The notes under the pieces: model-generated
The model's database searches: none
Told to the model about the DNA's origin: nothing
What the model saw: the letters and a program-made list of their open reading frames with translations, nothing else
Program-made: the position numbers and the translations under genes
Assembly (NCBI GenBank): GCA_003214815.1
Contig: QCLE01000007.1
Location: forward strand, 1-64,000
Length of the DNA stretch: 64,000 bases
Reading direction: 5' to 3'
DNA from: Prochlorococcus sp. AG-412-J13
GTDB lineage: Bacteria; Cyanobacteriota; Cyanobacteriia; PCC-6307; Cyanobiaceae
Shown here: in pieces, positions 1-64,000 of the stretch
Numbering within the stretch: the stretch's first letter is position 1
Layout of the letters: each line of letters starts with the position of its first letter

Positions 1-99
1 TATGGTTTCAAACTTACCCTTAATTAAATTTACTATGAAGATTAATATAGGAACATGGGCTAGACCACCAATTACTATTCTTGTTTCTGAATAAGCCAT
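1..99 (-). CDS. Partial small membrane protein (N-terminus)
   Basis: An open frame starts at an ATG at 97-99 on the minus strand and runs off the left edge, so only 33 residues are visible. It begins MAYSETRIVIGGLAHV and continues with a hydrophobic stretch (PILIFIVNLI) and a short basic segment. This looks like the start of a small inner- or thylakoid-membrane protein. I do not recognise the family, and the C-terminus is outside the window. Confidence 0.5.
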   Translation of the reverse strand, partial: MAYSETRIVIGGLAHVPILIFIVNLIKGKFETI

Positions 100-197
100 T
101 TATTTTTAATAGAGCTGAGATATTTAAGCATAAATTTGATTTTTAGAATCCTTTTATTAAGCCATTGGCAAAGCAATAGCAGCTAGTAGTTGGTAGT

Positions 198-208
198 AGT
201 AAGCGTTT
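198..208 (-). repeat. Cassette end repeat (element A), copy 1
   Basis: AGTAAGCGTTT sits 3 bases beyond the stop codon of the minus-strand gene at 212-472. The same word recurs downstream of other tiny genes in this window (3204, 3944, 4418, 12487, 12980). Confidence 0.7.
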
Positions 209-211
209 TAT

Positions 212-472
212 TTATTCAACTGGAGTTAGTGAATAACAAATGTCTTTATAACCATTTTCTTTATCCCACTCTTTCATCTCTAGAGTACTTGTAGCAGCCG
301 CAAATCCTTCTAAATCTTTAACTTTAAGTATTAAGTGACTTTTATGTTCATTTACCTTGATGAGTTCATATTCTTCGACATATTTATGTCCCTCCTTTTC
401 ATGGAAGTCTGCTACAAATTTATCGAAATCTTCAAAAGAACAATCAAAAGTAGAAACTATTAAGGTATTCAT
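212..472 (-). CDS. Hypothetical 86-aa protein
   Basis: A complete small soluble protein rich in Glu, Lys and aromatic residues, with no signal peptide or membrane segment. The length, N-terminal strand (NTLIVSTFDCSFEDFDKFV) and charged middle resemble the ferredoxin-like DUF3764/DUF3303 proteins elsewhere in this window, but I cannot confirm homology by eye. The ATG directly abuts a U-rich tract and hairpin (element B leader), and element A lies just after the stop, so the gene is bounded on both sides by the recurrent cassette repeats. Confidence 0.7.
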   Translation of the reverse strand: MNTLIVSTFDCSFEDFDKFVADFHEKEGHKYVEEYELIKVNEHKSHLILKVKDLEGFAAATSTLEMKEWDKENGYKDICYSLTPVE

Positions 473-518
473 AAAAAAAAGAGGGTTTTATCCCTCTAAG
501 TTTAGATCGACTGTCAAT
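473..518 (-). promoter_or_regulatory. Element B leader: core, hairpin and U-tract abutting ATG
   Basis: On the minus strand the order is ATTGACAGTCGATCTAAA (501-518), arm GAGGG, loop, arm CCCTC, T8, then the ATG of the gene ending at 472. The hairpin plus T-run has the form of an intrinsic terminator, but it sits immediately before a start codon. TAAACT could be a -10 box, which would make the hairpin the 5' end of the mRNA. Confidence 0.6.
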
Positions 519-582
519 CATTAATAAGTAGCTAATCCTTCAACTCTTCCTAATCATTTGAAAAGTTCAAGATTGTAAATAA

Positions 583-816
583 CTAATTTTCTATACCGCC
601 CGCTACTTTTTGTTCCTCTAGTCGTTTTTTTAGTATTGCATAAGCTTCTATAGCCCATTCTCTAGATAATCGTAATTCATCAAAATAAGCTTCTAACTTC
701 TCTCTAATTAATTTGCCAATTTTAAATACTTCTATGAAGCCTAGATAAATTATTACCGCCAACTTACTTATGGTTACTGCAAAAGCTGCTGTCTTTTCAA
801 CTGTTTTTTCTGGCAT
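583..816 (-). CDS. Hypothetical 77-aa protein with one hydrophobic segment
   Basis: The frame starts MPEKTVEKTAAFAVTI, has a hydrophobic segment at about residues 11-33, then an amphipathic, charged C-terminal half (EKLEAYFDELRLSREW and so on). It is probably a single-pass membrane protein with a cytoplasmic helix. No family recognised. No element A or B directly touches it. Confidence 0.5.
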   Translation of the reverse strand: MPEKTVEKTAAFAVTISKLAVIIYLGFIEVFKIGKLIREKLEAYFDELRLSREWAIEAYAILKKRLEEQKVAGGIEN

Positions 817-1051
817 TTGAACTTATATAATTTCATTAAAATTACCAGACGCAAAAAATATATCTAGCCCAATATTTTGGGGATCATATTATTTGTAATT
901 TATAGAGAAGAATATGTTTATAGCGATACATTTAGCAGAGTTAATAGTGCGTAAGTGTATATTAGCTATACAGAATCCGTTCCAAAATTCTGTAGGTTTA
1001 AGGTCTTTCCTATTTTTCAACTGCTATTAAAAGTTGAAAATAAAAACCTAT

Positions 1052-1234
1052 TTACCACCACATACCGAGATTTAATTTTTTTGCATCTCTATTACATGCA
1101 AGCTCACACTGGCTTAACTCTTTGACTGAGAGAGCCTCAAGTATTCTTGCCATATCAATAGAAGATAGTTCTCCATTAACGTTCCACTTAAGTGTAGTTT
1201 TACGTTGAGGTGTGTTTTTTGTTTTTTTCATCAT
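1052..1234 (-). CDS. Hypothetical 60-aa protein
   Basis: A short ORF with a basic N-terminus (MMKKTKNTPQRKTTLKW), a helical middle and a C-terminus containing CELACNRDAKKLNL. Two tandem ATGs offer alternative starts. The family is unknown to me. The length and setting among decayed cassettes make it either a genuine micro-protein or a recent remnant. Confidence 0.4.
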   Translation of the reverse strand: MMKKTKNTPQRKTTLKWNVNGELSSIDMARILEALSVKELSQCELACNRDAKKLNLGMWW

Positions 1235-1421
1235 GACTTTTTAAGGTCGGGGATAATTAAATAGCATGATTATTTAAAATTCTCAAATATTTATTGATTA
1301 ATAGAGTATAAATTACCAAAAAATTGTGAAGTTTTTATAAGTTAACCAATTAAATTTATTTTTAAAAATCTAGAAACTATAGGTGTTATTATCTCATCTT
1401 TCTAATTTTTTCTAATTATTC

Positions 1422-1439
1422 TTTAGATCGACTGTCAAT
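1422..1439 (-). repeat. Element B core, orphan copy
   Basis: An exact copy of TTTAGATCGACTGTCAAT (same as 501-518). Reading on the minus strand it is followed by AT-rich sequence and then ATGAGATAA, so no gene remains behind it. It looks like the leader of a lost cassette. Confidence 0.6.
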
Positions 1440-1615
1440 CATATACAAAAATAAATCAGCATAACTACGCATATACAACATAAATTAGATTGACTAAAAT
1501 TTTATTAATCGAATGGAGGAATCAGAAATGATTGATAGTCCACCAGAGAATTTAATAAGATTGGTTTAAATAGCCAAGTCCTACACAATTTACTAATTAT
1601 TACTACCTAAAAGAG

Positions 1616-1658
1616 AGAGATTGTTTCCATTTAACGGCTGGAGTTCAATCTCTTTTTT
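1616..1658 (+). terminator. Intrinsic terminator with long loop
   Basis: AGAGATTG (1616-1623) pairs with CAATCTCT (1646-1653), followed by a T-run. The inner CCA...TGG can extend the pairing. It lies just beyond the 3' end of the minus-strand integrase pseudogene and could act on both strands. Confidence 0.5.
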
Positions 1659-1668
1659 ATGTGATTAA

Positions 1669-2853
1669 TTAGGCCACCATCTGTTTTGCAAACTTATCAC
1701 TTATTCCATCAGGAATAAATCTTGCGTAATTTTGTTGATGAACTTCAGAAGTATGACCCATGACAAAACTTATATCTTTAATAGTTAAACCAAGTTCAAC
1801 TGATCTTGCATGAGCTACTTTTGCGTATCTATGACGGAAGGCATAAGGAACTAAATCTTCTTTTAGTTTTTCTGCTTGTTTTTTAAATTTAATCCAAGTT
1901 TTATTGCGTCTTAATCTTCTCCCTAATGCTTCCCCTCCATTTCCTTCTTGTCATAAAGGTAGTAATTCCTCTTCATTAATAATTCATTCTAATAAATTCC
2001 AATCAACTAACCCTTTTCCATCTTGTATATATAAAGGAGCTAATTTTCTAGGTTCTGTTTTTTGTCCTTTAGTTCCTCCCATAGATTTTTCATACATAGT
2101 CCAAAGCTCATCATCTTTAACAACTAAAAAACTTAATTACTCAGGTCTTAAACCATAGACTCCAAGTAATTGATATGAAAACTGCCATTTCTTGTCTGGT
2201 TCAGAAGCTATTAACTGCAATATCTGAGCATCAGTTAAGGCATAGCCAATCCTTTTCCTTTTAAGAGTTTCTTGCATTTTTACAGGTGCATAAACCTTAG
2301 ATAACTTTCCTCTAATTACTGCATATTGAAGAAATTTTTGTAACGCTCTTCTTGCAATTTGTCTTGACCTACTTCCCTGTTCCCATTGTTCAAGTGACAA
2401 TGTCATTAACTCTAGGCCGTCTTGTGGTTTACCTTTCGATCTTTCTAGTAATTCTTGGACTTTACGGAGCACAGGGACATAAGATTTATTCCATGTTTGC
2501 TCGGAAGCGGTAGGACAGAATTTTTTAAAATCTGCAAATAATTCTTCAAAATTTATTTCGTGTCTAGAACTTGAATTTTCTACAAAGGTAGATAACTTAT
2601 AAAGTGATTTATCTCCTGACTATGAATAAAAGTTTTTATAAATTTCAATAGTTCTTCTAGCTCCTTCGTGTAATCCTCTATTACTCCATTCATAATTCAA
2701 AACTCTTGATTGATACTTACCTTCATCCCTGACTCCAAGCTTTACACTACCTCTACTTTCAACTAAATACCATTTAGCACCAGCGTGCATTTCTTGTCAC
2801 ATCATTTTTCTGGCTGACTTACCCCAATCTTGTAAGTTTGATTTCTTAGGCAT
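1669..2853 (-). pseudogene. Tyrosine recombinase (integrase), decayed by nonsense codons
   Basis: A single reading frame of 395 codons runs from ATG (2851-2853) to TAA (1669-1671) with no indel but five internal stops: TGA at 2797-2799, TAG at 2620-2622, TAA at 2137-2139, TGA at 1984-1986 and TGA at 1951-1953. The C-terminal part has tyrosine-recombinase signatures: AFRHRYAK with the conserved Arg, then FVMGHTSEVHQQNYARF with the GH pair and the catalytic Tyr. The N-terminal two-thirds has the SAM-like core-binding helices. It starts about 160 bases from a tRNA-Pro fragment and points away from it, the usual arrangement for a tRNA-targeting integrase. Confidence 0.85.
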
Positions 2854-3011
2854 TGAATTTGTAGAGCACTAGGTCTTTTTTTATCTGCATTGTGCAAAAG
2901 GCATGCGAAAAAGTCAATATTAGCCGACCAATTATGGACAATACAAAACAAAGTAATAAGGTTATATCTATTGTTATGACTAAAAACTAAAGTTATAGCT
3001 TATTTTGACCG

Positions 3012-3060
3012 GTTGCTTTGGGAGCACTAGATCGCAGGTTCGAATCCTATCGCCCCGACT
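3012..3060 (+). other. tRNA-Pro(UGG)-like 3' fragment, probable attachment site
   Basis: The sequence has an anticodon-loop-like CTTTGGGAG, a T-arm box (GGTTCGAATCC) and an acceptor end CGCCCCGACT, but no D-arm or 5' acceptor strand. This matches the 3' half of a bacterial tRNA-Pro with UGG anticodon. Such fragments are what an integrase leaves at an att site. A related, more decayed copy lies at 5972-6019. Confidence 0.75.
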
Positions 3061-3203
3061 CAATAAATCCAAGTCAAAAAAAGATTTCCCAAGTCTGTCT
3101 TTTTTATTTGTTTAAATTCTCAGATGATAAAGGGGCTCTAGGGGAGGCTCTATTTTGTAGTTACAAGTACGTATTGGTGCTTAATTAATTTAGCGGTGGC
3201 AGT

Positions 3204-3214
3204 AGTAAGCGTTT
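3204..3214 (-). repeat. Cassette end repeat (element A), copy 2
   Basis: AGTAAGCGTTT within GGCAGTAGTAAGCGTTTCAT. No minus-strand gene remains next to it, so it is an orphan end repeat just inside the tRNA fragment. Confidence 0.65.
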
Positions 3215-3377
3215 CATTTAGATTAGATATCCCTTAATAAATTAATTAATTAGTACTGCTTTAAAAACAGCTCTTTTTTAATTTAAACTTTTTACCTTAG
3301 ACGTCTCTTTTTTTTTGAGTAATTGTTTTGATTGCAATTCATAGCAAATATTGCTTTGATATAAAAAATACTATTCA

Positions 3378-3872
3378 ATGATTAAAGTCTTAATTACTCT
3401 TCTAACTTCATTTCTTATTTGGTTTGGCATTGTAAAAATATTTACCAAAGATCATGAAAATTCAATAAATATTCTTTCAAGTAAATTGTTGAATGATTTT
3501 ACTTTAATCTTTCGAAATATAGTTGATCTTATTGATTCTCTTTTTAAAAGCTTCATTCAAATCTATGAACTTTTAGGTACATTATTAAAAAATGTAGTTG
3601 GAATATCTAAGTCATTGATGTCTGCTTTTTTTCAATTTCTAAATCTCTTTAAAATAATAGGAATTACTTGTTTATCCTTTATTTCTTTATGTAAGGGATT
3701 ATTCCAGGAATCCAGAAAAATTAATCTATTCAATAATTTTGAATTAACACTTAATAATACTGATTCTCCCAAAAATAATGTAATTAAATTAAATGAAAAA
3801 ACAGAAGCAAATAAAAAGGAAGAAAGTTTTATTCCCTCTTTTTTAGATCGACTTTCATTTATAAATAAGTAA
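3378..3872 (+). CDS. Hypothetical 164-aa membrane-associated protein
   Basis: The N-terminus (residues 1-22) is a hydrophobic anchor or signal segment. Residues about 30-110 are strongly hydrophobic and helical with repeated LF/IF spacing, and the tail is polar (residues 120-160). No family recognised. The last codons (FLDRLSF) are encoded by a reversed element B core (3842-3858), so the C-terminus seems to have been formed by reading into a repeat. The ATG at 3378 is the first in frame and no strong ribosome site is visible. Confidence 0.55.
   Translation: MIKVLITLLTSFLIWFGIVKIFTKDHENSINILSSKLLNDFTLIFRNIVDLIDSLFKSFIQIYELLGTLLKNVVGISKSLMSAFFQFLNLFKIIGITCLSFISLCKGLFQESRKINLFNNFELTLNNTDSPKNNVIKLNEKTEANKKEESFIPSFLDRLSFINK
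3842..3858 (-). repeat. Element B core inside a coding 3' end
   Basis: TTTAGATCGACTTTCAT, one base different from the consensus, overlaps the last codons of the plus-strand gene ending at 3872. On the minus strand it would direct transcription antisense to that gene. Confidence 0.5.
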
Positions 3873-3943
3873 TCAGGCCATTGTATTGTTTTTTAATTTC
3901 ATTAATAGAAGTAGTTCAAACGAGGGCTACTAGTACTGGGAGC

Positions 3944-3954
3944 AGTAAGCGTTT
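3944..3954 (-). repeat. Cassette end repeat (element A), copy 3
   Basis: AGTAAGCGTTT followed by CATGAA, 40 bases beyond the 3' end of the minus-strand remnant at 3994-4349. Confidence 0.65.
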
Positions 3955-3993
3955 CATGAATAATATAAAAAAACAGATAATTCTTAAATATTT

Positions 3994-4349
3994 CTAATAA
4001 GAAAGTGATTCAAGGACTTTGCTTATTCTTATAAAATCAACTCCATTAGGATAAGAAATTGCTACAGATTTCACTCCTAAATAAGTATCAGACTCCACAT
4101 TTATAGAGGTTGATTGAGATAAATCTTTGCCAAATATTTTAATCCAATTATCAGTTTTATTCCCAAGATTCACATGATATCCATTTTGGGAAATAATTTT
4201 ACTAAATTTTGAAGACACATCTATCTAATGAAGATTTATAAGGTGTTATAACAAGGTCTAAGTTATATATTCCCTGAGAATTTAATTTCTGATGATTTGT
4301 GAAAATGGGATTAGGGAAACTGAAAAAGAGATGTTATTAATCTTTTCAT
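3994..4349 (-). pseudogene. Cassette gene with disrupted N-terminus
   Basis: The leader at 4350-4393 feeds an ATG (4347-4349) encoding MKRLITSLFQFP and then a TAA. A 74-residue frame (3994-4218) can only start at a GTG in another phase, and contains SKIISQNGYHVNLGNKTDNW. The likeliest reading is one secreted or soluble protein whose N-terminal part has lost frame. The 74-aa segment could still be translated from the GTG. The product is not recognised. Confidence 0.5.
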
Positions 4350-4393
4350 AAAAAAAGGAGCTAATTGCCCCTTATTTTAGATCGAATGTTTTT
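4347..4393 (-). promoter_or_regulatory. Element B leader: hairpin and U-tract abutting ATG
   Basis: On the minus strand an imperfect core (complement of TTTAGATCGAATG, 4376-4388) precedes arm GGGGC (4367-4371), loop AATTA, arm GCTCC (4357-4361), T7 and ATG. The arms differ from the copy at 473-518 yet still pair, with one G-T wobble. Confidence 0.6.
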
Positions 4394-4417
4394 CACATTT
4401 AATATAGCTGTGCAAGT

Positions 4418-4428
4418 AGTAAGCGTTT
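4418..4428 (-). repeat. Cassette end repeat (element A), copy 4
   Basis: TGCAAGTAGTAAGCGTTT, the longest match to the consensus, lies 12 bases beyond the stop of the minus-strand PDZ remnant at 4440-4868 and between it and the next element B leader. Confidence 0.7.
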
Positions 4429-4439
4429 AATTCATAAAT

Positions 4440-4868
4440 TTAAATTGAGGTTACTTTTTGTTGATTTGGCGAAAGTTCATTTTCTGGAAAAATTTCCTTT
4501 AAATTTTCTGGAAAGAAAAACTCTAATTGTCTCTTTAAATCGTCTTCATATATATATTCTTTGTTGGGGACTTTAAAAGTATCTCTTACTAATTGAACAT
4601 TTATTTTTTCCTTTTTACCTTCCTCATTAACTCTTAATAAGACTAATTTAATTGGCTTATCTATTAGTCCTTTCATGAGAGAAACTTCCTCTGTTATACC
4701 CATTACTTTAGTTGATTTACAATCTATTTTGATAATTAAATCATTTGGTTGAATGTCTGAGGAGGCGTCAGGAGAGTCATTTATTACAGATTAAATGTTA
4801 ATTCAGCATTATAAATAGAATTAGGTAAAGCAAGTGCAGATATTAGTGGGAATAAGTAGTCTTTTCAT
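4440..4868 (-). pseudogene. Secreted PDZ-domain protein, frameshifted
   Basis: The ATG at 4866-4868 starts a signal-peptide-like MKRLLIP that continues in a second frame as SALALPNSIYNAELTF. A third segment (in frame with 4440-4703) reads DSPDASSDIQPNDLIIKID, a typical PDZ carboxylate-loop and second-strand pattern as in CtpA/HtrA-type proteins. It continues through EEVSLMKGLIDKPIKLVLL. At least two frame changes separate signal and PDZ parts. The original was probably an exported protein with one PDZ domain. A degenerate element A (4855-4870) overlaps its start. Confidence 0.6.
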
Positions 4869-4871
4869 TTG

Positions 4872-5177
4872 TTAATCACAACAATCGTCATTTGTTAATG
4901 AAGCAGTCCAAGAGGATTCCTCCATTGTTGATAAGTCAACTCTATGAGTTGCCATCCAGTCAGCATTTGCTTCCACAAACTTTTGAACATTACCTTCTGG
5001 AGCTTGATGAATAACAATTATTCTTTGAGGATCTTCCTTGCTTACTCCTCTGAAAAGCGGCTTAATATCAAATTCTGAATGCCTTTTATCTGCTTCTGCA
5101 CTATCAAATATTGCAGCCCATTCATCGAAAGTGCTTTCAATTTTAAAAGTAAACACGGAGGTAACTGAACAAGGCAT
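4872..5177 (-). CDS. DUF3764 family protein
   Basis: A 101-residue protein with the pattern I associate with DUF3764 of marine picocyanobacteria: TFKIESTFDEWAAIFDS at the start, DIKPLFRGVSKEDPQRIIVI in the middle, then HQAPEGNVQKFVEANADW. The function is unknown; the fold is probably a ferredoxin-like dimer. The ATG abuts an element B leader and a degenerate element A lies past the stop, so it is an intact cassette. A decayed paralogue of the middle section lies at 22853-23030. Confidence 0.8.
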   Translation of the reverse strand: MPCSVTSVFTFKIESTFDEWAAIFDSAEADKRHSEFDIKPLFRGVSKEDPQRIIVIHQAPEGNVQKFVEANADWMATHRVDLSTMEESSWTASLTNDDCCD

Positions 5178-5220
5178 AAAAAAAGTAGCTAATTGCCCCT
5201 TATTTTAGATTAACTGTCAA
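5178..5220 (-). promoter_or_regulatory. Element B leader upstream of DUF3764 gene
   Basis: On the minus strand, TTGACAGTTAATCTAAAATA precedes GGGGC-AATTA-GCTAC, then T7 and the ATG at 5175-5177. One arm base is mismatched relative to the 4357-4371 copy. TAAAAT is a plausible -10 box, placing the 5' end near the GGGG. Confidence 0.6.
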
Positions 5221-5411
5221 CGACACTTATACTTTTTGTGCTTTTTCAAATATTGCCCTTCTAGTCAGTTTAGTTGACTTTTGGCAAGGATCTTAATGGG
5301 TTCTTATTTCATTTACCATACCATCATACCAATTAAACAGAGTCAATTCCTCTAACAGTTCCTCTAAGGCTATATAAGCCTAGATTTTCTCCTCTATCTT
5401 TACTATTTCAT

Positions 5412-5530
5412 TTATTTCCAAGCTTCTCTACGTCTAAGCAAGTTACTTAAAGACCCCTCAGCCCCATTTACATTATCAAAATTAGGTAATTGAACATCTT
5501 TTAAATTCCATCTCTGGAGCATATTCCCTA
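5412..5530 (-). pseudogene. Possible C-terminal gene remnant
   Basis: An open minus-strand frame ends at TAA (5412-5414) and reads NFLGNMLQRWNLKDVQLPNF followed by SLSNLLRRREAWK. It has no start codon and emerges from an A16/T16 homopolymer at 5538-5553. The composition is protein-like, so it may be the tail of a lost gene. Not recognised. Confidence 0.25.
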
Positions 5531-5537
5531 AGAAATT

Positions 5538-5553
5538 AAAAAAAAAAAAAAAA
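5538..5553. repeat. A16 homopolymer
   Basis: Sixteen consecutive A bases, the longest mononucleotide run I noticed in the window. It borders a truncated reading frame and would be prone to replication slippage or to sequencing error. Confidence 0.8.
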
Positions 5554-5971
5554 GAACTAAAGGAATATCTCGAAATAGTGTTAAGAGAAGAAAAAATCTA
5601 AAAAGAAAAAGTTCATTCCAAATCTAGAAAAATAGTAAAAAGTAAAAAAATTATTCTTTTTCTTCATCTATTTTTTCCTAATTTATTATTTTTACAAGTT
5701 TCATAAGCCTAGCAATAACATTATTTTTTCTTATCAGGCAGTTACAGCAAGCAATCAGAAATGAAAGATTGAAATCCTTATGTACTTAATAACTGGGAGA
5801 TAAAAAAGTCAAAGCTATAAAGATCAAAATTGGGATTAGAAATGCTTGTTGGAGATAGTGAAAAGTAGTATTGCAAGAATTTTCTTCTTCCAAAAGAAAA
5901 GTCCAAAAAAAGATTTAGATAATTTCCAATTATGAGGAATATTCTTTTTAGATTTATTTAGTATTTTCTCA
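5554..5971. other. Gene-free AT-rich stretch
   Basis: About 420 bases between the A16 tract and the second tRNA fragment. I see no convincing ORF, hairpin or repeat in it. Confidence 0.6.
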
Positions 5972-6019
5972 GTTACTTTGAGAGCACAAGGGGCCATATT
6001 CGAATACTTTTGCCCCGAT
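5972..6019 (+). other. Second tRNA-Pro-like fragment, probable old attachment site
   Basis: GTTACTTTGAGAGCAC, then a TTCGAA T-loop core and TTGCCCCGAT, aligns in the same orientation with the fragment at 3012-3060 but with many substitutions. The two define a direct repeat around about 2.9 kb of cassettes. Confidence 0.6.
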
Positions 6020-6048
6020 AATTATTTGTAATAATTTTAGCGAAAATA

Positions 6049-6194
6049 TTAGTCAATAAGGTAAGAACATTTCTTGTTTAATGCATTTTTAATTTTTAAA
6101 TCTGTTATTTTTTGTTCTCCCTTATTAATACTTTTCTTAAAGGCATTATTTAAAGCTTCACAATCGAAATATGATGTTTATCTTTATTATTCAT
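6049..6194 (-). pseudogene. Small frameshifted ORF
   Basis: An ATG at 6192-6194 starts MNNKDKHHI. After a one-base phase change the frame continues DCEALNNAFKKSINKGEQ and then DLKIKNALNKKCSYLID before TAA (6049-6051). It resembles a small cytosolic cassette protein with a broken frame. Family unknown. Confidence 0.35.
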
Positions 6195-6360
6195 GATGAT
6201 TAAAAATAAAAATTATCAAGAATGTCGCTGACATTATCAACTGAGAATTTAATTGAATCAATTTAATTAAAAAAAAAATTAACTAGTAATTACATCAAAT
6301 TAATATTAAAAAAGGGTAAAACTATCATGATAAATTTTGCCTTTTAGAGAAACATATATC

Positions 6361-6849
6361 TCAATAAATTGAGTTATTATTTAGCTTTTTATCTAAGTAA
6401 ATATTTTTACCAATTTCAAAACCTAATTCTTTTGCTCTCCCGCTATTTAGTTCAATAACAAAATTAACCTTTTCTTTTGAACCAATTAAAGGACATATAT
6501 CAAGCGCACAAGGTAAAACATTTTCTACGATATCAATTATCTTATCATTTTTAATAAAAATAATATCTAGTGGGATTAATGTATTTTTCATCCAAAAATA
6601 AACTTTTTCCTGAGGATCAAATACAAAAAGCATCCCTTGATTAGGGTGTAATTTTTTTACTCCCATAAGGCCAACTTCTTTTTCAACAACATCATCAGCT
6701 ATAAAAAGTGTTAAAAATTCACCTGATTTATAATTGTAATCAATGAAGGTATCAAATAGTCTTCTATTAGGTATTAAATCTGCCTTTAATTTAGTATTAG
6801 GGTATAAGTTAAAAATTAAGGAAAAAAATATTATAAAAAATAGCTTCAT
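6361..6849 (-). CDS. DUF192 family exported protein
   Basis: Residues 1-23 form a signal peptide (MKLFFIIFFSLIFNLYPNTK). The mature part carries the DUF192 core: VGLMGVKKLHPNQGMLFVF, then VYFWMKNTLIPLDIIFI, and later VNFVIELNSGRAKELGFEIG. At 162 residues it is the normal length for the family, a small beta-barrel of unknown biochemical role. The gene is transcribed away from the secreted-protein cluster that starts at 7114. Confidence 0.85.
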   Translation of the reverse strand: MKLFFIIFFSLIFNLYPNTKLKADLIPNRRLFDTFIDYNYKSGEFLTLFIADDVVEKEVGLMGVKKLHPNQGMLFVFDPQEKVYFWMKNTLIPLDIIFIKNDKIIDIVENVLPCALDICPLIGSKEKVNFVIELNSGRAKELGFEIGKNIYLDKKLNNNSIY

Positions 6850-6972
6850 TAATTAAAAGTATTACTAAAAAAAAATAGAATAATAGGAATTTCGTATTAA
6901 GTTTAATTTAAGAAATCATCCTTTTTTTACACTTTGAAATAATATTGTAAATTTTAAGCAATATATAAGAAG

Positions 6973-6996
6973 TTTTGGTATCCCAGTATACCAAAA
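6973..6996. promoter_or_regulatory. Perfect 9-bp inverted repeat in a divergent intergenic region
   Basis: TTTTGGTAT (6973-6981) and ATACCAAAA (6988-6996) flank a 6-base centre. It lies between the divergent DUF192 gene and the secreted-protein cluster, about 120 bases upstream of the ATG at 7114. It could be an operator for a dimeric regulator or an RNA hairpin. No U-tract follows on the plus strand. Confidence 0.45.
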
Positions 6997-7113
6997 AACA
7001 TCTTTTAAAGAAGGCAAAAAGACCCTCAGCCACTACTTTGTCTGGGTTTATCAATAGTAAGAATTTTCAAGAATAACTATGCTAATGTTTCAGCGTAAAC
7101 TATTTATTTTTGT

Positions 7114-7911
7114 ATGAAACTTTCTACAAAGCTCTTCATAACAACAGTAGCTACAGTGGGAGTCGGCCTGCTTTCACCATCGGTAAAAGCAGATACAGCT
7201 CCTGTCTCTAATGCATTTACGTTAGATACCGCATCTTTCGGACTTGGTGTAGCTGCACCTACAGTTGATGTAGGTAACACCGCTGTTGAGAAAGGGACTT
7301 TCACATATCGTACCTCTGTTGGAACTTCTGACAATTTCTCTGTTGGAACTGTATCCGCTATGGGTGCATCATCATCAGCATCATCAACACCTGATTATGA
7401 TGTAAGCTCAAATGCTGCTTTTGACGTAGCTTCAACTTCTCAAATAAATCAGGCAATTGGTAGTCTTCAAATTGGAGAAACAGAAACAACTATCGATCCC
7501 GCTACCAGCATTGAAACTACTCGAACTAGTTATTGGGGTAGAAGACGTGGAAGTAACACTACTACCACAACCGAAACAAATGATGGTGTTTCTGGAAGTG
7601 GGGTAGAAGCTGATTCTAGTTCAGGATCAATTTCAGGTACATTCGCTAAATCATTCGAAAGCAACGGTGACACTACAAACAATGTTACTGTTGATGGTGT
7701 TGGAACAAGTACTAACATCAACCTTGGAGATACTGCAAGTTTCACAACTCAAATAGCAAAGGTTGGTTCAGTTGATGGAATATCAACAGAAATTCCAACA
7801 GGTGGTTCAGCTGGAACTGCTAATGGTTCAGCAAATGGAAGTGTTAACACAAGCACATCCGCTTCTGCATCCAATTCTCAGTTTGTAAGTTCATTTATCC
7901 AAGCTTACTAG
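7114..7911 (+). CDS. Secreted Ser/Thr/Gly-rich protein with C-terminal F-x-S-F-x-Q-x-Y motif
   Basis: Residues 1-26 are a classical signal peptide ending SVKA. The mature 240 residues are low-complexity Ser, Thr, Gly, Ala, Asn and Val with alternating beta-type patterns (GTFTYRTSVGTSDNFSVGTV), a basic island (WGRRRGSN) and no Cys. The last residues are NSQFVSSFIQAY. Related patterns and the same terminal signature occur in the proteins at 8669 and 9361. Composition suggests a surface or extracellular fibre-like protein. A strong terminator follows. Function unknown. Confidence 0.75.
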   Translation: MKLSTKLFITTVATVGVGLLSPSVKADTAPVSNAFTLDTASFGLGVAAPTVDVGNTAVEKGTFTYRTSVGTSDNFSVGTVSAMGASSSASSTPDYDVSSNAAFDVASTSQINQAIGSLQIGETETTIDPATSIETTRTSYWGRRRGSNTTTTTETNDGVSGSGVEADSSSGSISGTFAKSFESNGDTTNNVTVDGVGTSTNINLGDTASFTTQIAKVGSVDGISTEIPTGGSAGTANGSANGSVNTSTSASASNSQFVSSFIQAY

Positions 7912-7923
7912 TTCAAAAAAAAA

Positions 7924-7949
7924 GAGAGTATTTTATTACTCTCTTTTTT
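7924..7949 (+). terminator. Intrinsic terminator after the 7114 gene
   Basis: GAGAGTA (7924-7930) pairs with TACTCTC (7937-7943), followed by T6. It separates the first secreted protein from the TPR gene. Confidence 0.8.
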
Positions 7950-7967
7950 ATTTAAATCTTAAGTATC

Positions 7968-8561
7968 TTGAAATTTCTTGTTCTTATTCTCCTTTTGTTA
8001 ATAAACCCAGTTTATTCAAAAAGCAACAAAAAACTTATTCAGAAGATTGAGAATTTAATTATAAAAGAAAATTTAGATGAAGCACTTAATTTAGTAGAAG
8101 ATATATCTACAAAAAAATTTAATTATTATTTCTTAAAAGGTAGAATTTACCAAGATAAGAAAAATGATACAGAAGCATTAATTAATTATTCAATCGCTCT
8201 ACAATACAAACCCAATAATTATAAAACTTATAATAATAGAGCATTAGTTAAAGGATCTTTAAAAGATCTTAAAGGAGCTATGAAAGATTTAAATAGGTCT
8301 ATAGAAATTAACTCAAACTATGCTGAAAGTTTTATAAATAGAGGAGTAACATTTAATGTTTTAAATGAACCTGAAAAGGCTATAAAAGATTTTACTAATG
8401 CTATACAAATAAATCCTCAAATATCAGATGCTTACTTAAATAGAGCAATAACTAACCAATACTTAGGTAACAAAGATAAAGTTTGTCCAGATCTAACTAA
8501 AGCACAAGAATTAGGCAATAAAGAAGTAATAAGCTGGATAAATATCTTATGTAAAAAGTAA
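7968..8561 (+). CDS. Exported TPR-repeat protein
   Basis: The frame starts at TTG (7968) with a short signal peptide (KFLVLILLLLINPVYS). Residues about 70-185 contain three to four tetratricopeptide repeats, seen in ALINYSIALQYKPNNYKTYN, AMKDLNRSIEINSNYAESF and AIKDFTNAIQINPQISDAYL. TPR proteins act as docking scaffolds. In the middle of a secreted-protein cluster it may assist assembly or export of its neighbours, which is inference from position only. Confidence 0.8.
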   Translation: MKFLVLILLLLINPVYSKSNKKLIQKIENLIIKENLDEALNLVEDISTKKFNYYFLKGRIYQDKKNDTEALINYSIALQYKPNNYKTYNNRALVKGSLKDLKGAMKDLNRSIEINSNYAESFINRGVTFNVLNEPEKAIKDFTNAIQINPQISDAYLNRAITNQYLGNKDKVCPDLTKAQELGNKEVISWINILCKK

Positions 8562-8668
8562 TACTTAGTACATGCATTTACCAAATTAAAATATGTTTTA
8601 GTAAACAAATGTTTCAGAATTAAAACTTTACTTTAAAAAATATTTTGCATTTAATAGTATAAATACCT

Positions 8669-9358
8669 ATGCACTCATTGTTAATGATGAAAAGTTTAAT
8701 AAAAATAATATTTTTAGGTAATTTAAGTTGTATATTTATGTTCACTTCGAACCAAGTGTATGCACAAGCAGTACAAAGCTTGACGGCACCTTCCATAGGT
8801 GATTTACCAACTTTAAATCTTGGAGACAGTGGTACTCTCAAGCAAACAATCACTTCAGGAAGTAAAGGGTCTTTAACTTTTGGTTCAAGTACTAGTTTTG
8901 GTGCAAGTTCTAGTTTAAATTCTACCCAAGGAGTTAAAACGAGATCTTTATCTGACGTAAGACTAGAAACTAATTTAGATGGATCAACTCAAAAAAATAT
9001 GATATCTAATACCCTTGGTGGTGAAGGATCTATTAGAGCTGAAATTTCAAATTTAAGAGCAAATAATGAAACGCCCACAAATGGCATAGATAGTACGGAT
9101 AGTAATTATACAAATGGAACTGCTCTACTAGAAGGTATTTCTTCATCTAACCGTCTTGAATTAGATGGTGAAAAAACAACTTTTACCTCTGAAGTACAAA
9201 CTATCCATAGCGAATCAGATTTCGCTGAAGTAATATCAGGTAATATAGAACAATCATCCTCAGTAGGTAGTGCTAGTTCTAGCGCTATCATTAATCATCA
9301 AACTGTAGTTGACATAGATACTAATCAGTTTATTTCTTCCTTCCAACAGGCATTTTAG
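8669..9358 (+). CDS. Secreted Ser/Thr-rich protein, paralogue of the 7114 product
   Basis: A signal peptide covers about residues 1-32, ending QVYA before QAVQ. ATGs at 8684 and 8687 are equally plausible starts giving a shorter leader. The mature protein is Ser, Thr, Gly and Asn rich, contains GTLKQTITSGSKGSLTFGSS and ends NQFISSFQQAF, which matches the ends of the 7114 and 9361 products. No Cys in the mature part. The next gene starts 2 bases past the stop, so the two are co-translated. Confidence 0.75.
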   Translation: MHSLLMMKSLIKIIFLGNLSCIFMFTSNQVYAQAVQSLTAPSIGDLPTLNLGDSGTLKQTITSGSKGSLTFGSSTSFGASSSLNSTQGVKTRSLSDVRLETNLDGSTQKNMISNTLGGEGSIRAEISNLRANNETPTNGIDSTDSNYTNGTALLEGISSSNRLELDGEKTTFTSEVQTIHSESDFAEVISGNIEQSSSVGSASSSAIINHQTVVDIDTNQFISSFQQAF

Positions 9359-9360
9359 AG

Positions 9361-9930
9361 ATGGTTTTTATAAAAAATATTTGTTTTTATGCAAAGATTA
9401 TAGCCTTAATAAATCTCTCATTTTTACTGTCTCCTCCAACTTATGGTCAGCTGGGATTAACTGAGAGAAACACTTCTACAGGTACTAGAAATACATTTTC
9501 TTACAGGATAAAATCTACTATTGGAACTTCCACTAATACAGAGGCTTCAGGAGAAGTAACTGCTGATGCTAACGCTACTTTAGTATTGAAACCAGGAAGC
9601 AAGATTACAAATAAATTTGGGAATGAATCTGGAGAGGCATCTGCTACCTTCGTAGCAACTCCAACTGGGGGGAATGTTGATTTAAAAGGAATAACGGGAG
9701 AAAATATTTTTGAATTTGATGAGGGAACTGTATTATCATCATCTGTTTCTTCATTAAAAAATTCCACAATAGTTGAAGACACTTCTGATTCTTCAAGTAA
9801 TTTAGATACCTTATCAAATTCTTCAATTTTAAATAAGGGCTCTTCTTCCTCTTTTGTTGTACAAGATACATCCGTGACTGTTGAATCAGGCTTTACAAAT
9901 TTTATTAATACTCTTGAACAGCAATTTTAA
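9361..9930 (+). CDS. Secreted Ser/Thr-rich protein, third paralogue
   Basis: A signal peptide ends near residue 29 (PPTYG before QLGL). The mature protein carries NTFSYRIKSTIGTSTNTEAS, which resembles GTFTYRTSVGTSDNF of the 7114 product, and ends FTNFINTLEQQF. Spacing of 2 bases from the upstream gene and 1 base to the downstream ATG (9932) indicates an operon. Confidence 0.75.
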   Translation: MVFIKNICFYAKIIALINLSFLLSPPTYGQLGLTERNTSTGTRNTFSYRIKSTIGTSTNTEASGEVTADANATLVLKPGSKITNKFGNESGEASATFVATPTGGNVDLKGITGENIFEFDEGTVLSSSVSSLKNSTIVEDTSDSSSNLDTLSNSSILNKGSSSSFVVQDTSVTVESGFTNFINTLEQQF

Positions 9931-9931
9931 A

Positions 9932-10537
9932 ATGAAAAAGTCTTTACCTATATATTTTCTAATTTATTTTGCCTTATGTATTTTCAATCAAAAAGCATTC
10001 AGTCAACAAACAAATAATTCCACTGCTTTAACAAACAGTGCAGCACCTTCTGCTTCTGCTGTAACTAGTGGAGGAACAAGTATAAATTATCAAACAAATA
10101 ATGCATATAATAATGAACAAGGTTTTGCACCTGGTATATTTTGTAGAACTCCAACTATTTATTTAGGTGGAACATTTTCTCAAACCGATCAAGATAATTT
10201 TGATCTTATTAATCAAAGTGGTACCTACACAGATGGTGTACAACTCAGTACTGGAATATTAATACCATTTGGTTCAAAAATTATAGACACATGTAAAAGA
10301 TTAGCTTCGACTATAACTACAGATAGAGAAATAGCTTCACAACTTTCTTTACTAAGAGCCTGCGCAGACTTGCAAAAAAATGGCATTGAAGTCTCCAGCA
10401 AGGTAATCAAGAGCTTACCATTATTAGCTCCATGCTTGGATATGGGACTAACTGCAGCCAATTTAAATCAAAATCTTGAAACAACCAATGAGGTCGAGTT
10501 ACCTTCTTTAAAACCTAAAACTATTAAATCAATATAA
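9932..10537 (+). CDS. Secreted protein with four cysteines
   Basis: I chose the ATG at 9932, one base past the upstream stop, because it places the signal peptide (MKKSLPIYFLIYFALCIF, cleavage near KAFS) at the N-terminus; the in-frame ATG at 9881 would add residues overlapping the upstream gene. The mature protein has an N/S/T-rich region, then a more globular half with GFAPGIFCRTPTIYLGG and LLRACADLQKNGIEV. The four Cys after cleavage could form disulfides in the periplasm. No family recognised. Confidence 0.75.
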   Translation: MKKSLPIYFLIYFALCIFNQKAFSQQTNNSTALTNSAAPSASAVTSGGTSINYQTNNAYNNEQGFAPGIFCRTPTIYLGGTFSQTDQDNFDLINQSGTYTDGVQLSTGILIPFGSKIIDTCKRLASTITTDREIASQLSLLRACADLQKNGIEVSSKVIKSLPLLAPCLDMGLTAANLNQNLETTNEVELPSLKPKTIKSI

Positions 10538-10540
10538 ATT

Positions 10541-10991
10541 ATGAAATTAATTATATACATATTTTTTTTTTAATCTTTTTGTGATCAATAAAAACTCTAG
10601 TGCTCATGATGAAAGATTTGCAGTATATTGTTCAAGTAATTTAGACAATACTGGTACTTGCTCTGATGAGAATAATCAGAAAGTCATTTGTAGTGTATCT
10701 ACTCACAAAAACTTAAAATGTGAAAGAAAAGTTTTAACTGAATATAACTGCCTCCAATATGGAAAGATACTCTCAAAACAGTCTCAATTCATTTGTGAAA
10801 AGACCATTAACTCTTTTAATAACAAACAATCTGATAACTCATCTTATTCACCATCAAAAAAAGAAGCTAACAATACAAAACAAATCATTTTTGATAAAAA
10901 TAAAAAAACTATTAAAGAAATTTATAAGGACTCATACTTTAATAAAAATGAAAATGAATCAAAAATTCAAATTGATACCTCAGTTTATTAA
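10541..10991 (+). CDS. Cys-rich secreted protein with a frameshift at a T10 tract
   Basis: The ATG at 10541 begins MKLIIYIFFF and runs into TAA at 10571 because of a run of ten T (10562-10571). With nine T the frame would join the ORF NLFVINKNSSAHDERFAVYC and continue to 10991. The mature part has about eight Cys (CSSN, TGTCS, VICS, KCERK, NCLQY, ICEK), suggesting disulfides. It is either a pseudogene or a slippage-controlled gene. It starts 3 bases after the previous stop, which supports it being part of the operon. Confidence 0.55.
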
Positions 10992-11007
10992 TTCCAAAAG
11001 ATTTATC

Positions 11008-11352
11008 ATGTCAACTCAAAATCTTTTAAAAAATTTTTTTATTTTTTTCTCAATTTTTTCAACGAATAAACTATTCTCTCAATCCTGTTTACCAAATGAC
11101 CCTCTCGCAATAAATCCTGGAAATTTGTGCCTTGAAAAAAACATATATCACCAACATATCAACAATTATCCAATGACAAATGGTTATGCTTCTCAAGGTT
11201 TTTATGGATCAGCTATTTCTCCAAATGTACCCGGACAAAAAATAGAACTTAATCAAACTAAAGATGGTTTTTTTACAAATTTAACAAACAACAACGGGAA
11301 TATAAAAATCGAAACCAGTACAGGAAAAGTTTTTAACTTTAATGCAAATTAA
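11008..11352 (+). CDS. Small secreted protein, last of the cluster
   Basis: An ATG at 11008 gives a signal peptide (STQNLLKNFFIFFSIFSTN, cleavage near KLFS) and an 88-residue mature protein starting QSCLPNDPLAINPGN, with two Cys and a G/N-rich middle (YASQGFYGSAISPNVPG). I prefer this start to the in-frame ATG at 10759 because it yields the leader and avoids overlap with the upstream gene. Function unknown. Confidence 0.7.
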   Translation: MSTQNLLKNFFIFFSIFSTNKLFSQSCLPNDPLAINPGNLCLEKNIYHQHINNYPMTNGYASQGFYGSAISPNVPGQKIELNQTKDGFFTNLTNNNGNIKIETSTGKVFNFNAN

Positions 11353-11499
11353 ATATATATTTTGAAGATAATAAACTCTGAATCTTCCTTAATTTATTTT
11401 TTATAAAGATAAAGAAGTTTTAAATGGTATGAGAAAAAGGAAAATATGAACTTGATCAATCGTGGCAAACGAATCACACAATATCCACTTTAAGAACAA

Positions 11500-11965
11500 A
11501 TTGTTGGGCCTATATCGGTATATGTTTTTGCATTAAACCTTACATTTTTGTTAGTCGGTTGATAAGTATGCTTAGTTAGAACTTTTTAGTAACAGAGATA
11601 AATTAAATCCCTTCATTACCTATCAAATCTTGTAATAAATATGTGTTGAGTTACAAAGATTCATCAAATAATACAAATGAAGTCTGCCTAGGCACGTGCT
11701 TCATACGATTGCCTAGTGGTTTCGAGAGAATTCAACTCTTTTTTACATAACAATCCAGGATCTGTATTCAGAATCCAACAAAAATTTTGAGGTAATTAAT
11801 TATTAATTTAAAAAGATTACCATTAGCAATCCAATATAAAAACTCAAAAGATCATTTTAGTTCAAAAGATTTTCTAACTTTTGCAGTTTAAATGAGAGAA
11901 CTGGAAGTTTCAGATGATGAAGCAATAAAGTTCACCATAGAAGAGATTTTGATTCTCTTGAGTAG
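11500..11965 (+). pseudogene. Decayed duplicate of the two-gene unit at 16441-16907
   Basis: The segment follows 16441-16907 through its upstream region and both small genes. A 48-base stretch is identical (11624-11671 and 16563-16610). The first gene has lost its ATG and its frame. The second has lost its ATG (ATTAATTTA for ATGAATTTA) and has a nonsense codon in AGTTTAAATGAG. Both copies have the same orientation. Confidence 0.8.
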
Positions 11966-11985
11966 TTATAAATGCATAAATAGTT

Positions 11986-12087
11986 ATGAATTATAAAAAA
12001 TCACCATTTTCAATCTTCAATAAAGAATGCAGAAAAATTGATTTTATCAAATTGGTTTATAGAAGAAGATTTCTATCCGAAATATAA
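11986..12087 (+). pseudogene. Third, truncated copy of the MNLKRSPFAI gene
   Basis: The frame starts MNYKKSPFSIFNKECRK, clearly like MNLKRSPFAIQNKKAK at 16743, then diverges and stops after 33 codons. It adjoins the decayed duplicate, so this family has been copied at least twice here. Confidence 0.5.
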
Positions 12088-12486
12088 TTTCATAAAGCTT
12101 CTGAGGTTGAGTATAAGTTAGATACAATTAAAACTCAAAATGTATTCATGATCAATAAAATCACAAGCTAGTAAAAATTTATTGTTTGGTAAAAAATATT
12201 CTTGGAATTAATTTAGTAGATATTAATTTAATGACTTAATTGATGTTAATTGATTTGTTTATATTATATTCTCATAGAAATTATATTTCAGTGTATTACT
12301 CATTATTTTTATCAGGGGGAATCAAGAAACCTCTCATAAATTCCAACTACCAGAGAGGATATTAAATTGATTTGTACTATATAAAGTCAATCTATGTCTT
12401 GGAGGAAACAAAGAATGTACTCATTGAGGTTTGGCCTAAATTAATTCATAACAAAGAAATCTAAAACTAACGAAATCAATGCAAAT
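12088..12486. other. Gene-free stretch with remnants
   Basis: About 400 bases with no ORF I can support. One possible hairpin (CCTCTC ... GAGAGG near 12330-12358) is present. Confidence 0.5.
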
Positions 12487-12497
12487 AGTAAGCGTTT
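12487..12497 (-). repeat. Cassette end repeat (element A), copy 5
   Basis: TGCAAATAGTAAGCGTTTCATTTA context. Directly beyond it on the minus strand is the end of an open frame reading KIHKFRLLREFEDEED then TAA, which looks like the tail of a lost cassette gene. Confidence 0.65.
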
Positions 12498-12761
12498 CAT
12501 TTAGTCCTCTTCATCTTCAAATTCTCTAAGCAAACGAAATTTGTGAATCTTGAAGAAAAAGAAGAAAAACTAGATGCACCTCTTTTTTAAAAGAATGAAA
12601 TATTGAAGAAGGCGGAGGAGTTATAAATAATATAACTACTTGCACCGCTTTTAAATAAGTCGCTCTAAATTAAGTTGCAATTAACTTTTAATTTATGTTG
12701 TTTCTAATCTCTTATAAATTTACGAATGCAAATGCCCAATAGAAGGGAGCAAAAATGTTAA

Positions 12762-12977
12762 AGGAATGGTACCAACAAAGAAGGTCCACAAAATAGACTA
12801 GATGGTTATGACGTCAAATCTTGGATTTTCTTACCTCAAAATGGAAACGGTTACTCTGTGGTAAATGTAGATTCTTTTGAAACTATTTGGCGTCAATGGC
12901 GAACCTGGAGAGAATTAATGGAAATTACTATTGAAACTTGTGCAAATTTAGATAAAAAAGTAGCACTATATTGTTAA
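12762..12977 (+). pseudogene. DUF3303-like protein, N-terminally truncated
   Basis: A 71-codon frame with no start codon reads LDGYDVKSWIFLPQNGNGYS and SFETIWRQWRTWRELMEIT. It parallels FEGFKVLNRVVNPEGANGW and HQNIWKWSSIWVDNFGVEI of the DUF3303 protein at 17204-17515. The 5' part is out of frame (ATG at 12755 leads to a stop). The plus-strand element A starts 2 bases past the stop codon. Confidence 0.6.
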
Positions 12978-12979
12978 TG

Positions 12980-12990
12980 AAACGCTTACT
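12980..12990 (+). repeat. Cassette end repeat (element A), inverted copy shared by two genes
   Basis: AAACGCTTACT on the plus strand, 2 bases after the stop of the DUF3303 remnant. The stop codon of the convergent minus-strand gene (12989-12991) overlaps its other end. This is the only copy in plus orientation that I found. Confidence 0.7.
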
Positions 12991-13102
12991 ACTTATATAT
13001 ATCGAGTAATTTTATATAAATTCCCAACAATACTAATATTGCTAAACCTATTCCAATAAATGAATTTGGATGATTACTCCAAATCTCATTTAAAATTTCC
13101 AT
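12989..13102 (-). CDS. 37-aa single-pass membrane micro-protein
   Basis: The ATG at 13100-13102 gives MEILNEIWSNHPNSF and a strongly hydrophobic helix IGIGLAILVLLGIYI with a short KLLDIYK tail. This is a typical picocyanobacterial one-helix micro-protein. Its TAG lies inside element A. No family assigned. Confidence 0.5.
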   Translation of the reverse strand: MEILNEIWSNHPNSFIGIGLAILVLLGIYIKLLDIYK

Positions 13103-13243
13103 AAAAGAATTATAGACAAAAAGAGTGGTAAAACTGCGGATAGTGATTTAATTCCTCATCAATGGCCAAAAGAATAAATAGCTTTTTAACCTATTTAGCC
13201 TTTTTATTTTTTAAAATATAAAAGATTTTAAATTCTTAATAAA

Positions 13244-13498
13244 ATGAGTAAATTTAAAGATAACTTTTCAAGCGAAAACTTTTACCCAGATAGTAATTAT
13301 TATCTTGAACAGGACAATACTCCTAAAGTGAACCCAATTTCAGAAGATCAAAAATCCACTATGGGGGGGGATTTTGAATGGCCAAATACCTATTGGTTTA
13401 TTGCGGAAAGAACAAACGGAAGGCTTGCAATGATAGGTTTCATGGCTGTCATTATTAACTACACTTTATTTGGATGGATAGCTTATCCAATCCTTTAA
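13244..13498 (+). CDS. hli: High-light-inducible protein (HLIP), long N-terminal form
   Basis: The C-terminal half has the HLIP chlorophyll-binding helix, AERTNGRLAMIGFMAVIINY, with the conserved E, N and R that ligate pigment in LHC-like proteins, followed by LFGWIAYPIL. A 50-residue polar N-terminal extension precedes it. HLIPs sit in the thylakoid membrane and protect photosystems during assembly and light stress. A G8 run (13363-13370) encodes Met-Gly-Gly-Asp just upstream of the domain. The next small gene starts immediately after the stop. Confidence 0.95.
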   Translation: MSKFKDNFSSENFYPDSNYYLEQDNTPKVNPISEDQKSTMGGDFEWPNTYWFIAERTNGRLAMIGFMAVIINYTLFGWIAYPIL

Positions 13499-13642
13499 AT
13501 GAGTAATTCTAATTTTGACAAAAATGGTATATATAAGTGTGGAACTCATTGGCTTCAATATACTGCGTTTGTTGTAACTACATTTGCTATTAATTTTAGC
13601 TGGGCGTTTTCAATGATGCGTATTTCCACCATTTCGCTGTAA
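13499..13642 (+). CDS. 47-aa membrane micro-protein coupled to hli
   Basis: The ATG (13499-13501) follows directly on the hli stop codon. The product begins MSNSNFDKNGIYKCGTHWLQ and continues with a hydrophobic helix TAFVVTTFAINFSWAF. Tight coupling suggests co-translation with the HLIP and a thylakoid location. Family not recognised. Confidence 0.6.
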   Translation: MSNSNFDKNGIYKCGTHWLQYTAFVVTTFAINFSWAFSMMRISTISL

Positions 13643-13732
13643 AAATATTAAAGTTCTGGAATTGTAATGGATATAACCCAATAAAATATTGCGTGATGCC
13701 TTGAAAAGTAGACTTTTATCCTTAAAAAAGTA

Positions 13733-13990
13733 ATGGTTAGATCTTACTGGTTAGTAAATTTCAATAGATTAAGGGTAAAAAGGTTTATCGAAAATAAAAA
13801 TAATAAAAATCAATTTTCTAAATATATGTTTATTGATTTTGGGAAGCTTACTTCTATATAAGGCAAAGAACCACCTGTTATAACAACTAGAGAAGAATTA
13901 AAGAAAGATGCAGCTAGAGAAGAATGGAAAAATTTAATTTCTCAGGGTTGGAGAAGAACCGAGGAAGTTTGGACAAAAAAAGATAGCTAA
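13733..13990 (+). pseudogene. DUF1651 family, one in-frame TAA
   Basis: The frame of 86 codons begins MVRSYWLVNFNRLRVKRF, has TAA at 13859-13861, and continues GKEPPVITTREELKK to NLISQGWRRTEEVW. It is clearly homologous to the intact gene at 15038-15283 (YWLINSNRSEVKRFMKN, NKPPVMTNT, LLSQGWKKIEKVW). Alignment places the stop at a Gly/Gly-Leu position. There are no other lesions. Confidence 0.75.
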
Positions 13991-14163
13991 GGTCTGCTAA
14001 TCCTTAAAAAGTTCAAATAATACTCAATTACTAACTAATAGCGTTGCAAGGAGTAAGAGTTTCATACTATTTAAATTATTTCTTCAAAAGTCGAAACGTA
14101 TAAATCTTGCATTTTTGCTAGCCAACTAACATTATCTTCCCAATTACTTTTATTTGTTTTTGA

Positions 14164-14886
14164 TTAGTTATATGTTTTCGAGGAGTTTTCGAGTAATCCA
14201 TTTAATTCTAAGATTTCTTCTTTACTAAATTCTCTATATTTTCCTGTTGGCACGTCTAACTTAATATTCATAATTCTTACACGCTTTAATGTCCGTACTC
14301 TATAGCCTAAGGCCTCACACATTCTTCTAATCTGACGGTTAAGCCCCTGTGTGAGTATTATTTTAAATTTTTTTGGACCCAATTGTTTTACCAAACAATT
14401 ATTAGTTATTGTGCCTAATATTTCAACTCCATTACTCATGCTTTGAATAAAGTCGCTACTAATCGGACGATTAACTTTTACAATATATTCTTTTTCGTGA
14501 TTATTTCTTGCTCTGAGGATTTTATTTACGATATCTCCATCATTAGTTAAAAAAAGCAATCCCTCACTAAGCTTATCTAATCTTCCGATAGGGAAAATTC
14601 TTTTAGGGTATTTAATGAAATCTATGACATTATTGGGTTCTACTTTTCTATCTGTTGTGCAAACAATTCCTACAGGTTTATTAAAGGCTAAGTATATGTT
14701 TTTTTTGCTCATTGATTTTTCTATTCTTTGACCTTTAACTTCTACTTGATCACTTTCTTCTAATTTGGTACCAATTTCTGGAATTTTGCCATTAATAGTT
14801 ACCTTTCCTTCTAAAATTAATCTATCTGCTTCCCTTCTAGAACAATAACCGACTTCGCTTAAATATTTATTTATTCTGATAGCCAT
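14164..14886 (-). CDS. rluF: RluF/RsuA-family pseudouridine synthase
   Basis: An N-terminal S4 RNA-binding domain (RINKYLSEVGYCSRREADRL, residues about 3-60) is followed by the catalytic domain with FPIGRLDKLSEGLLFLTNDG, where the Asp of GRLD is the nucleophile. ILRARNNHEKEYIVKVNRPI and QGLNRQIRRMCEALGYRV are closer to RluF (23S rRNA U2604) than to RsuA. The 240-residue length fits. It lies inside a small-gene island with an element-B-like leader upstream, so it may be an acquired or accessory copy. The RluF subgroup call is moderately sure. Confidence 0.8.
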   Translation of the reverse strand: MAIRINKYLSEVGYCSRREADRLILEGKVTINGKIPEIGTKLEESDQVEVKGQRIEKSMSKKNIYLAFNKPVGIVCTTDRKVEPNNVIDFIKYPKRIFPIGRLDKLSEGLLFLTNDGDIVNKILRARNNHEKEYIVKVNRPISSDFIQSMSNGVEILGTITNNCLVKQLGPKKFKIILTQGLNRQIRRMCEALGYRVRTLKRVRIMNIKLDVPTGKYREFSKEEILELNGLLENSSKTYN

Positions 14887-14918
14887 TTTGAATGTTTCTT
14901 TTTTATCTGCACTAAATA

Positions 14919-14961
14919 AAATAATTAGCTAATCTCCTCATATTTTAGATGGGCTGTCAAT
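14919..14961 (-). promoter_or_regulatory. Element-B-like leader upstream of the pseudouridine synthase
   Basis: On the minus strand ATTGACAGCCCATCTAAAAT is followed by a region with ATTAGCTAAT and an AT-rich tract. Here the ATG is about 35 bases further on, and the hairpin is less regular than in the cassette leaders. Confidence 0.45.
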
Positions 14962-15037
14962 TTTAGTTAATATTCTCATTGTTGAATTTCAAATAATTTT
15001 CATGAGTAAGTTCTTCCGCACAAATCTAACTCTTTTT

Positions 15038-15283
15038 CTAAATCCAAACTTTTTCAATTTTCTTCCATCCCTGAGAAAGTAATCTTTCATAAATTTCTCT
15101 AGCTAAATCTATTTCAACAGAAACTGTATTAGTCATTACTGGTGGTTTGTTTCCTAATCCTCCCACCATTTTTCCAGTATCTATAAACATATACTCAAAA
15201 ACTCCATCAATGCTCTTATGGTTTTTCATAAATCTTTTAACTTCTGATCTATTTGAATTAATCAACCAATAACATTTATCCAT
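15038..15283 (-). CDS. DUF1651 family protein
   Basis: An 81-residue soluble protein with the family layout: an N-terminal CYWLINSNRSEVKRF strand, a central GNKPPVMTNT loop and a C-terminal helix ending ERLLSQGWKKIEKVW. DUF1651 is known from Prochlorococcus and Synechococcus, and its function is unknown. A degenerate element A (15302-15312) lies between its start and the end of the SRAP gene. Decayed paralogues lie at 13733 and 17809. Confidence 0.75.
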   Translation of the reverse strand: MDKCYWLINSNRSEVKRFMKNHKSIDGVFEYMFIDTGKMVGGLGNKPPVMTNTVSVEIDLAREIYERLLSQGWKKIEKVWI

Positions 15284-15315
15284 TAATCTAACCTTGCAAT
15301 TAGTAAGCTTACGAT

Positions 15316-15954
15316 TTAAAACAAACTCATTTGATCATTTTCTTTTTTCTTTACATCTTCTATTAGCCAACCATAAGGTGACCAACCCATCATGATTGGC
15401 AATAACCCTTTTAATTCATCTGCATCTTTAACTTGCTCTGTCCATTGTTCTTCATATCCATTAGGTACTATTACAGGCATGCGGTGATGTAAAGGTTTAA
15501 TTAAAGTATTTGGTTCAGTTGTTAAAACGCAGCAACTCTCAAGTTCTGCTCCATCTGGTGAGGTCCACTTACTCCAAATTCCTCCCAACCAAAAAGTCTC
15601 ATAATTCGTTTTTCGAACAAGATATTTTTTTTCAAAAAAACCACTCGCAGGTATTAGACACCTTTTATGTTTCCAGCTTCCACTAAATAATTTTTTTTCT
15701 TCTACGGTTTCTGATCTTGCATTAAATGGTCTTGGTCTCATTTTATCAAATGGGGTTTTCGCCCAAGGGGAAATAAAGCCCCATGTCATAAAAGTAGTTT
15801 TAATTCTTCCTTCGTTTTTAATTACAAGCACAGGATCATTAGGTCTTATTAGATTTTGAGTCTCGTATTTAGAATCAAGACCAATAGGATAATCCTGTTT
15901 CAAAACCTTTGGCAAATTCTCAAATTTAGTTTTCAGCTCAAATCTTCCGCACAT
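15316..15954 (-). CDS. yedK: SOS-response-associated peptidase (YedK/HMCES, SRAP family)
   Basis: The protein starts MCGRFELK, so Cys2 becomes the N-terminal nucleophile that crosslinks to abasic sites in single-stranded DNA. Other SRAP motifs are RPFNARSETV, RCLIPASGFFEKK with the conserved Glu, and LHHRMPVIVP with the catalytic His. The 212-residue length is standard. It shields abasic sites at replication forks. Its position beside DUF1651 genes and cassette repeats suggests an accessory copy. Confidence 0.9.
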   Translation of the reverse strand: MCGRFELKTKFENLPKVLKQDYPIGLDSKYETQNLIRPNDPVLVIKNEGRIKTTFMTWGFISPWAKTPFDKMRPRPFNARSETVEEKKLFSGSWKHKRCLIPASGFFEKKYLVRKTNYETFWLGGIWSKWTSPDGAELESCCVLTTEPNTLIKPLHHRMPVIVPNGYEEQWTEQVKDADELKGLLPIMMGWSPYGWLIEDVKKKENDQMSLF

Positions 15955-16149
15955 TAATTTTTAAAATCTTTTTAAAACTAACTTAAACAAAGCAGCAAAT
16001 TTTCCTTATCTTAAATCTACTTTAAGTTTTCTCAAATAAAAATATAACATTTTTTTGATCTTAGACAGCTTTTCATCTAAATCATTAAAAGAAGATGTAG
16101 ATATTGAAAAGCTTCCTCAAATTTAATTTTAATGATTCAAACTTAAATT

Positions 16150-16296
16150 ATGACAGATCCAATTCTCTATTTATCTATGTTACTGGGACTTGGAGGAGTT
16201 TATGTATTAATCACTTCCTTCCATGATGATGATGATGGTGATGACGATGGTGAAAAATATATTTATAATCTCGAACACACTTATTTAGCGAGATAG
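16150..16296 (+). CDS. 48-aa single-pass micro-protein with Asp-rich tail
   Basis: The frame begins MTDPILYLSMLLGLGGVYVL, one transmembrane helix, then an acidic stretch HDDDDGDDDGEK and a short tail. This resembles a recurrent Prochlorococcus micro-protein class with a membrane helix and a poly-Asp segment. Function unknown. The acidic part could bind divalent cations, which is speculation. Confidence 0.6.
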   Translation: MTDPILYLSMLLGLGGVYVLITSFHDDDDGDDDGEKYIYNLEHTYLAR

Positions 16297-16545
16297 TTGA
16301 TGTGTTTATAGAGTCACATTATCTACCTGAAAGTTACATGCGAAACAGACCACAGTTGAAAATAATTTATATGAGTAACGAAAATATTTTTTCTCTCTGA
16401 CGTAATTCACTAAATAATTATATTCATTTTTAAATTTAGTTGTTGGTCCTCTATCCGTATATGTTTGTGCCTTAAACCGTACATTTTTATTAGTCGGTTG
16501 ATGAGCATGCCTAGTTAGAACTTAGTAGTAACAGAAATAAATTAA

Positions 16546-16731
16546 ATGCCTTCAACATCGACCAAATCTTGTAATAAATATGTGTTGAGTTACAAAGATT
16601 CATCAAATAAGACACATGAAGTTGGCTTCTACGCACGCGATGCATACGATTGCCTAATTCTTGCCAGAGAATTCAACTCTTACGTACATGACAATCCAGG
16701 ATCTGTGATCAGAATCCAACAAAAATTTTGA
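16546..16731 (+). CDS. 61-aa conserved small protein (first of a duplicated pair)
   Basis: A soluble protein with a predicted beta-alpha arrangement: NKYVLSYKDSSNKTHEVGFY, then ARDAYDCLILAREFNSYVHD. It has two Cys. A decayed duplicate of this gene, its upstream region and the next gene lies at 11500-11965. The conserved upstream block (16441-16545) may hold the promoter. Confidence 0.65.
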   Translation: MPSTSTKSCNKYVLSYKDSSNKTHEVGFYARDAYDCLILAREFNSYVHDNPGSVIRIQQKF

Positions 16732-16742
16732 GGGAATTAATT

Positions 16743-16907
16743 ATGAATTTAAAAAGATCACCATTTGCAATTCAAAATAAAAAAGCAAAAGATCTTGATA
16801 ATGCAAAAGATTATCCAACAATTGCAGACTTAATGAGAGAACAGAAAGTTCCACAAGATGACGGAAATACAGTTCACCATCGTAGAGATTTAGACTCTCT
16901 CGGTTAG
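16743..16907 (+). CDS. 54-aa conserved small protein (second of the pair)
   Basis: It starts 11 bases after the previous stop. The sequence begins MNLKRSPFAIQNKKAKDLDN and contains TIADLMREQKVPQDDGN, ending HHRRDLDSLG. It is basic and polar, with no membrane segment. Copies at 11800-11965 and 11986 are broken, so this is the functional one. It probably forms an operon with 16546-16731. Confidence 0.6.
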   Translation: MNLKRSPFAIQNKKAKDLDNAKDYPTIADLMREQKVPQDDGNTVHHRRDLDSLG

Positions 16908-16975
16908 TTTACGAGAATGGCTATTTACTAATTTTTAAAAATTAACGATTATAATGAATGCCATTTGCGTTTCAT

Positions 16976-17143
16976 TCATATAATAATATTTTCTTCCTCA
17001 AGTTTCTTTTTAAGCTCTATAGGCATATATGCAATATCTTTCTTTATTGCATTAATGGCATCTCTATATTTTTCAGGTTCAGCTAAAAGCATTTTTATTA
17101 AATTGTATTGACTTTCAATTTCTTCAGAAGAAAATTTTCCCAT
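16976..17143 (-). CDS. 55-aa cassette protein, helical and charged
   Basis: The ATG at 17141-17143 gives MGKFSSEEIESQYNLIKMLL and then AEPEKYRDAINAIKK and MPIELKKKLEEENIII. It is almost entirely helical with a coiled-coil-like charge pattern. The start abuts a hairpin-plus-T-tract leader (17144-17185), and a degenerate element A (GCGTTTCATTC, about 16966-16976) overlaps the stop, so it is a complete cassette. Confidence 0.65.
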   Translation of the reverse strand: MGKFSSEEIESQYNLIKMLLAEPEKYRDAINAIKKDIAYMPIELKKKLEEENIII

Positions 17144-17185
17144 AAAAAATAGGTACTAACCTTTTATTTTAAATCAACAGTCAAA
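17144..17185 (-). promoter_or_regulatory. Element B leader of the 55-aa gene
   Basis: On the minus strand the degenerate core TTTGACTGTTGATTTAAA (17168-17185) precedes AGGT (17159-17162), loop TAGT, ACCT (17151-17154), a T-rich tract and ATG. The stem is different from the other leaders but perfectly paired. Confidence 0.6.
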
Positions 17186-17203
17186 TACTCAAAAGATTTA
17201 CTA

Positions 17204-17515
17204 TTAGTTAGGGGCTGCTGCAATTTCTTTATGGACGGAAAGAAATTCTTTATCCGTTAGAACTGGTGTAACTTCAATTTCTACGCCAAAATTATCGACC
17301 CAGATACTACTCCATTTCCAAATGTTCTGATGGTTAGAAGATTCAACTATCGCCCAACCATTAGCTCCCTCAGGATTTACTACTCGATTAAGAACTTTAA
17401 ACCCTTCAAATTCATCACCTTCGCATCCGCCTTCCACAAAACCCGCAAAAGCTTCGGCCCCTTGCATATGACTTTCTTGATCTGGAAATTTCCAATGTAC
17501 GATGTAAGTTTGCAT
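17204..17515 (-). CDS. DUF3303 family protein
   Basis: A 103-residue small alpha/beta protein. MQTYIVHWKFPDQESHMQGA, FAGFVEGGCEGDEFEGFKVL and NPEGANGWAIVESSNHQNIW match the pattern of DUF3303 proteins common in marine picocyanobacteria. The final strand includes DNFGVEIEVTPVLTDKEFL. Function unknown, probably a ferredoxin-like dimer. A truncated relative is at 12762-12977. Confidence 0.85.
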   Translation of the reverse strand: MQTYIVHWKFPDQESHMQGAEAFAGFVEGGCEGDEFEGFKVLNRVVNPEGANGWAIVESSNHQNIWKWSSIWVDNFGVEIEVTPVLTDKEFLSVHKEIAAAPN

Positions 17516-17784
17516 AAATAAAATTATTTTTTTAATTATTAATTATCGAATTTAAAAATTAAATAAAAAGTCTTTAAACACTAATTAAAAAGGTCTTAAG
17601 CCTAGAAGGAAAAACAGCAAAAAAAAAGACTCTTACGAGCCTAGGTGATGGGGACTCCTATAATGACAAATTAAAAAGAAACAAACAACCCCATCAATAG
17701 GTAATTTTAAATACTTACAAACACCATATGTAGTGCTAAGATTTTAAAAAGTTGGGTGATGGGGATTATCCCGCTTTTTGATTG

Positions 17785-17808
17785 GGGCGAAGCTAACGCC
17801 CTTTTCTT
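17785..17808 (+). promoter_or_regulatory. Hairpin and T-tract abutting ATG (leader of 17809)
   Basis: GGGCG (17785-17789), loop, CGCCC (17797-17801), then TTTTCTT and ATG. It has the same architecture as the element B leaders but different arms and no clear upstream core. Confidence 0.6.
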
Positions 17809-18066
17809 ATGGAAAAATTTACTTTAATCAATAAAGCCAGATCGAGGATTAAAGTATTTGAACCTTTTCAAGATAGTTCTAAGAAATCTTCTATGATTAA
17901 TGCAATTTAAACCTCTTATAGTTGTGTTTTTAAGCAATCAAGTAAGCCAGTTATGAAAGGCTCAAGTTTTGAATCTATCGAATATGCGAGAAACGAATAT
18001 AAAAAACTATTAGAGAATGGGTGGGGAAAAACTTATAGATTCAATGTTTTTTTAAATGGTGAATAG
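17809..18066 (+). pseudogene. DUF1651-like protein with one in-frame TAA
   Basis: An 86-codon frame starts MEKFTLINKARSRIKVFEPF, is interrupted by TAA at 17908-17910, and resumes through SFESIEYARNEYKKLLENGW to a normal stop. The C-terminal helix-GW ending is the DUF1651 hallmark. It shows a single nonsense lesion without indels, like the family member at 13733. Confidence 0.6.
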
Positions 18067-18135
18067 ATACTTTACCTAAAATTTAACATCATTAAAAATT
18101 AATTCCTAGATAAGCTTCATAATGGAAGATTGAAC

Positions 18136-18294
18136 ATGAAAAAAGGCATTAATTCAAATATTAAAGATTCAGATGCTTTGGAAAGTTTTTTTGAATGTAT
18201 AACTTCTTGAAGCATCAATAGTGAGGGATTAGATTGCACAACAGCATGTTATGTAAAACATTTAGAACCAAGCAATATCGATTACCCTTTATAA
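18136..18294 (+). pseudogene. Small Cys-rich protein with in-frame TGA at a Cys-like position
   Basis: The 53-codon frame reads DALESFFECITS, TGA (18208-18210), then SINSEGLDCTTACYVKHLEP. The spacing C-x3-stop versus C-x3-C suggests that the TGA replaces a Cys codon (TGT to TGA). The family resembles short picocyanobacterial proteins with paired C-x3-C motifs. The rest of the frame is intact. Confidence 0.5.
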
Positions 18295-18336
18295 TTTTCA
18301 TAAGCAAAGCTTATTAATAATTGTTATCTTTCATTA

Positions 18337-18450
18337 ATGTTATTTCCACCTCCTCAAGTTATTTTTGGTCTATTGCTTTTATCTATAGCAGTAGTTTTCA
18401 TTTGGGATATTAGATACAATCCTTTTGGAGAAGACGAAGACGGAATTTAA
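18337..18450 (+). CDS. 37-aa single-pass micro-protein
   Basis: MLFPPPQVIFGLLLLSIAVV forms one membrane helix, followed by FIWDIRYNPFGEDEDGI with an acidic end. It is convergent with, and separated by 3 bases from, the next minus-strand gene. Not recognised beyond the micro-protein type. Confidence 0.5.
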   Translation: MLFPPPQVIFGLLLLSIAVVFIWDIRYNPFGEDEDGI

Positions 18451-18453
18451 TCT

Positions 18454-18570
18454 TCAACTAGGAAGCTGATTTGTAGGTGGTGCGTGAAATCGCCGTTTCT
18501 TTCTTTTGAATCTTTTGTAAGCGACTAAAGAGACTAATAATAACAATGTAATAGCTATTGAATTAATCAT
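18454..18570 (-). CDS. 38-aa single-pass micro-protein with basic tail
   Basis: MINSIAITLLLLVSLVAYKR is one membrane helix, followed by a very basic FKRKKRRFHAPPTNQLPS. By the positive-inside rule the tail should be cytoplasmic or stromal. Family unknown. Confidence 0.45.
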   Translation of the reverse strand: MINSIAITLLLLVSLVAYKRFKRKKRRFHAPPTNQLPS

Positions 18571-18751
18571 ATCAAGTAGTTTTATATATATAAAAACAAA
18601 TATGTTCTAAATATCAATGATTAAAATTATTTTCTCAAAAAGTGACTAATTATGGACTAATTTTTACTATTTAGCTTTGACTTAAGGTGTCCAAAACAAA
18701 AAGAGAAAATGCTTATCTGACCAAAAGTAATTTCTAGGCAATAAGAATAAA

Positions 18752-18856
18752 TCACTTTTTCTTATTTCTCATTTGATATTGCAGAACAGCTTTTAAGTGT
18801 TGTACTTCTTTTTCTAAAGTCTCAATTCTTTTTTCTAGTTCTTCATTAGTTGCCAT
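18752..18856 (-). CDS. 34-aa coiled-coil micro-protein
   Basis: MATNEELEKRIETLEKEVQH shows a clean heptad pattern (I/L/V at a and d), ending QYQMRNKKK. Short coiled coils of this type are recurrent in picocyanobacteria. No known function. Confidence 0.5.
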   Translation of the reverse strand: MATNEELEKRIETLEKEVQHLKAVLQYQMRNKKK

Positions 18857-19000
18857 ATTTTTGGAGATAGATTCATTGATATTTATACTATTAAAAAAGT
18901 GACTTGTTACCCATGGCAAACGACAAATAAGTATTAGAGCCTATTGATTGGCATAATTTCTCTAGATAAATTATGCAGAGTATAAATTTAGAGGGAATTT

Positions 19001-19144
19001 ATGAGTGGAGATTATGAGACACTAGAAATCAATCAACCTAAAATTACATATTTTCAGAAAAGATCCGAAAATAATACAGAATGGTTAGATGCATTAATCA
19101 ACCAAATTGAAGATATGAAAAACAATATATCCAAAACTGCTTAA
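19001..19144 (+). CDS. 47-aa small protein, first gene of a micro-operon
   Basis: It starts MSGDYETLEINQPKITYFQK and ends with a helix (WLDALINQIEDMKNNISK). A GAGGGAATTT stretch just upstream could act as ribosome site. The stop overlaps the next ATG (TAATG), the first of several tight junctions through 19972. Confidence 0.6.
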   Translation: MSGDYETLEINQPKITYFQKRSENNTEWLDALINQIEDMKNNISKTA

Positions 19145-19260
19145 TGACAGAAAAAGAGTTGAAGGAATTAGAGAAATTTGCAAAAGAAAATGGATACAAT
19201 GACGAGCTAAAAGATATATATTTAAGGGAAGTTATTGACAGTAATAAAGAATACGAATGA
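19144..19260 (+). CDS. 38-aa charged helical protein
   Basis: The ATG overlaps the previous stop. The product MTEKELKELEKFAKENGYND followed by ELKDIYLREVIDSNKEYE is acidic and helical. The last codons overlap the next ATG (ATGA at 19257). The tight overlaps on both sides are the main evidence that it is translated. Confidence 0.55.
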   Translation: MTEKELKELEKFAKENGYNDELKDIYLREVIDSNKEYE

Positions 19261-19487
19261 GATCAAATTTTCGACCAAACATTCGACTAGCTACAAACAT
19301 TCTTTTAGTTATTGTTACTTTTGCTATTGCTTTAAAGATTATTCCAATTTCAGAGGTATATCAGGAAAAAAATTTATGTATTAAATATTTAAAACATCAA
19401 ATAGATCAAGACAAACTTATCAAAAGACTAAAAATAGTTAAACAAGCAAATCCATCTAGTATTTGTGACTCTATCCTTAAAAGTTAA
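19257..19487 (+). CDS. 76-aa membrane-anchored small protein
   Basis: The N-terminus has a hydrophobic helix (LATNILLVIVTFAIALKI) after a basic start, followed by a soluble part with NLCIKYLKHQIDQDKLIKRL and a second Cys in SSICDS. It is probably anchored with the C-terminal domain in the periplasm or lumen, with a possible disulfide. No family recognised. The next gene starts 2 bases after the stop. Confidence 0.6.
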   Translation: MRSNFRPNIRLATNILLVIVTFAIALKIIPISEVYQEKNLCIKYLKHQIDQDKLIKRLKIVKQANPSSICDSILKS

Positions 19488-19489
19488 AA

Positions 19490-19711
19490 ATGCATATTAT
19501 TCTTAGAAATTATAAATTTTTTATTTTTTTATTTTTCTTATCTCTAAATTTCAATATTTATTCTTATGCTCACATGAGGGGTACATTTCTCTCTGAAGAG
19601 GTCGCTGAAAAAAGATCTTTAGAACTTGGTTGCGAAGGAATACATAAGAACCAAGATAAATGGATGCCATGCAAAAACGAAAAAGAATTACATATTTATT
19701 TGAGGAAATAG
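19490..19711 (+). CDS. Secreted DUF3721-like small protein
   Basis: A signal peptide at residues about 1-28 (RNYKFFIFLFFLSLNFNIYS) precedes HMRGTFLSEEVAEKRSLELG, CEGIHKNQDKWMPCKNEKEL. The 'E/A..EAE.R..ELGC.G.H.....WMPC' arrangement is that of the short DUF3721 domain, which has two conserved Cys. Periplasmic. The next ATG is immediately after the stop. Confidence 0.7.
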   Translation: MHIILRNYKFFIFLFFLSLNFNIYSYAHMRGTFLSEEVAEKRSLELGCEGIHKNQDKWMPCKNEKELHIYLRK

Positions 19712-19972
19712 ATGGAAAGATTAAAAACCAATAAAAGAAAAATTCACAGAAAAATAACTGCAATTTCAGCAATCCCTTTACTAATTACTATTGTATCTGG
19801 CACTATTTATAGTATTCTTCAACCATTAGGAGTAGATGCTTTTTGGTTAATCAAATGGCATACAGGTAATTTTGGCATGATTAATTTGCAACCTTTTTAC
19901 TCCATATTTCTTGGCATAGCATCAATAATCTCTATAATTTCTGGCCTAATACTATTACAAAAAAAAACTTAG
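19712..19972 (+). CDS. PepSY-associated-TM-like membrane protein
   Basis: 86 residues with two membrane helices. RKIHRKITAISAIPLLITIV and IKWHTGNFG place one His at the start of each half, and a final helix is FLGIASIISIISGLILLQ. This pattern (H in a basic entry helix, W-x-H-T-G before the second) resembles the short PepSY-associated transmembrane families, which can bind haem. Co-translated with the DUF3721-like secreted protein. The family call is moderate. Confidence 0.6.
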   Translation: MERLKTNKRKIHRKITAISAIPLLITIVSGTIYSILQPLGVDAFWLIKWHTGNFGMINLQPFYSIFLGIASIISIISGLILLQKKT

Positions 19973-20001
19973 ATATTTTATAAGCAAGGCCAAAAATATA
20001 A

Positions 20002-20201
20002 TTAATTAATACTATTTGCCCCACCACTAACTAAAAAAATTATAGCTCCAAGTGCCATGGTAGCTACTCCCATGTAAGGATATTTTTTAATTCTGGTTTA
20101 GTAATTGGAAGCCAAGAAAAATATCTATCAGATTTGTTTATTTCAACTCCTTTTTATCTAGGTGGTAAGGCCAATTCTTCTCTTCTCTTAGCTTCACCCA
20201 T
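20002..20201 (-). pseudogene. DUF2839-like membrane protein, nonsense plus frameshift
   Basis: The ATG at 20199-20201 gives MGEAKRREELALPPR, then TAA, then KGVEINKSDRYFSWLPITK and, in another frame, YPYMGVATMALGAIIFLVSG. The MGEAKRR start and the C-terminal helix match the intact gene at 22403-22618. Confidence 0.65.
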
Positions 20202-20303
20202 AATCTTGAATTTATTTATGTATCAATAATAAAAATTATGTTCTACACCTGCGAGTTAATTTAAAAAAAAAAGTCATTTATATAAGGATAAATTATTTAA
20301 AAT

Positions 20304-20450
20304 TTATTTAGCCTTCTTTAAATATAGATTCTTTGTATTTGCCTGATCTGATGTAAATAACAAAATTAATATAGTTCCAACTAGAAATGAAAAAATCATT
20401 GTTAAACCAACAACTTCAACCATCTCACTAGGTAGATAATTTAGAAACAT
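20304..20450 (-). CDS. 48-aa single-pass membrane micro-protein
   Basis: MFLNYLPSEMVEVVGLTMIF then SFLVGTILILLFTSDQANTK and a basic end KNLYLKKAK. One transmembrane helix. No family. Confidence 0.5.
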   Translation of the reverse strand: MFLNYLPSEMVEVVGLTMIFSFLVGTILILLFTSDQANTKNLYLKKAK

Positions 20451-20604
20451 AATGAATAGATATCTTACTTTAAACTTAGCAACTGTATTTTTTATGTAAA
20501 GTAAGTATTACTCCTTAAATTCCGGAAAGAACTCATTGCGACTTCATAATCTTTATTTAATTTTATTTTTAGGATAAATCTTGTCTTAGTCCATCAATAT
20601 TTTC

Positions 20605-20895
20605 TTACTTAGCTATTCCTATTTTCTTAAGCAATTTCAGGTAAGGCAAGGCCCAATTACCAAAGGTAAAAGAGATTGTCGTATTTTTTGTATTTGGGAA
20701 TAATATTTTAGAACTTATAGAGACTAATTTAGAGAATTTCTTAATAGTCTGTGCTTCTAGATTATCCATATAGAATTTTTTTTGAACACCTCGATCTTTC
20801 TTCTGGGGCAAATAATTTTCTATAAACCATAAGACTTGATCTAACCTTGATTTATTTGATGAGTTATTAAATTGTTTATATTTGTTTTTATACAT
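20605..20895 (-). CDS. Hypothetical 96-aa basic protein
   Basis: A Lys- and Asn-rich protein with RLDQVLWFIENYLPQKKDRG, an Ile/Leu-rich middle and TISFTFGNWALPYLKLLKKI near the end. No signal peptide. Not recognised. A gene-free 150-base gap lies on its 3' side. Confidence 0.5.
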   Translation of the reverse strand: MYKNKYKQFNNSSNKSRLDQVLWFIENYLPQKKDRGVQKKFYMDNLEAQTIKKFSKLVSISSKILFPNTKNTTISFTFGNWALPYLKLLKKIGIAK

Positions 20896-21035
20896 CTTTT
20901 TTAAATTCTTAATACCTGAATTAAATTTGCCATTTATACACTTTAAATCAATAGTAAAAGTATCAAAATTATGTTCTTTTAAATAATCGATAATAGGAAA
21001 AACAAATTAATAATTATATTGTTTATATAAAAATA

Positions 21036-21064
21036 AAAAAAAGAGAGGGATTAAATCCTCTCTT
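21036..21064 (-). terminator. Intrinsic terminator of the 21109-21258 gene
   Basis: AAGAGAGG (21041-21048) and CCTCTCTT (21057-21064) form an 8-bp stem followed on the minus strand by a T-run. Confidence 0.75.
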
Positions 21065-21108
21065 ATTGATCAGTTACAAAAAAGAATTTAATTTTTTGAG
21101 TATTACGA

Positions 21109-21258
21109 TTACATTTCTTTTTGTGTTTTCCTAATTCTTTCTTCAAAGACGGATCTTCTGTATCGAGTAACTTCTCCTCTTTTAGTTGCCAAAAGTTGGG
21201 CTTCATAAAGGCTATTGGCTCTTTTGATTTTTTCTCTTATTTTTAAGAGGTTATTCAT
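21109..21258 (-). CDS. 49-aa basic helical protein
   Basis: MNNLLKIREKIKRANSLYEA, QLLATKRGEVTRYRRSVFEE, RIRKTQKEM. It is highly basic (many Arg and Lys) and entirely helical; it may bind nucleic acid or the ribosome, which is speculation. A strong terminator follows. Confidence 0.6.
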   Translation of the reverse strand: MNNLLKIREKIKRANSLYEAQLLATKRGEVTRYRRSVFEERIRKTQKEM

Positions 21259-21446
21259 GGTCTTTTGCAGCTAATGAGAATCCCGTTCCCTACTCCCATT
21301 TCATTCGTCCAGGGATATAAACTTGTATGAATGTTAGTGAAAGATAACATCTTCAAAAAAATTCCGCGAGAGAAATTTTTACTAATTTTTCTCAAAAAAA
21401 TAAATATTTAATAAATAGCATAAAGAAGCTTTTAATACTAAGTAAA

Positions 21447-21722
21447 TTAGGATAAGAAAATTGTTTGCGACCGATCATTATTATCCTGAACCACTATTTT
21501 TTTATTTGGAAAAATATCTGATAATATTCTTTTCAAATTTGAATTATCTGAAGGAATTATATTACTCATATTTTTTGAATTAATTTTCCAATTTTCATCT
21601 ACAAATAGTTCTTTATCATCACTATTTTTAATCTCGGCTGATGCCTTATTTAGAATATTAAGTAATTGTTCGGAATCATAATCTTTAAATTCTTGAGGGC
21701 TCTCTTTGTAATTTTCAATCAT
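21447..21722 (-). CDS. Hypothetical 91-aa acidic protein
   Basis: The sequence starts MIENYKESPQEFKDYDSEQL and includes NILNKASAEIKNSDDKELFV. It is soluble, acidic and has no Cys. Not recognised. Confidence 0.5.
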   Translation of the reverse strand: MIENYKESPQEFKDYDSEQLLNILNKASAEIKNSDDKELFVDENWKINSKNMSNIIPSDNSNLKRILSDIFPNKKIVVQDNNDRSQTIFLS

Positions 21723-21947
21723 TTTTTAGAAATCTAATGTTTCTAAATCTTGCATGAGAAATTTGAAGAATACAAGGTATTAATTACCTAAAAATTTATC
21801 TCAAAAGAAGAAATCCGGATGAAATTAAAGTAATTTTATTTAGAAAATTTAATTCCAAAATAGGTAAAGAATGATATTTAAAAAGATTAATTAATCATTT
21901 ACACCATGTATTTACTTGTTAAGTTGCAATTAAGGGACTCAGGAAAA

Positions 21948-22079
21948 ATGCCAAGAGTAATTAACAAAAAAATTAGACTTTTAAGATGGTTAAACTCAGG
22001 AATGATACTGCCATTTATCATAATGGCTGCATCCTCATCAATCATTCTTTATGGTGTTTTATTTATCCTAATAAAATAG
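21948..22079 (+). CDS. 43-aa membrane micro-protein
   Basis: I chose the ATG at 21948 (MPRVINKKIRLLRWLNSGM) because AGGA lies 5 bases before it; the in-frame ATG at 21906 would add 14 residues. A basic N-terminus precedes one helix, ILPFIIMAASSSIILYGVLF. Confidence 0.6.
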   Translation: MPRVINKKIRLLRWLNSGMILPFIIMAASSSIILYGVLFILIK

Positions 22080-22088
22080 TTTTCTAAT

Positions 22089-22223
22089 TTAAGCAGCTAA
22101 GTTTTCCTCAGATTTAGACATAATCATTGCAGCCTTTTTTAATAAACTAACTACTTCTTTTCTTCCAACAGCATTATCAGCTTGACGCATTATTTCAGCA
22201 TATTTTTTATTTATTTTTTTCAT
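22089..22223 (-). CDS. 44-aa small protein, paralogue of 41214-41351
   Basis: MKKINKKYAEIMRQADNAVG, RKEVVSLLKKAAMIMSKSEE. The parallel with the gene at 41214 (KKYADLIVQANNSTGRKEAL, SFIKQATKLKTKL) shows a real family of two-helix proteins with a central GRKE turn. A TTGACA-16-TAATTT promoter-like pair precedes it on the minus strand (about 22240-22267). Confidence 0.65.
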   Translation of the reverse strand: MKKINKKYAEIMRQADNAVGRKEVVSLLKKAAMIMSKSEENLAA

Positions 22224-22402
22224 AACTAGTTTTAATTTAATCTAAAATTACAGCACCTCAAGATGGTGTCAATCGTAAATAATTCTCATATATTAATTTT
22301 CATCATTTATTACACATTTATTTTTGATAATTAAATATCATTAAAATTTTTTAAACAATGGTTCTAAAGAGTCATCAATATCAAAATTAACAATCCTTAT
22401 AA

Positions 22403-22618
22403 TTAAGCAATATTAAAAGATTTGAAAACATAAAATAAACCTCCAATTAGGATCAATATTGCAGCTCCATAAAAAAGAAAAGGGATAATTGGATATTTAT
22501 ATAGTGAAGACCTAACTTTTTGTTGTATGGCTTTTTTATCAAGTTGAGGTAACTTTATATCTTCAGTTTTTTCTCTAGGAGGAATACCTAAATTTTTTCT
22601 TCTCTTTGCTTCTCCCAT
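22403..22618 (-). CDS. DUF2839-like membrane protein
   Basis: I start it at the ATG at 22616-22618 because the family begins MGEAKRRKNLGIPPRE; the in-frame upstream ATG adds nine residues. The soluble basic head is followed by one helix (PIIPFLFYGAAILILIGGLF). 71 residues. A decayed paralogue lies at 20002-20201. The function is unknown. Confidence 0.7.
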   Translation of the reverse strand: MGEAKRRKNLGIPPREKTEDIKLPQLDKKAIQQKVRSSLYKYPIIPFLFYGAAILILIGGLFYVFKSFNIA

Positions 22619-22620
22619 AA

Positions 22621-22851
22621 TTAATACTGAGGTATTCCCATACATTTTAAATAATTGTTATCCGCTAAATCTAAAATTTGATTCCATTCTTCATGAGATG
22701 TTTCCAAGGACATTTTAAAATCTTTCTCAAATTTAAGAATACATCTTTTTTCTATATTTTCTGGAGAATTATAATTTCTTAAAAAAGTAACACTCAAATA
22801 AGATAATGATGAAAAAACTATAATTACTTTAGTAATCTCAAAACGATTCAT
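22621..22851 (-). CDS. 76-aa membrane-anchored protein
   Basis: MNRFEITKVIIVFSSLSYLS is an N-terminal anchor, followed by a soluble domain with RCILKFEKDFKMSLETSHEE, WNQILDLADNNYLKCMGIPQ and two Cys. I start it at 22851 because the upstream in-frame residues come from the DUF3764 remnant at 22853-23030. It ends 3 bases before the DUF2839-like start, so the two are probably co-transcribed. Confidence 0.6.
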   Translation of the reverse strand: MNRFEITKVIIVFSSLSYLSVTFLRNYNSPENIEKRCILKFEKDFKMSLETSHEEWNQILDLADNNYLKCMGIPQY

Positions 22852-22852
22852 A

Positions 22853-23030
22853 TCCAAAATGATTATTCCATACTTGAGAAATCCACATTGTGACTTTTTA
22901 TCCATTCACTATTTACTTGAACAAACTTTTGAATATTTCCCTCTGGAGCCTGATGTATAAAAATAACTTTTTTAGGATCATTTTTACTGAATCCTCTTAA
23001 AAGTGGTTTAATATCTAATTCCTTTTATCA
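22853..23030 (-). pseudogene. Truncated DUF3764 copy
   Basis: The minus-strand translation IKPLLRGFSKNDPKKVIFIH, QAPEGNIQKFVQVNSEWIKS then SSME-stop-SFW matches the middle and end of the intact DUF3764 protein at 4872-5177 (LSTMEESSW, so Glu became TAA). The N-terminal third is missing. Confidence 0.75.
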
Positions 23031-23154
23031 ACCTTTTTTAGTTTCTTATTATTATTTTTTTGCATAAATTATTACTTAAGTATTTCAACTTTAAACTGAG
23101 CTAAAAAACACAATAAGCAAAACTTCTTAAAATTCATTATGTTTTAGATTGTTT

Positions 23155-23511
23155 TTAATTTGATATGTATTTTTCTGCCCTTCTTAAGGCTTTTATTGCT
23201 CCTCTATAATCAAGTTTTTTTAATTTTTCCTCACTTTTACGTTCCAAAATTTTTACTATTTCATTTACCTTTATTTCATCAATTTTCATCTTATGATCGA
23301 ATATAAGATCGAATTTTGAGGAATACAAGCTAGATAATTCTTCTCTATATTTTTCAATAGTTTTTTCATCACAAGATTTAGATTGCAATATTGCATTAAC
23401 CTTCAATTTATCTTCTAAAGCGCCTTTGAAATTTCCTAGTTTAAATTTCTTTTCACTTGATCTGGTTAACTTAATAAGATTTCCCAATATCAATTCACCA
23501 GAATATTCCAT
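23155..23511 (-). CDS. Hypothetical 118-aa helical protein
   Basis: An all-helical, Lys- and Glu-rich protein. EKKFKLGNFKGALEDKLKVN and LKKLDYRGAIKALRRAEKYI look like two degenerate TPR-type helix pairs (G-x-Y/F-x-x-A). No signal peptide. It may be a small scaffold. Not otherwise recognised. Confidence 0.5.
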   Translation of the reverse strand: MEYSGELILGNLIKLTRSSEKKFKLGNFKGALEDKLKVNAILQSKSCDEKTIEKYREELSSLYSSKFDLIFDHKMKIDEIKVNEIVKILERKSEEKLKKLDYRGAIKALRRAEKYISN

Positions 23512-23590
23512 TTGTTTTCTAAATTTAAATTAATCCTATCAGCATAAAGAACAAACAATTTATTTTTTTAATACTCAAATAATTGAATAA

Positions 23591-23890
23591 TTAACCAATA
23601 ACAAGTCCTTTTTTTAGAAGCAAATCGAAAACCTCTACACTTCTGGTTTTACCAAATTTTGGGGAATTATGTAAATCTAATATTTCTGCAAGGCACATAA
23701 TCCAATAAGTATCTTTTTTTAATTTAAGCCCTTCGCAAATATGAGAGGGAGCCGCTTTAAAACAGCCAAATTCTGTTGATATATTAATATTCATTATTTG
23801 AGTCTCAAGTTCCAAACTTAAGACTTCTATTTCTTGCTTAGAAAGGGCAGTCCCATAAGAATATGATTCAATTAAAAGTTGATAATTCAT
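23591..23890 (-). CDS. 99-aa conserved small protein, paralogue of 41463-41753
   Basis: It reads MNYQLLIESYSYGTALSKQE, IEVLSLELETQIMNINISTE and SHICEGLKLKKDTYWIMCLA. The gene at 41463 has the same order: a helix with E-x-x-x-L-E, an Ile-rich strand, then NICKKLGLDEKSCWQLCCAA and VLDSSRP versus ILDLHNSP. The family is unnamed to me. Soluble, with several conserved Cys. Confidence 0.65.
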   Translation of the reverse strand: MNYQLLIESYSYGTALSKQEIEVLSLELETQIMNINISTEFGCFKAAPSHICEGLKLKKDTYWIMCLAEILDLHNSPKFGKTRSVEVFDLLLKKGLVIG

Positions 23891-23904
23891 AAAAAATTTT
23901 TTTT

Positions 23905-24190
23905 CAAGAAATCCAGCGAGTTATTTTTGTGCCCTCATAAATATTTCCTGACATCTCAACTATAGATTTTTTTTCTAGGATTCACAAAAAAAATATCATA
24001 TAAAATATTTATTGGGCCTTGAAAAATTACAGTTGCACATTGAGGATCATCTAAAGATTAACCAATATCAAAGGATTCTAACTCCCATTTATTTAAACAT
24101 GATCTGCTGTTCCTCAGCATTCATATGAGATTCATATTGTTCAAACGTATTACTTAGTTGGAAATCTAGAATAGTCGTTTCAATACTCAT
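23905..24190 (-). pseudogene. DUF3764-like protein with stops and frameshift
   Basis: The ATG at 24188-24190 opens MSIETTILDFQLSNTFEQYE, then HMNAEEQQIMFK, TAA, MGVRIL, TGA. After a phase change it reads SLDDPQCATVIFQGPINILY. The layout (N-terminal strand, 'MGVRIL', 'SLDDPQ..TVIFQGP') is that of DUF3764. At least three lesions. Confidence 0.55.
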
Positions 24191-24327
24191 AATACTAATG
24201 AGATGTTTTTAAATTTTAAATTTTTTTTTCAAAGAATAATTGAAGAAAGATTAGCTTTTATTAAGCAAAGTATTAACTAATTTCTATTTATGAGTTATAA
24301 ATCAACTATAAAAAACAGATTTTAACT

Positions 24328-25671
24328 TTGGACTCAAAAATTTCTCCAAGAGAGCAATGGACTAGTAAATTGGGATTCATTCTTGCAGCTGCTGGTAGCG
24401 CAGTAGGTCTTGGTAACCTTTGGGGTTTCGCCTATAGAGCCTCTCAAGGTGGAGGTGCTGCTTTTGTACTTTTATACATACTGATCGTTTTAATTGTATG
24501 CCTTCCGGTATTTGTTGCTGAAATGGCTTTAGGAAGAAACTCTACTGCCAGCACATTGCTTGCACCAGTAAAGTTAGCCGGAAAAAATTGGTATCCATTA
24601 GGAATTCTTTTCTTTATTGCTCCTTTAGGAATAGCATCATATTATTCAGTAATAATGGGATGGACAGCAGATACCTTGTTCCATTCATTATTTTTTGGAT
24701 TACCAAAAAATTTAAGTGAAGCAGAAACTTTCTTTGGCTCAATTAGTAGTGGTAGCAGTGTTTTATTGGGGCACCTATTAAGTCTTGTTCTTACAGCCAT
24801 AATAGTTTCATCAGGAATAAAAAAAGGAATCGAAAAGGTAACACGATTCTTTATGCCTATACTTTTTATAATTCTTCTATTTCTAGCAATATGGGCAACT
24901 TCACTTTCAGGCGCATGGGAAGGATATAAAACATTTTTGTTTAAGTTTGACTTTGATGAATTAAGGAACCCTCAAACAATAAGAAATGCTTTTACACAAG
25001 CTTTCTTTTCTTTAAGTTTAGGAATTGGAGTCATGGTGACTTATGCTTCCTATCTAAATAAAAAGAGTAATCTTCCAAAACTAAGTGTTGGAGTTGCATC
25101 ATTGGATACTTTGGTGGGTCTTATGGCAGGACTAATTACTTTTCCGATTGTTTTAACATTTGGTTTAAGTGATGCCATATCTGAATCAACAGTTGGTGCA
25201 TTATTTATATCAATTCCTACGGGCCTTGGTTCATATGGAGTGGTTGGAAGAATTGTAGCTGTTGCATTTTTTGCACTAGCTTATATTGCAGCAATTACTT
25301 CCTCTGTTTCATTATTGGAAGTTCCAGTTTCCTCTTTAATGGATAAATTTGGCTTTAAAAGAGAGAAATCGGTTTGGCTTATAACTCTATTCCTGTTCTT
25401 AGCAGGTATTCCTTCTGCATTAAATTTAAATATTCTTGGAACTATTGATTCCATTTTTGGAGGAGTATTACTTATCTTTGGTGGATTCTTAGTTACTTTC
25501 TTTATGGGATGGGTAGTCCCTGGAAAGTTTAATGAAGAACTTAGTGATTCAAAAGTTGGAATCAAAACGACACGTTATTTGAAATTCATGACAAGATGGG
25601 TTGCGCCCCCACTTATTGGTTTTGGACTATTTATTAGTGTGTTTGATTTGCTAAAAGGCTGGGTAAGTTAG
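24328..25671 (+). CDS. Sodium:neurotransmitter symporter (SNF/NSS) family transporter
   Basis: 447 residues, starting at TTG. The first helix has the NSS signature WTSKLGFILAAAGSAVGLGN followed by LWGFAYRASQGGGAAFVLLY, which forms the Na+ and substrate site in LeuT-like proteins. About 11-12 membrane helices follow, including TQAFFSLSLGIGVMVTYASY. Bacterial members take up amino acids or related compounds with Na+. The substrate cannot be read from sequence. A core-type gene bordering the island. Confidence 0.9.
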   Translation: MDSKISPREQWTSKLGFILAAAGSAVGLGNLWGFAYRASQGGGAAFVLLYILIVLIVCLPVFVAEMALGRNSTASTLLAPVKLAGKNWYPLGILFFIAPLGIASYYSVIMGWTADTLFHSLFFGLPKNLSEAETFFGSISSGSSVLLGHLLSLVLTAIIVSSGIKKGIEKVTRFFMPILFIILLFLAIWATSLSGAWEGYKTFLFKFDFDELRNPQTIRNAFTQAFFSLSLGIGVMVTYASYLNKKSNLPKLSVGVASLDTLVGLMAGLITFPIVLTFGLSDAISESTVGALFISIPTGLGSYGVVGRIVAVAFFALAYIAAITSSVSLLEVPVSSLMDKFGFKREKSVWLITLFLFLAGIPSALNLNILGTIDSIFGGVLLIFGGFLVTFFMGWVVPGKFNEELSDSKVGIKTTRYLKFMTRWVAPPLIGFGLFISVFDLLKGWVS

Positions 25672-25991
25672 AAAATTTTTACAAGTAATATAATGCGGAA
25701 ATAAGGGGGTGGAATAACTCGATCAACAAATTAAATTGTGAAACTTTTTCATATTATTTTAAAGCAAGCTTAAAAAAAATTCATAAATATATTAGTATTT
25801 GCAATTGTTCTTGTTTTAAAAATTGATATGTTTGAGAAGTTCTTTTTTATTTTTTAAAATTCTTAAAATTTTTTTCAAAAAAATGTCTTACTGCGGACCC
25901 TTTTTTTAATTAAGTATTAAATTTTAACTTATATTTAATCTCAAACGTATCGGCAAAAACCATCCCTAATAGAATCTACATAAGATACATT
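25672..25991. other. AT-rich intergenic region upstream of selO
   Basis: About 320 bases without an ORF I can support. It has several T- and A-runs but no convincing promoter pair. Its end adjoins the hairpin at 25992-26023. Confidence 0.5.
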
Positions 25992-26023
25992 TAGGCGTTT
26001 AATTTAAAGAAATTAGAACGCCT
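25992..26023 (+). promoter_or_regulatory. 14-bp stem-loop in the selO 5' region
   Basis: TAGGCGTTTAATTT and AAATTAGAACGCCTA can form a 14-bp stem with one bulged base and a 4-base loop. It ends 22 bases before the ATG. There is no U-tract after it, so it is not a standard terminator. It could be an mRNA leader structure or a protein site. Confidence 0.45.
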
Positions 26024-26045
26024 ACAAGAATAGATAACAAATTTG

Positions 26046-27749
26046 ATGTCAACCAAATCTGATGCATTAAAAGGAAAGCTTACAGAAAATTTTTCTGAAT
26101 TTTCTCAACTATCTGACTATTCTTTTATGAATTCTCTTAAAGCAGATCCTCAATCAACAAAAGATGGAAATGATCATAAGCCGCGTTCAGTATATTCAGG
26201 TCATTACGTACCAGTTGTTCCAACTGCTATTCCAGAACCAGAATATATTTCCCATAGCAACAAACTTTTTAAAGAACTAAGGCTAAGCTCAGATCTTACT
26301 AAAGACAAGAATTTTTGTCGTTTTTTCTCAGGTGATATTTCTGTTGCTAATTATCCAATGAGTCCTGTTGGTTGGGCAACAGGTTATGCATTATCAATTT
26401 ACGGGACTGAATATACTCAACAATGTCCCTTTGGTACTGGCAATGGTTATGGTGATGGCAGAGCAATTTCTGTTTTTGAAGGTTTATTCAATGGGAAAAG
26501 AATGGAGATGCAACTTAAAGGAGGAGGTCCAACTCCCTACTGTCGAGGAGCAGATGGTAGGGCTGTCTTACGGTCTAGCGTTAGAGAATTTCTTGCACAG
26601 GAATTAATGGATGCCTTGGGAATTCCTACCTCAAGGTCTTTAACACTTTTTGTCTCACAATCGGAAAAAGTTAGAAGGCCATGGTATTCCAAAGGCTCTA
26701 GGTATTTTGAACCTGACATCATGATTGATAATCAAGCTGCAATTACTACTAGAGTCGCTCCATCTTTTTTACGAGTTGGACAGCTTGAACTTTTTGCAAG
26801 ACGAGTTCGCAATAATGCTTATGATGAAGCTCTTAATGAACTAAAGATGATAGTTCAACATCTTATTGATAGAAACTATAAAGATGAAATTGAAAATGAG
26901 ATTTCACTTGAAAGTAAGGTAATAAAACTAGCTTGTTTATATAGATCGAGACTGATATCACTTATAGCCAACTGGATGCGGGTTGGTTATTGCCAGGGTA
27001 ATTTCAATAGTGATAATTGTGCTGCTGGTGGCTACACCTTGGACTATGGACCCTTTGGATTCTGTGAATTATTTGATCCAAGATTTCAACCATGGACAGG
27101 TGGAGGTGAGCATTTTTCATTTTTTAATCAACCTTCTGCTGCGGAAATTAATTTTAAAACATTTTGTTCCTCTCTTAGTCCGTTACTCTCAGAAAGCAAA
27201 CATAATTTTGAAAAGCTAGAACAAATCGAAAAGGACTTTTCTGAATTAATGAATAAGGAATTGATGAAAATGTGGGCAAATAAGCTTGGTTTAGAATATT
27301 ACAACGAAACTCTAATAAATGAATTTTTTAATCTCATGGTCATTTCAAAAGCAGACTATACAATTTTGTTCCGTAAAATCTCTGAAATACCTGATAACTT
27401 AGATTCTCTAAAAGACAGTTTCTATTTACCAATTAACGATGAGCTCAATAATAGGTGGGAAGTATGGCTTGAAAACTGGCAATCAGTCCTGAAGAAAGAG
27501 GGAAATATTAAAGCAAAATCGGCATCAATGAGATCCTTTAATCCAGTCTATACTTGGCGCGAATGGATGGTCGTTGCCGCATATGAAGAAGCTGAAAAAG
27601 GAAATTACAAAAAAATAAAAGAGTTACAGGATGTCTTTAGCAATCCATATATAGAACAATCATCAGAAATAGATCAAAAATATAATCGACTAAAGCCAAG
27701 CCAGTATTTTAACTATGGAGGGGTATCTCACTACAGCTGTTCATCATAA
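26046..27749 (+). CDS. selO: Protein adenylyltransferase SelO (YdiU/UPF0061 family)
   Basis: I take the ATG at 26046; an in-frame TTG at 26043 is possible. The pseudokinase core is clear: YGDGRAISVFEGLFNGKRME, MQLKGGGPTPYCRGADGRAV, LRSSVREFLAQELMDALGIP, and NFNSDNCAAGGYTLDYGPFG with the metal-binding Asn and Asp. SelO transfers AMP to proteins and is linked to redox stress. 567 residues is within the family range. It is followed by an inverted repeat that may end transcription. Confidence 0.9.
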   Translation: MSTKSDALKGKLTENFSEFSQLSDYSFMNSLKADPQSTKDGNDHKPRSVYSGHYVPVVPTAIPEPEYISHSNKLFKELRLSSDLTKDKNFCRFFSGDISVANYPMSPVGWATGYALSIYGTEYTQQCPFGTGNGYGDGRAISVFEGLFNGKRMEMQLKGGGPTPYCRGADGRAVLRSSVREFLAQELMDALGIPTSRSLTLFVSQSEKVRRPWYSKGSRYFEPDIMIDNQAAITTRVAPSFLRVGQLELFARRVRNNAYDEALNELKMIVQHLIDRNYKDEIENEISLESKVIKLACLYRSRLISLIANWMRVGYCQGNFNSDNCAAGGYTLDYGPFGFCELFDPRFQPWTGGGEHFSFFNQPSAAEINFKTFCSSLSPLLSESKHNFEKLEQIEKDFSELMNKELMKMWANKLGLEYYNETLINEFFNLMVISKADYTILFRKISEIPDNLDSLKDSFYLPINDELNNRWEVWLENWQSVLKKEGNIKAKSASMRSFNPVYTWREWMVVAAYEEAEKGNYKKIKELQDVFSNPYIEQSSEIDQKYNRLKPSQYFNYGGVSHYSCSS

Positions 27750-27751
27750 AA

Positions 27752-27775
27752 GTTCAATCCTCATTCAGATTGAAC
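27752..27775 (+). terminator. Inverted repeat after selO
   Basis: GTTCAATC (27752-27759) and GATTGAAC (27768-27775) form an 8-bp stem. The following T-run is poor (AACTTT), so it is a weak or structural terminator. Confidence 0.5.
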
Positions 27776-27795
27776 AACTTTGAAGAAAATCTTAT

Positions 27796-27957
27796 TTATT
27801 TTTTATATAACTTTTCTAATTGCTTAATTTCCTCTCTTAGATCCTTACCTCTCTTATTCAATTTATTATTTTTAATTATTATTGGGATAATCCACCAAGC
27901 TTGAAGACCTAAAAAGATAAATACTAGAATCAATAATTCAAAAGTACCAGGCTGCAT
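27796..27957 (-). CDS. 53-aa conserved single-pass protein
   Basis: MQPGTFELLILVFIFLGLQA, WWIIPIIIKNNK, then a basic helix (LNKRGKDLREEIKQLEKLYK). The N-terminus in the membrane and cytoplasmic coiled coil are a layout I associate with a small conserved cyanobacterial protein. Convergent with selO. Confidence 0.6.
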   Translation of the reverse strand: MQPGTFELLILVFIFLGLQAWWIIPIIIKNNKLNKRGKDLREEIKQLEKLYKK

Positions 27958-28030
27958 TTGATAGATAAACCCTATTTGTTAATACCATTATTCTAAAAGT
28001 TATTAAACATTCATGAGATATTCAATATTT

Positions 28031-28213
28031 CTAGGCTGCCTCTAATTCAATATTAAGTTCAATACCCTTTGAAATGATTGCTTCTTTAAATTCAGTAAGT
28101 TGGGAAATTATTCTTTGCTTCTCTTGATCAGTTTTATAAATATCCTCTACAACTTCCTGCATTGCAAGTGTTACTTTTTGTAGTTTGATTTCTAAATCTT
28201 CCCTATAATTCAT
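28031..28213 (-). CDS. 60-aa coiled-coil protein
   Basis: I start it at the ATG at 28211-28213 (MNYREDLEIKLQKVTLAMQE) since the upstream extension is low-complexity. The protein is one long amphipathic helix (VVEDIYKTDQEKQRIISQLT) ending ELNIELEAA. Function unknown. Confidence 0.5.
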   Translation of the reverse strand: MNYREDLEIKLQKVTLAMQEVVEDIYKTDQEKQRIISQLTEFKEAIISKGIELNIELEAA

Positions 28214-28287
28214 AAGCTTAAAGAAATTACCTTTTTTATTAAAAAACAAAATAATTATCAGTAAATAAGTACTTAACCTTAAAAGGA

Positions 28288-28314
28288 TTGACAGCCAAAC
28301 AAGTAGGATATAAT
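28288..28314 (+). promoter_or_regulatory. Sigma-70-type promoter of the DUF1651 gene
   Basis: TTGACA (28288-28293) and TATAAT (28309-28314) are both perfect, with a short 15-base spacer. The start codon is at 28363. The TTGACAG word also begins the element B core. Confidence 0.5.
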
Positions 28315-28362
28315 TTATAGTACAAACGTATTAATATTCATCCAGCCAATTAAAGTTAAAGC

Positions 28363-28632
28363 ATGGAGCCTAAGTACTCATTTGGTTGTAGCACTAGCAA
28401 GCCAAACGGATGCCTACTAAATCCCGAAGGCAGCAGAATGATCTTTTTCGAAGAATGCAAAAATTCTGCTAAATCTAATTTTAAAATTGATACTCATCTT
28501 TTCTATACAAATCACCTTGGAGAACCTGGAGGTTACAAATCCTCTGAAAAACTAAACATAGATTTAGCCTGGGAAAAGTGGCACGAACTTCACCAAAAAG
28601 GTTGGACAGAAGTGGCTCACAATTATGGATAA
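28363..28632 (+). CDS. DUF1651 family protein
   Basis: The N-terminus has the family motif KPNGCLLNPEGSRMIFFEEC. The C-terminal helix reads LAWEKWHELHQKGWTEVAHN, the W-x-x-L-x-x-x-GW hallmark. 89 residues, soluble. The best-preserved DUF1651 member here; three relatives lie at 13733, 15038 and 17809. Confidence 0.75.
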   Translation: MEPKYSFGCSTSKPNGCLLNPEGSRMIFFEECKNSAKSNFKIDTHLFYTNHLGEPGGYKSSEKLNIDLAWEKWHELHQKGWTEVAHNYG

Positions 28633-28734
28633 GGACTCATGCCAAGAAAAAGCCTTTATATTTTTATGAGCTTAAGAGTTTCCTAAAATATGGAATTCGG
28701 TGTCAAAATAAATAATCAATATTTATTGACATTT

Positions 28735-28748
28735 GTATATCATGAAAC
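28735..28748 (+). promoter_or_regulatory. Imperfect NtcA-like box upstream of nirA
   Basis: GTA-TATCATGA-AAC has the right spacing but one mismatch to GTA-N8-TAC. No clear TAnnnT lies 20-23 bases downstream. It is suggestive only because nirA is a classic NtcA target. Confidence 0.3.
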
Positions 28749-28795
28749 ATTAAATTGTCTAAAATCTCATTAAGAATAAATAAATAAAAATAAAT

Positions 28796-30319
28796 ATGCA
28801 ATATTATTTAAATGATAAAAAATTAAATAAGATTGAAAAGCAAAAGGCGGAAAAAGATGGCCTGAAAATTTTTGAAGAGTTAGATGATTACGCTCTTAAA
28901 GGGTGGGAAGAAATGGATGAAGTAGATTTGCAAATGCGCTTAAAGTGGTATGGCCTTTTTTGGAGACCAAAAACTCCTGGAAGATTTATGATGAGGCTCA
29001 GAGTTCCCAATGGAATTTTAAATTCTAATCAGTTGAAAGTAATAGCATCAATAGTTGCTAGATATGGAGAAGACGGTTCTGCAGATATAACAACTAGGCA
29101 AAATATTCAATTAAGGGGGGTTTTAATAAATGATCTACCAGATATTATTAAAAGACTTAGAGAGGTTGATATTACATCCGTTCAGTCTGGAATGGATAAT
29201 CCAAGAAATGTTACTGGCAATCCACTAGCGGGAATTGATCCTGAAGAAATTATAGATACAAGAAAATATACTTCTGAATTAGAAGCTTACTTAACAAATT
29301 CTGGTAATGGCAACTCCGAATTCTCGAATTTACCGAGGAAGTGGAATACTGCAGTTGCAGGAGCAAAAGATAATTTTCTTCTACATAATGATCTTATCTT
29401 TCATCCTGTTTTTAAAAATGGAATCTTAGGCTTTGGTGTCTGGGTAGGAGGAATATTGTCACCAACTTTGAATGCTTATGCCCTACCTCTAGATGTCTGG
29501 GTAGAAGAGAAAGATATATGCAAAATAACTGGAATTATTTGTTCCCTTTGGCGAGATAATGGAGATAGATTTCTAAGAAATAAAGGAAGATTTAGATATT
29601 ATTTGAACTCTATAGGTATCGAAAAATTTAGAGAACTTGTAGAAGAAAAATTTGGAACTTTGTCGAATGATCCAGGCTCAATTTTCAACGAAAAACATAG
29701 AAGTTTATTTGGGATTAATAAACAAAAACAAAACAATCTTTACTTTGCTGGATTACATATTCCGGTAGGAAGATTATGTGTAGAAGACATACAAGAAATT
29801 GCAAGATTAAGTGAAAAATATGGACAAAGTGAAGTAAGACTAACCGAAGATCAAAATCTAATTATTGTTGGCCTGAAAGATAACATTTTAGATGAATTTG
29901 GTGATGAAGAAATTATTAATAAATTTAAATTAAATCCATCCCATTTTTCAGCGAGTACCGTTTCATGTACAGGGAGTAGTTATTGTAGCTTTGCTCTTGC
30001 AAATACCAAAGATATAGCAAGGAATATTTCTGAAAAATTAGATCGAGAACTTGATTTATCAGAGGAGGTTAAAATCCACTGGACAGGATGTCCAAATAAT
30101 TGTGGACAAGCTCACATGGGTGGTATTGGCATGACCGGTACAAAGGTAAAAAAAGAGGGAGGTGGAACTCAGGATGGATATAATGTCAGTATTGGAGGAA
30201 GACAAGATCACCTACAAACTTTAGGTGAAACCGAGTTTAAAAAAGTTAGTAAACATGAAATTTATAATTTAATCAAAGAAATTTTAATCAACAAGTTTAA
30301 TGCAAAGTTAAAAATTTAA
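28796..30319 (+). CDS. nirA: Ferredoxin-nitrite reductase NirA
   Basis: A 507-residue sirohaem and [4Fe-4S] enzyme reducing nitrite to ammonium with ferredoxin electrons. The cluster and sirohaem ligands are visible as Cys391, Cys397, Cys432 and Cys436 in SCTGSSYC and WTGCPNNCGQ. The repeated ferrodoxin-like halves include MMRLRVPNGILNSNQLKVIA and DGSADITTRQNIQLRGV. The C-terminus gives IGGRQDHLQTLGETEF. Start of the nitrate block; the next gene begins 10 bases after it. Confidence 0.97.
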   Translation: MQYYLNDKKLNKIEKQKAEKDGLKIFEELDDYALKGWEEMDEVDLQMRLKWYGLFWRPKTPGRFMMRLRVPNGILNSNQLKVIASIVARYGEDGSADITTRQNIQLRGVLINDLPDIIKRLREVDITSVQSGMDNPRNVTGNPLAGIDPEEIIDTRKYTSELEAYLTNSGNGNSEFSNLPRKWNTAVAGAKDNFLLHNDLIFHPVFKNGILGFGVWVGGILSPTLNAYALPLDVWVEEKDICKITGIICSLWRDNGDRFLRNKGRFRYYLNSIGIEKFRELVEEKFGTLSNDPGSIFNEKHRSLFGINKQKQNNLYFAGLHIPVGRLCVEDIQEIARLSEKYGQSEVRLTEDQNLIIVGLKDNILDEFGDEEIINKFKLNPSHFSASTVSCTGSSYCSFALANTKDIARNISEKLDRELDLSEEVKIHWTGCPNNCGQAHMGGIGMTGTKVKKEGGGTQDGYNVSIGGRQDHLQTLGETEFKKVSKHEIYNLIKEILINKFNAKLKI

Positions 30320-30329
30320 AAATATATTA

Positions 30330-31058
30330 ATGAGCAAAATTGAATCTGAAATTTTAGAAGTTTTAAATGGATTAGGTTCAAAAAAATTAGATCTTGATAT
30401 TCTTTTTTCCTTCTATTCATTGGAATTATCTTTTGAGATTCGTAAAGTTATTGCAGAAAAGATAGGTATGCAAGAAAGGAAAGGTTATTTTTTACTTGAA
30501 AAGATGATAAAAAAATTTGGACTTAAAGTTGAATTTATTGAGGCCCTTAAATTAACAAATGAAAAAGATGCAAAAGCTCTTTTACTAAAAAATCTTTATC
30601 AAAATAATAAGTTAAATATTCATATAATTAATGCTTTAGAGCCTTGGGGAGGAGAAATCGAACTTAAATTAATTAGAGAAATATTTGATATTTGCGAAAC
30701 AGATTTTTGGATTGCAGGTCTTAATATTCTCCATTTCAAAGCCCATCAATTACCTGATAAAAAATTATTATCTTTTATTGATCAAATAAAAATTTACGAT
30801 AATTTCAAAATCAACTACAAGATAATCTCTATCTTAAAAAGAAGAGAAAGCGAAATAGTTTGTAAATTGCTCTATAAATATTCTTTAAATAAAGAATTAG
30901 AAATCGCTAAATATGCAATTTTTTCTTTAGGGAGTATATGGAATGATAATAGTTTTGAACAATTATCAAAATTAGAAAATAAAATAAAAGATCCTTCTCT
31001 ACTTAAATGCATAAAAAATCAAAAATTGATCTCAAATCAATTTCTAATAAATAAATAA
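30330..31058 (+). CDS. HEAT-like repeat protein coupled to nirA
   Basis: A 242-residue all-helical protein without signal peptide. Repeated helix pairs (VLNGLGSKKLDLDILFSFYS; ALKLTNEKDAKALLLKNLYQ; LEIAKYAIFSLGSIWNDNSF) resemble HEAT/Armadillo-type repeats. It starts 10 bases past nirA, suggesting co-transcription and a role in nitrite reduction, for example maturation of NirA. In Synechococcus elongatus an unrelated-named nirB also follows nirA; equivalence here is only positional. Confidence 0.6.
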   Translation: MSKIESEILEVLNGLGSKKLDLDILFSFYSLELSFEIRKVIAEKIGMQERKGYFLLEKMIKKFGLKVEFIEALKLTNEKDAKALLLKNLYQNNKLNIHIINALEPWGGEIELKLIREIFDICETDFWIAGLNILHFKAHQLPDKKLLSFIDQIKIYDNFKINYKIISILKRRESEIVCKLLYKYSLNKELEIAKYAIFSLGSIWNDNSFEQLSKLENKIKDPSLLKCIKNQKLISNQFLINK

Positions 31059-31067
31059 ACTAGAGAA

Positions 31068-31562
31068 TTATTTTTTTAACTTATCAATGAGATTTATTAA
31101 ATTACAAGGTTTTGTATTTTCATTAAGTTGATGAGAAATTATATCTTGCCAACCTGTCATCACAGCATCCTTAGATCCAGGCAAAACGAATAAAAACTTA
31201 CCATTTGCAGACCCTGCAATACATCTACTTTGTAAAGTACTAGTTCCTATCTTTTTAAATGATAAAAATCTAAAAGTCTCCCCAAACCCATTAATCTCTT
31301 TATCTAATAAAGGTCTAATAGCTTCAGGAGTAACGTCCCTAGCTGTAATTCCTGTACCACCTGTTGTAATAATCACATCAATATTTGGATCTGAGATCCA
31401 ATCGCTTGTATATTTTCTAATTAAATAAATATCATCATTGCAAATTATCTTATCAACGATATTGTGCCCTGATTTCTCAACCTCTTGAAGGAGATAATTT
31501 CCACTATCATCATTTTTTGTGTTACGAGTATCAGAAACAGTAAGCAAAGCTATAGAAACCAC
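31068..31562 (-). CDS. moaB: Molybdopterin adenylyltransferase-type protein MoaB/Mog
   Basis: The MPT-binding fold is evident: IALLTVSDTRNTKNDDSGNY, then IITTGGTGITARDVTPEAIR and FVLPGSKDAVMTGWQDIISH. 164 residues. The start is GTG (31560-31562). It activates molybdopterin by adenylylation before MoeA inserts Mo. Convergent with the nirA unit. Confidence 0.92.
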   Translation of the reverse strand: MVSIALLTVSDTRNTKNDDSGNYLLQEVEKSGHNIVDKIICNDDIYLIRKYTSDWISDPNIDVIITTGGTGITARDVTPEAIRPLLDKEINGFGETFRFLSFKKIGTSTLQSRCIAGSANGKFLFVLPGSKDAVMTGWQDIISHQLNENTKPCNLINLIDKLKK

Positions 31563-31597
31563 TTAAAATTAAACCATTAGTTACTAGATCACTATAG

Positions 31598-31849
31598 ATG
31601 GAAAGTGAAAAATCTAACAAAATTAAGGTGATTTTATTATCGAGTATCGCTGAAGATCTAGGATGGAATGAAAAATTTCTTACAATTGAAAGCTCTCAAA
31701 TGAAGGTTTTTTCAGTATGGAAGTTAATTAATTCTAAATTACCGCAAGACAATATTATCGTTTCTATTAACCAAGAAATTACAGATATGGATGCAACGAT
31801 TAATCCAGATGATGAGGTGGCATTTATGCCAATGTTTACCGGTGGATAA
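31598..31849 (+). CDS. moaD: Molybdopterin synthase small subunit MoaD
   Basis: An 83-residue ubiquitin-like protein ending MFTGG, the C-terminal Gly-Gly that carries the thiocarboxylate sulfur. IVSINQEITDMDATINPDDE is the typical ThiS/MoaD region. Its 3' end overlaps the GTG start of moaE (31842). Confidence 0.92.
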   Translation: MESEKSNKIKVILLSSIAEDLGWNEKFLTIESSQMKVFSVWKLINSKLPQDNIIVSINQEITDMDATINPDDEVAFMPMFTGG

Positions 31850-32294
31850 TTTAAGAATACAATTTAAAATCCTAGAAGAAACTTTTAATCCTTATAAAGA
31901 ATTCGAACTTTGGGAGAAGGTCAATAAAAATTCAGCAAACTCACTTTTTATTGGAAGAGTAAGGCCCTTTGATCAATTTGGGAATGATTTAAATAAACTA
32001 GAAATTGTTCATTATAAAGGAATGACCGAAAATTATATAAAAAGATATTTAAAGAACATTTCTGAAAAACATGATGATTTATCTATTTTTCTCTTACACA
32101 GGATAGGTTTTATTTACCCTGAAGAACCTATTATTTTAATCGGAGTAAGTGCGAATCATAGAGGCACTGCAAATAAATATCTCCAAGAAATACTTGAATT
32201 TACAAAATACAAAGTTCCTTTTTGGAAAAAAGAATGGACTTTTAAAGGATCCTCATGGGTAAAAAAGAATACTGACTTAGAGTATGAATTATAA
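31842..32294 (+). CDS. moaE: Molybdopterin synthase large subunit MoaE
   Basis: I start at the GTG at 31842, inside the last codons of moaD, because it gives VDNLRIQFKILEETFNPY, aligning with MoaE N-termini; the in-frame ATG at 31791 lies deep in moaD. Motifs: SLFIGRVRPFDQFGNDLNKL, HYKGMTENYIKR, VSANHRGTANKYLQEILEFT and KVPFWKKEWTF with the active-site Lys. 150 residues. It transfers sulfur from MoaD to cyclic pyranopterin. Its last 6 bases overlap convergent moeA. Confidence 0.92.
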   Translation: MDNLRIQFKILEETFNPYKEFELWEKVNKNSANSLFIGRVRPFDQFGNDLNKLEIVHYKGMTENYIKRYLKNISEKHDDLSIFLLHRIGFIYPEEPIILIGVSANHRGTANKYLQEILEFTKYKVPFWKKEWTFKGSSWVKKNTDLEYEL

Positions 32295-33554
32295 AAAATT
32301 ATTTTTTAAGAGTTGTGCCCATAATAAATTTCCTTTTTGACAAATATCAATCTCAGAAGGTATTTCTATTAATAGATCTGAATTAGATATTGAACTAATC
32401 TTTGATGAAGATTGTTCTTCAGAAATATCTCCAATCAATTCACCTTCTTCATTAACAATAAGTTTTCCTCTAAGTAATTCTGGTCTCCCTTTTCTTCTTT
32501 TCAAATCAGAATTCAGCTTAACCTTAATCCTAAGAGGGAATTCAATATTATTAATTCCTTCAAGTTTCTGAAGCGCGGGCCACACAAGTTGGATGAAAGT
32601 AATAGCTGCTGAAACGGGGTTCCCCGGTAATCCAAAATAAGGAATTTTTTTATTTATCAATCCAAAAGCAAAGGGTTTTCCTGGCTTTAAAAATAGTTTC
32701 CAAAATTTAATTTCTCCTATCTCATTAATAATATCTTTTAAAAAATCTTTTTTACCCACTGATATCCCACCAACTGAAATAACCACATCATTAAATTCAG
32801 AAATATGTTTAAGAGAATTTTTAATATTTTGATAATTATCTTTTTCTATATGAATTTCATTAATTTCAAATCCAATATTTTTTGCAATTGATTTTATCAA
32901 AATACTATTACTTTCCCATATTTCTCCTTTCTTTCTTGCAGTTCCTGATTTGATAAGTTCATCTCCAGTAATTAGTAACCCTAATTTAGAAATTTTACTA
33001 ACTTTTATAGTTTTTATCCCACAACTTGCTAATTTACTTAAAATCCCTGGTGTAATCTTTACCCCTTTCTTGATTAATATTTCACCTTTAAATACTTGAT
33101 CATTTCTTTCTCTAATCCAAGAATTATAAGATGATTTTTCTTTTATAAAAATATACTCATTTCCGTTTAAAAATTCTAAAGAAACTTGTTCTTGAGGTAC
33201 TACAGAAAAACAATTATCTGGCACAAATGAACCTGTGCTAATCGTTACAGCTTCACCTTTTTTAAGAAGTTCATTAAATGGCTTTCCTGGAAAAGACTCT
33301 CCGACAATTTTCCATTTATTTCCTTTTGCAGTTGATTTTCCTAAAGCATATCCATCCATAACTGATGATCTATAACCTGGGATATCTTCCTCAGATAAAA
33401 TTTCCTCCATAGAAACTTTTCCAAGTGCCTCTTCTAAATTGATCTCTTCCTTATGTAAAATATTATTATTCAATATTAAATTATCTATCTCTTCCAAGAT
33501 TATTTTAATAGCATCATTTAAATAAAGACCCTGATTATTGATATCAATTCCCAT
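32289..33554 (-). CDS. moeA: Molybdopterin molybdenumtransferase MoeA
   Basis: 421 residues with RSSVMDGYALGKSTAKGNKW and PGYR in the first domain, then the MPT-binding domain: LGLLITGDELIKSG, VVISVGGISVGKKDFLKDII, and FGLPGNPVSAAITFIQL with the GNPVS signature. It inserts molybdate into adenylated molybdopterin. Probably co-transcribed with moaC (12-base gap). Confidence 0.95.
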   Translation of the reverse strand: MGIDINNQGLYLNDAIKIILEEIDNLILNNNILHKEEINLEEALGKVSMEEILSEEDIPGYRSSVMDGYALGKSTAKGNKWKIVGESFPGKPFNELLKKGEAVTISTGSFVPDNCFSVVPQEQVSLEFLNGNEYIFIKEKSSYNSWIRERNDQVFKGEILIKKGVKITPGILSKLASCGIKTIKVSKISKLGLLITGDELIKSGTARKKGEIWESNSILIKSIAKNIGFEINEIHIEKDNYQNIKNSLKHISEFNDVVISVGGISVGKKDFLKDIINEIGEIKFWKLFLKPGKPFAFGLINKKIPYFGLPGNPVSAAITFIQLVWPALQKLEGINNIEFPLRIKVKLNSDLKRRKGRPELLRGKLIVNEEGELIGDISEEQSSSKISSISNSDLLIEIPSEIDICQKGNLLWAQLLKNNFL

Positions 33555-33566
33555 TATTGTGATTAC

Positions 33567-34046
33567 TTAACTTCTTTTTAATATTCCATTTTTACCACCT
33601 TTTTTTTCTAAAAGGCGAATATTATCAATTGTTATAAAAGGATCTAAAGCTTTAAGCATGTCATATAGAGTAAGAAGACCAATTGAAACTGATGTAAGAG
33701 CCTCCATCTCAACACCTGTTTTAGAATGAGATTTGCAAAAAGCAGTAATTTTAATTGTTTTTATTGATTCACAAATTTCAAAATCAATAGTGATTTTATT
33801 TAATGATAAATTATGACAGAGAGGAATAAGATCTGAGGTTTTTTTTGCACCATTTATTGCAGAAAATCTAGCAGCTGCAAAAATATCACCTTTTTTAATT
33901 TTTTCATTTTTTATTTTTTCTAATATTTCTTTGTTTAAATTAATGTATCCTTCTGCTAAAGCCTCTCTTTTAGTTTCTACTTTATCTGATATATCAACTA
34001 TGTTCATTTCTCCTCTTTCATTAATATGGGTTAAGGATTTATCCAT
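33567..34046 (-). CDS. moaC: Cyclic pyranopterin monophosphate synthase MoaC
   Basis: A 159-residue protein with LTHINERGEMNIVDISDKVE, LIPLCHNLSLNKITIDFEI and TGVEMEALTSVSIGLLTLYD, the MoaC catalytic His, Glu and Asp regions (MEAL, YDMLKALD). Together with MoaA it converts GTP to cPMP. Upstream gene of the moaC-moeA minus-strand unit. Confidence 0.95.
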   Translation of the reverse strand: MDKSLTHINERGEMNIVDISDKVETKREALAEGYINLNKEILEKIKNEKIKKGDIFAAARFSAINGAKKTSDLIPLCHNLSLNKITIDFEICESIKTIKITAFCKSHSKTGVEMEALTSVSIGLLTLYDMLKALDPFITIDNIRLLEKKGGKNGILKRS

Positions 34047-34153
34047 TTCTATTTAGCAGTTTATTCAATAATACAAAAAATAAAATTTTTAATAAAGCTA
34101 ATATCAATTTTTTATACTTAGCATTAATTTATTAATAAAATATCAATTTAATT

Positions 34154-34615
34154 TTGGTTAACAATCAATCAAATCATTATTTTAATTTTGAGGATGATTT
34201 TATTAAAGACTTAAGATGCATTCCTTTATGTGTAAGAAGGAAACTTGATTTAATTGGAATAAAATTAAAACTTACTCATTGGCAGGATTTTAATTTAATT
34301 GAGAAAACTAAGATAGTAGATTGGCCAGATTCAAAAAACGATCTCTTTGATTTAAAGATTTTTTTAAAAAAAATTACATCCAATTCAAAATATGGAGAAG
34401 CAAAAGAAATAGAAAGTTCAATTAATCAACCTTGGCAAAATAAAAATAAAGTTCCTGACCAAGTTCTAAAATCGGCACTAGCAAGAGGAATTAAGATTTC
34501 AGTTGAAAAATGGAGAAATTTAAACGAATTAGATAGATTTGCTTTTTGCAAATTAATTAGACCCAGTCATGAACACCATAATTTGGATAGAGCATTTGAT
34601 GAGATTCTAAAATAA
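34154..34615 (+). CDS. narM: Nitrate reductase-associated protein NarM
   Basis: 153 residues starting at TTG. FNFEDDFIKDLRCIPLCVRR begins the family, which continues KLDLIGIKLKLTHWQDFNLI and HEHHNLDRAFDEIL. NarM is required for active assimilatory nitrate reductase in Synechococcus elongatus. It is convergent with narB (10-base gap). Confidence 0.88.
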   Translation: MVNNQSNHYFNFEDDFIKDLRCIPLCVRRKLDLIGIKLKLTHWQDFNLIEKTKIVDWPDSKNDLFDLKIFLKKITSNSKYGEAKEIESSINQPWQNKNKVPDQVLKSALARGIKISVEKWRNLNELDRFAFCKLIRPSHEHHNLDRAFDEILK

Positions 34616-34624
34616 GATTATTGC

Positions 34625-36736
34625 CTAGTTTGGAATAATTATTACCGAGCATGCTTTTAATTCCGGTTGTTTTGATATAGGGCATGACTTTTCATGCATC
34701 AAGGAGTTTACTTCACACATATTTTTTTGACTAAAACCCCAATGCATCGGTAAAAAAACTGTACCAGCTTTAATTTTGTCAGTAATCTGAACTTTTGCTT
34801 GAACTTCCCCTCTTTTGGATTTAATTTTTACTGTTTCATCATTTTTGATTTTTAAAGATAAAGCATCTTTAGAATTAATTTCCAATAACGGTTCTGGATT
34901 CTTTTTTGTAAGTTTTTGAACTTTAGAAGTTCTTGTCATTGTGTGCCATTGACTAAGATATCTTCCAATTGTCAAGATTAGTGGGTACTCATCTGAAGGG
35001 GGTTCAGCCAACCCTATAGGATCATCGATACAAAAATTTGCTTTGCCAGTCTCAGTTGGGAAATAACCATCTTCATATAATCTTTTTGAACATGTACTAG
35101 GTACACTGCCTTTAGGATAAGGCCATTGTTGAGGACCATGATTTTTTAATGTTTGATATGATAATCCACTCATATCGCATAATCTTTTTGTAGTCGTTTT
35201 TAAAAATTCATCATAAACATCCGATGAAGATTCATATACAAATTGTTTGAGATAGCCTATCTTCTGTCCTAATTCAGCAAATATTTGCCAATCTGGTTTT
35301 GAATTATTATTAGATTCTCTGAAAGATGGGCAAAGGGTTACTCTTCTTTCTGAATTTGTCATGACACCATCTTTTTCGCTCCATTGAGCCGCCGGCAATA
35401 CTAGATGAGCATATTTAATTGATTCACTTTGTTCATAAGATTCATTGAGAATAATTAAAGGACATTTTGAAAGTGCTTGTTTTACAAAGTTTAAATTTGG
35501 CATGCTAACCAAAGGGTTCGTAGCTGCAATCCACCAAATTTTCACAGTTCCTTTGTTAATAGCTTCTATTTGTTCAAAGGCAGATAGACCCTGTTTTGCA
35601 GATATCTTTCCTTTAGGGAACCCCCATATTTTTTCAATCTCATTCCTATCTATTTTATTTTTTACAAACCTATATCCTGGAAGAAGGTGCGATAGTCCTC
35701 CAGCTTCTCTCCCCCCCATAGCGTTTGGTTGGCCAGTTAAGGAAAAAGGGCCAGAACCTTCTTTGCCTATTTGGCCGGTCATTAGATGAAGATTTATTAG
35801 CCCATTTACTGCTGCTGTTCCCTCTTGCCTTTGATTCAAACCCATCGACCAGAGACTTAAAACATTTTTGCTTTCTCCCCATAATTTTGCAATATCAATA
35901 ATTGTCTGCTCAGATATATTGCAAATTTCACTTATTTTTTTTAAATCCCATTTTTGTATATGTTTTACAAAATGAAAATAGTTTTCTGTCGACTTCTCAA
36001 TGAAATTTTGATCAGTTAATTGATTCTTATAAAGATAATTCGCAATTCCAATAAATAAAAAAAGATCTGTTCCAGAAGAAATTTGTAAGTAATAATCTGC
36101 TATGGATGAAGTTTCTGTTTCTCTTGGATCGATTACTATTACTTTTAAATTATCATTTACATTTCTTTTGCGTTTCTTAATTCGATCAAAAAGAACGGGA
36201 TGACATTCTGCTGTATTTGTCCCTATTAATAAAATTAAAGAGCAATGATCAATATCTTCATAACAACAAGGTGGGCCATCAGAGCCAAAACTTCTATTAT
36301 ATCCAGCTACTGCTGAACTCATACATAATCTTGAATTAGCATCAAAATTATTTGTGCCTATTGCTCCCTTGAGAAGCTTCTGGGCTACGTAATAATCTTC
36401 AGTATGAAATTGACCGGAGCCATACATAGCTATTGAATCAGGTCCATAATTTTTTATAGAACTCAGAATTTTCTCTTTCAGAATTTCGTATGATTCGTCC
36501 CAGGAAATTTCTTTAAATTCTTCATTTAAATTTTCCCTATAAAGTGGTTCTTTTAATCTCCCATCTTTTAGAGTCTCACATACTGTTGCTCCTTTTACGC
36601 ACAATTTACCATGAGTGGAAGGACTATCCCTATCTCCACTTACTAACCATTTATCATCAGAAACCGAACTTTTAGGCTTCATTTTTAACCCACAGCCAAC
36701 ACCACAATATGGGCATTGACTTTTAGTAAAATTCAT
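34625..36736 (-). CDS. narB: Ferredoxin-dependent assimilatory nitrate reductase NarB
   Basis: 703 residues. The N-terminal [4Fe-4S] site is CPYCGVGC plus Cys in GKLCVKGATVC. The Mo-bis-MGD core includes YGSGQFHTEDYYVAQKLLKG, LTGQPNAMGGREAGGLSHLL and the C-terminal dinucleotide domain LTIGRYLSQWHTMTRTSKVQ. It reduces nitrate to nitrite with ferredoxin. It follows the transporter gene on the same strand after about 35 bases, so both likely share the NtcA promoter upstream of nrtP. Confidence 0.97.
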   Translation of the reverse strand: MNFTKSQCPYCGVGCGLKMKPKSSVSDDKWLVSGDRDSPSTHGKLCVKGATVCETLKDGRLKEPLYRENLNEEFKEISWDESYEILKEKILSSIKNYGPDSIAMYGSGQFHTEDYYVAQKLLKGAIGTNNFDANSRLCMSSAVAGYNRSFGSDGPPCCYEDIDHCSLILLIGTNTAECHPVLFDRIKKRKRNVNDNLKVIVIDPRETETSSIADYYLQISSGTDLFLFIGIANYLYKNQLTDQNFIEKSTENYFHFVKHIQKWDLKKISEICNISEQTIIDIAKLWGESKNVLSLWSMGLNQRQEGTAAVNGLINLHLMTGQIGKEGSGPFSLTGQPNAMGGREAGGLSHLLPGYRFVKNKIDRNEIEKIWGFPKGKISAKQGLSAFEQIEAINKGTVKIWWIAATNPLVSMPNLNFVKQALSKCPLIILNESYEQSESIKYAHLVLPAAQWSEKDGVMTNSERRVTLCPSFRESNNNSKPDWQIFAELGQKIGYLKQFVYESSSDVYDEFLKTTTKRLCDMSGLSYQTLKNHGPQQWPYPKGSVPSTCSKRLYEDGYFPTETGKANFCIDDPIGLAEPPSDEYPLILTIGRYLSQWHTMTRTSKVQKLTKKNPEPLLEINSKDALSLKIKNDETVKIKSKRGEVQAKVQITDKIKAGTVFLPMHWGFSQKNMCEVNSLMHEKSCPISKQPELKACSVIIIPN

Positions 36737-36771
36737 AAAATTTCTTTTATAAATATCTACATAGTTTTTGG

Positions 36772-38325
36772 TTAAACGTAATTTTCAGCTTTTTCCCCTT
36801 CATAAGCATCCGCGAATGATCCTTGAGGTTCCTTTAAAAAGAAATAACAGAAGAATCCAACTATTAATCCTGCTATACCTAAAACTTGGAAGAAAGCACT
36901 ATTTGAAGCAGCAATTATTTCTGGAGAAGGATCTTTACCCCCACCCATCCATAAAGGTAAAAGGCTATAAATATTTAGATAAGTTACCGCACCAACATTT
37001 CCATAAGCCCCAACCAATCCAGCTATTTGTCCTGTTACTCTTTTTTTAACCAAGGGAACTAAAGCAAAAGTTGAACCTTCTCCTGACTGAACAAAAAATG
37101 AACAAAGCATAGTTAAAAAAACAGCGATAAGAATTCCTGCTGATCCTGTAAAAGTTCCAGGTTTTATTAAAGACATTAATAAATATCCAAATCCTAATCC
37201 CATAGTTAGGAATCCCATTGTATTTTTTCTATTGCCTGTTCTGTCAGATATCAATCCTCCCGCAGGTCTAGCTATTAAATTCACAAATGCATAACATGAT
37301 GCAAGAATTCCGGCTATTGCTTTAGGCAAATCAAATGTAAATTCAAAGAAACTAGGAAGCATAGAAACTACTGCCAATTCTGATCCAAAATTTACAATGT
37401 AAGTTAATTCCAAAATAGCAACTTGTTTGAATTCATATCTATCTTCCTTAGGGTAAATTTTAGTTCCATTTAATAATTCAATATTCGTTCTTATAATTCC
37501 CCAAGTTTGGAAAACAAACCACGCTAAAACTGCTAGTAAGGCTATTGGATAAGTAGATGAATTAAGGAAACCTACTTTTTGAAGTCTCCAACATAGGACT
37601 GAAAGAATTGCTGCGAATGGAACATTCATTCCAATTAAACCCCAGAAATCTCTTATACTAGTTACCTCAAGGCCAGCTGTTTTTGCAGGCCTTTGATAAG
37701 GTTTTCCTGGAGGTGTATCAGTTACACTAAAGAAATAAATAATTCCATAAACAAAAGAAATAATTCCTGTAAGAGCAATAGCTCCCCTCCAATTTAGTAC
37801 AGCTCCAGTTGGTAACTGAAATCCTCCTGAAAAAGACAAGAATCCAGCTACGGCAACAAGAGAAAGCGCAGAAAAAGCAGATCCAAAATTTCCCCATCCT
37901 CCATATATTCCCTCAGCCAAACCAATTTCTTTGGGAGGAAACCACTCAGATACCATTCTTATTCCAATAACAAAACCTGCACCTACTATTGATAAAAGCA
38001 ATCTCGCAATAACAAGTTGATTGAAGTCTTGTGCACTAGCAAATAATAAACATGGGACTACAGAAAATATCAAGATTGTTGAGTAAGTTTTTCTTGGGCC
38101 AAATTTATCCAATAACATTCCAATCAAAACCCTTGCAGGGATAGTTAAAGCAACATTACATATTGCTACCGTCCTAATTTGAGCAACCGATAAACCTAAA
38201 TCGGCTTTAACAGTTGTGGCTAGAGGTGCGAGGTTAAACCAAACAACAAAAGTAAGGAAAAAGGCAAACCAGGTGAGGTGAAGAGTTTTATATCTGCCAT
38301 TTAAAGACCAAACGTCACTTAACAT
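36772..38325 (-). CDS. nrtP: MFS nitrate/nitrite transporter (NrtP/NapA type)
   Basis: I start at the ATG at 38323-38325 (MLSDVWSLNGRYKTLHLTWF); upstream in-frame residues are unlikely. 517 residues with about 12 membrane helices. Nitrate-porter motifs: VRVLIGMLLDKFGPRKTY-type loop in helix 2-3 (ARVLIGMLLDKFGPRK) and AEGIYGGWGNFGSAFSAL, the glycine-rich NNP signature. It imports nitrate and nitrite. In marine picocyanobacteria this gene is called napA or nrtP. Confidence 0.95.
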   Translation of the reverse strand: MLSDVWSLNGRYKTLHLTWFAFFLTFVVWFNLAPLATTVKADLGLSVAQIRTVAICNVALTIPARVLIGMLLDKFGPRKTYSTILIFSVVPCLLFASAQDFNQLVIARLLLSIVGAGFVIGIRMVSEWFPPKEIGLAEGIYGGWGNFGSAFSALSLVAVAGFLSFSGGFQLPTGAVLNWRGAIALTGIISFVYGIIYFFSVTDTPPGKPYQRPAKTAGLEVTSIRDFWGLIGMNVPFAAILSVLCWRLQKVGFLNSSTYPIALLAVLAWFVFQTWGIIRTNIELLNGTKIYPKEDRYEFKQVAILELTYIVNFGSELAVVSMLPSFFEFTFDLPKAIAGILASCYAFVNLIARPAGGLISDRTGNRKNTMGFLTMGLGFGYLLMSLIKPGTFTGSAGILIAVFLTMLCSFFVQSGEGSTFALVPLVKKRVTGQIAGLVGAYGNVGAVTYLNIYSLLPLWMGGGKDPSPEIIAASNSAFFQVLGIAGLIVGFFCYFFLKEPQGSFADAYEGEKAENYV

Positions 38326-38383
38326 AAAAAATTTTTTCAGAATTATTTTCAAGCAATTTATATTTCGATCAATGCATTGATTT

Positions 38384-38397
38384 GTATTATTTAATAC
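38384..38397 (-). promoter_or_regulatory. NtcA box for nrtP-narB
   Basis: Perfect GTA-TTATTTAA-TAC. On the minus strand a -10 region (TATAAATT, plus-strand 38355-38362) starts about 21 bases downstream, the spacing of class II NtcA-activated promoters. The start codon is about 30 bases further. Confidence 0.75.
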
Positions 38398-38501
38398 ATA
38401 TATGGAAATTAAGAAATGAAACATTTTTTAAAAGATATAGAATCAATAGGCCATAACTAAATAAAAATCAAAATTGTGAATTATTAGCAATCTAATTTCT
38501 G

Positions 38502-38515
38502 GTATTATTCGATAC
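38502..38515 (+). promoter_or_regulatory. NtcA box for mobA-moaA
   Basis: Perfect GTA-TTATTCGA-TAC. TATTAT (38536-38541) begins 20 bases after the box on the plus strand. The ATG of mobA (38549) would then be at or next to the transcription start, so the mRNA may be nearly leaderless. Confidence 0.7.
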
Positions 38516-38548
38516 ATAAAATACTCTGGGGAAAATATTATCTAAGTT

Positions 38549-39154
38549 ATGGAAATAAAACATAAAGAATTTAAAGCATTCATCTTTGCTGGTGGCAAAA
38601 GTTCAAGGATGGGCTTTGATAAAGCACTAATTAAACATCGTGAAGGAGGGAATTGGCTTACTCATAAAATAAAAATATTAAATATCCTTAATTTGGAAAC
38701 GTTTGTAATAACAAATCATACTTCTCATTCAAAAGAACTTGATAAAGAAAATAATGTTGGGTTGATTTCAGATACCCAGCCTTTTGATGGTCCCTTAACT
38801 TGTATGGAACAAATTTTTTCATCTTTTAAATCAACTACTAAAAATATCCTAATTATCCCAATCGATATGCCTAATTTAAATACAAAATTAACTTATTCAC
38901 TTATTAAATTATGGGAGGAAAATCAAAATTTTGCGGTTATATCCCATGATGGAATTTTTGTACAACCATTATTCGGTATTTATCCCATCAACGAAGAAAA
39001 TCATTTTAAATTAAAAAAAAAGTTATCCACTGGAAAGAAAAACTTTCTAGGATGGGTTGATCAAATTCCCCATAAATATTTCTATGCAAACAATGGAGAA
39101 TTAATTAATATAAATTCGAAGAGAGAATTTTTAAATATGAATAATGGGACATAA
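38549..39154 (+). CDS. mobA: Molybdenum cofactor guanylyltransferase MobA
   Basis: A 201-residue nucleotidyltransferase with the GTP-binding start FIFAGGKSSRMGFDKALIKH, then LISDTQPFDGPLTCMEQIF and IPIDMPNLN (catalytic Asp). It attaches GMP to Mo-molybdopterin to make the MGD form used by NarB. It overlaps moaA by 11 bases. Confidence 0.93.
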   Translation: MEIKHKEFKAFIFAGGKSSRMGFDKALIKHREGGNWLTHKIKILNILNLETFVITNHTSHSKELDKENNVGLISDTQPFDGPLTCMEQIFSSFKSTTKNILIIPIDMPNLNTKLTYSLIKLWEENQNFAVISHDGIFVQPLFGIYPINEENHFKLKKKLSTGKKNFLGWVDQIPHKYFYANNGELININSKREFLNMNNGT

Positions 39155-40205
39155 GCAATTGGAGGATAATAGAAAAAGAAAGTTAAAAGTTTTAAGGTTA
39201 TCTCTTAAACAAAATTGCAATTTCTCATGCATTTATTGTAAGCCAGAAAATTATAGTTTGGATGTATTAAATATTGAACAATTTAAAAAATTAATTTTTG
39301 TCAGTTGTCGATTAGGGGTAAATTCTCTAAGAATTACTGGGGGTGAACCTTTATTAAGTTCTCAATTAGATGAACTTCTTCATGAAATTAAATTACAAAG
39401 GTTAGAAAAATTAAATCCAATATCAAATTTACAGGATATTTCTCTAACCACAAATGGATATTTGCTCTCTAAGAAAAAAGCTTTTGACCTTTTTAAAAAT
39501 GGTTTAGACCGGATAACTGTTAGTTTAGATGCAATTGATCCTGAAATTTTTTCAAACATGATTGGAGAGGAAAATAAAATTATTGGTAAAGAAAAATTAT
39601 TTACTGTCCTTGAAGGAATAGATCATGCAATTAATGCTGGATTTAATCCAAAGTCAGGAAAATTAAAAATAAATGCAGTCATAAAAAAAGAGATAAATGA
39701 TAATCAAATTTTTGAATTAGTTGATTTTGCAAAAAAAAGGTCTATAGAAATTCGTTTCATTGAATATATGGACGTAGGCTCATCTAATAATTGGAGGCCA
39801 TCAGATGTTTTTTCCTCTGAAAGAATTATTAGGTTATTAAAGAAGAAATATCTATTAAAAGACTACGGAAGAAAGGAAGGACAAACAGCTAATAGATGGT
39901 ACATTAGTGATTCAAAAAGTTTTATAAGTACAATCTCTTCAGTAAGTAATCCTTTTTGTTCCGATTGTAATAGATTGAGGATAACTAGCGATGGATATGC
40001 TTATACGTGTCTTTTTTCTAGTGAAGGTATAAATCTAAACCCATGGTTGTCTCTACCAATCAATCCCCATGAACTGGAAAAAAAAATCAAGAGCATTTGG
40101 GAAGCGAGAGAAGATAACTATAGTGAAGATAGATTTAAAATATTAGAGAAAAAAAATAACCAAAATCAAAAAATGCATCCCTCAATGTCATATCTTGGAG
40201 GATAA
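39144..40205 (+). CDS. moaA: GTP 3',8-cyclase MoaA
   Basis: 353 residues. The radical-SAM cluster motif is CNFSCIYCKPENY, followed by LRITGGEPLLSSQLDELL. The C-terminal cluster Cys are in NPFCSDCNRLRITSDGYAYT and C-LFSS, and the protein ends with the conserved Gly-Gly (SYLGG). First enzyme of Moco synthesis. Its ATG lies inside mobA, so the two are co-translated. Confidence 0.95.
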   Translation: MGHKQLEDNRKRKLKVLRLSLKQNCNFSCIYCKPENYSLDVLNIEQFKKLIFVSCRLGVNSLRITGGEPLLSSQLDELLHEIKLQRLEKLNPISNLQDISLTTNGYLLSKKKAFDLFKNGLDRITVSLDAIDPEIFSNMIGEENKIIGKEKLFTVLEGIDHAINAGFNPKSGKLKINAVIKKEINDNQIFELVDFAKKRSIEIRFIEYMDVGSSNNWRPSDVFSSERIIRLLKKKYLLKDYGRKEGQTANRWYISDSKSFISTISSVSNPFCSDCNRLRITSDGYAYTCLFSSEGINLNPWLSLPINPHELEKKIKSIWEAREDNYSEDRFKILEKKNNQNQKMHPSMSYLGG

Positions 40206-40280
40206 AAAATTATTTAGTATAAATGACAACATCATATATCCTTAATTCGAGGGAAATTTACTTTAAATTTATATTTCTGA

Positions 40281-40421
40281 ATGCGTTTAGCAATTTTACT
40301 TGGTTTTATTTTTGGGTTAACTCACGGAGCTGTTGTTTCTGAAAGTTATTCTGCAAACACTTATGAAAATAATCAATTATTTTTTTCTCAAAAAAATTCA
40401 AATATATTTTCTTCACTTTAA
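40281..40421 (+). CDS. 46-aa secreted or membrane micro-protein
   Basis: MRLAILLGFIFGLTHGAVVS is a signal-like helix, followed by a polar tail (ESYSANTYENNQLFFSQKNS). No family. The position just after the nitrate block suggests part of the adjacent small-gene region. Confidence 0.45.
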   Translation: MRLAILLGFIFGLTHGAVVSESYSANTYENNQLFFSQKNSNIFSSL

Positions 40422-40605
40422 AGTTTAATTTTTATTTCTTAATAAGTTTTTGTATTAACATGAACATCTTGTAAATTAATTTGTACTTATAGTTAATATG
40501 TAGCGTAGACTACAAAAACGTTCATCTCGTTTTACGGGCCGCATTAAGATTGAAGCCAAGGAACGGGGACTTCAGTCAAAAATGAAATTTAGTCTCATAA
40601 CTATT

Positions 40606-40911
40606 ATGTCTAATAACGTATCTACCTCAATAAGTAGTAGCAATATTACTGCTTTATTTACAGGTTTTCTTGGAGCATTTATTGTTGGTTCTCTTGGAGT
40701 CCAACTTGTAAGAACCCAAAGGCCTTCTTTTCAATCTCAACCATTAAAAGTTCAACCAGTTATCGCTCATCAATCAACTTTATGGGCAGCTTTAGGAGAA
40801 CAAGATACTCCTATTGTTAAAAATAAAGTTTCTAATGCTAAAACTACAGGAATTGTCCCTGTTTTAGGGTCTGAAGCAACTCTTTGGGCTCCTTTAAGTT
40901 TAGGTAATTAG
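40606..40911 (+). CDS. 101-aa membrane-anchored hypothetical protein
   Basis: I prefer the ATG at 40606 (MSNNVSTSISSSNI); an in-frame ATG at 40582 adds eight residues, and the frame is open back to TAG at 40501-40503. One helix (ALFTGFLGAFIVGSLGVQLV) is followed by a Pro- and Gln-rich region with two similar blocks: HQSTLWAALGEQDTP and SEATLWAPLSLGN. A strong terminator follows. Function unknown. Confidence 0.6.
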   Translation: MSNNVSTSISSSNITALFTGFLGAFIVGSLGVQLVRTQRPSFQSQPLKVQPVIAHQSTLWAALGEQDTPIVKNKVSNAKTTGIVPVLGSEATLWAPLSLGN

Positions 40912-40941
40912 TAAATAAGGTCTTTTAATAAAAAAAAGGAG

Positions 40942-40962
40942 GGGGTTATTAACCCCTTTTTT
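40942..40962 (+). terminator. Strong intrinsic terminator
   Basis: GGGGTT (40942-40947), ATT loop, AACCCC (40951-40956), then T6. Confidence 0.85.
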
Positions 40963-41213
40963 ATTAATTAAATTCATAAATTATTAAAAAAGCATTAATC
41001 ATATTCATGAATAACTATAAATTAAATCAGGATTTGAAAACAATGTAATCGTAGATACCAACAGCTTTTTTATTAATTGATTATAAATTAAAAATACGAG
41101 TTAACGCGTTCCAATTTGTTGACTCTGAGGTTTAACCCTTGATTCCTGATCTACTTCTAGTTGTGAACTCACTATTTGCAAGATTCAAAAACGGTATTTA
41201 TCTAACTTAAATC

Positions 41214-41351
41214 ATGGAAAAAAAAATCGCAAAGAAATACGCAGATCTTATAGTCCAGGCTAATAATTCAACTGGCAGAAAAGAAGCTTTGTCATTTATT
41301 AAACAAGCAACAAAATTAAAAACCAAACTTGATCAATACGAAATGATGTAG
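41214..41351 (+). CDS. 45-aa small protein, paralogue of 22089-22223
   Basis: MEKKIAKKYADLIVQANNST, GRKEALSFIKQATKLKTKL. It has the same two-helix layout with a central GRKE as the 22089 gene. An element-B-like leader follows 8 bases after its stop codon. Confidence 0.6.
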   Translation: MEKKIAKKYADLIVQANNSTGRKEALSFIKQATKLKTKLDQYEMM

Positions 41352-41358
41352 TTTTTAA

Positions 41359-41405
41359 TGATCGATAGTCGATTCTAGATGAGGTACAAACTAGCTCTTT
41401 TTTTT
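41359..41405 (+). promoter_or_regulatory. Element-B-like leader, plus orientation
   Basis: ATCGATAGTCGATTCTAGA, then GAGGTA-CAAAC-TAGCTC (five of six pairs) and T8. The usual ATG after the T-run has become ATC. The next gene starts 58 bases further on (41463), so the leader is probably decayed. Confidence 0.45.
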
Positions 41406-41462
41406 ATCTTTCTATACAAATACTCAGAGATGAGTTAACTTATTCTGCTTCAATAAAATATT

Positions 41463-41753
41463 GTGGAATTAACTGAGCTAATTAAGGATTACGTTGCTAC
41501 AGAATTATTATCAAGTATTGAACTTGACTTTCTTGAAGGAGAATTATGGGAAACTACTCAATATATCGCAGAAATAAATACAGTTATCAAAGCCCCAAAA
41601 AATATATGTAAGAAATTAGGACTAGATGAAAAATCTTGTTGGCAATTATGCTGTGCAGCTGTTCTTGACTCCTCAAGACCATTAAAAAATGGACAAAATA
41701 GAGTTGATGATTTTAAAAAATTAATTAATCGATATGAAATTAGCTACACATAA
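41463..41753 (+). CDS. 96-aa conserved small protein, paralogue of 23591-23890
   Basis: The frame starts at GTG (41463). MELTELIKDYVATELLSSIE and LDFLEGELWETTQYIAEINT lead to NICKKLGLDEKSCWQLCCAA with four Cys. It matches the layout of the 23591 product on the far side of the nitrate block. Soluble, with no known function. No closer start codon to the leader is in frame. Confidence 0.6.
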   Translation: MELTELIKDYVATELLSSIELDFLEGELWETTQYIAEINTVIKAPKNICKKLGLDEKSCWQLCCAAVLDSSRPLKNGQNRVDDFKKLINRYEISYT

Positions 41754-41764
41754 AAAAAGACTCT

Positions 41765-42034
41765 ATGATATGTTTATTTATTGCATCAATTCTTTTTTTT
41801 ATTCCAGTAGGAGGTTTTGCTGATGAAAAGCAAAGAGAAATTGAGAATGAAGCTATAAATCTTATTATCAAAAAATATGGAAAAGGCTTAGAAAATAGAT
41901 TAAAAGGAACGGGAGTTACTCCCAGTTATCGAAGTTGGTATGAAAATGATTCTTTTGTAAGTATTGCAGCAGGTATATACCAAGAAGATACTTGGTCGGA
42001 AATGAAGTGGTTTAGTGTTAATGTCTATTCTTAA
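41765..42034 (+). CDS. 89-aa secreted hypothetical protein
   Basis: A signal peptide (MICLFIASILFFIPVGGFA) precedes a charged soluble domain: DEKQREIENEAINLIIKKYG, KGLENRLKGTGVTPSYRSWY and EDTWSEMKWFSVNVYS. No family recognised. It begins 11 bases after the upstream stop. Confidence 0.6.
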   Translation: MICLFIASILFFIPVGGFADEKQREIENEAINLIIKKYGKGLENRLKGTGVTPSYRSWYENDSFVSIAAGIYQEDTWSEMKWFSVNVYS

Positions 42035-42057
42035 TCAGCTTAAATAATGGAAAGTGA

Positions 42058-42795
42058 ATGAAGGAAATAAGACGCCTATTAGTTTTGCAGCATTTAGAAA
42101 TAGAGGGGCCAGGCCTTTTTGAACAATTTGCTAAAGAAAAAGATTTAAAAATTGAAATTATTCGTTTAGATAATAACAATGATCTGCCTCTAACGAAAAA
42201 AGGTGACTTAATTTTAATTATGGGTGGACCAATGGGAGTTAAAGATATTGGAAGAGACCAATATCCATGGCTTAAGCTAGAAAGAGATTTTATAAAAAAA
42301 GAATTAGAAAATGAGAGACCTATAATAGGTGTTTGCTTAGGTGCTCAGTTGCTTGCGAGTGCGGCTGGAGGAGATGTTGAAATTCTTAAATGTGGATTAC
42401 CTCCAAAAGCATTACCAGAAATTGGATGGTCTCAAATTTTTATTGATAAATCAAATAAAGACTTTAAAGCACTGTTTGAAGACCCTTTTCATGTACTGCA
42501 TTGGCATGGAGACAGGATTTTATTACCTAATAAAGCTGTACTCATTGCTAGTAGTGCACGTTGTAAAGAACAGTTTTTTAGAATTGGTAATTTTTCTTAT
42601 GGATTGCAATTCCATATAGAGACAACGGAGGGGATGATAAATAAGTGGATTAAAGAAGATAAAGAATTTATCCTTAAAGGATTGGGCTCAAATGGTCAGC
42701 AAATTTTAAAAGAAGAGAACAAAAAATATATAGATAAAACTTTTTTAAAAAGAAAGCTTCTAATAAGTAAATTATTTGAATTATTAGATAATTAA
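42058..42795 (+). CDS. Class I glutamine amidotransferase domain protein
   Basis: A stand-alone 245-residue GATase similar to the GMP-synthase amidotransferase domain (YfeJ-like). Catalytic residues: Cys93 in GVCLGAQLLASAAGG, His186 and Glu188 in LQFHIETTEG. The oxyanion motif is LILIMGGPMGV. It hydrolyses glutamine or a gamma-glutamyl compound; the acceptor is unknown. Ends at a shared hairpin with the convergent hli gene. Confidence 0.88.
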   Translation: MKEIRRLLVLQHLEIEGPGLFEQFAKEKDLKIEIIRLDNNNDLPLTKKGDLILIMGGPMGVKDIGRDQYPWLKLERDFIKKELENERPIIGVCLGAQLLASAAGGDVEILKCGLPPKALPEIGWSQIFIDKSNKDFKALFEDPFHVLHWHGDRILLPNKAVLIASSARCKEQFFRIGNFSYGLQFHIETTEGMINKWIKEDKEFILKGLGSNGQQILKEENKKYIDKTFLKRKLLISKLFELLDN

Positions 42796-42815
42796 AAAGG
42801 GAATAATAATCCAGT

Positions 42816-42838
42816 AAAAAAGGGCTTGATAAAGCCCT
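42816..42838 (-). terminator. Hairpin between convergent GATase and hli genes
   Basis: AGGGCTT (42821-42827) and AAGCCCT (42832-42838) form the stem. The T-run is on the minus strand (plus-strand A-run just before 42821), so it mainly terminates the hli gene. Confidence 0.75.
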
Positions 42839-42863
42839 GAAAAAAATTTAAAAAAGATTTTTA

Positions 42864-42992
42864 CTAGAAAATTCCTGGAAGAATTTGACCAGTAAAATAA
42901 TAAGCACCCACAATAGCAAATATTCCAAGCATTGCCGCTTTAAAATTAAGCTTTTCAACTTTTTCGGTCATGATATTTTTTGCGAATTCCAT
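42864..42992 (-). CDS. hli: Short high-light-inducible protein
   Basis: 42 residues: EKVEKLNFKAAMLGIFAIVG, then AYYFTGQILPGIF. The E-x-x-N-x-x-A-M-L-G pigment helix is conserved except that the usual Arg after Asn is Lys (NFKAAM). The QI-PGIF end matches the other hli genes nearby. Thylakoid photoprotection. Confidence 0.85.
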   Translation of the reverse strand: MEFAKNIMTEKVEKLNFKAAMLGIFAIVGAYYFTGQILPGIF

Positions 42993-43289
42993 AATAAAGT
43001 GAAATAGATTATATCTAAAAATTAATTTTTCAAATTTCATAATGATGTAGTTTTTTCTACCAAATTGATATCTTTCTAAAAATTTAAAAATAAATACTTG
43101 AATAACGAATTGAGCTTAATTAGTTGGCGAACCAACCTTTAAACCGTAGCAAACACAAAAACTATTTAATTATTTGTAACATTTGTGCTACAATAACGTA
43201 ATACGTATCTTGAAAATAACTTAATTTCAGCTTAAAGCTTTACATTTGTTAATACTAGTGTTACATTAATTAACAATTATACAACTTCA

Positions 43290-43496
43290 ATGACTAATTC
43301 AAATGTTACTACTGAATCAGGCGGCAGACAGAATATGTTTCCTACTGAGACACGGCCTTACATAGATGAGTCTGTTTCATACGACAGCTACCCACAAAAT
43401 GCAGAAAAAGTTAATGGTCGTTGGGCAATGATTGGACTTGTTGCATTAGTAGGTGCTTATGTTTCAACTGGACAAATTATTCCTGGCATTTTTTAA
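43290..43496 (+). CDS. hli: High-light-inducible protein
   Basis: 68 residues with a 35-residue polar N-terminus and the HLIP helix AEKVNGRWAMIGLVALVGAY, ending STGQIIPGIF. A terminal TAATG overlap couples it to the next hli gene. The region upstream (43180-43289) is AT-rich and contains ATAACGTAATACGTATC, which could be regulatory. Confidence 0.93.
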   Translation: MTNSNVTTESGGRQNMFPTETRPYIDESVSYDSYPQNAEKVNGRWAMIGLVALVGAYVSTGQIIPGIF

Positions 43497-43768
43497 TGGG
43501 TCCTCTATCAGGTTTTTTAGCAGTAATTGTACTCTTTACAGCCATCCTCGTTGCTTATCTAACCAAGCAATTTCAAAACGAAAATTTAAACTATTCATCT
43601 CTTAATCAAATGAAAAACACAAACACAAACACAAACACAAAAGTCAAAACAATCGAAAAAGAAAAAGTTGTTGCTGAAACTCTTAATGGCAGATTCGCAA
43701 TGCTTGGATTAATTGCTGCTATTGGAGCATATCTAACAACAGGTCAAATAATTCCTGGTTTCGTTTAA
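43496..43768 (+). CDS. hli: Two-helix high-light-inducible protein
   Basis: I start at the ATG at 43496, overlapping the upstream stop. The first 24 residues form an extra membrane helix (FLAVIVLFTAILVAYLTKQF), then a linker with an Asn-Thr repeat (NTNTNTNTK) and the HLIP helix AETLNGRFAMLGLIAAIGAY, ending TTGQIIPGFV. The linker DNA contains an ACAAAC hexamer repeat. The extra helix makes it unlike ordinary one-helix HLIPs. Confidence 0.88.
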   Translation: MGPLSGFLAVIVLFTAILVAYLTKQFQNENLNYSSLNQMKNTNTNTNTKVKTIEKEKVVAETLNGRFAMLGLIAAIGAYLTTGQIIPGFV

Positions 43769-43803
43769 AACTTACTTTTTAATAAATCTACAACTTAGAA
43801 AAA

Positions 43804-43932
43804 ATGGAAAATTCAAAACCAACTTATTGGCAAAATGCCGAGAGAACTAATGGGAGAATGGCAATGATGGGGTTATTCGCATTAGTTGTAAATTATGGCT
43901 TATTCGGCTGGATAATACCTGGAATTTTTTAA
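43804..43932 (+). CDS. hli: Short high-light-inducible protein
   Basis: 42 residues: MENSKPTYWQNAERTNGRMA, MMGLFALVVNYGLFGWIIPG. It is very close in the pigment helix to the protein at 13244 (AERTNGRLAMIGF, LFGWIAYP). Third plus-strand member of this hli cluster. Confidence 0.93.
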   Translation: MENSKPTYWQNAERTNGRMAMMGLFALVVNYGLFGWIIPGIF

Positions 43933-44191
43933 AATGAATTTAGGCCTACTTTTTCTTAAAGTAAATACCTAAGGAGTTATAACTCTTTCTGAACTTGATT
44001 CGATAACTAACCATCAATCTTAATTTACAAGGTTAGATATGGCTTTAGTTATTAAAATCGGACATCTTATGGATTCTAGAGTGTTGGAACTGGATAATAT
44101 ATTACTTGTTTAATTTTAAAGAAAATTGATCGTCATGAGTGTTTGTCAATAGGGATGCTGACAGGCACTTTTTTATAAGAAAAAATATTTG

Positions 44192-44230
44192 TAAAAAAAA
44201 GAGATTGTTTCTTAGCTAAAAACAATCTCT
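44192..44230 (-). terminator. Intrinsic terminator, 11-bp stem
   Basis: AGAGATTGTTT (44200-44210) pairs with AAACAATCTCT (44220-44230), with T8 on the minus strand. It would end the minus-strand genes that start at 45207. Confidence 0.85.
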
Positions 44231-44322
44231 CAATCACCTATTCTTACATGAAAATGTGAAGTAAGCTCAAAGATTTTAACTGATTTATTTTTATAGTAAA
44301 TACGCAAAAATGCTTTTATTAT

Positions 44323-44538
44323 TTATCTTTTTAAACCACCTCTTTTAATCCATAAGAACCATGTCACCCAAATAGGAGGGAGGAATCTGATTAAAGAAGA
44401 AATTTTATATATATAAAATGGGGCATTTTCACTTTGAAATAAATTTATCAAAAAAGAAGATATAGTTATCCAGATTAGAATTATTAATATATTTGCTACC
44501 AACAAAGCAAACTTATTTTGTTTGAATATTTTTGGCAT
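44323..44538 (-). CDS. 71-aa two-helix membrane protein
   Basis: MPKIFKQNKFALLVANILII is followed by LIWITISSFLINLFQ and a second helix region LIRFLPPIWVTWFLWIKRGG. Basic ends. Not recognised. Last gene of a minus-strand trio of membrane proteins. Confidence 0.55.
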   Translation of the reverse strand: MPKIFKQNKFALLVANILIILIWITISSFLINLFQSENAPFYIYKISSLIRFLPPIWVTWFLWIKRGGLKR

Positions 44539-44596
44539 AAGGTAATTTTTTTATATTCTAAATTTTAAATAATCTCGGTAAATTAATTATACATTT

Positions 44597-44848
44597 TCAA
44601 AAAAACTTCAAATTTAAAATCCATATCCAAATAAAAAAAATACTAAATTTTAATCCCTCTCCAAATAACATTCCAAAAGCAATAGGAGGCGTAAATATTA
44701 AAAAAAGAATAGAGAATAAACTAAATAAAGCAAATGATCCTCTTAGAAAAAGATTCTTTCTTTTTGTTCTTCTTAGATTTTTTAAGGTATTCCACTCCCA
44801 TTCGATAAACCTATAGAACTTTTCTGATAATAAAAATAAATACTTCAT
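44597..44848 (-). CDS. 83-aa two-helix membrane protein
   Basis: A charged N-terminus (KFYRFIEWEWNTLKNLRRTK) precedes two hydrophobic helices (FALFSLFSILFLIFTPPIAF; FSIFFIWIWILNLKFF). Family unknown. Confidence 0.55.
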   Translation of the reverse strand: MKYLFLLSEKFYRFIEWEWNTLKNLRRTKRKNLFLRGSFALFSLFSILFLIFTPPIAFGMLFGEGLKFSIFFIWIWILNLKFF

Positions 44849-44901
44849 TAATATTATTAATTTCTATCGGCTTTTCCTATTTATAAAATTTATTTCTCCT
44901 G

Positions 44902-45207
44902 TTAGCAATAAACTTTATCTCCTTCATCAGAAAAATAGTAAATTCTTTTTTCTGAACTTACAAAGAAAGTTAATCCCTTATATTGTGATCTTCTAAATTT
45001 TTCTAATCTAAATTTGTGTAAATCCCAATTATCTGTACTTATATCAGGATTAAATTCTTGTTCTTTTAAGAAAGGTACATAAGTTGGACTAATTGTTGTT
45101 TTTTTGGCTAGCCTTTTGTTTCGTTTTGAATAAAAAAATAATAGAAATAAAATTACAAAAAAAACAATCAGCAAAAATAGAATTAATAATATATTTGTCA
45201 TTGTCAC
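44902..45207 (-). CDS. 101-aa membrane-anchored protein
   Basis: The N-terminal anchor (NILLILFLLIVFFVILFLLF) is followed by a basic stop-transfer (KRNKRLAKK) and a cytoplasmic domain with DNWDLHKFRLEKFRRSQYKG and VSSEKRIYYFSDEGDKVYC. I do not recognise it. It heads the minus-strand trio. Confidence 0.6.
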   Translation of the reverse strand: MTMTNILLILFLLIVFFVILFLLFFYSKRNKRLAKKTTISPTYVPFLKEQEFNPDISTDNWDLHKFRLEKFRRSQYKGLTFFVSSEKRIYYFSDEGDKVYC

Positions 45208-45342
45208 TTTTTCTAATTTAAAAACTTTTTTTGTAGATTCAAGAGCATTTCATAATAGACTTTTTAGTAAGTAAAAAATCCTATTTTTATATTCTTGTAT
45301 TTTTTAATACTTATCAAGGGTTTACTTAAATCTCATTATAAA

Positions 45343-45504
45343 ATGAGTCGCTTTTTCAATATGACTCAAAATTCCATGAATACTCCTTATGCAAAAAGAG
45401 TAGCTGAAAAATTTAGAGAGGCTCAAAACTATTTAAAAAATAATGGTTTTAGTAGATCAACTAAACATTTACTTGAAGATATTGAAAATTCTGTTGAAAA
45501 ATAA
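45343..45504 (+). CDS. 53-aa hypothetical protein
   Basis: I start at the ATG at 45343 (MSRFFNMTQNSMNTPYAKRV) rather than an upstream TTG. AEKFREAQNYLKNNGFSRST is amphipathic. Followed after 2 bases by another small gene. Confidence 0.5.
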   Translation: MSRFFNMTQNSMNTPYAKRVAEKFREAQNYLKNNGFSRSTKHLLEDIENSVEK

Positions 45505-45506
45505 TA

Positions 45507-45665
45507 ATGCCAATACCCCCTCCCTTACCACAATTACAATACGGCTACGATGATGGCTTTACAACCAATGTTTTTGGGTTAATAGGAAGTTGCTTAGGAT
45601 GTATCTTAATTTTATTAATTTCATTTTTTGAATTTAAATTCAAAAAGCAAAATAGCAAGCCTTAA
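45507..45665 (+). CDS. 52-aa single-pass membrane protein
   Basis: MPIPPPLPQLQYGYDDGFTT, one helix (FGLIGSCLGCILILLISFFE) and a basic tail. It starts 2 bases after the upstream stop and ends 8 bases before convergent ychF. Confidence 0.5.
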   Translation: MPIPPPLPQLQYGYDDGFTTNVFGLIGSCLGCILILLISFFEFKFKKQNSKP

Positions 45666-45673
45666 AAGACTAA

Positions 45674-46765
45674 CTAAACATTAAATAAAAACTCCATTAC
45701 ATCTCCTTCGTTTACGACATATTCCTTACCTTCACTTCTTAATAACCCTTTAGTTTTTGCATTTGCAATTGAACCAGAATCAATTAAATTTTGATATGAA
45801 ATGGTTTGAGCTCTAATAAATCCTTTTTCAAAATCAGTATGAATTACTCCTGCTGCTTGTGGTGCAGTCATCCCATCTTTTATAGTCCAGGCTTTTGTCT
45901 CCTTTTCTCCTGTAGTGAAATAAGTTTTTAATCCCAGTAATTTATATGTTGATCTAATTAAAGAACTTAACCCTCCTTCTTCCACTCCTAAACCCATAAG
46001 GTAGTCTTTTTTATCTTCTGGTTCTAACTCTATTAATTCAGATTCAACTTGTGCTGATATTTTTATACATTCTGTATTTTCAATGCTTGCAAAACTCTGC
46101 ACTTTTGATGAGAAATCATTACCTACAGCTAAATCATTTTCATTCAAATTTGTTGCGTAAATAATTGGTTTAGCAGTTAGAAAACCTAATTGCTTAATTA
46201 TTAAATTTTCTTCTTCATTCAAAGATATTGATCTAACTGAAAGACCTTTCTGTAGCTCTTTTTCAATTTTTTCTAGTAAAGAATCTTCTTTTGCTGCCTC
46301 TTTACTAGTTCTAACCTGTTTTTTAATTCTTTCTCTTCTTTTTTGGAGTTGGGATAAATCAGCTAAATTCAATTCCAGATTAATTATCTCAATGTCATCC
46401 AAGGGATCTACCTTCCCAGAAACATGAATTACATCACTATCTTCAAAGCATCTTACAACATGAACTATTGCATCAACCTCCCTAATATTTGATAAAAATT
46501 TATTTCCCAAACCTTCTCCTTTACTAGCTCCTTTTACTAATCCTGCAATATCTACAAATTCAATTTTTGTTGGGATAATATTTTGACTAGAACTTAAATC
46601 ACCTAACTCTTGCAACCTTTGATCTGGGACTGAAACAATGCCTTTATTAGGTTCTATAGTACAAAAGGGAAAATTAGCCGCTTGAGCTTTAGCATTTTCT
46701 ACAAGTGCATTAAATAAAGTTGATTTTCCAACATTTGGTAATCCAATAATACCTGCTTTTAACAT
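45674..46765 (-). CDS. ychF: Ribosome-binding ATPase YchF
   Basis: 363 residues. The P-loop is GIIGLPNVGKSTLFNALVEN, G3 is FVDIAGLVKGASKGEGLGNK, and the NLNE in ATNLNENDLAVG replaces NKxD, giving the ATP preference of the family. The TGS domain at the C-terminus ends VNEGDVMEFLFNV. A universally conserved ribosome-associated factor. The first clear core-genome gene after the small-gene region. Confidence 0.97.
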   Translation of the reverse strand: MLKAGIIGLPNVGKSTLFNALVENAKAQAANFPFCTIEPNKGIVSVPDQRLQELGDLSSSQNIIPTKIEFVDIAGLVKGASKGEGLGNKFLSNIREVDAIVHVVRCFEDSDVIHVSGKVDPLDDIEIINLELNLADLSQLQKRRERIKKQVRTSKEAAKEDSLLEKIEKELQKGLSVRSISLNEEENLIIKQLGFLTAKPIIYATNLNENDLAVGNDFSSKVQSFASIENTECIKISAQVESELIELEPEDKKDYLMGLGVEEGGLSSLIRSTYKLLGLKTYFTTGEKETKAWTIKDGMTAPQAAGVIHTDFEKGFIRAQTISYQNLIDSGSIANAKTKGLLRSEGKEYVVNEGDVMEFLFNV

Positions 46766-46909
46766 TTGAAAAAATTTTTGGAAAAATTATCAAGAAAACA
46801 TCTTCTAGTAATATAGTATTTACTTAACCAATCTTGGATAAGTTAATTATAATCGTTTTGATTATTTATTTAGTTCCTAAATATTATCTACTGCCGTTTT
46901 TCAAAAGAA

Positions 46910-47971
46910 ATGTTTGATTTCATAAAAAAAAATATAAATCTAAGAAGTGGAATTATATTGCTTTCTCTAACTATATTTTTCGTTTTTATAACCAATTCCT
47001 TTAAAAAAAGTAAATCAAAAGATATTTCTGATTTTATAGTTCAAGTTGAAAAAGGAATTCTCTCGGATTCAATTAATACTAGTGGTGAAGTAAAAGCAAT
47101 CAGAACAAGCAATATTGGGCCTAGAAAGCAAGGTGTTATAAAAGAAATCAAGGTAGAGGAGGGAGATCTTGTAAAAAAAGCTCAGGTTTTAGCTTCTCTT
47201 GATGATGAAGACTTCATTTATAAAATTGAAGAGCTTGAATTAAATTTAGAAAAACAAAAATCTGAATTTTTAAGAAGGGAATATTTATATCAAGAAGGTG
47301 CAGTAAGCAAAGAAGATTATGAAAGTTATAAAAATAACTACAACATTAGTAGTGCCAAACTTAATGATGCAAAAGCTGAAAAAAGTTTCTATCTAATTAA
47401 AGCTCCTTATGGAGGAAAGATAACTGCAAAATATGCTGAGATAGGATCTTATGTCACCCCAAGTACAAATTTAAAATCAGACTCTAAAACCAAAAACTTT
47501 ATTTTTGAATTATCACAGGGTCTCGAAATTGTTGCCAAAGTTCCTGAGAGTGACATTGGCAGAATAAAAATAGGTCAAGAAGCCTCTGTAATAATTGAGG
47601 CTTATCCATCAAAAAAGTATAGTGCCATAGTAAAAAAAATAGCAACAAGAGCTGTAAAAGATAATAATGTAACGTCATTTGAAGTTACTTTAAGTTTTAA
47701 AGATATTTCTGAAGAAATTAAAATTGGAATGACTGCTGATCTTGAATTTAGAGTTGAAGGTAAGGAAGAAAAAATTCTTGTACCAACAGTTTCTATTGTC
47801 ACTGAAAAAGGTGAAAAGGGAATTTTGAAAGTCGATAAAAAGAATTCTCCCAAATTTGAAAAAATCGAAATTGGGATCAGTAGTGGGAGTAAAACTTCAG
47901 TAATTGATGGATTAGAACCTGGAGAGCAAATCTTTATTGATATTCCACCATGGGCTAAGAAGAGAAAATGA
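46910..47971 (+). CDS. Periplasmic adaptor (HlyD/MacA-type membrane fusion protein)
   Basis: 353 residues. An N-terminal anchor (SGIILLSLTIFFVFITNSF) is followed by a biotinyl-lipoyl-like half (IKEIKVEEGDLVKKAQVLAS), a coiled-coil hairpin (EDYESYKNNYNISSAKLNDA), the second lipoyl half (IKAPYGGKITAKYAEIGSYV) and beta-barrel/membrane-proximal domains. It links an inner-membrane exporter with an outer-membrane channel; no pump gene lies next to it. Its stop overlaps the polA ATG. Confidence 0.9.
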   Translation: MFDFIKKNINLRSGIILLSLTIFFVFITNSFKKSKSKDISDFIVQVEKGILSDSINTSGEVKAIRTSNIGPRKQGVIKEIKVEEGDLVKKAQVLASLDDEDFIYKIEELELNLEKQKSEFLRREYLYQEGAVSKEDYESYKNNYNISSAKLNDAKAEKSFYLIKAPYGGKITAKYAEIGSYVTPSTNLKSDSKTKNFIFELSQGLEIVAKVPESDIGRIKIGQEASVIIEAYPSKKYSAIVKKIATRAVKDNNVTSFEVTLSFKDISEEIKIGMTADLEFRVEGKEEKILVPTVSIVTEKGEKGILKVDKKNSPKFEKIEIGISSGSKTSVIDGLEPGEQIFIDIPPWAKKRK

Positions 47972-50898
47972 CTTTAAAAACTGAAAACTCTAAAAAACCA
48001 ATTTTACTTTTAGTCGATGGCCACTCACTTGCTTTTAGAAGCTTCTATGCATTTAGCAAAGGGATTGATGGAGGGTTAACCACCAAAGAGGGATTTCCAA
48101 CAAGTGTCACTTATGGATTTCTAAAAAGCCTTCTGGATAATTGCAAAAACATTAGTCCTGAGGGTGTTTGTATTACGTTTGATACCGAAAAACCTACTTT
48201 CAGACATGAATTAGATCCAAATTATAAAGCCAATAGAGATGTAGCACCAGATGTTTTTTTTCAGGATATTGAACAACTAGAAATCATTTTAGAAGAAAGT
48301 CTTAAATTACCAATTTTTAAATCTCCAGGATACGAAGCAGATGATCTCCTTGGAACAATTGCAAATGATGCTTCTTCTAAAGGATGGTGCGTGAATATTC
48401 TTTCTGGAGATCGGGACTTATTTCAATTAGTTGATGATCAAAAAGATATTTATGTCCTTTATATGGGTGGTGGTCCATATGCAAAAAGTGGTAATCCAAC
48501 CCTTATGAATGAAAATGGAGTAAAAGAAAAATTAGGTGTTGCTCCAGAGAGAGTTGTTGATCTAAAAGCTCTAACTGGTGATAGTTCAGATAATATTCCT
48601 GGAATTAAAGGGGTAGGTCCAAAAACTGCAATCAATCTTCTCAAAGAAAACGATACCCTTGAAGGAATCTATCAGGCTTTAGATAAGATTCAGCAGAACA
48701 AAGATAAAAAATATAAAGGATTCATCAAAGGCGCAGTTATAGAAAAGCTCAGAAATGATAAACATAATGCTTTTCTTTCCAGGAAATTAGCAAAAATAAA
48801 TACTGAAGTACCTTTGATATTAAGTGATTGTTATGAATTAAAAAATATAAATCAAGAACTACTTTCAGAGTCACTCCAAAAACTAGAATTATCAACACTA
48901 CTTCGGCAAATTGATATTTTCAATTCAACTTTTAGTAAAGGTGGCTTTGACAAAAATAATATAGCTAAAGTGGAGGAGAAGGAACCAAAATTCTCTAGTA
49001 AAAATGAATTAGAAAATAGTGAAAATAATATCCCTAAAATTAACGTTTCTATTGTAAATGATTTTGAATTACTTGATAAATTAATTCAAAGATTAGACAA
49101 GACCAGTGAGATAGTTTCTTTAGATACAGAGACTAACAGCTTAAATCCAATCAATGCGGAACTTGTTGGAATAGGATTATGTCTTGGAGAAGAAATTGAT
49201 GATTTATTTTATATACCTCTTGGTCATCAAACAAAAAAAGAGACTCCCAATCATTTATCAATTGAAGATGTTTTCTCAAAACTAAGAACTTGGATAGAAG
49301 ATCCAAAAAAAGAAAAAGCACTCCAAAATTCTAAATTTGACAGACAAATCTTTTTTAATCATGGACTTGATCTAAAAGGTGTTACCTTTGACACCTTGTT
49401 AGCAGATTACCTTCTAAATAACCAGGAGAAGCATGGATTAAGTGAAATTAGTTTTAGATTGTTTGGATTCAGGCCACCTTCTTTTAAGGAAACAGTTGGA
49501 AAAAATAAAGACTTTTCATTTGTAGATATTGATAAAGCTAGTATTTACTGTGGTTATGACGTATTTCTTACTTATAAAATTGTCAATATTTTTAAAGAAA
49601 GATTTTTAAAGGAAAAAGATGAATTAATTAAATTATTCGAAGAAATCGAGCTACCTTTAGAGCCGGTATTGTCCCAAATGGAAATGAATGGCATAATCAT
49701 CGACATTCCATATCTAAAAAAACTCTCAAGTGAAATAAAAAGTACTTTAGAAAATATTGAAAGTAAAGTTTATGAATTAGCAGAAGAAAACTTTAATCTA
49801 TCTTCACCAAAACAACTAGGTGAGATCTTGTTTGAAAAATTAAATTTGGATAAAAAGAAATCACGAAAAACAAAAACAGGATGGAGTACAGATGCAGTAG
49901 TTCTTGAACGATTAGTCGACGAACATGAAATAATCCAACACTTAATAAAACATAGAACTCTTAGCAAATTACTTAGCACCTATATTGATGCTCTTCCAAA
50001 TCTTATTAACGAAAAGACAGGAAGAGTTCATACAAACTTTAATCAAGCTGCTACAGCAACTGGCAGGCTAAGCAGTAGTAATCCTAATCTTCAAAATATC
50101 CCAGTTAGGACTGAATTTAGTAGGAGAATCAGAAAAGCATTCTTGCCTGAAAAAGATTGGAAACTTTTATCAGCTGATTATTCTCAGATCGAATTAAGGA
50201 TACTTGCTCACTTAGCGGATGAAGAAATACTAATTAATGCATTTCATAAAAATGATGACATTCACTCTTTGACTGCAAGATTAATTTTCGAGAAAGAAGA
50301 AATATCTTCTGATGAGAGGAGAGTTGGGAAAACAATAAATTTCGGAGTTATCTATGGAATGGGAATAAAAAAGTTTGCACGTTCTACAGGAGTAAGTACT
50401 ATAGAGGCAAAAGAATTCCTAATAAAATACAAAGAAAGATATTCAAAAATTTTCAAATTTCTTGAACTTCAAGAAAGACTTGCCTTATCAAAAGGTTATG
50501 TAAAAACAATTTTTGGTAGAAAGAGAGAATTTAAGTTTGATAAAAATGGACTTGGAAGATTAAGAGGAAAAGATCCTTATGAAATCGACTTGCAATCCGC
50601 TAGAAGGGCTGGAATGGAAGCTCAGTCATTAAGAGCCGCAGCTAATGCACCTATACAAGGTTCGAGTGCAGATATTATTAAAATTGCAATGGTTCAACTA
50701 AATAAGAAATTCATAGAAATGAATGTTCCAGCGAAAATGCTTTTACAAGTACATGATGAATTATTGTTCGAAGTTGAACCAGATTCTTTGGAAATTACGA
50801 CAAAATTAGTAAAGAAGACTATGGAAGATTGTGTAAAATTAAATGTGCCCCTTTTAGTTGATATTGGAATTGGAGACAATTGGATGGAGACAAAATAA
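47968..50898 (+). CDS. polA: DNA polymerase I
   Basis: 976 residues with three domains. The 5'-3' exonuclease (about 1-300) shows LLVDGHSLAFRSFYAFSKG and LTGDSSDNIPGIKGVGPKTA. The 3'-5' proofreading domain keeps SLDTETNSLNP. The polymerase has ATGRLSSSNPNLQNIPVRTE, LLSADYSQIELRILAHLADE, RRVGKTINFGVIYGMG and the final LLQVHDELLFEVEPD. All key acidic residues are present. Confidence 0.98.
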   Translation: MTLKTENSKKPILLLVDGHSLAFRSFYAFSKGIDGGLTTKEGFPTSVTYGFLKSLLDNCKNISPEGVCITFDTEKPTFRHELDPNYKANRDVAPDVFFQDIEQLEIILEESLKLPIFKSPGYEADDLLGTIANDASSKGWCVNILSGDRDLFQLVDDQKDIYVLYMGGGPYAKSGNPTLMNENGVKEKLGVAPERVVDLKALTGDSSDNIPGIKGVGPKTAINLLKENDTLEGIYQALDKIQQNKDKKYKGFIKGAVIEKLRNDKHNAFLSRKLAKINTEVPLILSDCYELKNINQELLSESLQKLELSTLLRQIDIFNSTFSKGGFDKNNIAKVEEKEPKFSSKNELENSENNIPKINVSIVNDFELLDKLIQRLDKTSEIVSLDTETNSLNPINAELVGIGLCLGEEIDDLFYIPLGHQTKKETPNHLSIEDVFSKLRTWIEDPKKEKALQNSKFDRQIFFNHGLDLKGVTFDTLLADYLLNNQEKHGLSEISFRLFGFRPPSFKETVGKNKDFSFVDIDKASIYCGYDVFLTYKIVNIFKERFLKEKDELIKLFEEIELPLEPVLSQMEMNGIIIDIPYLKKLSSEIKSTLENIESKVYELAEENFNLSSPKQLGEILFEKLNLDKKKSRKTKTGWSTDAVVLERLVDEHEIIQHLIKHRTLSKLLSTYIDALPNLINEKTGRVHTNFNQAATATGRLSSSNPNLQNIPVRTEFSRRIRKAFLPEKDWKLLSADYSQIELRILAHLADEEILINAFHKNDDIHSLTARLIFEKEEISSDERRVGKTINFGVIYGMGIKKFARSTGVSTIEAKEFLIKYKERYSKIFKFLELQERLALSKGYVKTIFGRKREFKFDKNGLGRLRGKDPYEIDLQSARRAGMEAQSLRAAANAPIQGSSADIIKIAMVQLNKKFIEMNVPAKMLLQVHDELLFEVEPDSLEITTKLVKKTMEDCVKLNVPLLVDIGIGDNWMETK

Positions 50899-50922
50899 AA
50901 CTCATGAAATACTTTTTGTAAT

Positions 50923-52392
50923 ATGATCAAACTTTTTAATACTTTAAGCAAAAGAGTTGAGGTTTTTAAGCCTATTGATGATGTAGTAAAAATTTATTGT
51001 TGTGGAGTAACTGTTTATGATTTATGTCATCTTGGTCATGCCAGAAGTTATATAGCTTGGGATGTATTGAGAAGATTTTTAATTTTCAGTGATTTCAAAG
51101 TGAAGTATGTTCAGAATTTTACAGATATTGATGACAAGATCTTAAAAAGAGCGAAAGAAGAAAGCAGTTCAATGAAGGAAGTATCTGAAAAGAATATTAT
51201 TGAATTTCATAAAGATATGGATTCTTTAGGGATAATGCGCCCGGATAGTATGCCACGAGCAACGAATCATATATGCAATATCTGCTCCTTCATAACAATC
51301 CTTGAGGACAAAGGTTATGCATACTCTAGGGATGGAGATGTTTATTATTCTGTTTTCAAAAATAAAAATTATGGAAAGCTAAGTAATCAAAATATACAAG
51401 AACAAAATATCAATCAGCAAGGAAGAATGGCTAATGAAGAAAATAGTAAAAAACTTAATCCGCAAGATTTTGCACTATGGAAAAAAGCCAAAGATGATGA
51501 ACCATTTTTTGATTCGCCATGGGGGAAAGGTAGGCCAGGATGGCATATTGAATGTTCGGCAATGGTTAAAGATGAATTAGGAGATACTATTGATATCCAT
51601 TTAGGTGGTTCTGATTTGATTTTTCCACATCATGAGAATGAAATCGCCCAATCAGAAGCAGCCAATGGCAAAGAGCTAGCGAACTATTGGTTACACAATG
51701 GGATGGTCAATGTAAATGGACAAAAGATGAGTAAATCCCTTAAAAACTTTAAAACTATCAGAGAGCTAATTAAGTCAGGTATAAGCCCTATGACTTTGCG
51801 ATATTTTGTTATGACTGTGAATTATAGAAAACCACTGGATTTTACTGAAGAAGCTTTAAGGGCTGCTTCAGAAGCTTGGAAAAACATTAATGTAGCCCTT
51901 TCTTTTATGGACCTTACAAAAGGTGTTTTTAGATCTATTGATAAAAATGAATCTATCGAAGAAGAATATAAAGAGAAAATAAGTTTTGAATTATCTCAAA
52001 AAAAGCTTAAATTTTCTGAGGCTTTGGGAAATGACCTTAATACAGCAGGTGCTATTGCAATTATTTACGATTTAGCGAAACCATTAAAAAACTTTTTAAA
52101 CCAATTTCAAAGGGTTGAAGGTTTTAAAATAGACCTAAATGAAAAATTCTTTCTACTTGAGAATTTTAAAACTCTTGAAAAGTTGACTGGGGTGCTTGGT
52201 CTTAAAAAAGAGGTTTTAGTAAAAGAAAGTAAAATAACAGAAGAAGAAATGTCATCGCTTATTAATGAAAGATTGAAAGCAAAAAAGGAAAAGAATTATG
52301 CGAAGGCCGATGAAATCAGGAATTTGTTAAAAGAAAAAGGTATTGAACTTATTGATCAATCAAAGGAAATAACAACATGGATAAGGGTCTAA
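50923..52392 (+). CDS. cysS: Cysteinyl-tRNA synthetase
   Basis: 489 residues. Zn-binding IYCCGVTVYDLCHLGHARSY contains the HIGH-type motif (HLGH). Further landmarks are GWHIECSAM, IHLGGSDLIFPHHENEIAQS and the KMSKS loop (GQKMSKSLKNF). The C-terminal helical anticodon-binding region ends ELIDQSKEITTWIRV. Standard length. It starts 24 bases after polA. Confidence 0.98.
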   Translation: MIKLFNTLSKRVEVFKPIDDVVKIYCCGVTVYDLCHLGHARSYIAWDVLRRFLIFSDFKVKYVQNFTDIDDKILKRAKEESSSMKEVSEKNIIEFHKDMDSLGIMRPDSMPRATNHICNICSFITILEDKGYAYSRDGDVYYSVFKNKNYGKLSNQNIQEQNINQQGRMANEENSKKLNPQDFALWKKAKDDEPFFDSPWGKGRPGWHIECSAMVKDELGDTIDIHLGGSDLIFPHHENEIAQSEAANGKELANYWLHNGMVNVNGQKMSKSLKNFKTIRELIKSGISPMTLRYFVMTVNYRKPLDFTEEALRAASEAWKNINVALSFMDLTKGVFRSIDKNESIEEEYKEKISFELSQKKLKFSEALGNDLNTAGAIAIIYDLAKPLKNFLNQFQRVEGFKIDLNEKFFLLENFKTLEKLTGVLGLKKEVLVKESKITEEEMSSLINERLKAKKEKNYAKADEIRNLLKEKGIELIDQSKEITTWIRV

Positions 52393-52474
52393 ATTTTAAG
52401 AAAAAAACCAATTTGAAATTTTTGTTTTTTAAATACACCTTTAAATGGGAAGATATTAGAAATATCAGAGAAAA

Positions 52475-53704
52475 TTGAAATACATTACTGTGCTCGGTTC
52501 TACTGGTTCAATAGGGACTCAAACTCTCGAAATAGCTAGTGAGCAGCCTGATAAGTTTAAAGCCGTAGCTCTTTCTGCGGGAAGAAATATTAATTTATTA
52601 ACTGAACAAGTTAAAACACATAAACCAGAGGTAGTTGCGATTGAGGATGAAAATCTTATAGAAGATTTAAAAGATAATATTAATAACTTAGATTTGGATA
52701 GTGCTCCCTTAGTTTTGGGTGGAAAGGAGGGTATTAACGTAGTTGCAGCTTGGGATAAGGCAGATACTGTGGTAACCGGGATAGTAGGCTGTGCAGGCTT
52801 AATTCCAACAATATCCGCAATTAATGCGGGGAAAAATATAGCACTTGCTAACAAAGAAACTTTAATTGCGGCAGGGCCAATTGTTATTCCTGCATTAAAG
52901 AAAAATAATAGTAGGCTTTTACCTGCTGATTCAGAACACTCTGCAATCTTTCAATGTTTACAAGGATTACCTAATTATGAAAATGCAGATTTTTCAACAG
53001 GAGAAATGCCTAAGGGTTTAAAAGCCATACATTTAACAGCTTCTGGCGGTGCTTTCAGAGATTGGGCCGTTGAGGATTTAAAGCATGTCACAGTGGAAGA
53101 TGCAACTTCACATCCTAATTGGGATATGGGGAAAAAAATAACTGTAGATTCTGCAACTCTTATGAATAAAGGATTAGAAGTTATAGAAGCCCATTATTTA
53201 TTTGGGACCTCTTACGAAAATATCGAAATAGTTATCCATCCTCAAAGTATTATTCATTCAATGATTGAGATGGAAGATTCTTCAGTATTAGCTCAATTAG
53301 GTTGGCCAGATATGAAACTACCTATTTTATATGCGATGAGTTGGCCTGAAAGATTTAAAACAAATTGGAAAAGATTAAACCTAAGTAAAATTGGAAAATT
53401 AACTTTTAAAGAGCCCGACGAGTTTAAATATCCATGCATGGGACTTGCCTATGCCGCAGGAAAATCTTCTGGGACTATGCCTGCAGTCTTAAATGCTGCT
53501 AATGAAATGGCTGTTGAACAATTCCTTAAAGAAAAAATTTCTTTTCAAGAAATTCCAACACTTATAAGTAAAGCTTGTGAATCACATATGAAGAATTTGA
53601 ATTTGAGTCCCGAATTAGAGGATATTCTTGAAGTAGACAATTGGGCCAGACTTTTTGTTAGGCAAGAAATTAAAAAAGGGAAAAAATACGTAAGTATTGG
53701 ATAA
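52475..53704 (+). CDS. dxr: 1-deoxy-D-xylulose 5-phosphate reductoisomerase
   Basis: 409 residues from a TTG start. NADPH-binding [20 protein letters not shown], then [26 protein letters not shown] with metal-binding Asp and Glu, and [10 protein letters not shown] and [20 protein letters not shown]. It makes MEP, the committed step of the methylerythritol phosphate isoprenoid pathway. Confidence 0.97.
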
Positions 53705-53706
53705 AA

Positions 53707-54051
53707 GTGAATATTAAAAAGCATCTTCTACTATGCGCAACACCCACAAAACAGAAATGCTTTAAAGACAACGAAGGTCAAAAAACATGGGAATGTCTGA
53801 AAAAAACCTTAAAAAAATTTGAGAATGATCCCTCTACAAAAAACGTTCATATATTAAGATCAAAAGCTGACTGTTTAAGGATATGTAAGAACGGCCCAAT
53901 TCTTCTTGTTTGGCCAGATGGTATTTGGTACGAGAAAGTTTCTCCAGAAAAAATTTCAGAAATTTTTACCTCACATATTATTAACGGTAAGCCAATAGAA
54001 AAATGGATTTTAAAAAAAACACCATTTTTAAATAGTCCTAGATACTTATAA
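53707..54051 (+). CDS. Thioredoxin-like [2Fe-2S] ferredoxin protein
   Basis: 114 residues from GTG (53707). LLLCATPTKQKCF and ILRSKADCLRICKNGPILLV supply the four Cys pattern of thioredoxin-like ferredoxins (C-x-n-C and C-x3-C), followed by WPDGIWYEKVSPEKISEIF. A small electron carrier; partner unknown. It starts 2 bases after dxr, so co-transcribed, and overlaps the convergent hydrolase. Confidence 0.85.
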   Translation: MNIKKHLLLCATPTKQKCFKDNEGQKTWECLKKTLKKFENDPSTKNVHILRSKADCLRICKNGPILLVWPDGIWYEKVSPEKISEIFTSHIINGKPIEKWILKKTPFLNSPRYL

Positions 54052-55123
54052 ACCAGTTCTTTACGACTTCGTCTGACCAGCAGCCATTAATTGAGTGAAA
54101 ACCATTATGACCTCCTTTTTCAGTTATAAAAATAGTAAATTTATCAATAGATTCTTTTCTTAAATTCAAAGTATCCTTATATGGAACCCAAGGATCATCC
54201 TTGGCATGAATAAAAAGCATTGGAGGTAATTTTTTTATTGAGTTTTGGATTCTAAATATTGGAGAAGCTTTTACATAATAATCTTCTAAAGAATTAAATC
54301 CCCAACTAGGAGCTGTAAATTTCTGATCAAAATCCCTTATACTTTTTAAATTTCTAATTTTTTTTCTTAATTTCTCGTTATTAAGAATTTTGCCTTCATC
54401 ATTAAATCCCTCCCATAACTGATTTTTTAAGCGTTGAAGTAACCATTTTTGGTAGATGTAATTTCTAGATTTTTCAATACAGAAACTGCATGATGATAAA
54501 TCTAAAGGGCTACTAACGCAGGCTAGGCCATCTAAAAGTTTTTCGCCTTTGTTTTCATCGTAATCTAAGCAGGCATTTAAAAGAATTGTTCCGCCTAAAG
54601 ATAATCCAACTCCGTAAATTGGAAGATTATTCATCTTAATGAGATCTTTAAACTCTAAATTAATCAATTTTTTAAAATAATTAATTGCTGAAATAACATC
54701 ACTGGAGCATCTGGCACAATAATTTCCTCTAGCTAAATATCTCGCAGATCCAGATCCTCTTAGATTTAATTTAAGAACTCCAAAACCATTATTTGCTAAT
54801 TTCCTAGAGATTCTTCTTAAACCAAACCGTTTAGTTGATCCCCCTAAACCATGTGTAACGATTACAAAACCCCTAAGAGAGTTAAAGTTTTCAGGTAATT
54901 CTAAAAATCCTAGCAGATAATCACATTCAAATTTTTTAGAAAGAATTTTATTAATCGGAAAGAATATTTTTTTATTTTTTTTTGATTTACCAAAATCAAT
55001 AACAAAAGTATCTCTCAAAGTTTGTAAGTCGCCACCTATCCAAGGTAAGACTTCTCGAAATGGCTTATTTTTTAAGTAATCTGAAAAACCAAAAGATATA
55101 CTATTATTTATCCCCAACTCCAA
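54038..55123 (-). CDS. Alpha/beta hydrolase of the YheT type
   Basis: 361 residues. FVIVTHGLGGSTKRFGLRRI is the oxyanion HG motif, LRGSGSARYLARGNY follows, the nucleophile elbow is YGVGLSLGGTILLNACLDYD with Ser in GLSLGG, and the late acids/His are HAKDDPWVP and GGHNGF. YheT-like hydrolases have no settled substrate. The start overlaps the 3' end of pntB by 20 bases. Confidence 0.88.
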   Translation of the reverse strand: MELGINNSISFGFSDYLKNKPFREVLPWIGGDLQTLRDTFVIDFGKSKKNKKIFFPINKILSKKFECDYLLGFLELPENFNSLRGFVIVTHGLGGSTKRFGLRRISRKLANNGFGVLKLNLRGSGSARYLARGNYCARCSSDVISAINYFKKLINLEFKDLIKMNNLPIYGVGLSLGGTILLNACLDYDENKGEKLLDGLACVSSPLDLSSCSFCIEKSRNYIYQKWLLQRLKNQLWEGFNDEGKILNNEKLRKKIRNLKSIRDFDQKFTAPSWGFNSLEDYYVKASPIFRIQNSIKKLPPMLFIHAKDDPWVPYKDTLNLRKESIDKFTIFITEKGGHNGFHSINGCWSDEVVKNWFISI

Positions 55124-56543
55124 GATCCTTTAATTCTCCAATTAGATCATTTAATACCTTCTTTGCATCACCAAAGACCATAGAGGTATTTGGCAGATCA
55201 AATAAATCATTTTTTATTCCGGAATAACCTGCACTCATACCTCGTTTAATTACAAATACCGTTCTTGCTTCCTGAACATCAAGAACTGGCATGCCATATA
55301 AAGGGGAAGAACTATCATTTTTAGCCTGAGGATTAACCACATCATTTGCTCCTAAAACTAAAACAACATCCGTTGCTGGAAAATCAGGATTTACAACGTC
55401 CATCTCTTTAAGTTGTTCGTAAGGAACATCTGCTTCTGCTAAAAGTACATTCATATGTCCAGGCATCCTCCCAGCTACAGGATGTATTGCATAGACAACT
55501 TCAATCCCATTTTGCTCTAGTTTTTTTGTCACTTCCCTTAAAGTATGTTGCGCTTGAGCTACTGCAAGACCATAGCCAGGAACAATTATTACCTTATTAG
55601 CTGCTTCTAAAGTCAATGCACATTCTTCAACACTGCAAGAAGTTATATTTGTATATTCTCCTGATCCAGAAGAGGCCGTACTTTGCGCAGACAAAGATCC
55701 TCCAAAAAGAACTGAGACCAAAGATCTATTCATCCCCTTACACATTACTTGAGTAAGTATTAGACCTGCTGCTCCAACCATTGCGCCTGCTACTATCAAA
55801 AGCTGACTATCTACAACGAAACCTGCTGCTGCTGCTGCAATCCCTGAATAGCTATTTAATAAAGATATAACAACTGGCATATCGGCTCCACCAATTGGCA
55901 AAGTAACTCCGATGCCTAATAAAGAAGAAACTATAACTAAAAGCCAAATTGAACTTGTATTGCCGTTTATCAAATCAAAGAATGCTATCAAGGAAGCAAC
56001 TGCAAAAACAATATTTACAAAATGTCTAACTTTGCTCTGAGTCCATCCTGGAGTTGACAACCAACCCTGTAACTTTGCCATAGCCACAATTGAACCTGTG
56101 AAAGTTATGGCACCTACAAATATAGAAACAGATATAGAAACTTCGTTAATCAGTGACTTAAAAAAATCAAAATTTTCTTGGCCACCAGATACAGGGAAAA
56201 TAGCTACTCCTAAGGCTACTAAAAGTGATGACATTCCTCCACAACCATTGAACAAAGCCACTGTCTCAGGCATGGAGGTCATAGGTACTTTTTTTGCAAG
56301 TATTGCTCCGAATAAACTTCCTATGATTGATCCAATTATTATCCAAATCCAAGACTGAATAGCAATTCCAGAAGTACCCAAATAATAAGAAAGTAATCCT
56401 ACTACTGATAGCGACATTGCAAATGCAGCTAATCTATTTGCATCTCTTGCTGACTTTACTTTTGACAATCCCTTTATTCCCAAAGCCAGTAAAAGTACAG
56501 CTAGAAGGTCAATAACGAATTTAATGATTACAGGTAGATTCAT
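55104..56543 (-). CDS. pntB: NAD(P) transhydrogenase subunit beta
   Basis: 479 residues. The N-terminal half has about nine membrane helices, and the C-terminal NADP(H)-binding domain III begins near VIIVPGYGLAVAQAQHTLRE and includes VLVLGANDVVNPQAKNDSSS and FVIKRGMSAGYSGI. It couples proton flow to hydride transfer from NADH to NADP. Third gene of the pnt operon. Confidence 0.96.
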   Translation of the reverse strand: MNLPVIIKFVIDLLAVLLLALGIKGLSKVKSARDANRLAAFAMSLSVVGLLSYYLGTSGIAIQSWIWIIIGSIIGSLFGAILAKKVPMTSMPETVALFNGCGGMSSLLVALGVAIFPVSGGQENFDFFKSLINEVSISVSIFVGAITFTGSIVAMAKLQGWLSTPGWTQSKVRHFVNIVFAVASLIAFFDLINGNTSSIWLLVIVSSLLGIGVTLPIGGADMPVVISLLNSYSGIAAAAAGFVVDSQLLIVAGAMVGAAGLILTQVMCKGMNRSLVSVLFGGSLSAQSTASSGSGEYTNITSCSVEECALTLEAANKVIIVPGYGLAVAQAQHTLREVTKKLEQNGIEVVYAIHPVAGRMPGHMNVLLAEADVPYEQLKEMDVVNPDFPATDVVLVLGANDVVNPQAKNDSSSPLYGMPVLDVQEARTVFVIKRGMSAGYSGIKNDLFDLPNTSMVFGDAKKVLNDLIGELKDLGVGDK

Positions 56544-56551
56544 GCTAAAAA

Positions 56552-56845
56552 TTACTTCTTATTTGATGGTTTACGACTAAACATCGCGAGCATTCGATCA
56601 GTTACAAAGAAACCGCCTACAACGTTGAAAAGAGCAAATCCAAGAGAAACTGAACCAATAATTAAAAGTGGCACATTTTCTCCTGCTTTTACAATTAAAG
56701 TCAATGCTGCCAGCATTGTTATTCCTGAAATTGCATTTGCTCCACTCATTAGAGGTGTGTGAAGAGTAGGAGGAACTTTTCCAATTAACTCGAGGCCCAA
56801 TAAACTACCTAGTAAAAGAACCCAAAGAAGACTTATAAAAGACAT
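56552..56845 (-). CDS. pntAB: NAD(P) transhydrogenase alpha subunit, membrane part
   Basis: 97 residues with three to four helices: LLWVLLLGSLLGLELIGKVP, PTLHTPLMSGANAISGITML, GSVSLGFALFNVVGGFFVTD. It equals the C-terminal membrane part of a single-chain alpha subunit, split off as is usual in cyanobacteria. Gap of 8 bases to pntB. Confidence 0.95.
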   Translation of the reverse strand: MSFISLLWVLLLGSLLGLELIGKVPPTLHTPLMSGANAISGITMLAALTLIVKAGENVPLLIIGSVSLGFALFNVVGGFFVTDRMLAMFSRKPSNKK

Positions 56846-56857
56846 AATTTCAAAACC

Positions 56858-57988
56858 TCAATTTTCAAAAACTTTATTTTGAAGAACAACTCCTTCATCG
56901 CTTAACAAACATCCAGAAATGAGTTCATCCTCTTTATCTAATTTAATTACACCATTTTTTATAAATGGTGTAATCAAAGATGTTAAATTCTTAGCATAAA
57001 GTGAACTTGCATCATAAGGAACTGATGAGGGTAATTCGCCAGCTCCAATAAGTTTTACCCCATCTTTGATAATAGTTTCATTTGATTTTGTTCCTTCGCA
57101 GTTCCCTCCCTGAGAAACTGCTAAGTCAATAACTACTGCACCAAGTCTCATTTTTTCAATCATGGGAGAGTCTATTAAAACAGGGGCCTTTTTACCTAGA
57201 ACTTGCGCAGTACATATAGCAACATCAGCTTCAGATAAATATTTTGTTAAAGTAGCCTTCTGTTTTGAAAGGAATTCAGGTGTTACAGCTTTTGCATAAC
57301 CTCCAGACTCTCCTGGTTTTTCATCCACTTCAGGAAGTTCAATAAATCTTGCTCCGAGGGACTCTACTTGTTCTTTAACAGCAGGTCTAATATCAGATAC
57401 AAATACTATTGCACCAAGTCTTTTTGCTGTCGCGACTGCCTGCAATCCTGCAACGCCTCCACCAAGAACCACTACTTTGGCAGGTTGGACTGTGCCTGCT
57501 GCAGTCATAAGCATTGGGAAATATCTATCTAACTCACTTGCTGCTAAAAGAACTGCTTTATATCCGGCGATATTGGCCTGAGAAGAAAGAACATCAGAAG
57601 ATTGAGCTCTACTAATCCTCGGAAGCAACTCTAGTGATAAAGCTGAAATCTTATTACTATTAATAACCCTGAGAAGCTCCTTATTACCATATGGGTTAAG
57701 AAGACCAAGAAGAACAGCGCCTTTTTTTAGCTTAGTTAAATTATCTTCAGAAGGAGTTTGAACACAAAATATTATATCAGCTTCACCCCAAATGTTTTGA
57801 TCTAGTTTACTAATTATTTTGGCGCCCGACTCTTCATATGATAAGTCACTAAATCCTGATAATTTTCCTGCTGAACTTTCAATATAAACATCACATCCAA
57901 GACTTTTTAATTTTTTTACCGCTTCTGGCGTTGATGAAACTCTCCTTTCACCGGAGCTTGTTTCGGAAGGAATAAGTATCTTTGTCAA
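56858..57988 (-). CDS. pntAA: NAD(P) transhydrogenase alpha subunit, NAD-binding part
   Basis: 376 residues from a TTG start. LIPSETSSGERRVSSTPEAV resembles alanine dehydrogenase/PntA N-termini, and the Rossmann motif is KVVVLGGGVAGLQAVATAKR. FVSDIRPAVKEQVESLGARF and the RQD-loop region follow. Domain I binds NAD(H). First gene of the pntAA-pntAB-pntB operon. Confidence 0.96.
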   Translation of the reverse strand: MTKILIPSETSSGERRVSSTPEAVKKLKSLGCDVYIESSAGKLSGFSDLSYEESGAKIISKLDQNIWGEADIIFCVQTPSEDNLTKLKKGAVLLGLLNPYGNKELLRVINSNKISALSLELLPRISRAQSSDVLSSQANIAGYKAVLLAASELDRYFPMLMTAAGTVQPAKVVVLGGGVAGLQAVATAKRLGAIVFVSDIRPAVKEQVESLGARFIELPEVDEKPGESGGYAKAVTPEFLSKQKATLTKYLSEADVAICTAQVLGKKAPVLIDSPMIEKMRLGAVVIDLAVSQGGNCEGTKSNETIIKDGVKLIGAGELPSSVPYDASSLYAKNLTSLITPFIKNGVIKLDKEDELISGCLLSDEGVVLQNKVFEN

Positions 57989-58114
57989 TTTATTTATTTT
58001 TTTAACATACTAAATATAAATTGAAGAAAGTCAAAAGTCTTGGATTTTTGTTAAAAATATATTTTCTTTTCTAAAAAAAATAGCTATCTAGAATATATAA
58101 GTACTATTAATCTA

Positions 58115-58693
58115 ATGAGTATAAAAGCAATCGAATGTCCTGATGGAGTATGCCACAGCCATCACGGCGGTCATGCCGTTCCCAGACAAGCCATGCAGAA
58201 AAATCTAGAAAAGCATGGTAAAGATTGGTGTGAGAAGTTAGCAGAGAGAATTTATGAAATGTCAGTTGATACTTATTCACAGACAGTCATGCCCAGTCTC
58301 CACTCGTCAGGTTGGCAAAGAAGGCATCTAGATTGGGAGTTCAAGCTAGCAGAAAATGATTCTGAACCAGATGAAGCTCTTGTTGAAGGAATTATCAATG
58401 CCACAGAAAGCTTTTTAAGGAGTAGTGAGGTACATCGGTTATTTATTCAGGAATTAGTCCAGGGTACATTTGAAGAAGCAAATGATAAAAAAATAATTTC
58501 TAAAGCAATAAAATCTATCATTGAAGAAGAAATTGTTGGTTCACTAAGAGAAAAGAAAGAAACTCTTTTGAAGAAAATATCTGCAAAATTAGTATCAGAA
58601 GAAAAAGTTAGCGAAGAACTTGCAATAAATTCAGCTAAAGAGGGTTTTGAGGAAGTCGAAAGGCTACTTGCAAATCATAGCGAGGCAGTTTAG
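58115..58693 (+). CDS. Conserved 192-aa helical protein with His-rich N-terminus
   Basis: The first 25 residues are ECPDGVCHSHHGGHAVPRQA, a cluster of Cys and His that could bind metal. The rest is helical: WCEKLAERIYEMSVDTYSQT, SSGWQRRHLDWEFKLAENDS, and a long coiled C-terminus. I regard it as a conserved picocyanobacterial protein of unknown function. Divergent from the pnt operon. Confidence 0.65.
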   Translation: MSIKAIECPDGVCHSHHGGHAVPRQAMQKNLEKHGKDWCEKLAERIYEMSVDTYSQTVMPSLHSSGWQRRHLDWEFKLAENDSEPDEALVEGIINATESFLRSSEVHRLFIQELVQGTFEEANDKKIISKAIKSIIEEEIVGSLREKKETLLKKISAKLVSEEKVSEELAINSAKEGFEEVERLLANHSEAV

Positions 58694-58847
58694 CTTCAAT
58701 TCTTTATATTTTCTTCATAATCTCCCCAAATAAAGGTTCAAATATAAATTAATAATTAAGTTATTGTTTGGAAGTACAAAGTTGTAACTTATTAGACAAT
58801 ATTTTAGTTCTCTGATGTGTTTATGTATATACAACCAAAATCTTTCA

Positions 58848-59072
58848 ATGGACAATTTCATAAGAAAACGAATCGACATTGCCACCTGTTGGGCAACCAA
58901 CAGAATTTCTGCAATGGATACTCTAGAAAGATACGAAGACAGTTATGCAATTGCAGAAGAATTTAGAGAGTGGATATTACATATTGGAGAAAAGAACGAA
59001 AATTTAAAAGATTCTGTTTTAAACTTCCCAAAAGAATTAAAAAAATTATTAGACCAAAAAATAAACGAATAA
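58848..59072 (+). CDS. 74-aa conserved small helical protein
   Basis: I start at the ATG at 58848 (MDNFIRKRIDIATCWATNRI) because the upstream extension is not protein-like. The rest is SAMDTLERYEDSYAIAEEFR and EWILHIGEKNENLKD. Soluble, no domain recognised. Confidence 0.55.
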   Translation: MDNFIRKRIDIATCWATNRISAMDTLERYEDSYAIAEEFREWILHIGEKNENLKDSVLNFPKELKKLLDQKINE

Positions 59073-59151
59073 ACAATAAATCGATCGGGTTAAATCCGCC
59101 TTACATTATTTGAGTTTGTTTATTATTATAAGTAGTGAAATTAGCAAATAA

Positions 59152-60528
59152 ATGGAAAATAAAGAAAAGAATTCTAATGTAGAAAATGTTGTAATTATAG
59201 GCTCAGGACCTGCAGGTTATACAGCTGCAATATATGCAGCAAGAGCAAATCTTCAACCATTGCTGGTAACAGGATTTAATTCTGGTGGAATACCTGGTGG
59301 GCAATTAATGACTACAACATTTGTTGAAAATTATCCAGGTTTCCCAGATGGAGTACTAGGTCCTGAATTAATGGATCTAATGAAGGCTCAAGCAGAAAGA
59401 TGGGGCACTAATTTATACGAAAGTGATATTGTCTCAATAAATACCGATTCACATCCCTTTGAATTAAAAACTTTAGAAGGGACTATAAAAGCTAACTCAA
59501 TTATTATTGCAACTGGAGCAAGTGCAAATAGATTGGGCGTGATAAATGAAGATAAATTTTGGAGTAAAGGAATAAGTGCCTGTGCAATTTGTGATGGAGC
59601 AACTCCACAATTCAGAGATGAAGAATTAGCTGTTATAGGAGGAGGCGACTCTGCATGTGAAGAAGCAGTATACCTCACAAAGTATGGCAGCAAAGTGCAC
59701 TTGATTGTTAGATCAGAAAAATTAAGGGCTAGCGCAGCAATGGTTGATAGAGTAAAAGCTAATCCAAAGATAGCAATCCATTGGAACACAAAAGTTGATA
59801 AAGCTGATGGTTCTGAATGGCTTGAGAAAATAGAAACTATTCACGATCAAAAAGGCAAAGGTGAAATCAATATAAAGGGTCTTTTTTACGCAATAGGGCA
59901 CACACCAAACACGAAATTCTTAGGCAACAAAATTGATTTAGATAATAAAGGATATATTGCTTGCAAATCAGGAAGACCTGAAACATCTATTGAAGGCATT
60001 TTTGCAGCAGGTGATGTTGTTGATTCTGAGTGGAGACAAGGAGTTACTGCTGCAGGAACTGGATGCATGGCAGCATTAGCTACCGAAAGGTGGCTAGCCG
60101 AAAAAAACTTAGCAAAAACTATAGTCAGAGAAACGCCCGAACCAGAAAAAAAACTTAATTCATCAGATTTTAATGAAGAAGAAGTTAATGAAGATACTTT
60201 CGATTCAAATTCCCAATGGCAAAAAGGCAGTTATGCATTAAGGAAACTTTATCACGAGAGTAAAAAACCTATCTTAGTAATTTTTAGTTCCCCAAGCTGC
60301 GGCCCATGTCATGTTTTGAAACCTCAGTTAAAAAGGGTAATTAAAGAACTTGATGGTGCAGTAATTGGCGTTGAAATAGATATTGATAAAGATCAAGATA
60401 TTGCAAAACAAGCTGGTATTAAAGGCACACCAACAGTTCAACTTTTTAAAGAAAAATTATTAAAAAAACAATGGCAAGGCGTTAAACAAAGAAGTGAGTT
60501 TAAAGAAGCGATAAAAAATATCATCTAA
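59152..60528 (+). CDS. ntrC-type trxB: NADPH-thioredoxin reductase with fused thioredoxin domain (NTRC)
   Basis: 458 residues. The reductase part has the FAD motif [20 protein letters not shown], the redox pair Cys144 and Cys147 in SACAICDGA, and NADPH-binding [20 protein letters not shown]. After a short linker, a thioredoxin domain with Cys383-Gly-Pro-Cys386 (SCGPC) follows, ending [24 protein letters not shown]-type fusions reduce 2-Cys peroxiredoxins and other targets from NADPH in oxygenic phototrophs. Confidence 0.95.
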
Positions 60529-60537
60529 AGTAACTTT

Positions 60538-60804
60538 TTACTTATTATTCCTCTTAGGATTATTTTTATTAGTTGTAGGTCTAGCACCCCCAGGATTTCT
60601 TTCTCTATAAGTTATCCTCCCTCTAGAAAGATCATAAGGACTTATCTCAACTAACACTTTGTCTCCAGCTAATAATTTAATTCTAAATTTAGTCAATTTA
60701 CCTGCAGCTCTACATAAACATTGATGTCCTTCAGGTTGTTCTAAGGTAACCAAATAAAATCCATTGCCCTGCTCTTTTTCTATTACACCTGAAGTTTCAA
60801 TCAT
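60538..60804 (-). CDS. infA: Translation initiation factor IF-1
   Basis: 88 residues with the S1-like OB fold: IETSGVIEKEQGNGFYLVTL, FRIKLLAGDKVLVEISPYDL, SRGRITYRERNPGGARPTT. A basic Asn-rich tail extends it beyond the usual 72 residues. It is convergent with the NTRC gene (9-base gap). Confidence 0.95.
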   Translation of the reverse strand: MIETSGVIEKEQGNGFYLVTLEQPEGHQCLCRAAGKLTKFRIKLLAGDKVLVEISPYDLSRGRITYRERNPGGARPTTNKNNPKRNNK

Positions 60805-60896
60805 TAATTAATCTTTTACTAAGTTCATATTATCAGAAAAAGATTGGCCAAAATTGATTTAAGAAAAATTACATACGTAAAAATATGAAATTCAAT

Positions 60897-61109
60897 TCAA
60901 ATTGAAAATTTAATTTCATTAATTATTTGAAGTTGACCATAGTAAAAATTTGCTTTCGCAATTTTTGCAGAATCTTCTAATTGATCAAAAAAAACAAACC
61001 CAAGGCTTTCCCATAATGAAGATCCGCAAACATTATTCAATTCATTTTTTGCTTCTTTTGCAAAATTATCTAGTTTTCGTTTGAGATTTTTAGATTTAGA
61101 AACAGACAT
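60897..61109 (-). CDS. 70-aa hypothetical protein
   Basis: A basic helical N-terminus (MSVSKSKNLKRKLDNFAKEA) is followed by KNELNNVCGSSLWESLGFVF and a helix to the end. Probably soluble. Possibly a conserved picocyanobacterial gene, but I do not recognise it. Confidence 0.5.
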   Translation of the reverse strand: MSVSKSKNLKRKLDNFAKEAKNELNNVCGSSLWESLGFVFFDQLEDSAKIAKANFYYGQLQIINEIKFSI

Positions 61110-61163
61110 AATCCATATTATTAATATAGTACAAATATACTATTTAAGTCTAAGATTGCAATA

Positions 61164-62126
61164 TTAAAAAGGTAATCTCTTTTTTTCTTCAATATTTAGA
61201 TCTGCTTCCATTTCCTTTAATCTTTTAAGTATTTGTTGGTAGTACTCCTTTATATAACTCTCTAGTGATGTCATATCTTCTTTTTTAAGTTCCAATATTT
61301 CATAAGTTTTGCTCATATCAGCATCTAATGATTCACCACTACTAGTTACTTCAGCAAAAGCCAATCTTTCAGCAACATTTAAAGAATCTTGGAAAAAGGA
61401 AACTACTTTTTGAGTAACACTAATTAGGAAAGGGGAAACTCTAAAAATTTTCGCCTTTTTTTCACTAAATTTTTCACATAAAGATATAACTTCGTTTGAA
61501 TCCCATGCTTTAGGACCTACTAATGGCAATGATGTTCTGTGAGTTTTTGGATTATTTACCGCTGCCACAACAACTTTCGCCATATCTTGAGTATTCATAT
61601 AAGCAATTTTAGTTGGATTCCCACTTATCCATACTGCTTGACTATCCAAGATTGGGATAGCGAATTGGCCAATAACTCCTTGCATAAAAGCTGCACATTT
61701 GAAGATTGTATAGTCTAAATCAGATTTCTCAAGAAGTTTTTCAGTGCAAAATTTAATGTCCATCAAAGGAACATTTCTAAACTTTTCCGTTAGAAGTATA
61801 GAGAGGAATATTACCCTTTTTACATTTAAAGATTCACAAGCATTGAATAAGTTAAGTTTTCCATCCCAATCTATTTCATAAATATTTTTAGGATCATCTG
61901 GCCTGCTAGTCGCCGCATCAATAACTACTTCAATATCTTGCAATGCATATTCAATATCAGAAGAATTTAATAAATTACCTTTTGTTAGTTCGCAACCCCA
62001 TTCTTGTAGAAAGGAAGCTTTTCTTGGGTTTCTTACAAAGCATCTTACTTGGTGTCCATCTTCTATAGCTTGCTTTGCTATTTGTCTTCCAAGTGTCCCC
62101 GTTGCTCCTACTAAAAGAATCTTCAT
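61164..62126 (-). CDS. ycf39: Ycf39/HCF244-type NAD-binding protein
   Basis: 320 residues of atypical short-chain dehydrogenase fold. KILLVGATGTLGRQIAKQAI is the nucleotide-binding motif; RCFVRNPRKASFLQEWGCEL and VVIDAATSRPDDPKNIYEID follow. Ycf39 helps photosystem II assembly around D1 and works with HLIPs. It lies next to petM on the same strand. Confidence 0.93.
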   Translation of the reverse strand: MKILLVGATGTLGRQIAKQAIEDGHQVRCFVRNPRKASFLQEWGCELTKGNLLNSSDIEYALQDIEVVIDAATSRPDDPKNIYEIDWDGKLNLFNACESLNVKRVIFLSILLTEKFRNVPLMDIKFCTEKLLEKSDLDYTIFKCAAFMQGVIGQFAIPILDSQAVWISGNPTKIAYMNTQDMAKVVVAAVNNPKTHRTSLPLVGPKAWDSNEVISLCEKFSEKKAKIFRVSPFLISVTQKVVSFFQDSLNVAERLAFAEVTSSGESLDADMSKTYEILELKKEDMTSLESYIKEYYQQILKRLKEMEADLNIEEKKRLPF

Positions 62127-62183
62127 ATTTAAGATTTACTTAACTTTTAGACCATAACTTAAAATGTGATGTATTCGTGAGAA

Positions 62184-62282
62184 TCAATCTCCCTGAAACT
62201 TTAATAACAATGCACCACCAACCAATCCTATTGGTATCAGTATCCAAAAAACTGCTGCAATACTAAAAATTTCTTTAGCCAT
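62184..62282 (-). CDS. petM: Cytochrome b6f complex subunit PetM
   Basis: 32 residues: [20 protein letters not shown] then [12 protein letters not shown]. One membrane helix of exactly the family's size, encoded just upstream of ycf39 on the same strand. A small structural subunit of the thylakoid cytochrome b6f complex. Confidence 0.92.
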
Positions 62283-62375
62283 AGTAAAATTTAATGATTA
62301 CTATAATTTACATTCAATATACATTTATTTGTTAAAAAAGTAGATAATGCAAATATCTTGAAAATTTTTAATATT

Positions 62376-63317
62376 ATGAATAACAACTTTAAAGAAAATA
62401 TAAACTTTCCGCATTACTGGAATTGGAATGGTTTTAAAGTTTGTTGGAGTGTTTCAGGTGAAAACAATGAAATTCCAATTATCTTTCTCCATGGATTTGG
62501 CGCTAGTCGAAAACATTGGAGAAACAATTTAGAATATTTTGCGAAAAGGAATTGTGCCTCTTATTCTTTGGATTTAATAGGATTTGGGGATTCAGATCAA
62601 CCTGGGATTAGACAAATTGGAAAATTAAATAATGAGATTTGGTGTAATCAAGTGAAAGACTTTATTGCACAGGTTATAAGACCAAAGAATTCTGGGAAAG
62701 TAATTCTTATTGGCAATTCCCTTGGATCACTAGTTGCTTTAACATGTGCTGTTTCATTAGAAGATCAGATTGCAACAGTTATTGCCTCGCCTCTGCCAGA
62801 TCAAATTCAAGAAAATAAAAAGTCAATAACAAAGGTATCATCAATTAAGAAATTTCAAGATGGATTCATAACAATATTTTTTATATTTTTACCTTTGGAG
62901 ATTATTTTATTTTTAATAACCAAATTAGGAGTTATAAAACTGGGACTAAATTCTGCCTATTTCAAAAAAGATAATATTGATCGCGAACTCATAGATTTGG
63001 TAACAAAACCAGTTTTAAGGAGAACGTCAGCTAGATCATTAAGAGCAATGTGTATTGGAATGTCTTCAAGAGAACAAAAATTTAAAGCTTCTTACCTTTT
63101 GAGAAAACTTAGCGCCTCAAAAAAAGTTCCTTTTTTATTGATTTGGGGAGAAAAAGATAATTTCATACCTTTGTTTGTTGGTAAAAAGATTGCAAATTTC
63201 CATAGATGGGTAAAATTAAAAATAGTATCCAATTCAGGCCATTGTATCCATGATGAGGATCCTTCAGTATTCAATAGTATCTCTTATGAATGGATTAGAG
63301 ATTTAAAAACCTTTTAA
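62376..63317 (+). CDS. Alpha/beta hydrolase
   Basis: I start at the ATG at 62376 (MNNNFKENINFPHYWNWNGF); an in-frame TTG at 62358 is possible. IPIIFLHGFGASRKHWRNNL is the HG-oxyanion region, LDLIGFGDSDQP follows, and the nucleophile is in VILIGNSLGSLVALTCAVSL (GNSLGS). The acid is in LLIWGEKDNFIPLF and the His in SNSGHCIHDEDP. A chloroplast/cyanobacterial-type hydrolase of unknown substrate; starts close to ilvN. Confidence 0.88.
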   Translation: MNNNFKENINFPHYWNWNGFKVCWSVSGENNEIPIIFLHGFGASRKHWRNNLEYFAKRNCASYSLDLIGFGDSDQPGIRQIGKLNNEIWCNQVKDFIAQVIRPKNSGKVILIGNSLGSLVALTCAVSLEDQIATVIASPLPDQIQENKKSITKVSSIKKFQDGFITIFFIFLPLEIILFLITKLGVIKLGLNSAYFKKDNIDRELIDLVTKPVLRRTSARSLRAMCIGMSSREQKFKASYLLRKLSASKKVPFLLIWGEKDNFIPLFVGKKIANFHRWVKLKIVSNSGHCIHDEDPSVFNSISYEWIRDLKTF

Positions 63318-63320
63318 AAT

Positions 63321-63845
63321 ATGAAACATACATTATCAGTTCTTGTAGAAGACGAATCTGGAGCTTTGAGTAGAATCTCAGGTCTCTTTGCTAGAAGGGG
63401 ATTCAACATAGATAGTCTTGCAGTAGGCCCTGCAGAATCCAAAGGAATTTCAAGATTAACCATGGTTGTAGAAGGTGATGATGAAACTCTGCAACAAATG
63501 ACTAAGCAACTTAATAAGTTATTTAATGTTTTGGGAGTTGTAGATTTTACTAATCTCGCAGCTGTTGAAAGGGAATTGATGTTACTAAAAGTTTCATCGA
63601 AAGAAGACACTAGAAGTAATATCTTAGATATAGTTCAGATTTTCCGTGCAAAAGTTGTTGATGTATCAGATATTGCCTTAACACTCGAGGTGGTTGGAGA
63701 TCCTGGGAAGTTAGTTGCTTTAGAGAAATTACTCGAACCATACGGCATTCTTGAGATCGCAAGAACTGGTAAAATAGCTCTTAAACGCTCTTCAGGAGTT
63801 AATACAGAAATGTTGAAAATAAACAAATATTCTCTAGAAATTTAG
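63321..63845 (+). CDS. ilvN: Acetolactate synthase regulatory small subunit
   Basis: 174 residues. The N-terminal ACT domain reads [20 protein letters not shown], then [20 protein letters not shown], which binds valine for feedback control. The C-terminal domain includes [20 protein letters not shown] and [20 protein letters not shown]. It activates the catalytic subunit (IlvB) in branched-chain amino acid synthesis. It begins 3 bases after the hydrolase stop. Confidence 0.96.
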
Positions 63846-64000
63846 TGAGATATCTGGACTACATGAATATAGTCTTCTTTCTTTATTTTCTTAAGTACAT
63901 TTAATCCTTTGATAATCTTTCCAAAAATTGAATATCTTCCATCTAGTTCTGGGATTTTACTGGTTACAAAAAAAAATTCAGTCGATGAAGACTTATTCTT
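63842..64000 (-). CDS. Cyclophilin-type peptidyl-prolyl isomerase (C-terminal part)
   Basis: The minus-strand frame ends at TAA (63842-63844) and runs off the right edge. The visible 52 residues include [20 protein letters not shown] and [20 protein letters not shown], the F-x-I-T-x-x-x-x-P-x-L-D-G...FG-x-V-x-x-G-x-x-V end of cyclophilins. Its stop overlaps the end of ilvN. Confidence 0.85.

Follow-up and report, generated by a model that had tools for sequence, protein, structure and literature searches.

What kind of system is encoded by seven neighbouring genes in a contig of Prochlorococcus sp. AG-412-J13, and how do their products relate to one another and to proteins elsewhere? In the window, the whole 64,000-nucleotide stretch of DNA that was analysed, positions 7114-11352 hold a mobile-looking set of seven genes within a variable region, most of them for predicted exported proteins (Table 1). 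A preliminary description had viewed the set as a possible surface-structure or extracellular-fibre locus. When coordinates and C-termini were derived again, the seven genes and the ends of P1, P2 and P3 agreed with that description.

Gene content and distribution of the locus

Table 1. Features of the locus and its divergent neighbour, with positions in the window.
Feature	Position	Strand	Description
DUF192 protein	6361..6849	-	Divergent neighbour of the operon; Pfam DUF192, E 8.2e-28
P1	7114..7911	+	Ser/Thr/Gly-rich, signal-like N-terminus, 265 aa, tail QFVSSFIQAY; paralogue of P2 and P3 by hhalign
Hairpin 3' of P1	7918..7949	+	-15.4 kcal/mol, z -3.85; possible terminator; absent from the consensus terminator scan
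TPR protein	7968..8561	+	197 aa, TTG start, signal-like N-terminus; Pfam TPR_1, E 3.6e-20
P2	8669..9358	+	Predicted exported, 229 aa, tail QFISSFQQAF
P3	9361..9930	+	Predicted exported, 189 aa, tail NFINTLEQQF
P4	9932..10537	+	Predicted exported, four Cys; cyanophage gp165 / phrog_1755 family
P5	about 10541..10991	+	Small protein with Cys; as assembled, a ten-T run near the start breaks the frame
P6	11008..11352	+	Predicted exported Cys protein, 114 aa

Export is predicted from signal-like N-termini, by inspection and by a crude hydrophobicity rule that also passes 17 of the 39 other ORFs in the window. All seven proteins had been taken as exported and three as cysteine-containing. The predictions agree with this except for P5 as assembled, where the ATG at 10541 runs into a stop just past the ten-T run and the open frame, starting from GTG at 10581, has no signal peptide. 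The frame break may be a sequence error or slippage; P5 homologues with an open frame are present at L027, L030 and L031. The genes were also said to lie 1-17 bases apart from 9358 on; the tight spacing was found again, with measured gaps of 2, 1, 3 and 16 bases from P2 onward. A simple pattern found no lipobox in the six window proteins tested. No tRNA genes lie within the window, no plasmid relatives were found, and for the seven window proteins no PADLOC family of known anti-phage defence was matched at E 0.01. A DUF192-like ORF flanks the operon in genome G178 too (L004, 6573-7064, by inspection only).

Records of Prochlorococcus, Synechococcus (8F6 and HJ21-Hayes among them) and Cyanobium carry the operon; it is conserved as a unit among picocyanobacteria and patchy in distribution. 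Among 13 tabulated loci, which were found via P4 and in which some P2 and P3 labels (L034, L036) were assigned by position, the order P2-P3-P4 is kept in all 13 and a TPR homologue is assigned in eight. The profile of alignment A14, which leaves out the misframed row L134, matches 23 of 271 family genomes, and at least G144 and G826 among these partly inspected matches are cyanophage contigs within the assembly. Another genome scan gave 20 matches in 300 genomes, including G264, which is also a cyanophage contig within its assembly. The first scan of genome contigs for P2 gave no match.

Paralogy and C-terminal tails of P1, P2 and P3

P1, P2 and P3 are paralogues. Comparison by hhalign relates P2 to P3 (probability 97.9, E 4.8e-13), P1 to P2 (probability 94.4, E 9e-8), and P1 to P3 (probability 85.9, E 5e-6), and these pairs score 46-86 whereas reversed and shuffled controls score 10-18. 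Homologues of P1 were found by phmmer, for example at L029 (E 9e-32) and L030 (E 3e-14).

The shared C-terminal signature of these three proteins was formulated, after the tails had been seen, as the strict pattern Fxxx[FLY]x[QSARE]x[FY] within the last 20 residues. It recurs in P2 at 10 of 13 homologous loci and in P3 at 9 of 13, so that homologues without the motif, which the preliminary description named as grounds against its claim, are not the norm for these two proteins. For P1 the strict form occurs in just 4 of 11 rows, a count that takes in L009 (cut by the locus end) and L036 (partial, with X). The pattern is absent from the TPR protein (8 rows), P4 (13), P5 (9), and P6 (8), as well as from the 39 other ORFs of the window, and shuffled tails match it at 0.57%. 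Among 373 other ORFs it was matched 11 times: nine of the matches are the same P2 or P3 genes in overlapping loci, and the remaining two are an exported-looking ORF directly upstream of P2 in L036 and an antisense low-complexity frame. In the joint alignment of P2 and P3, none of 103 body windows matches the conservation of the last 12 columns; windows at least as conserved as the tail number 79 of 105 for P3 alone and 44 of 216 for P1. In other cyanobacteria, P4 adjoins small exported-looking proteins with a different common tail, HET[ST]AG[VI]R. Overall, there is no universal tail signal, and tails vary by lineage.

P4 and the cyanophage gp165 module

By sequence comparison, P4 is a member of the cyanophage gp165 family (phrog_1755/848). 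The phrog_1755 profile matches P0004 with E 1.5e-6, P4 aligns with gp165 by hhalign (probability 96.9, E 1.6e-10), and all 32 rows of the host and phage alignment have the four cysteine columns. The family is present in 451 phage records and over 500 viral contigs; a viral scan with the host P4 alignment and the S-CAM7 viral scan gave no match. This relation, absent from the preliminary description, opens a second reading of the locus, as a viral envelope-remodelling or lysis module. Our searches found no function for gp165-type genes, and no published account of the operon or the phage module was found in the literature searched, most subscription papers being outside that search; the gp165 of PMC10448857 is an unrelated protein.

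The phage neighbours of gp165, namely gp167 and gp166, are small, exported-looking and Ser/Thr/Gly-rich, each with its own conserved tail. With each ORF given to its best model and ordered by its ends, 70 of 80 myovirus loci have gp167, gp166 and gp165 in this order and on the same strand; in the remaining 10, no more than 1122 nt separate the locus start from the end of gp165. The myovirus gp167 tail Q[FYV][VIT][ST]E[ILV][TS] is seen in 68/70 and the gp166 tail S[IV]F in 76/76. Podoviruses have gp166 followed by gp165 in 76 of 80 loci, and their gp166 ends in TTTSLSVFSQ in 67 of 77. Body windows at least as conserved as the tail number 0 of 94 in gp167 and 18 of 77 in gp166.

Cellular homologues of these partners are found in two other picocyanobacteria: gp166 homologues at L137, near a P4 gene (E 2.2e-5), and at L158 (E 4.6e-5), and a gp167 homologue at L158 (E 1.1e-11), a locus in which no P4 gene was found. 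The phrog_650 profile matches 2 of 20 P4-bearing genomes, in G410 solely at the P4 locus, and was not found in the other 18. L137 is thus a host locus with a gp166 homologue near P4, but for P1-P3, the partners of P4 in the window, no profile homology to gp166 or gp167 was detected (probability 0.2-15). Therefore, the parallel between cell and phage consists of the layout and P4.

Structure prediction gave only leads. The AlphaFold2 model of P3 (pLDDT 61, low confidence) has two strands (27 and 29 residues long) and no barrel, and that of P4 (pLDDT 63, low confidence) has a beta hairpin and a 35-residue helix; neither has a significant fold match. The leads from Foldseek are a phage tail protein for P3 (best E 8.9e-3), followed from E 0.2 upward by Ena fibres and by pores of lysenin and of the aerolysin type, and for P4 a best match at E 2.3, with chains at E 5-9 whose titles and lengths suggest the TolC type. 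The best VIA fold-search matches (Z 3.9 and 2.7) and the best BFVD match, a marine phage protein (E 7e-3), are likewise leads. Sequence searches of the PDB gave nothing for P4 and three weightless matches for P2/P3 at E 0.8-1.

Possible roles and comparison with known systems

The reading to which we lean, at slightly less than an even chance, is that the locus encodes a Sec-exported envelope assembly with a P4 core and tailed beta-rich subunits, which would form a surface structure in cells and serve envelope remodelling or lysis in phages. In such an assembly, P1-P3 would be beta-rich subunits sent to the periplasm or the surface, and their conserved tail (about F-x3-[FL]-x-Q-x-[FY]) would dock or polymerise them. 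P4, with its predicted hairpin, long helix and four conserved cysteines, may act as the core or as an anchor; the TPR protein may aid assembly, and P5 and P6 would be accessory. Cyanophages would carry a pared-down form, with gp165 as the core and gp166 and gp167 as tailed partners, and late in infection they would probably use it on this same envelope. The broader proposal is more doubtful: an undescribed exported-protein assembly on a P4/gp165 core, with partners tailed per lineage, may be common to cyanobacteria and many of their tailed phages, and phages may deploy it against or on the outer envelope of the type of cell that can carry it.

A different reading, which we consider rather unlikely, is that the family is fundamentally a tool for phage egress: gp165-gp167 would act together with a two-TM DUF6450 protein, possibly a holin, to breach the outer membrane when the cell lyses. 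The cellular operons would then be copies, either captured or ancestral, that serve programmed lysis, release or competition. In podoviruses, 57 of the 60 loci with room for it have the two-TM DUF6450 gene immediately upstream of gp166, 67 of 80 loci have a small-terminase homologue (which follows gp165 in the common orders), and in P-SSP7 tail-fibre genes precede the module; T7 keeps its lysis genes in the corresponding part of the genome. Rz/Rz1-type spanin genes overlap, as do the annotated PHM1_197 and PHM1_196 of P-HM1; for gp44 and gp45 of P-SSP7, an overlap requires a gp45 start further upstream than the annotated one. However, the simple pattern found no lipobox in 75 gp166 or 69 rows called gp167 (about five of the latter being gp166), DUF6450 and the PHROGs matched by gp165-gp167 are annotated as function unknown, and the two-TM gene, which was found in 41 of the 80 myovirus loci, lies on the opposite strand in the orders listed. 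Moreover, the cellular set is larger, at about seven genes, which would be odd for a lysis tool.

It is improbable that P1-P3 are extracellular fibre subunits of a self-contained surface-fibre locus, as the preliminary description had it, with phage copies that alter the surface, one possible purpose being a block to superinfection. The several low-complexity paralogues, the elongated strands of the P3 model and the weak Ena-fibre matches are consistent with fibres, and the hairpin behind P1, perhaps a terminator, may end the P1 transcript separately, as for an abundant subunit. Against this, the fold matches are not significant, the P3 model is of low confidence, and the curli pore, curlin repeat and usher are missing from the operon-bearing genomes tested (0/8, 0/10 and 0/10). 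The aromatic tail could also be the signal by which the BAM complex recognises outer-membrane beta barrels, and P1-P3 would then be outer-membrane proteins; this is very unlikely. Their tails do end in F or Y with more aromatics upstream, but Q stands at -3 in all three window tails and most other motif-bearing P1-P3 tails, which differs from the C-terminal beta-signal. In addition, SQ, ID or GVR are the endings seen in phages and in further lineages, and the low-confidence P3 model has no barrel.

If the favoured envelope assembly exists, cell and virus may have a common, unstudied envelope machine, and lineage-specific tails would be a new type of sorting or assembly tag. In cyanophages, holin and spanin genes often go unrecognised. 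A cellular operon with a gp165-type core, in records named Synechococcus and Cyanobium, gives a handle on cyanophage genes as widespread as these 451 records indicate. Rupture or coating of the outer envelope by the module, if it takes place, would be relevant to cyanophage release or to the protection of the host.

Among known systems, curli resemble the locus in that a single operon encodes several predicted exported proteins, probably rich in beta structure; CsgG was found in none of eight operon-bearing genomes (4 of 14 controls positive) and curlin repeats in none of ten genomes (1 of 14 controls, E. coli). Chaperone-usher pili share exported subunits with conserved terminal segments, and the usher PF00577 was found in none of ten genomes (1 of 14 controls, E. 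coli). A short conserved C-terminal signature on low-complexity, exported-looking proteins recalls PEP-CTERM and LPXTG sorting, where the motif is followed by a hydrophobic helix and a basic end; the P1-P3 chains end at the motif. The cyanophage gp165-gp166-gp167 module (T4-like GC 235-237; phrog_1755/848, phrog_650 and phrog_564; PSSP7_044/045) differs in the tail sequences, in that P1-P3 have no detectable homology to gp166/gp167, and in that no counterpart of the TPR protein, P5 or P6 was noticed beside the phage genes. It resembles the locus in that tailed, low-complexity, exported-looking proteins adjoin a P4-type gene, whose product has the same four cysteines.

The gene cluster and its tailed paralogues

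The cluster lies in an assembly of 1.83 Mb and consists of genes for three Ser/Thr/Gly-rich proteins (P1, P2, and P3), a tetratricopeptide-type (TPR) protein, a four-cysteine protein related to cyanophage gp165 (P4), and two small Cys proteins (P5 and P6). By a crude rule, all seven proteins have a signal-peptide-like N-terminus except P5 as assembled; a run of ten T interrupts P5 shortly 3' of its start codon, and either arose as an assembly error or is a site of slippage (phase variation). Folding gave a hairpin 3' of P1, so P1 may have its own transcript; the terminator scan did not list this hairpin. Among the seven, only the TPR protein matched Pfam or NCBIfam above the curated cut-off, and PADLOC returned zero matches for the cluster proteins. 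The cyanobacterial small RNAs Yfr11 and Yfr13 flank the cluster, and an apparent nitrate-assimilation and molybdenum-cofactor cluster was seen elsewhere in the window.

Coordinates of the features discussed
Feature	Location	Strand	Basis or setting
P1, TPR protein, P2, P3, P4, P5, P6 (seven genes, this order)	window 7114 to 11352	+	ORFs
Ten-T run in P5	window 10541-10600
Yfr11	window 1507-1659		scan of 1-20000
Yfr13	window 12341-12438		scan of 1-20000
Apparent nitrate-assimilation and molybdenum-cofactor cluster	window 28796-40205		inspection of ORFs
dxr-like and ferredoxin-like genes	window 52475-54051		names by inspection
Block with dxr-like and ferredoxin-like flanks	L004 (locus of genome G178) 4424-12962		names by inspection
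GETFV-type exported proteins	L151 5581-6024; L152 7707-8597; L153 6660-7687		beside P4
Two-TM DUF6450 protein	L049 4430-4741; L162-L241; L161 10747-11106		cyanophage loci

On profile comparison with hhalign, P1, P2, and P3 are mutually homologous (P2 and P3, probability 97.9, E 4.8e-13; P1 and P2, 94.4, E 9.1e-8; P1 and P3, 85.9, E 5.2e-6), with scores of 46-86 for the real pairs against 10-18 for reversed or shuffled controls. A strict tail pattern, Fxxx[FLY]x[QSARE]x[FY] in the last 20 residues, was drawn up post hoc with the tails already known; in 13 tabulated loci it was found in P2 (10/13), P3 (9/13), and P1 (4/11), in zero cases in the TPR protein, P4, P5, and P6, and in 0.57% of shuffled tails. 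The preliminary description had proposed a C-terminal signature common to P1-P3, and the homology together with these counts against the shuffled tails shows it to be real. When P2 and P3 were aligned jointly, none of 103 body windows was as conserved as the last 12 columns, while 79 of 105 windows in P3 alone and 44 of 216 in P1 alone equalled or exceeded the tail. Therefore, the tail is a feature common to the paralogues rather than the best-conserved part of each one. The AF2 models of P4 (pLDDT 63; beta hairpin 79-87/98-106, helix 115-149) and P3 (pLDDT 61; a beta-rich centre bracketed by strands 37-63 and 157-185) are weak, and fold searches with both gave zero significant matches; the models serve only as hints that P1-P3 may be elongated and beta-rich.

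Distribution and genomic setting

The operon moves as one unit and its distribution is patchy. With the window's own genome counted throughout, P2 was found in 3 of 200 genus genomes, while the first P4 profile matched 20 of 300 family genomes (one of them, G264, through a phage contig), and a wider P4 profile matched 23 of 271 family genomes (at least two through phage contigs) and 11 of 386 across the phylum, five of these beyond the family. Cyanophage contigs lie inside three cyanobacterial assemblies (G264:C5, G144:C13, and G826:C3), and thus some of the P4 hits counted for genomes are phage copies. The order P2-P3-P4 is kept in all 13 loci, which were retrieved via P4, and the complete order is present in the window, L027, and L030.

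The closest operon-bearing relatives of the window's genome are G178 and G150. In G178 the block, plus a few other ORFs, is flanked by dxr-like and ferredoxin-like genes; these are 2 bases apart in the window, so the block is placed elsewhere here, and their junction may be an insertion site. To the right of about 13.17 kb, six relatives share 87-90% identity with the window; over the stretches compared, none of them has a match of at least 150 bases inside the cluster, which places the cluster in a variable region.

P4-type proteins in cyanophages and other lineages

Among phage protein families, P4 hit phrog_1755, whose function is unknown (window's P4, E 1.5e-6; Cyanobium P4, 3e-7). Host P4 and phage gp165 align with a probability of 96.9 (hhalign, E 1.6e-10), their four cysteines being aligned in 32 of 32 rows. 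With a podovirus gp165 as query, 451 of 50,697 phage records matched (E 0.01), the first word of their names being Synechococcus (308), Cyanophage (78), Prochlorococcus (53), Marine (9), uncultured (2), and Tiamatvirus (1).

Two viral-contig scans gave at least 573 and at least 567 confirmed relatives, and the locus counts below cover 80 of each. In T4-like phages P-HM1 and S-CAM9, gp165 lies in the trio gp167-gp166-gp165 on the strand opposite to its neighbours. All three genes are present in order in 70 of 80 myovirus loci; in the remaining 10, no more than 1122 nt separate the end of gp165 from the start of the locus. Both partners, gp166 and gp167, are small proteins rich in Ser, Thr, and Gly, and most have a signal-peptide-like start under the crude rule; profile comparison shows the two to be homologous to each other (probability 92.6). 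Myovirus gp166 has the tail S[IV]F (76/76) and gp167 the tail Q[FYV][VIT][ST]E[ILV][TS] (68/70). T7-like cyanophages have gp166 then gp165 in 76 of 80 loci, with gp166 ending TTTSLSVFSQ (67/77) and a small-terminase homologue in 67 of 80. A gene for a two-TM DUF6450 protein of unknown function, a candidate holin, lies immediately upstream of gp166 in 57 of the 60 podovirus loci with room.

Cellular homologues were found with the gp167 profile in L158 (E 1.1e-11), where P4 was looked for and none was found, and with the gp166 profile in L158 (4.6e-5) and L137 (2.2e-5), in the latter a few genes away from a P4 gene. These loci carry several more exported proteins ending SLSVF, SLTVF, SYSVF, PSVF, or similar, and unannotated exported proteins with S[LYM][ST][VI]F-like tails surround P4 and/or P5 homologues in L131, L132, L133, L135, L137, and L158. 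A whole-genome search with phrog_650 matched 2 of 20 P4-bearing genomes and 0 of 14 controls; the sole match in G410 is the one at the P4 locus. In three large-genome cyanobacteria of family f7, small exported GETFV-type proteins adjoin P4 and share the end HET[ST]AG[VI]R, with a single copy ending QESSAGIR; L152 and L153 have two such proteins each, and a nearby protein in L152 weakly matches DUF3862 (E 0.0043). A related protein in G537 ends HETAAGNR. Overall, a P4-type protein with exported partners sharing a lineage-specific tail is a recurring theme. Profile comparison detected no homology between P1-P3 and gp166/gp167, which sets a limit to this claim.

Proposed function and known systems

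The likeliest of the schemes considered is that the cluster proteins, predicted to be exported, would build an assembly with P4 as its invariant core; the tailed beta-rich proteins would be subunits, docking or polymerising via the tail, and the TPR protein, P5, and P6 may assist. In cells, the assembly would most plausibly yield an outer-envelope or surface structure, and in phages the P4-type core would target the host envelope, probably at a late stage. That the phage module serves lysis or egress is a serious rival because of its gene order beside the two-TM protein and terminase, and we regard it as possible, if rather unlikely. A fibre-only reading of the operon is weaker and seems unlikely, and a plain outer-membrane barrel is also weaker and quite improbable.

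PHROGs lists the gp165-gp167 families with their function given as unknown, the literature searched gave no account of them, and neither curli nor chaperone-usher genes turned up in the genomes searched for them. Therefore, the system, whose mechanism is a proposal, fits none of the characterised kinds found.
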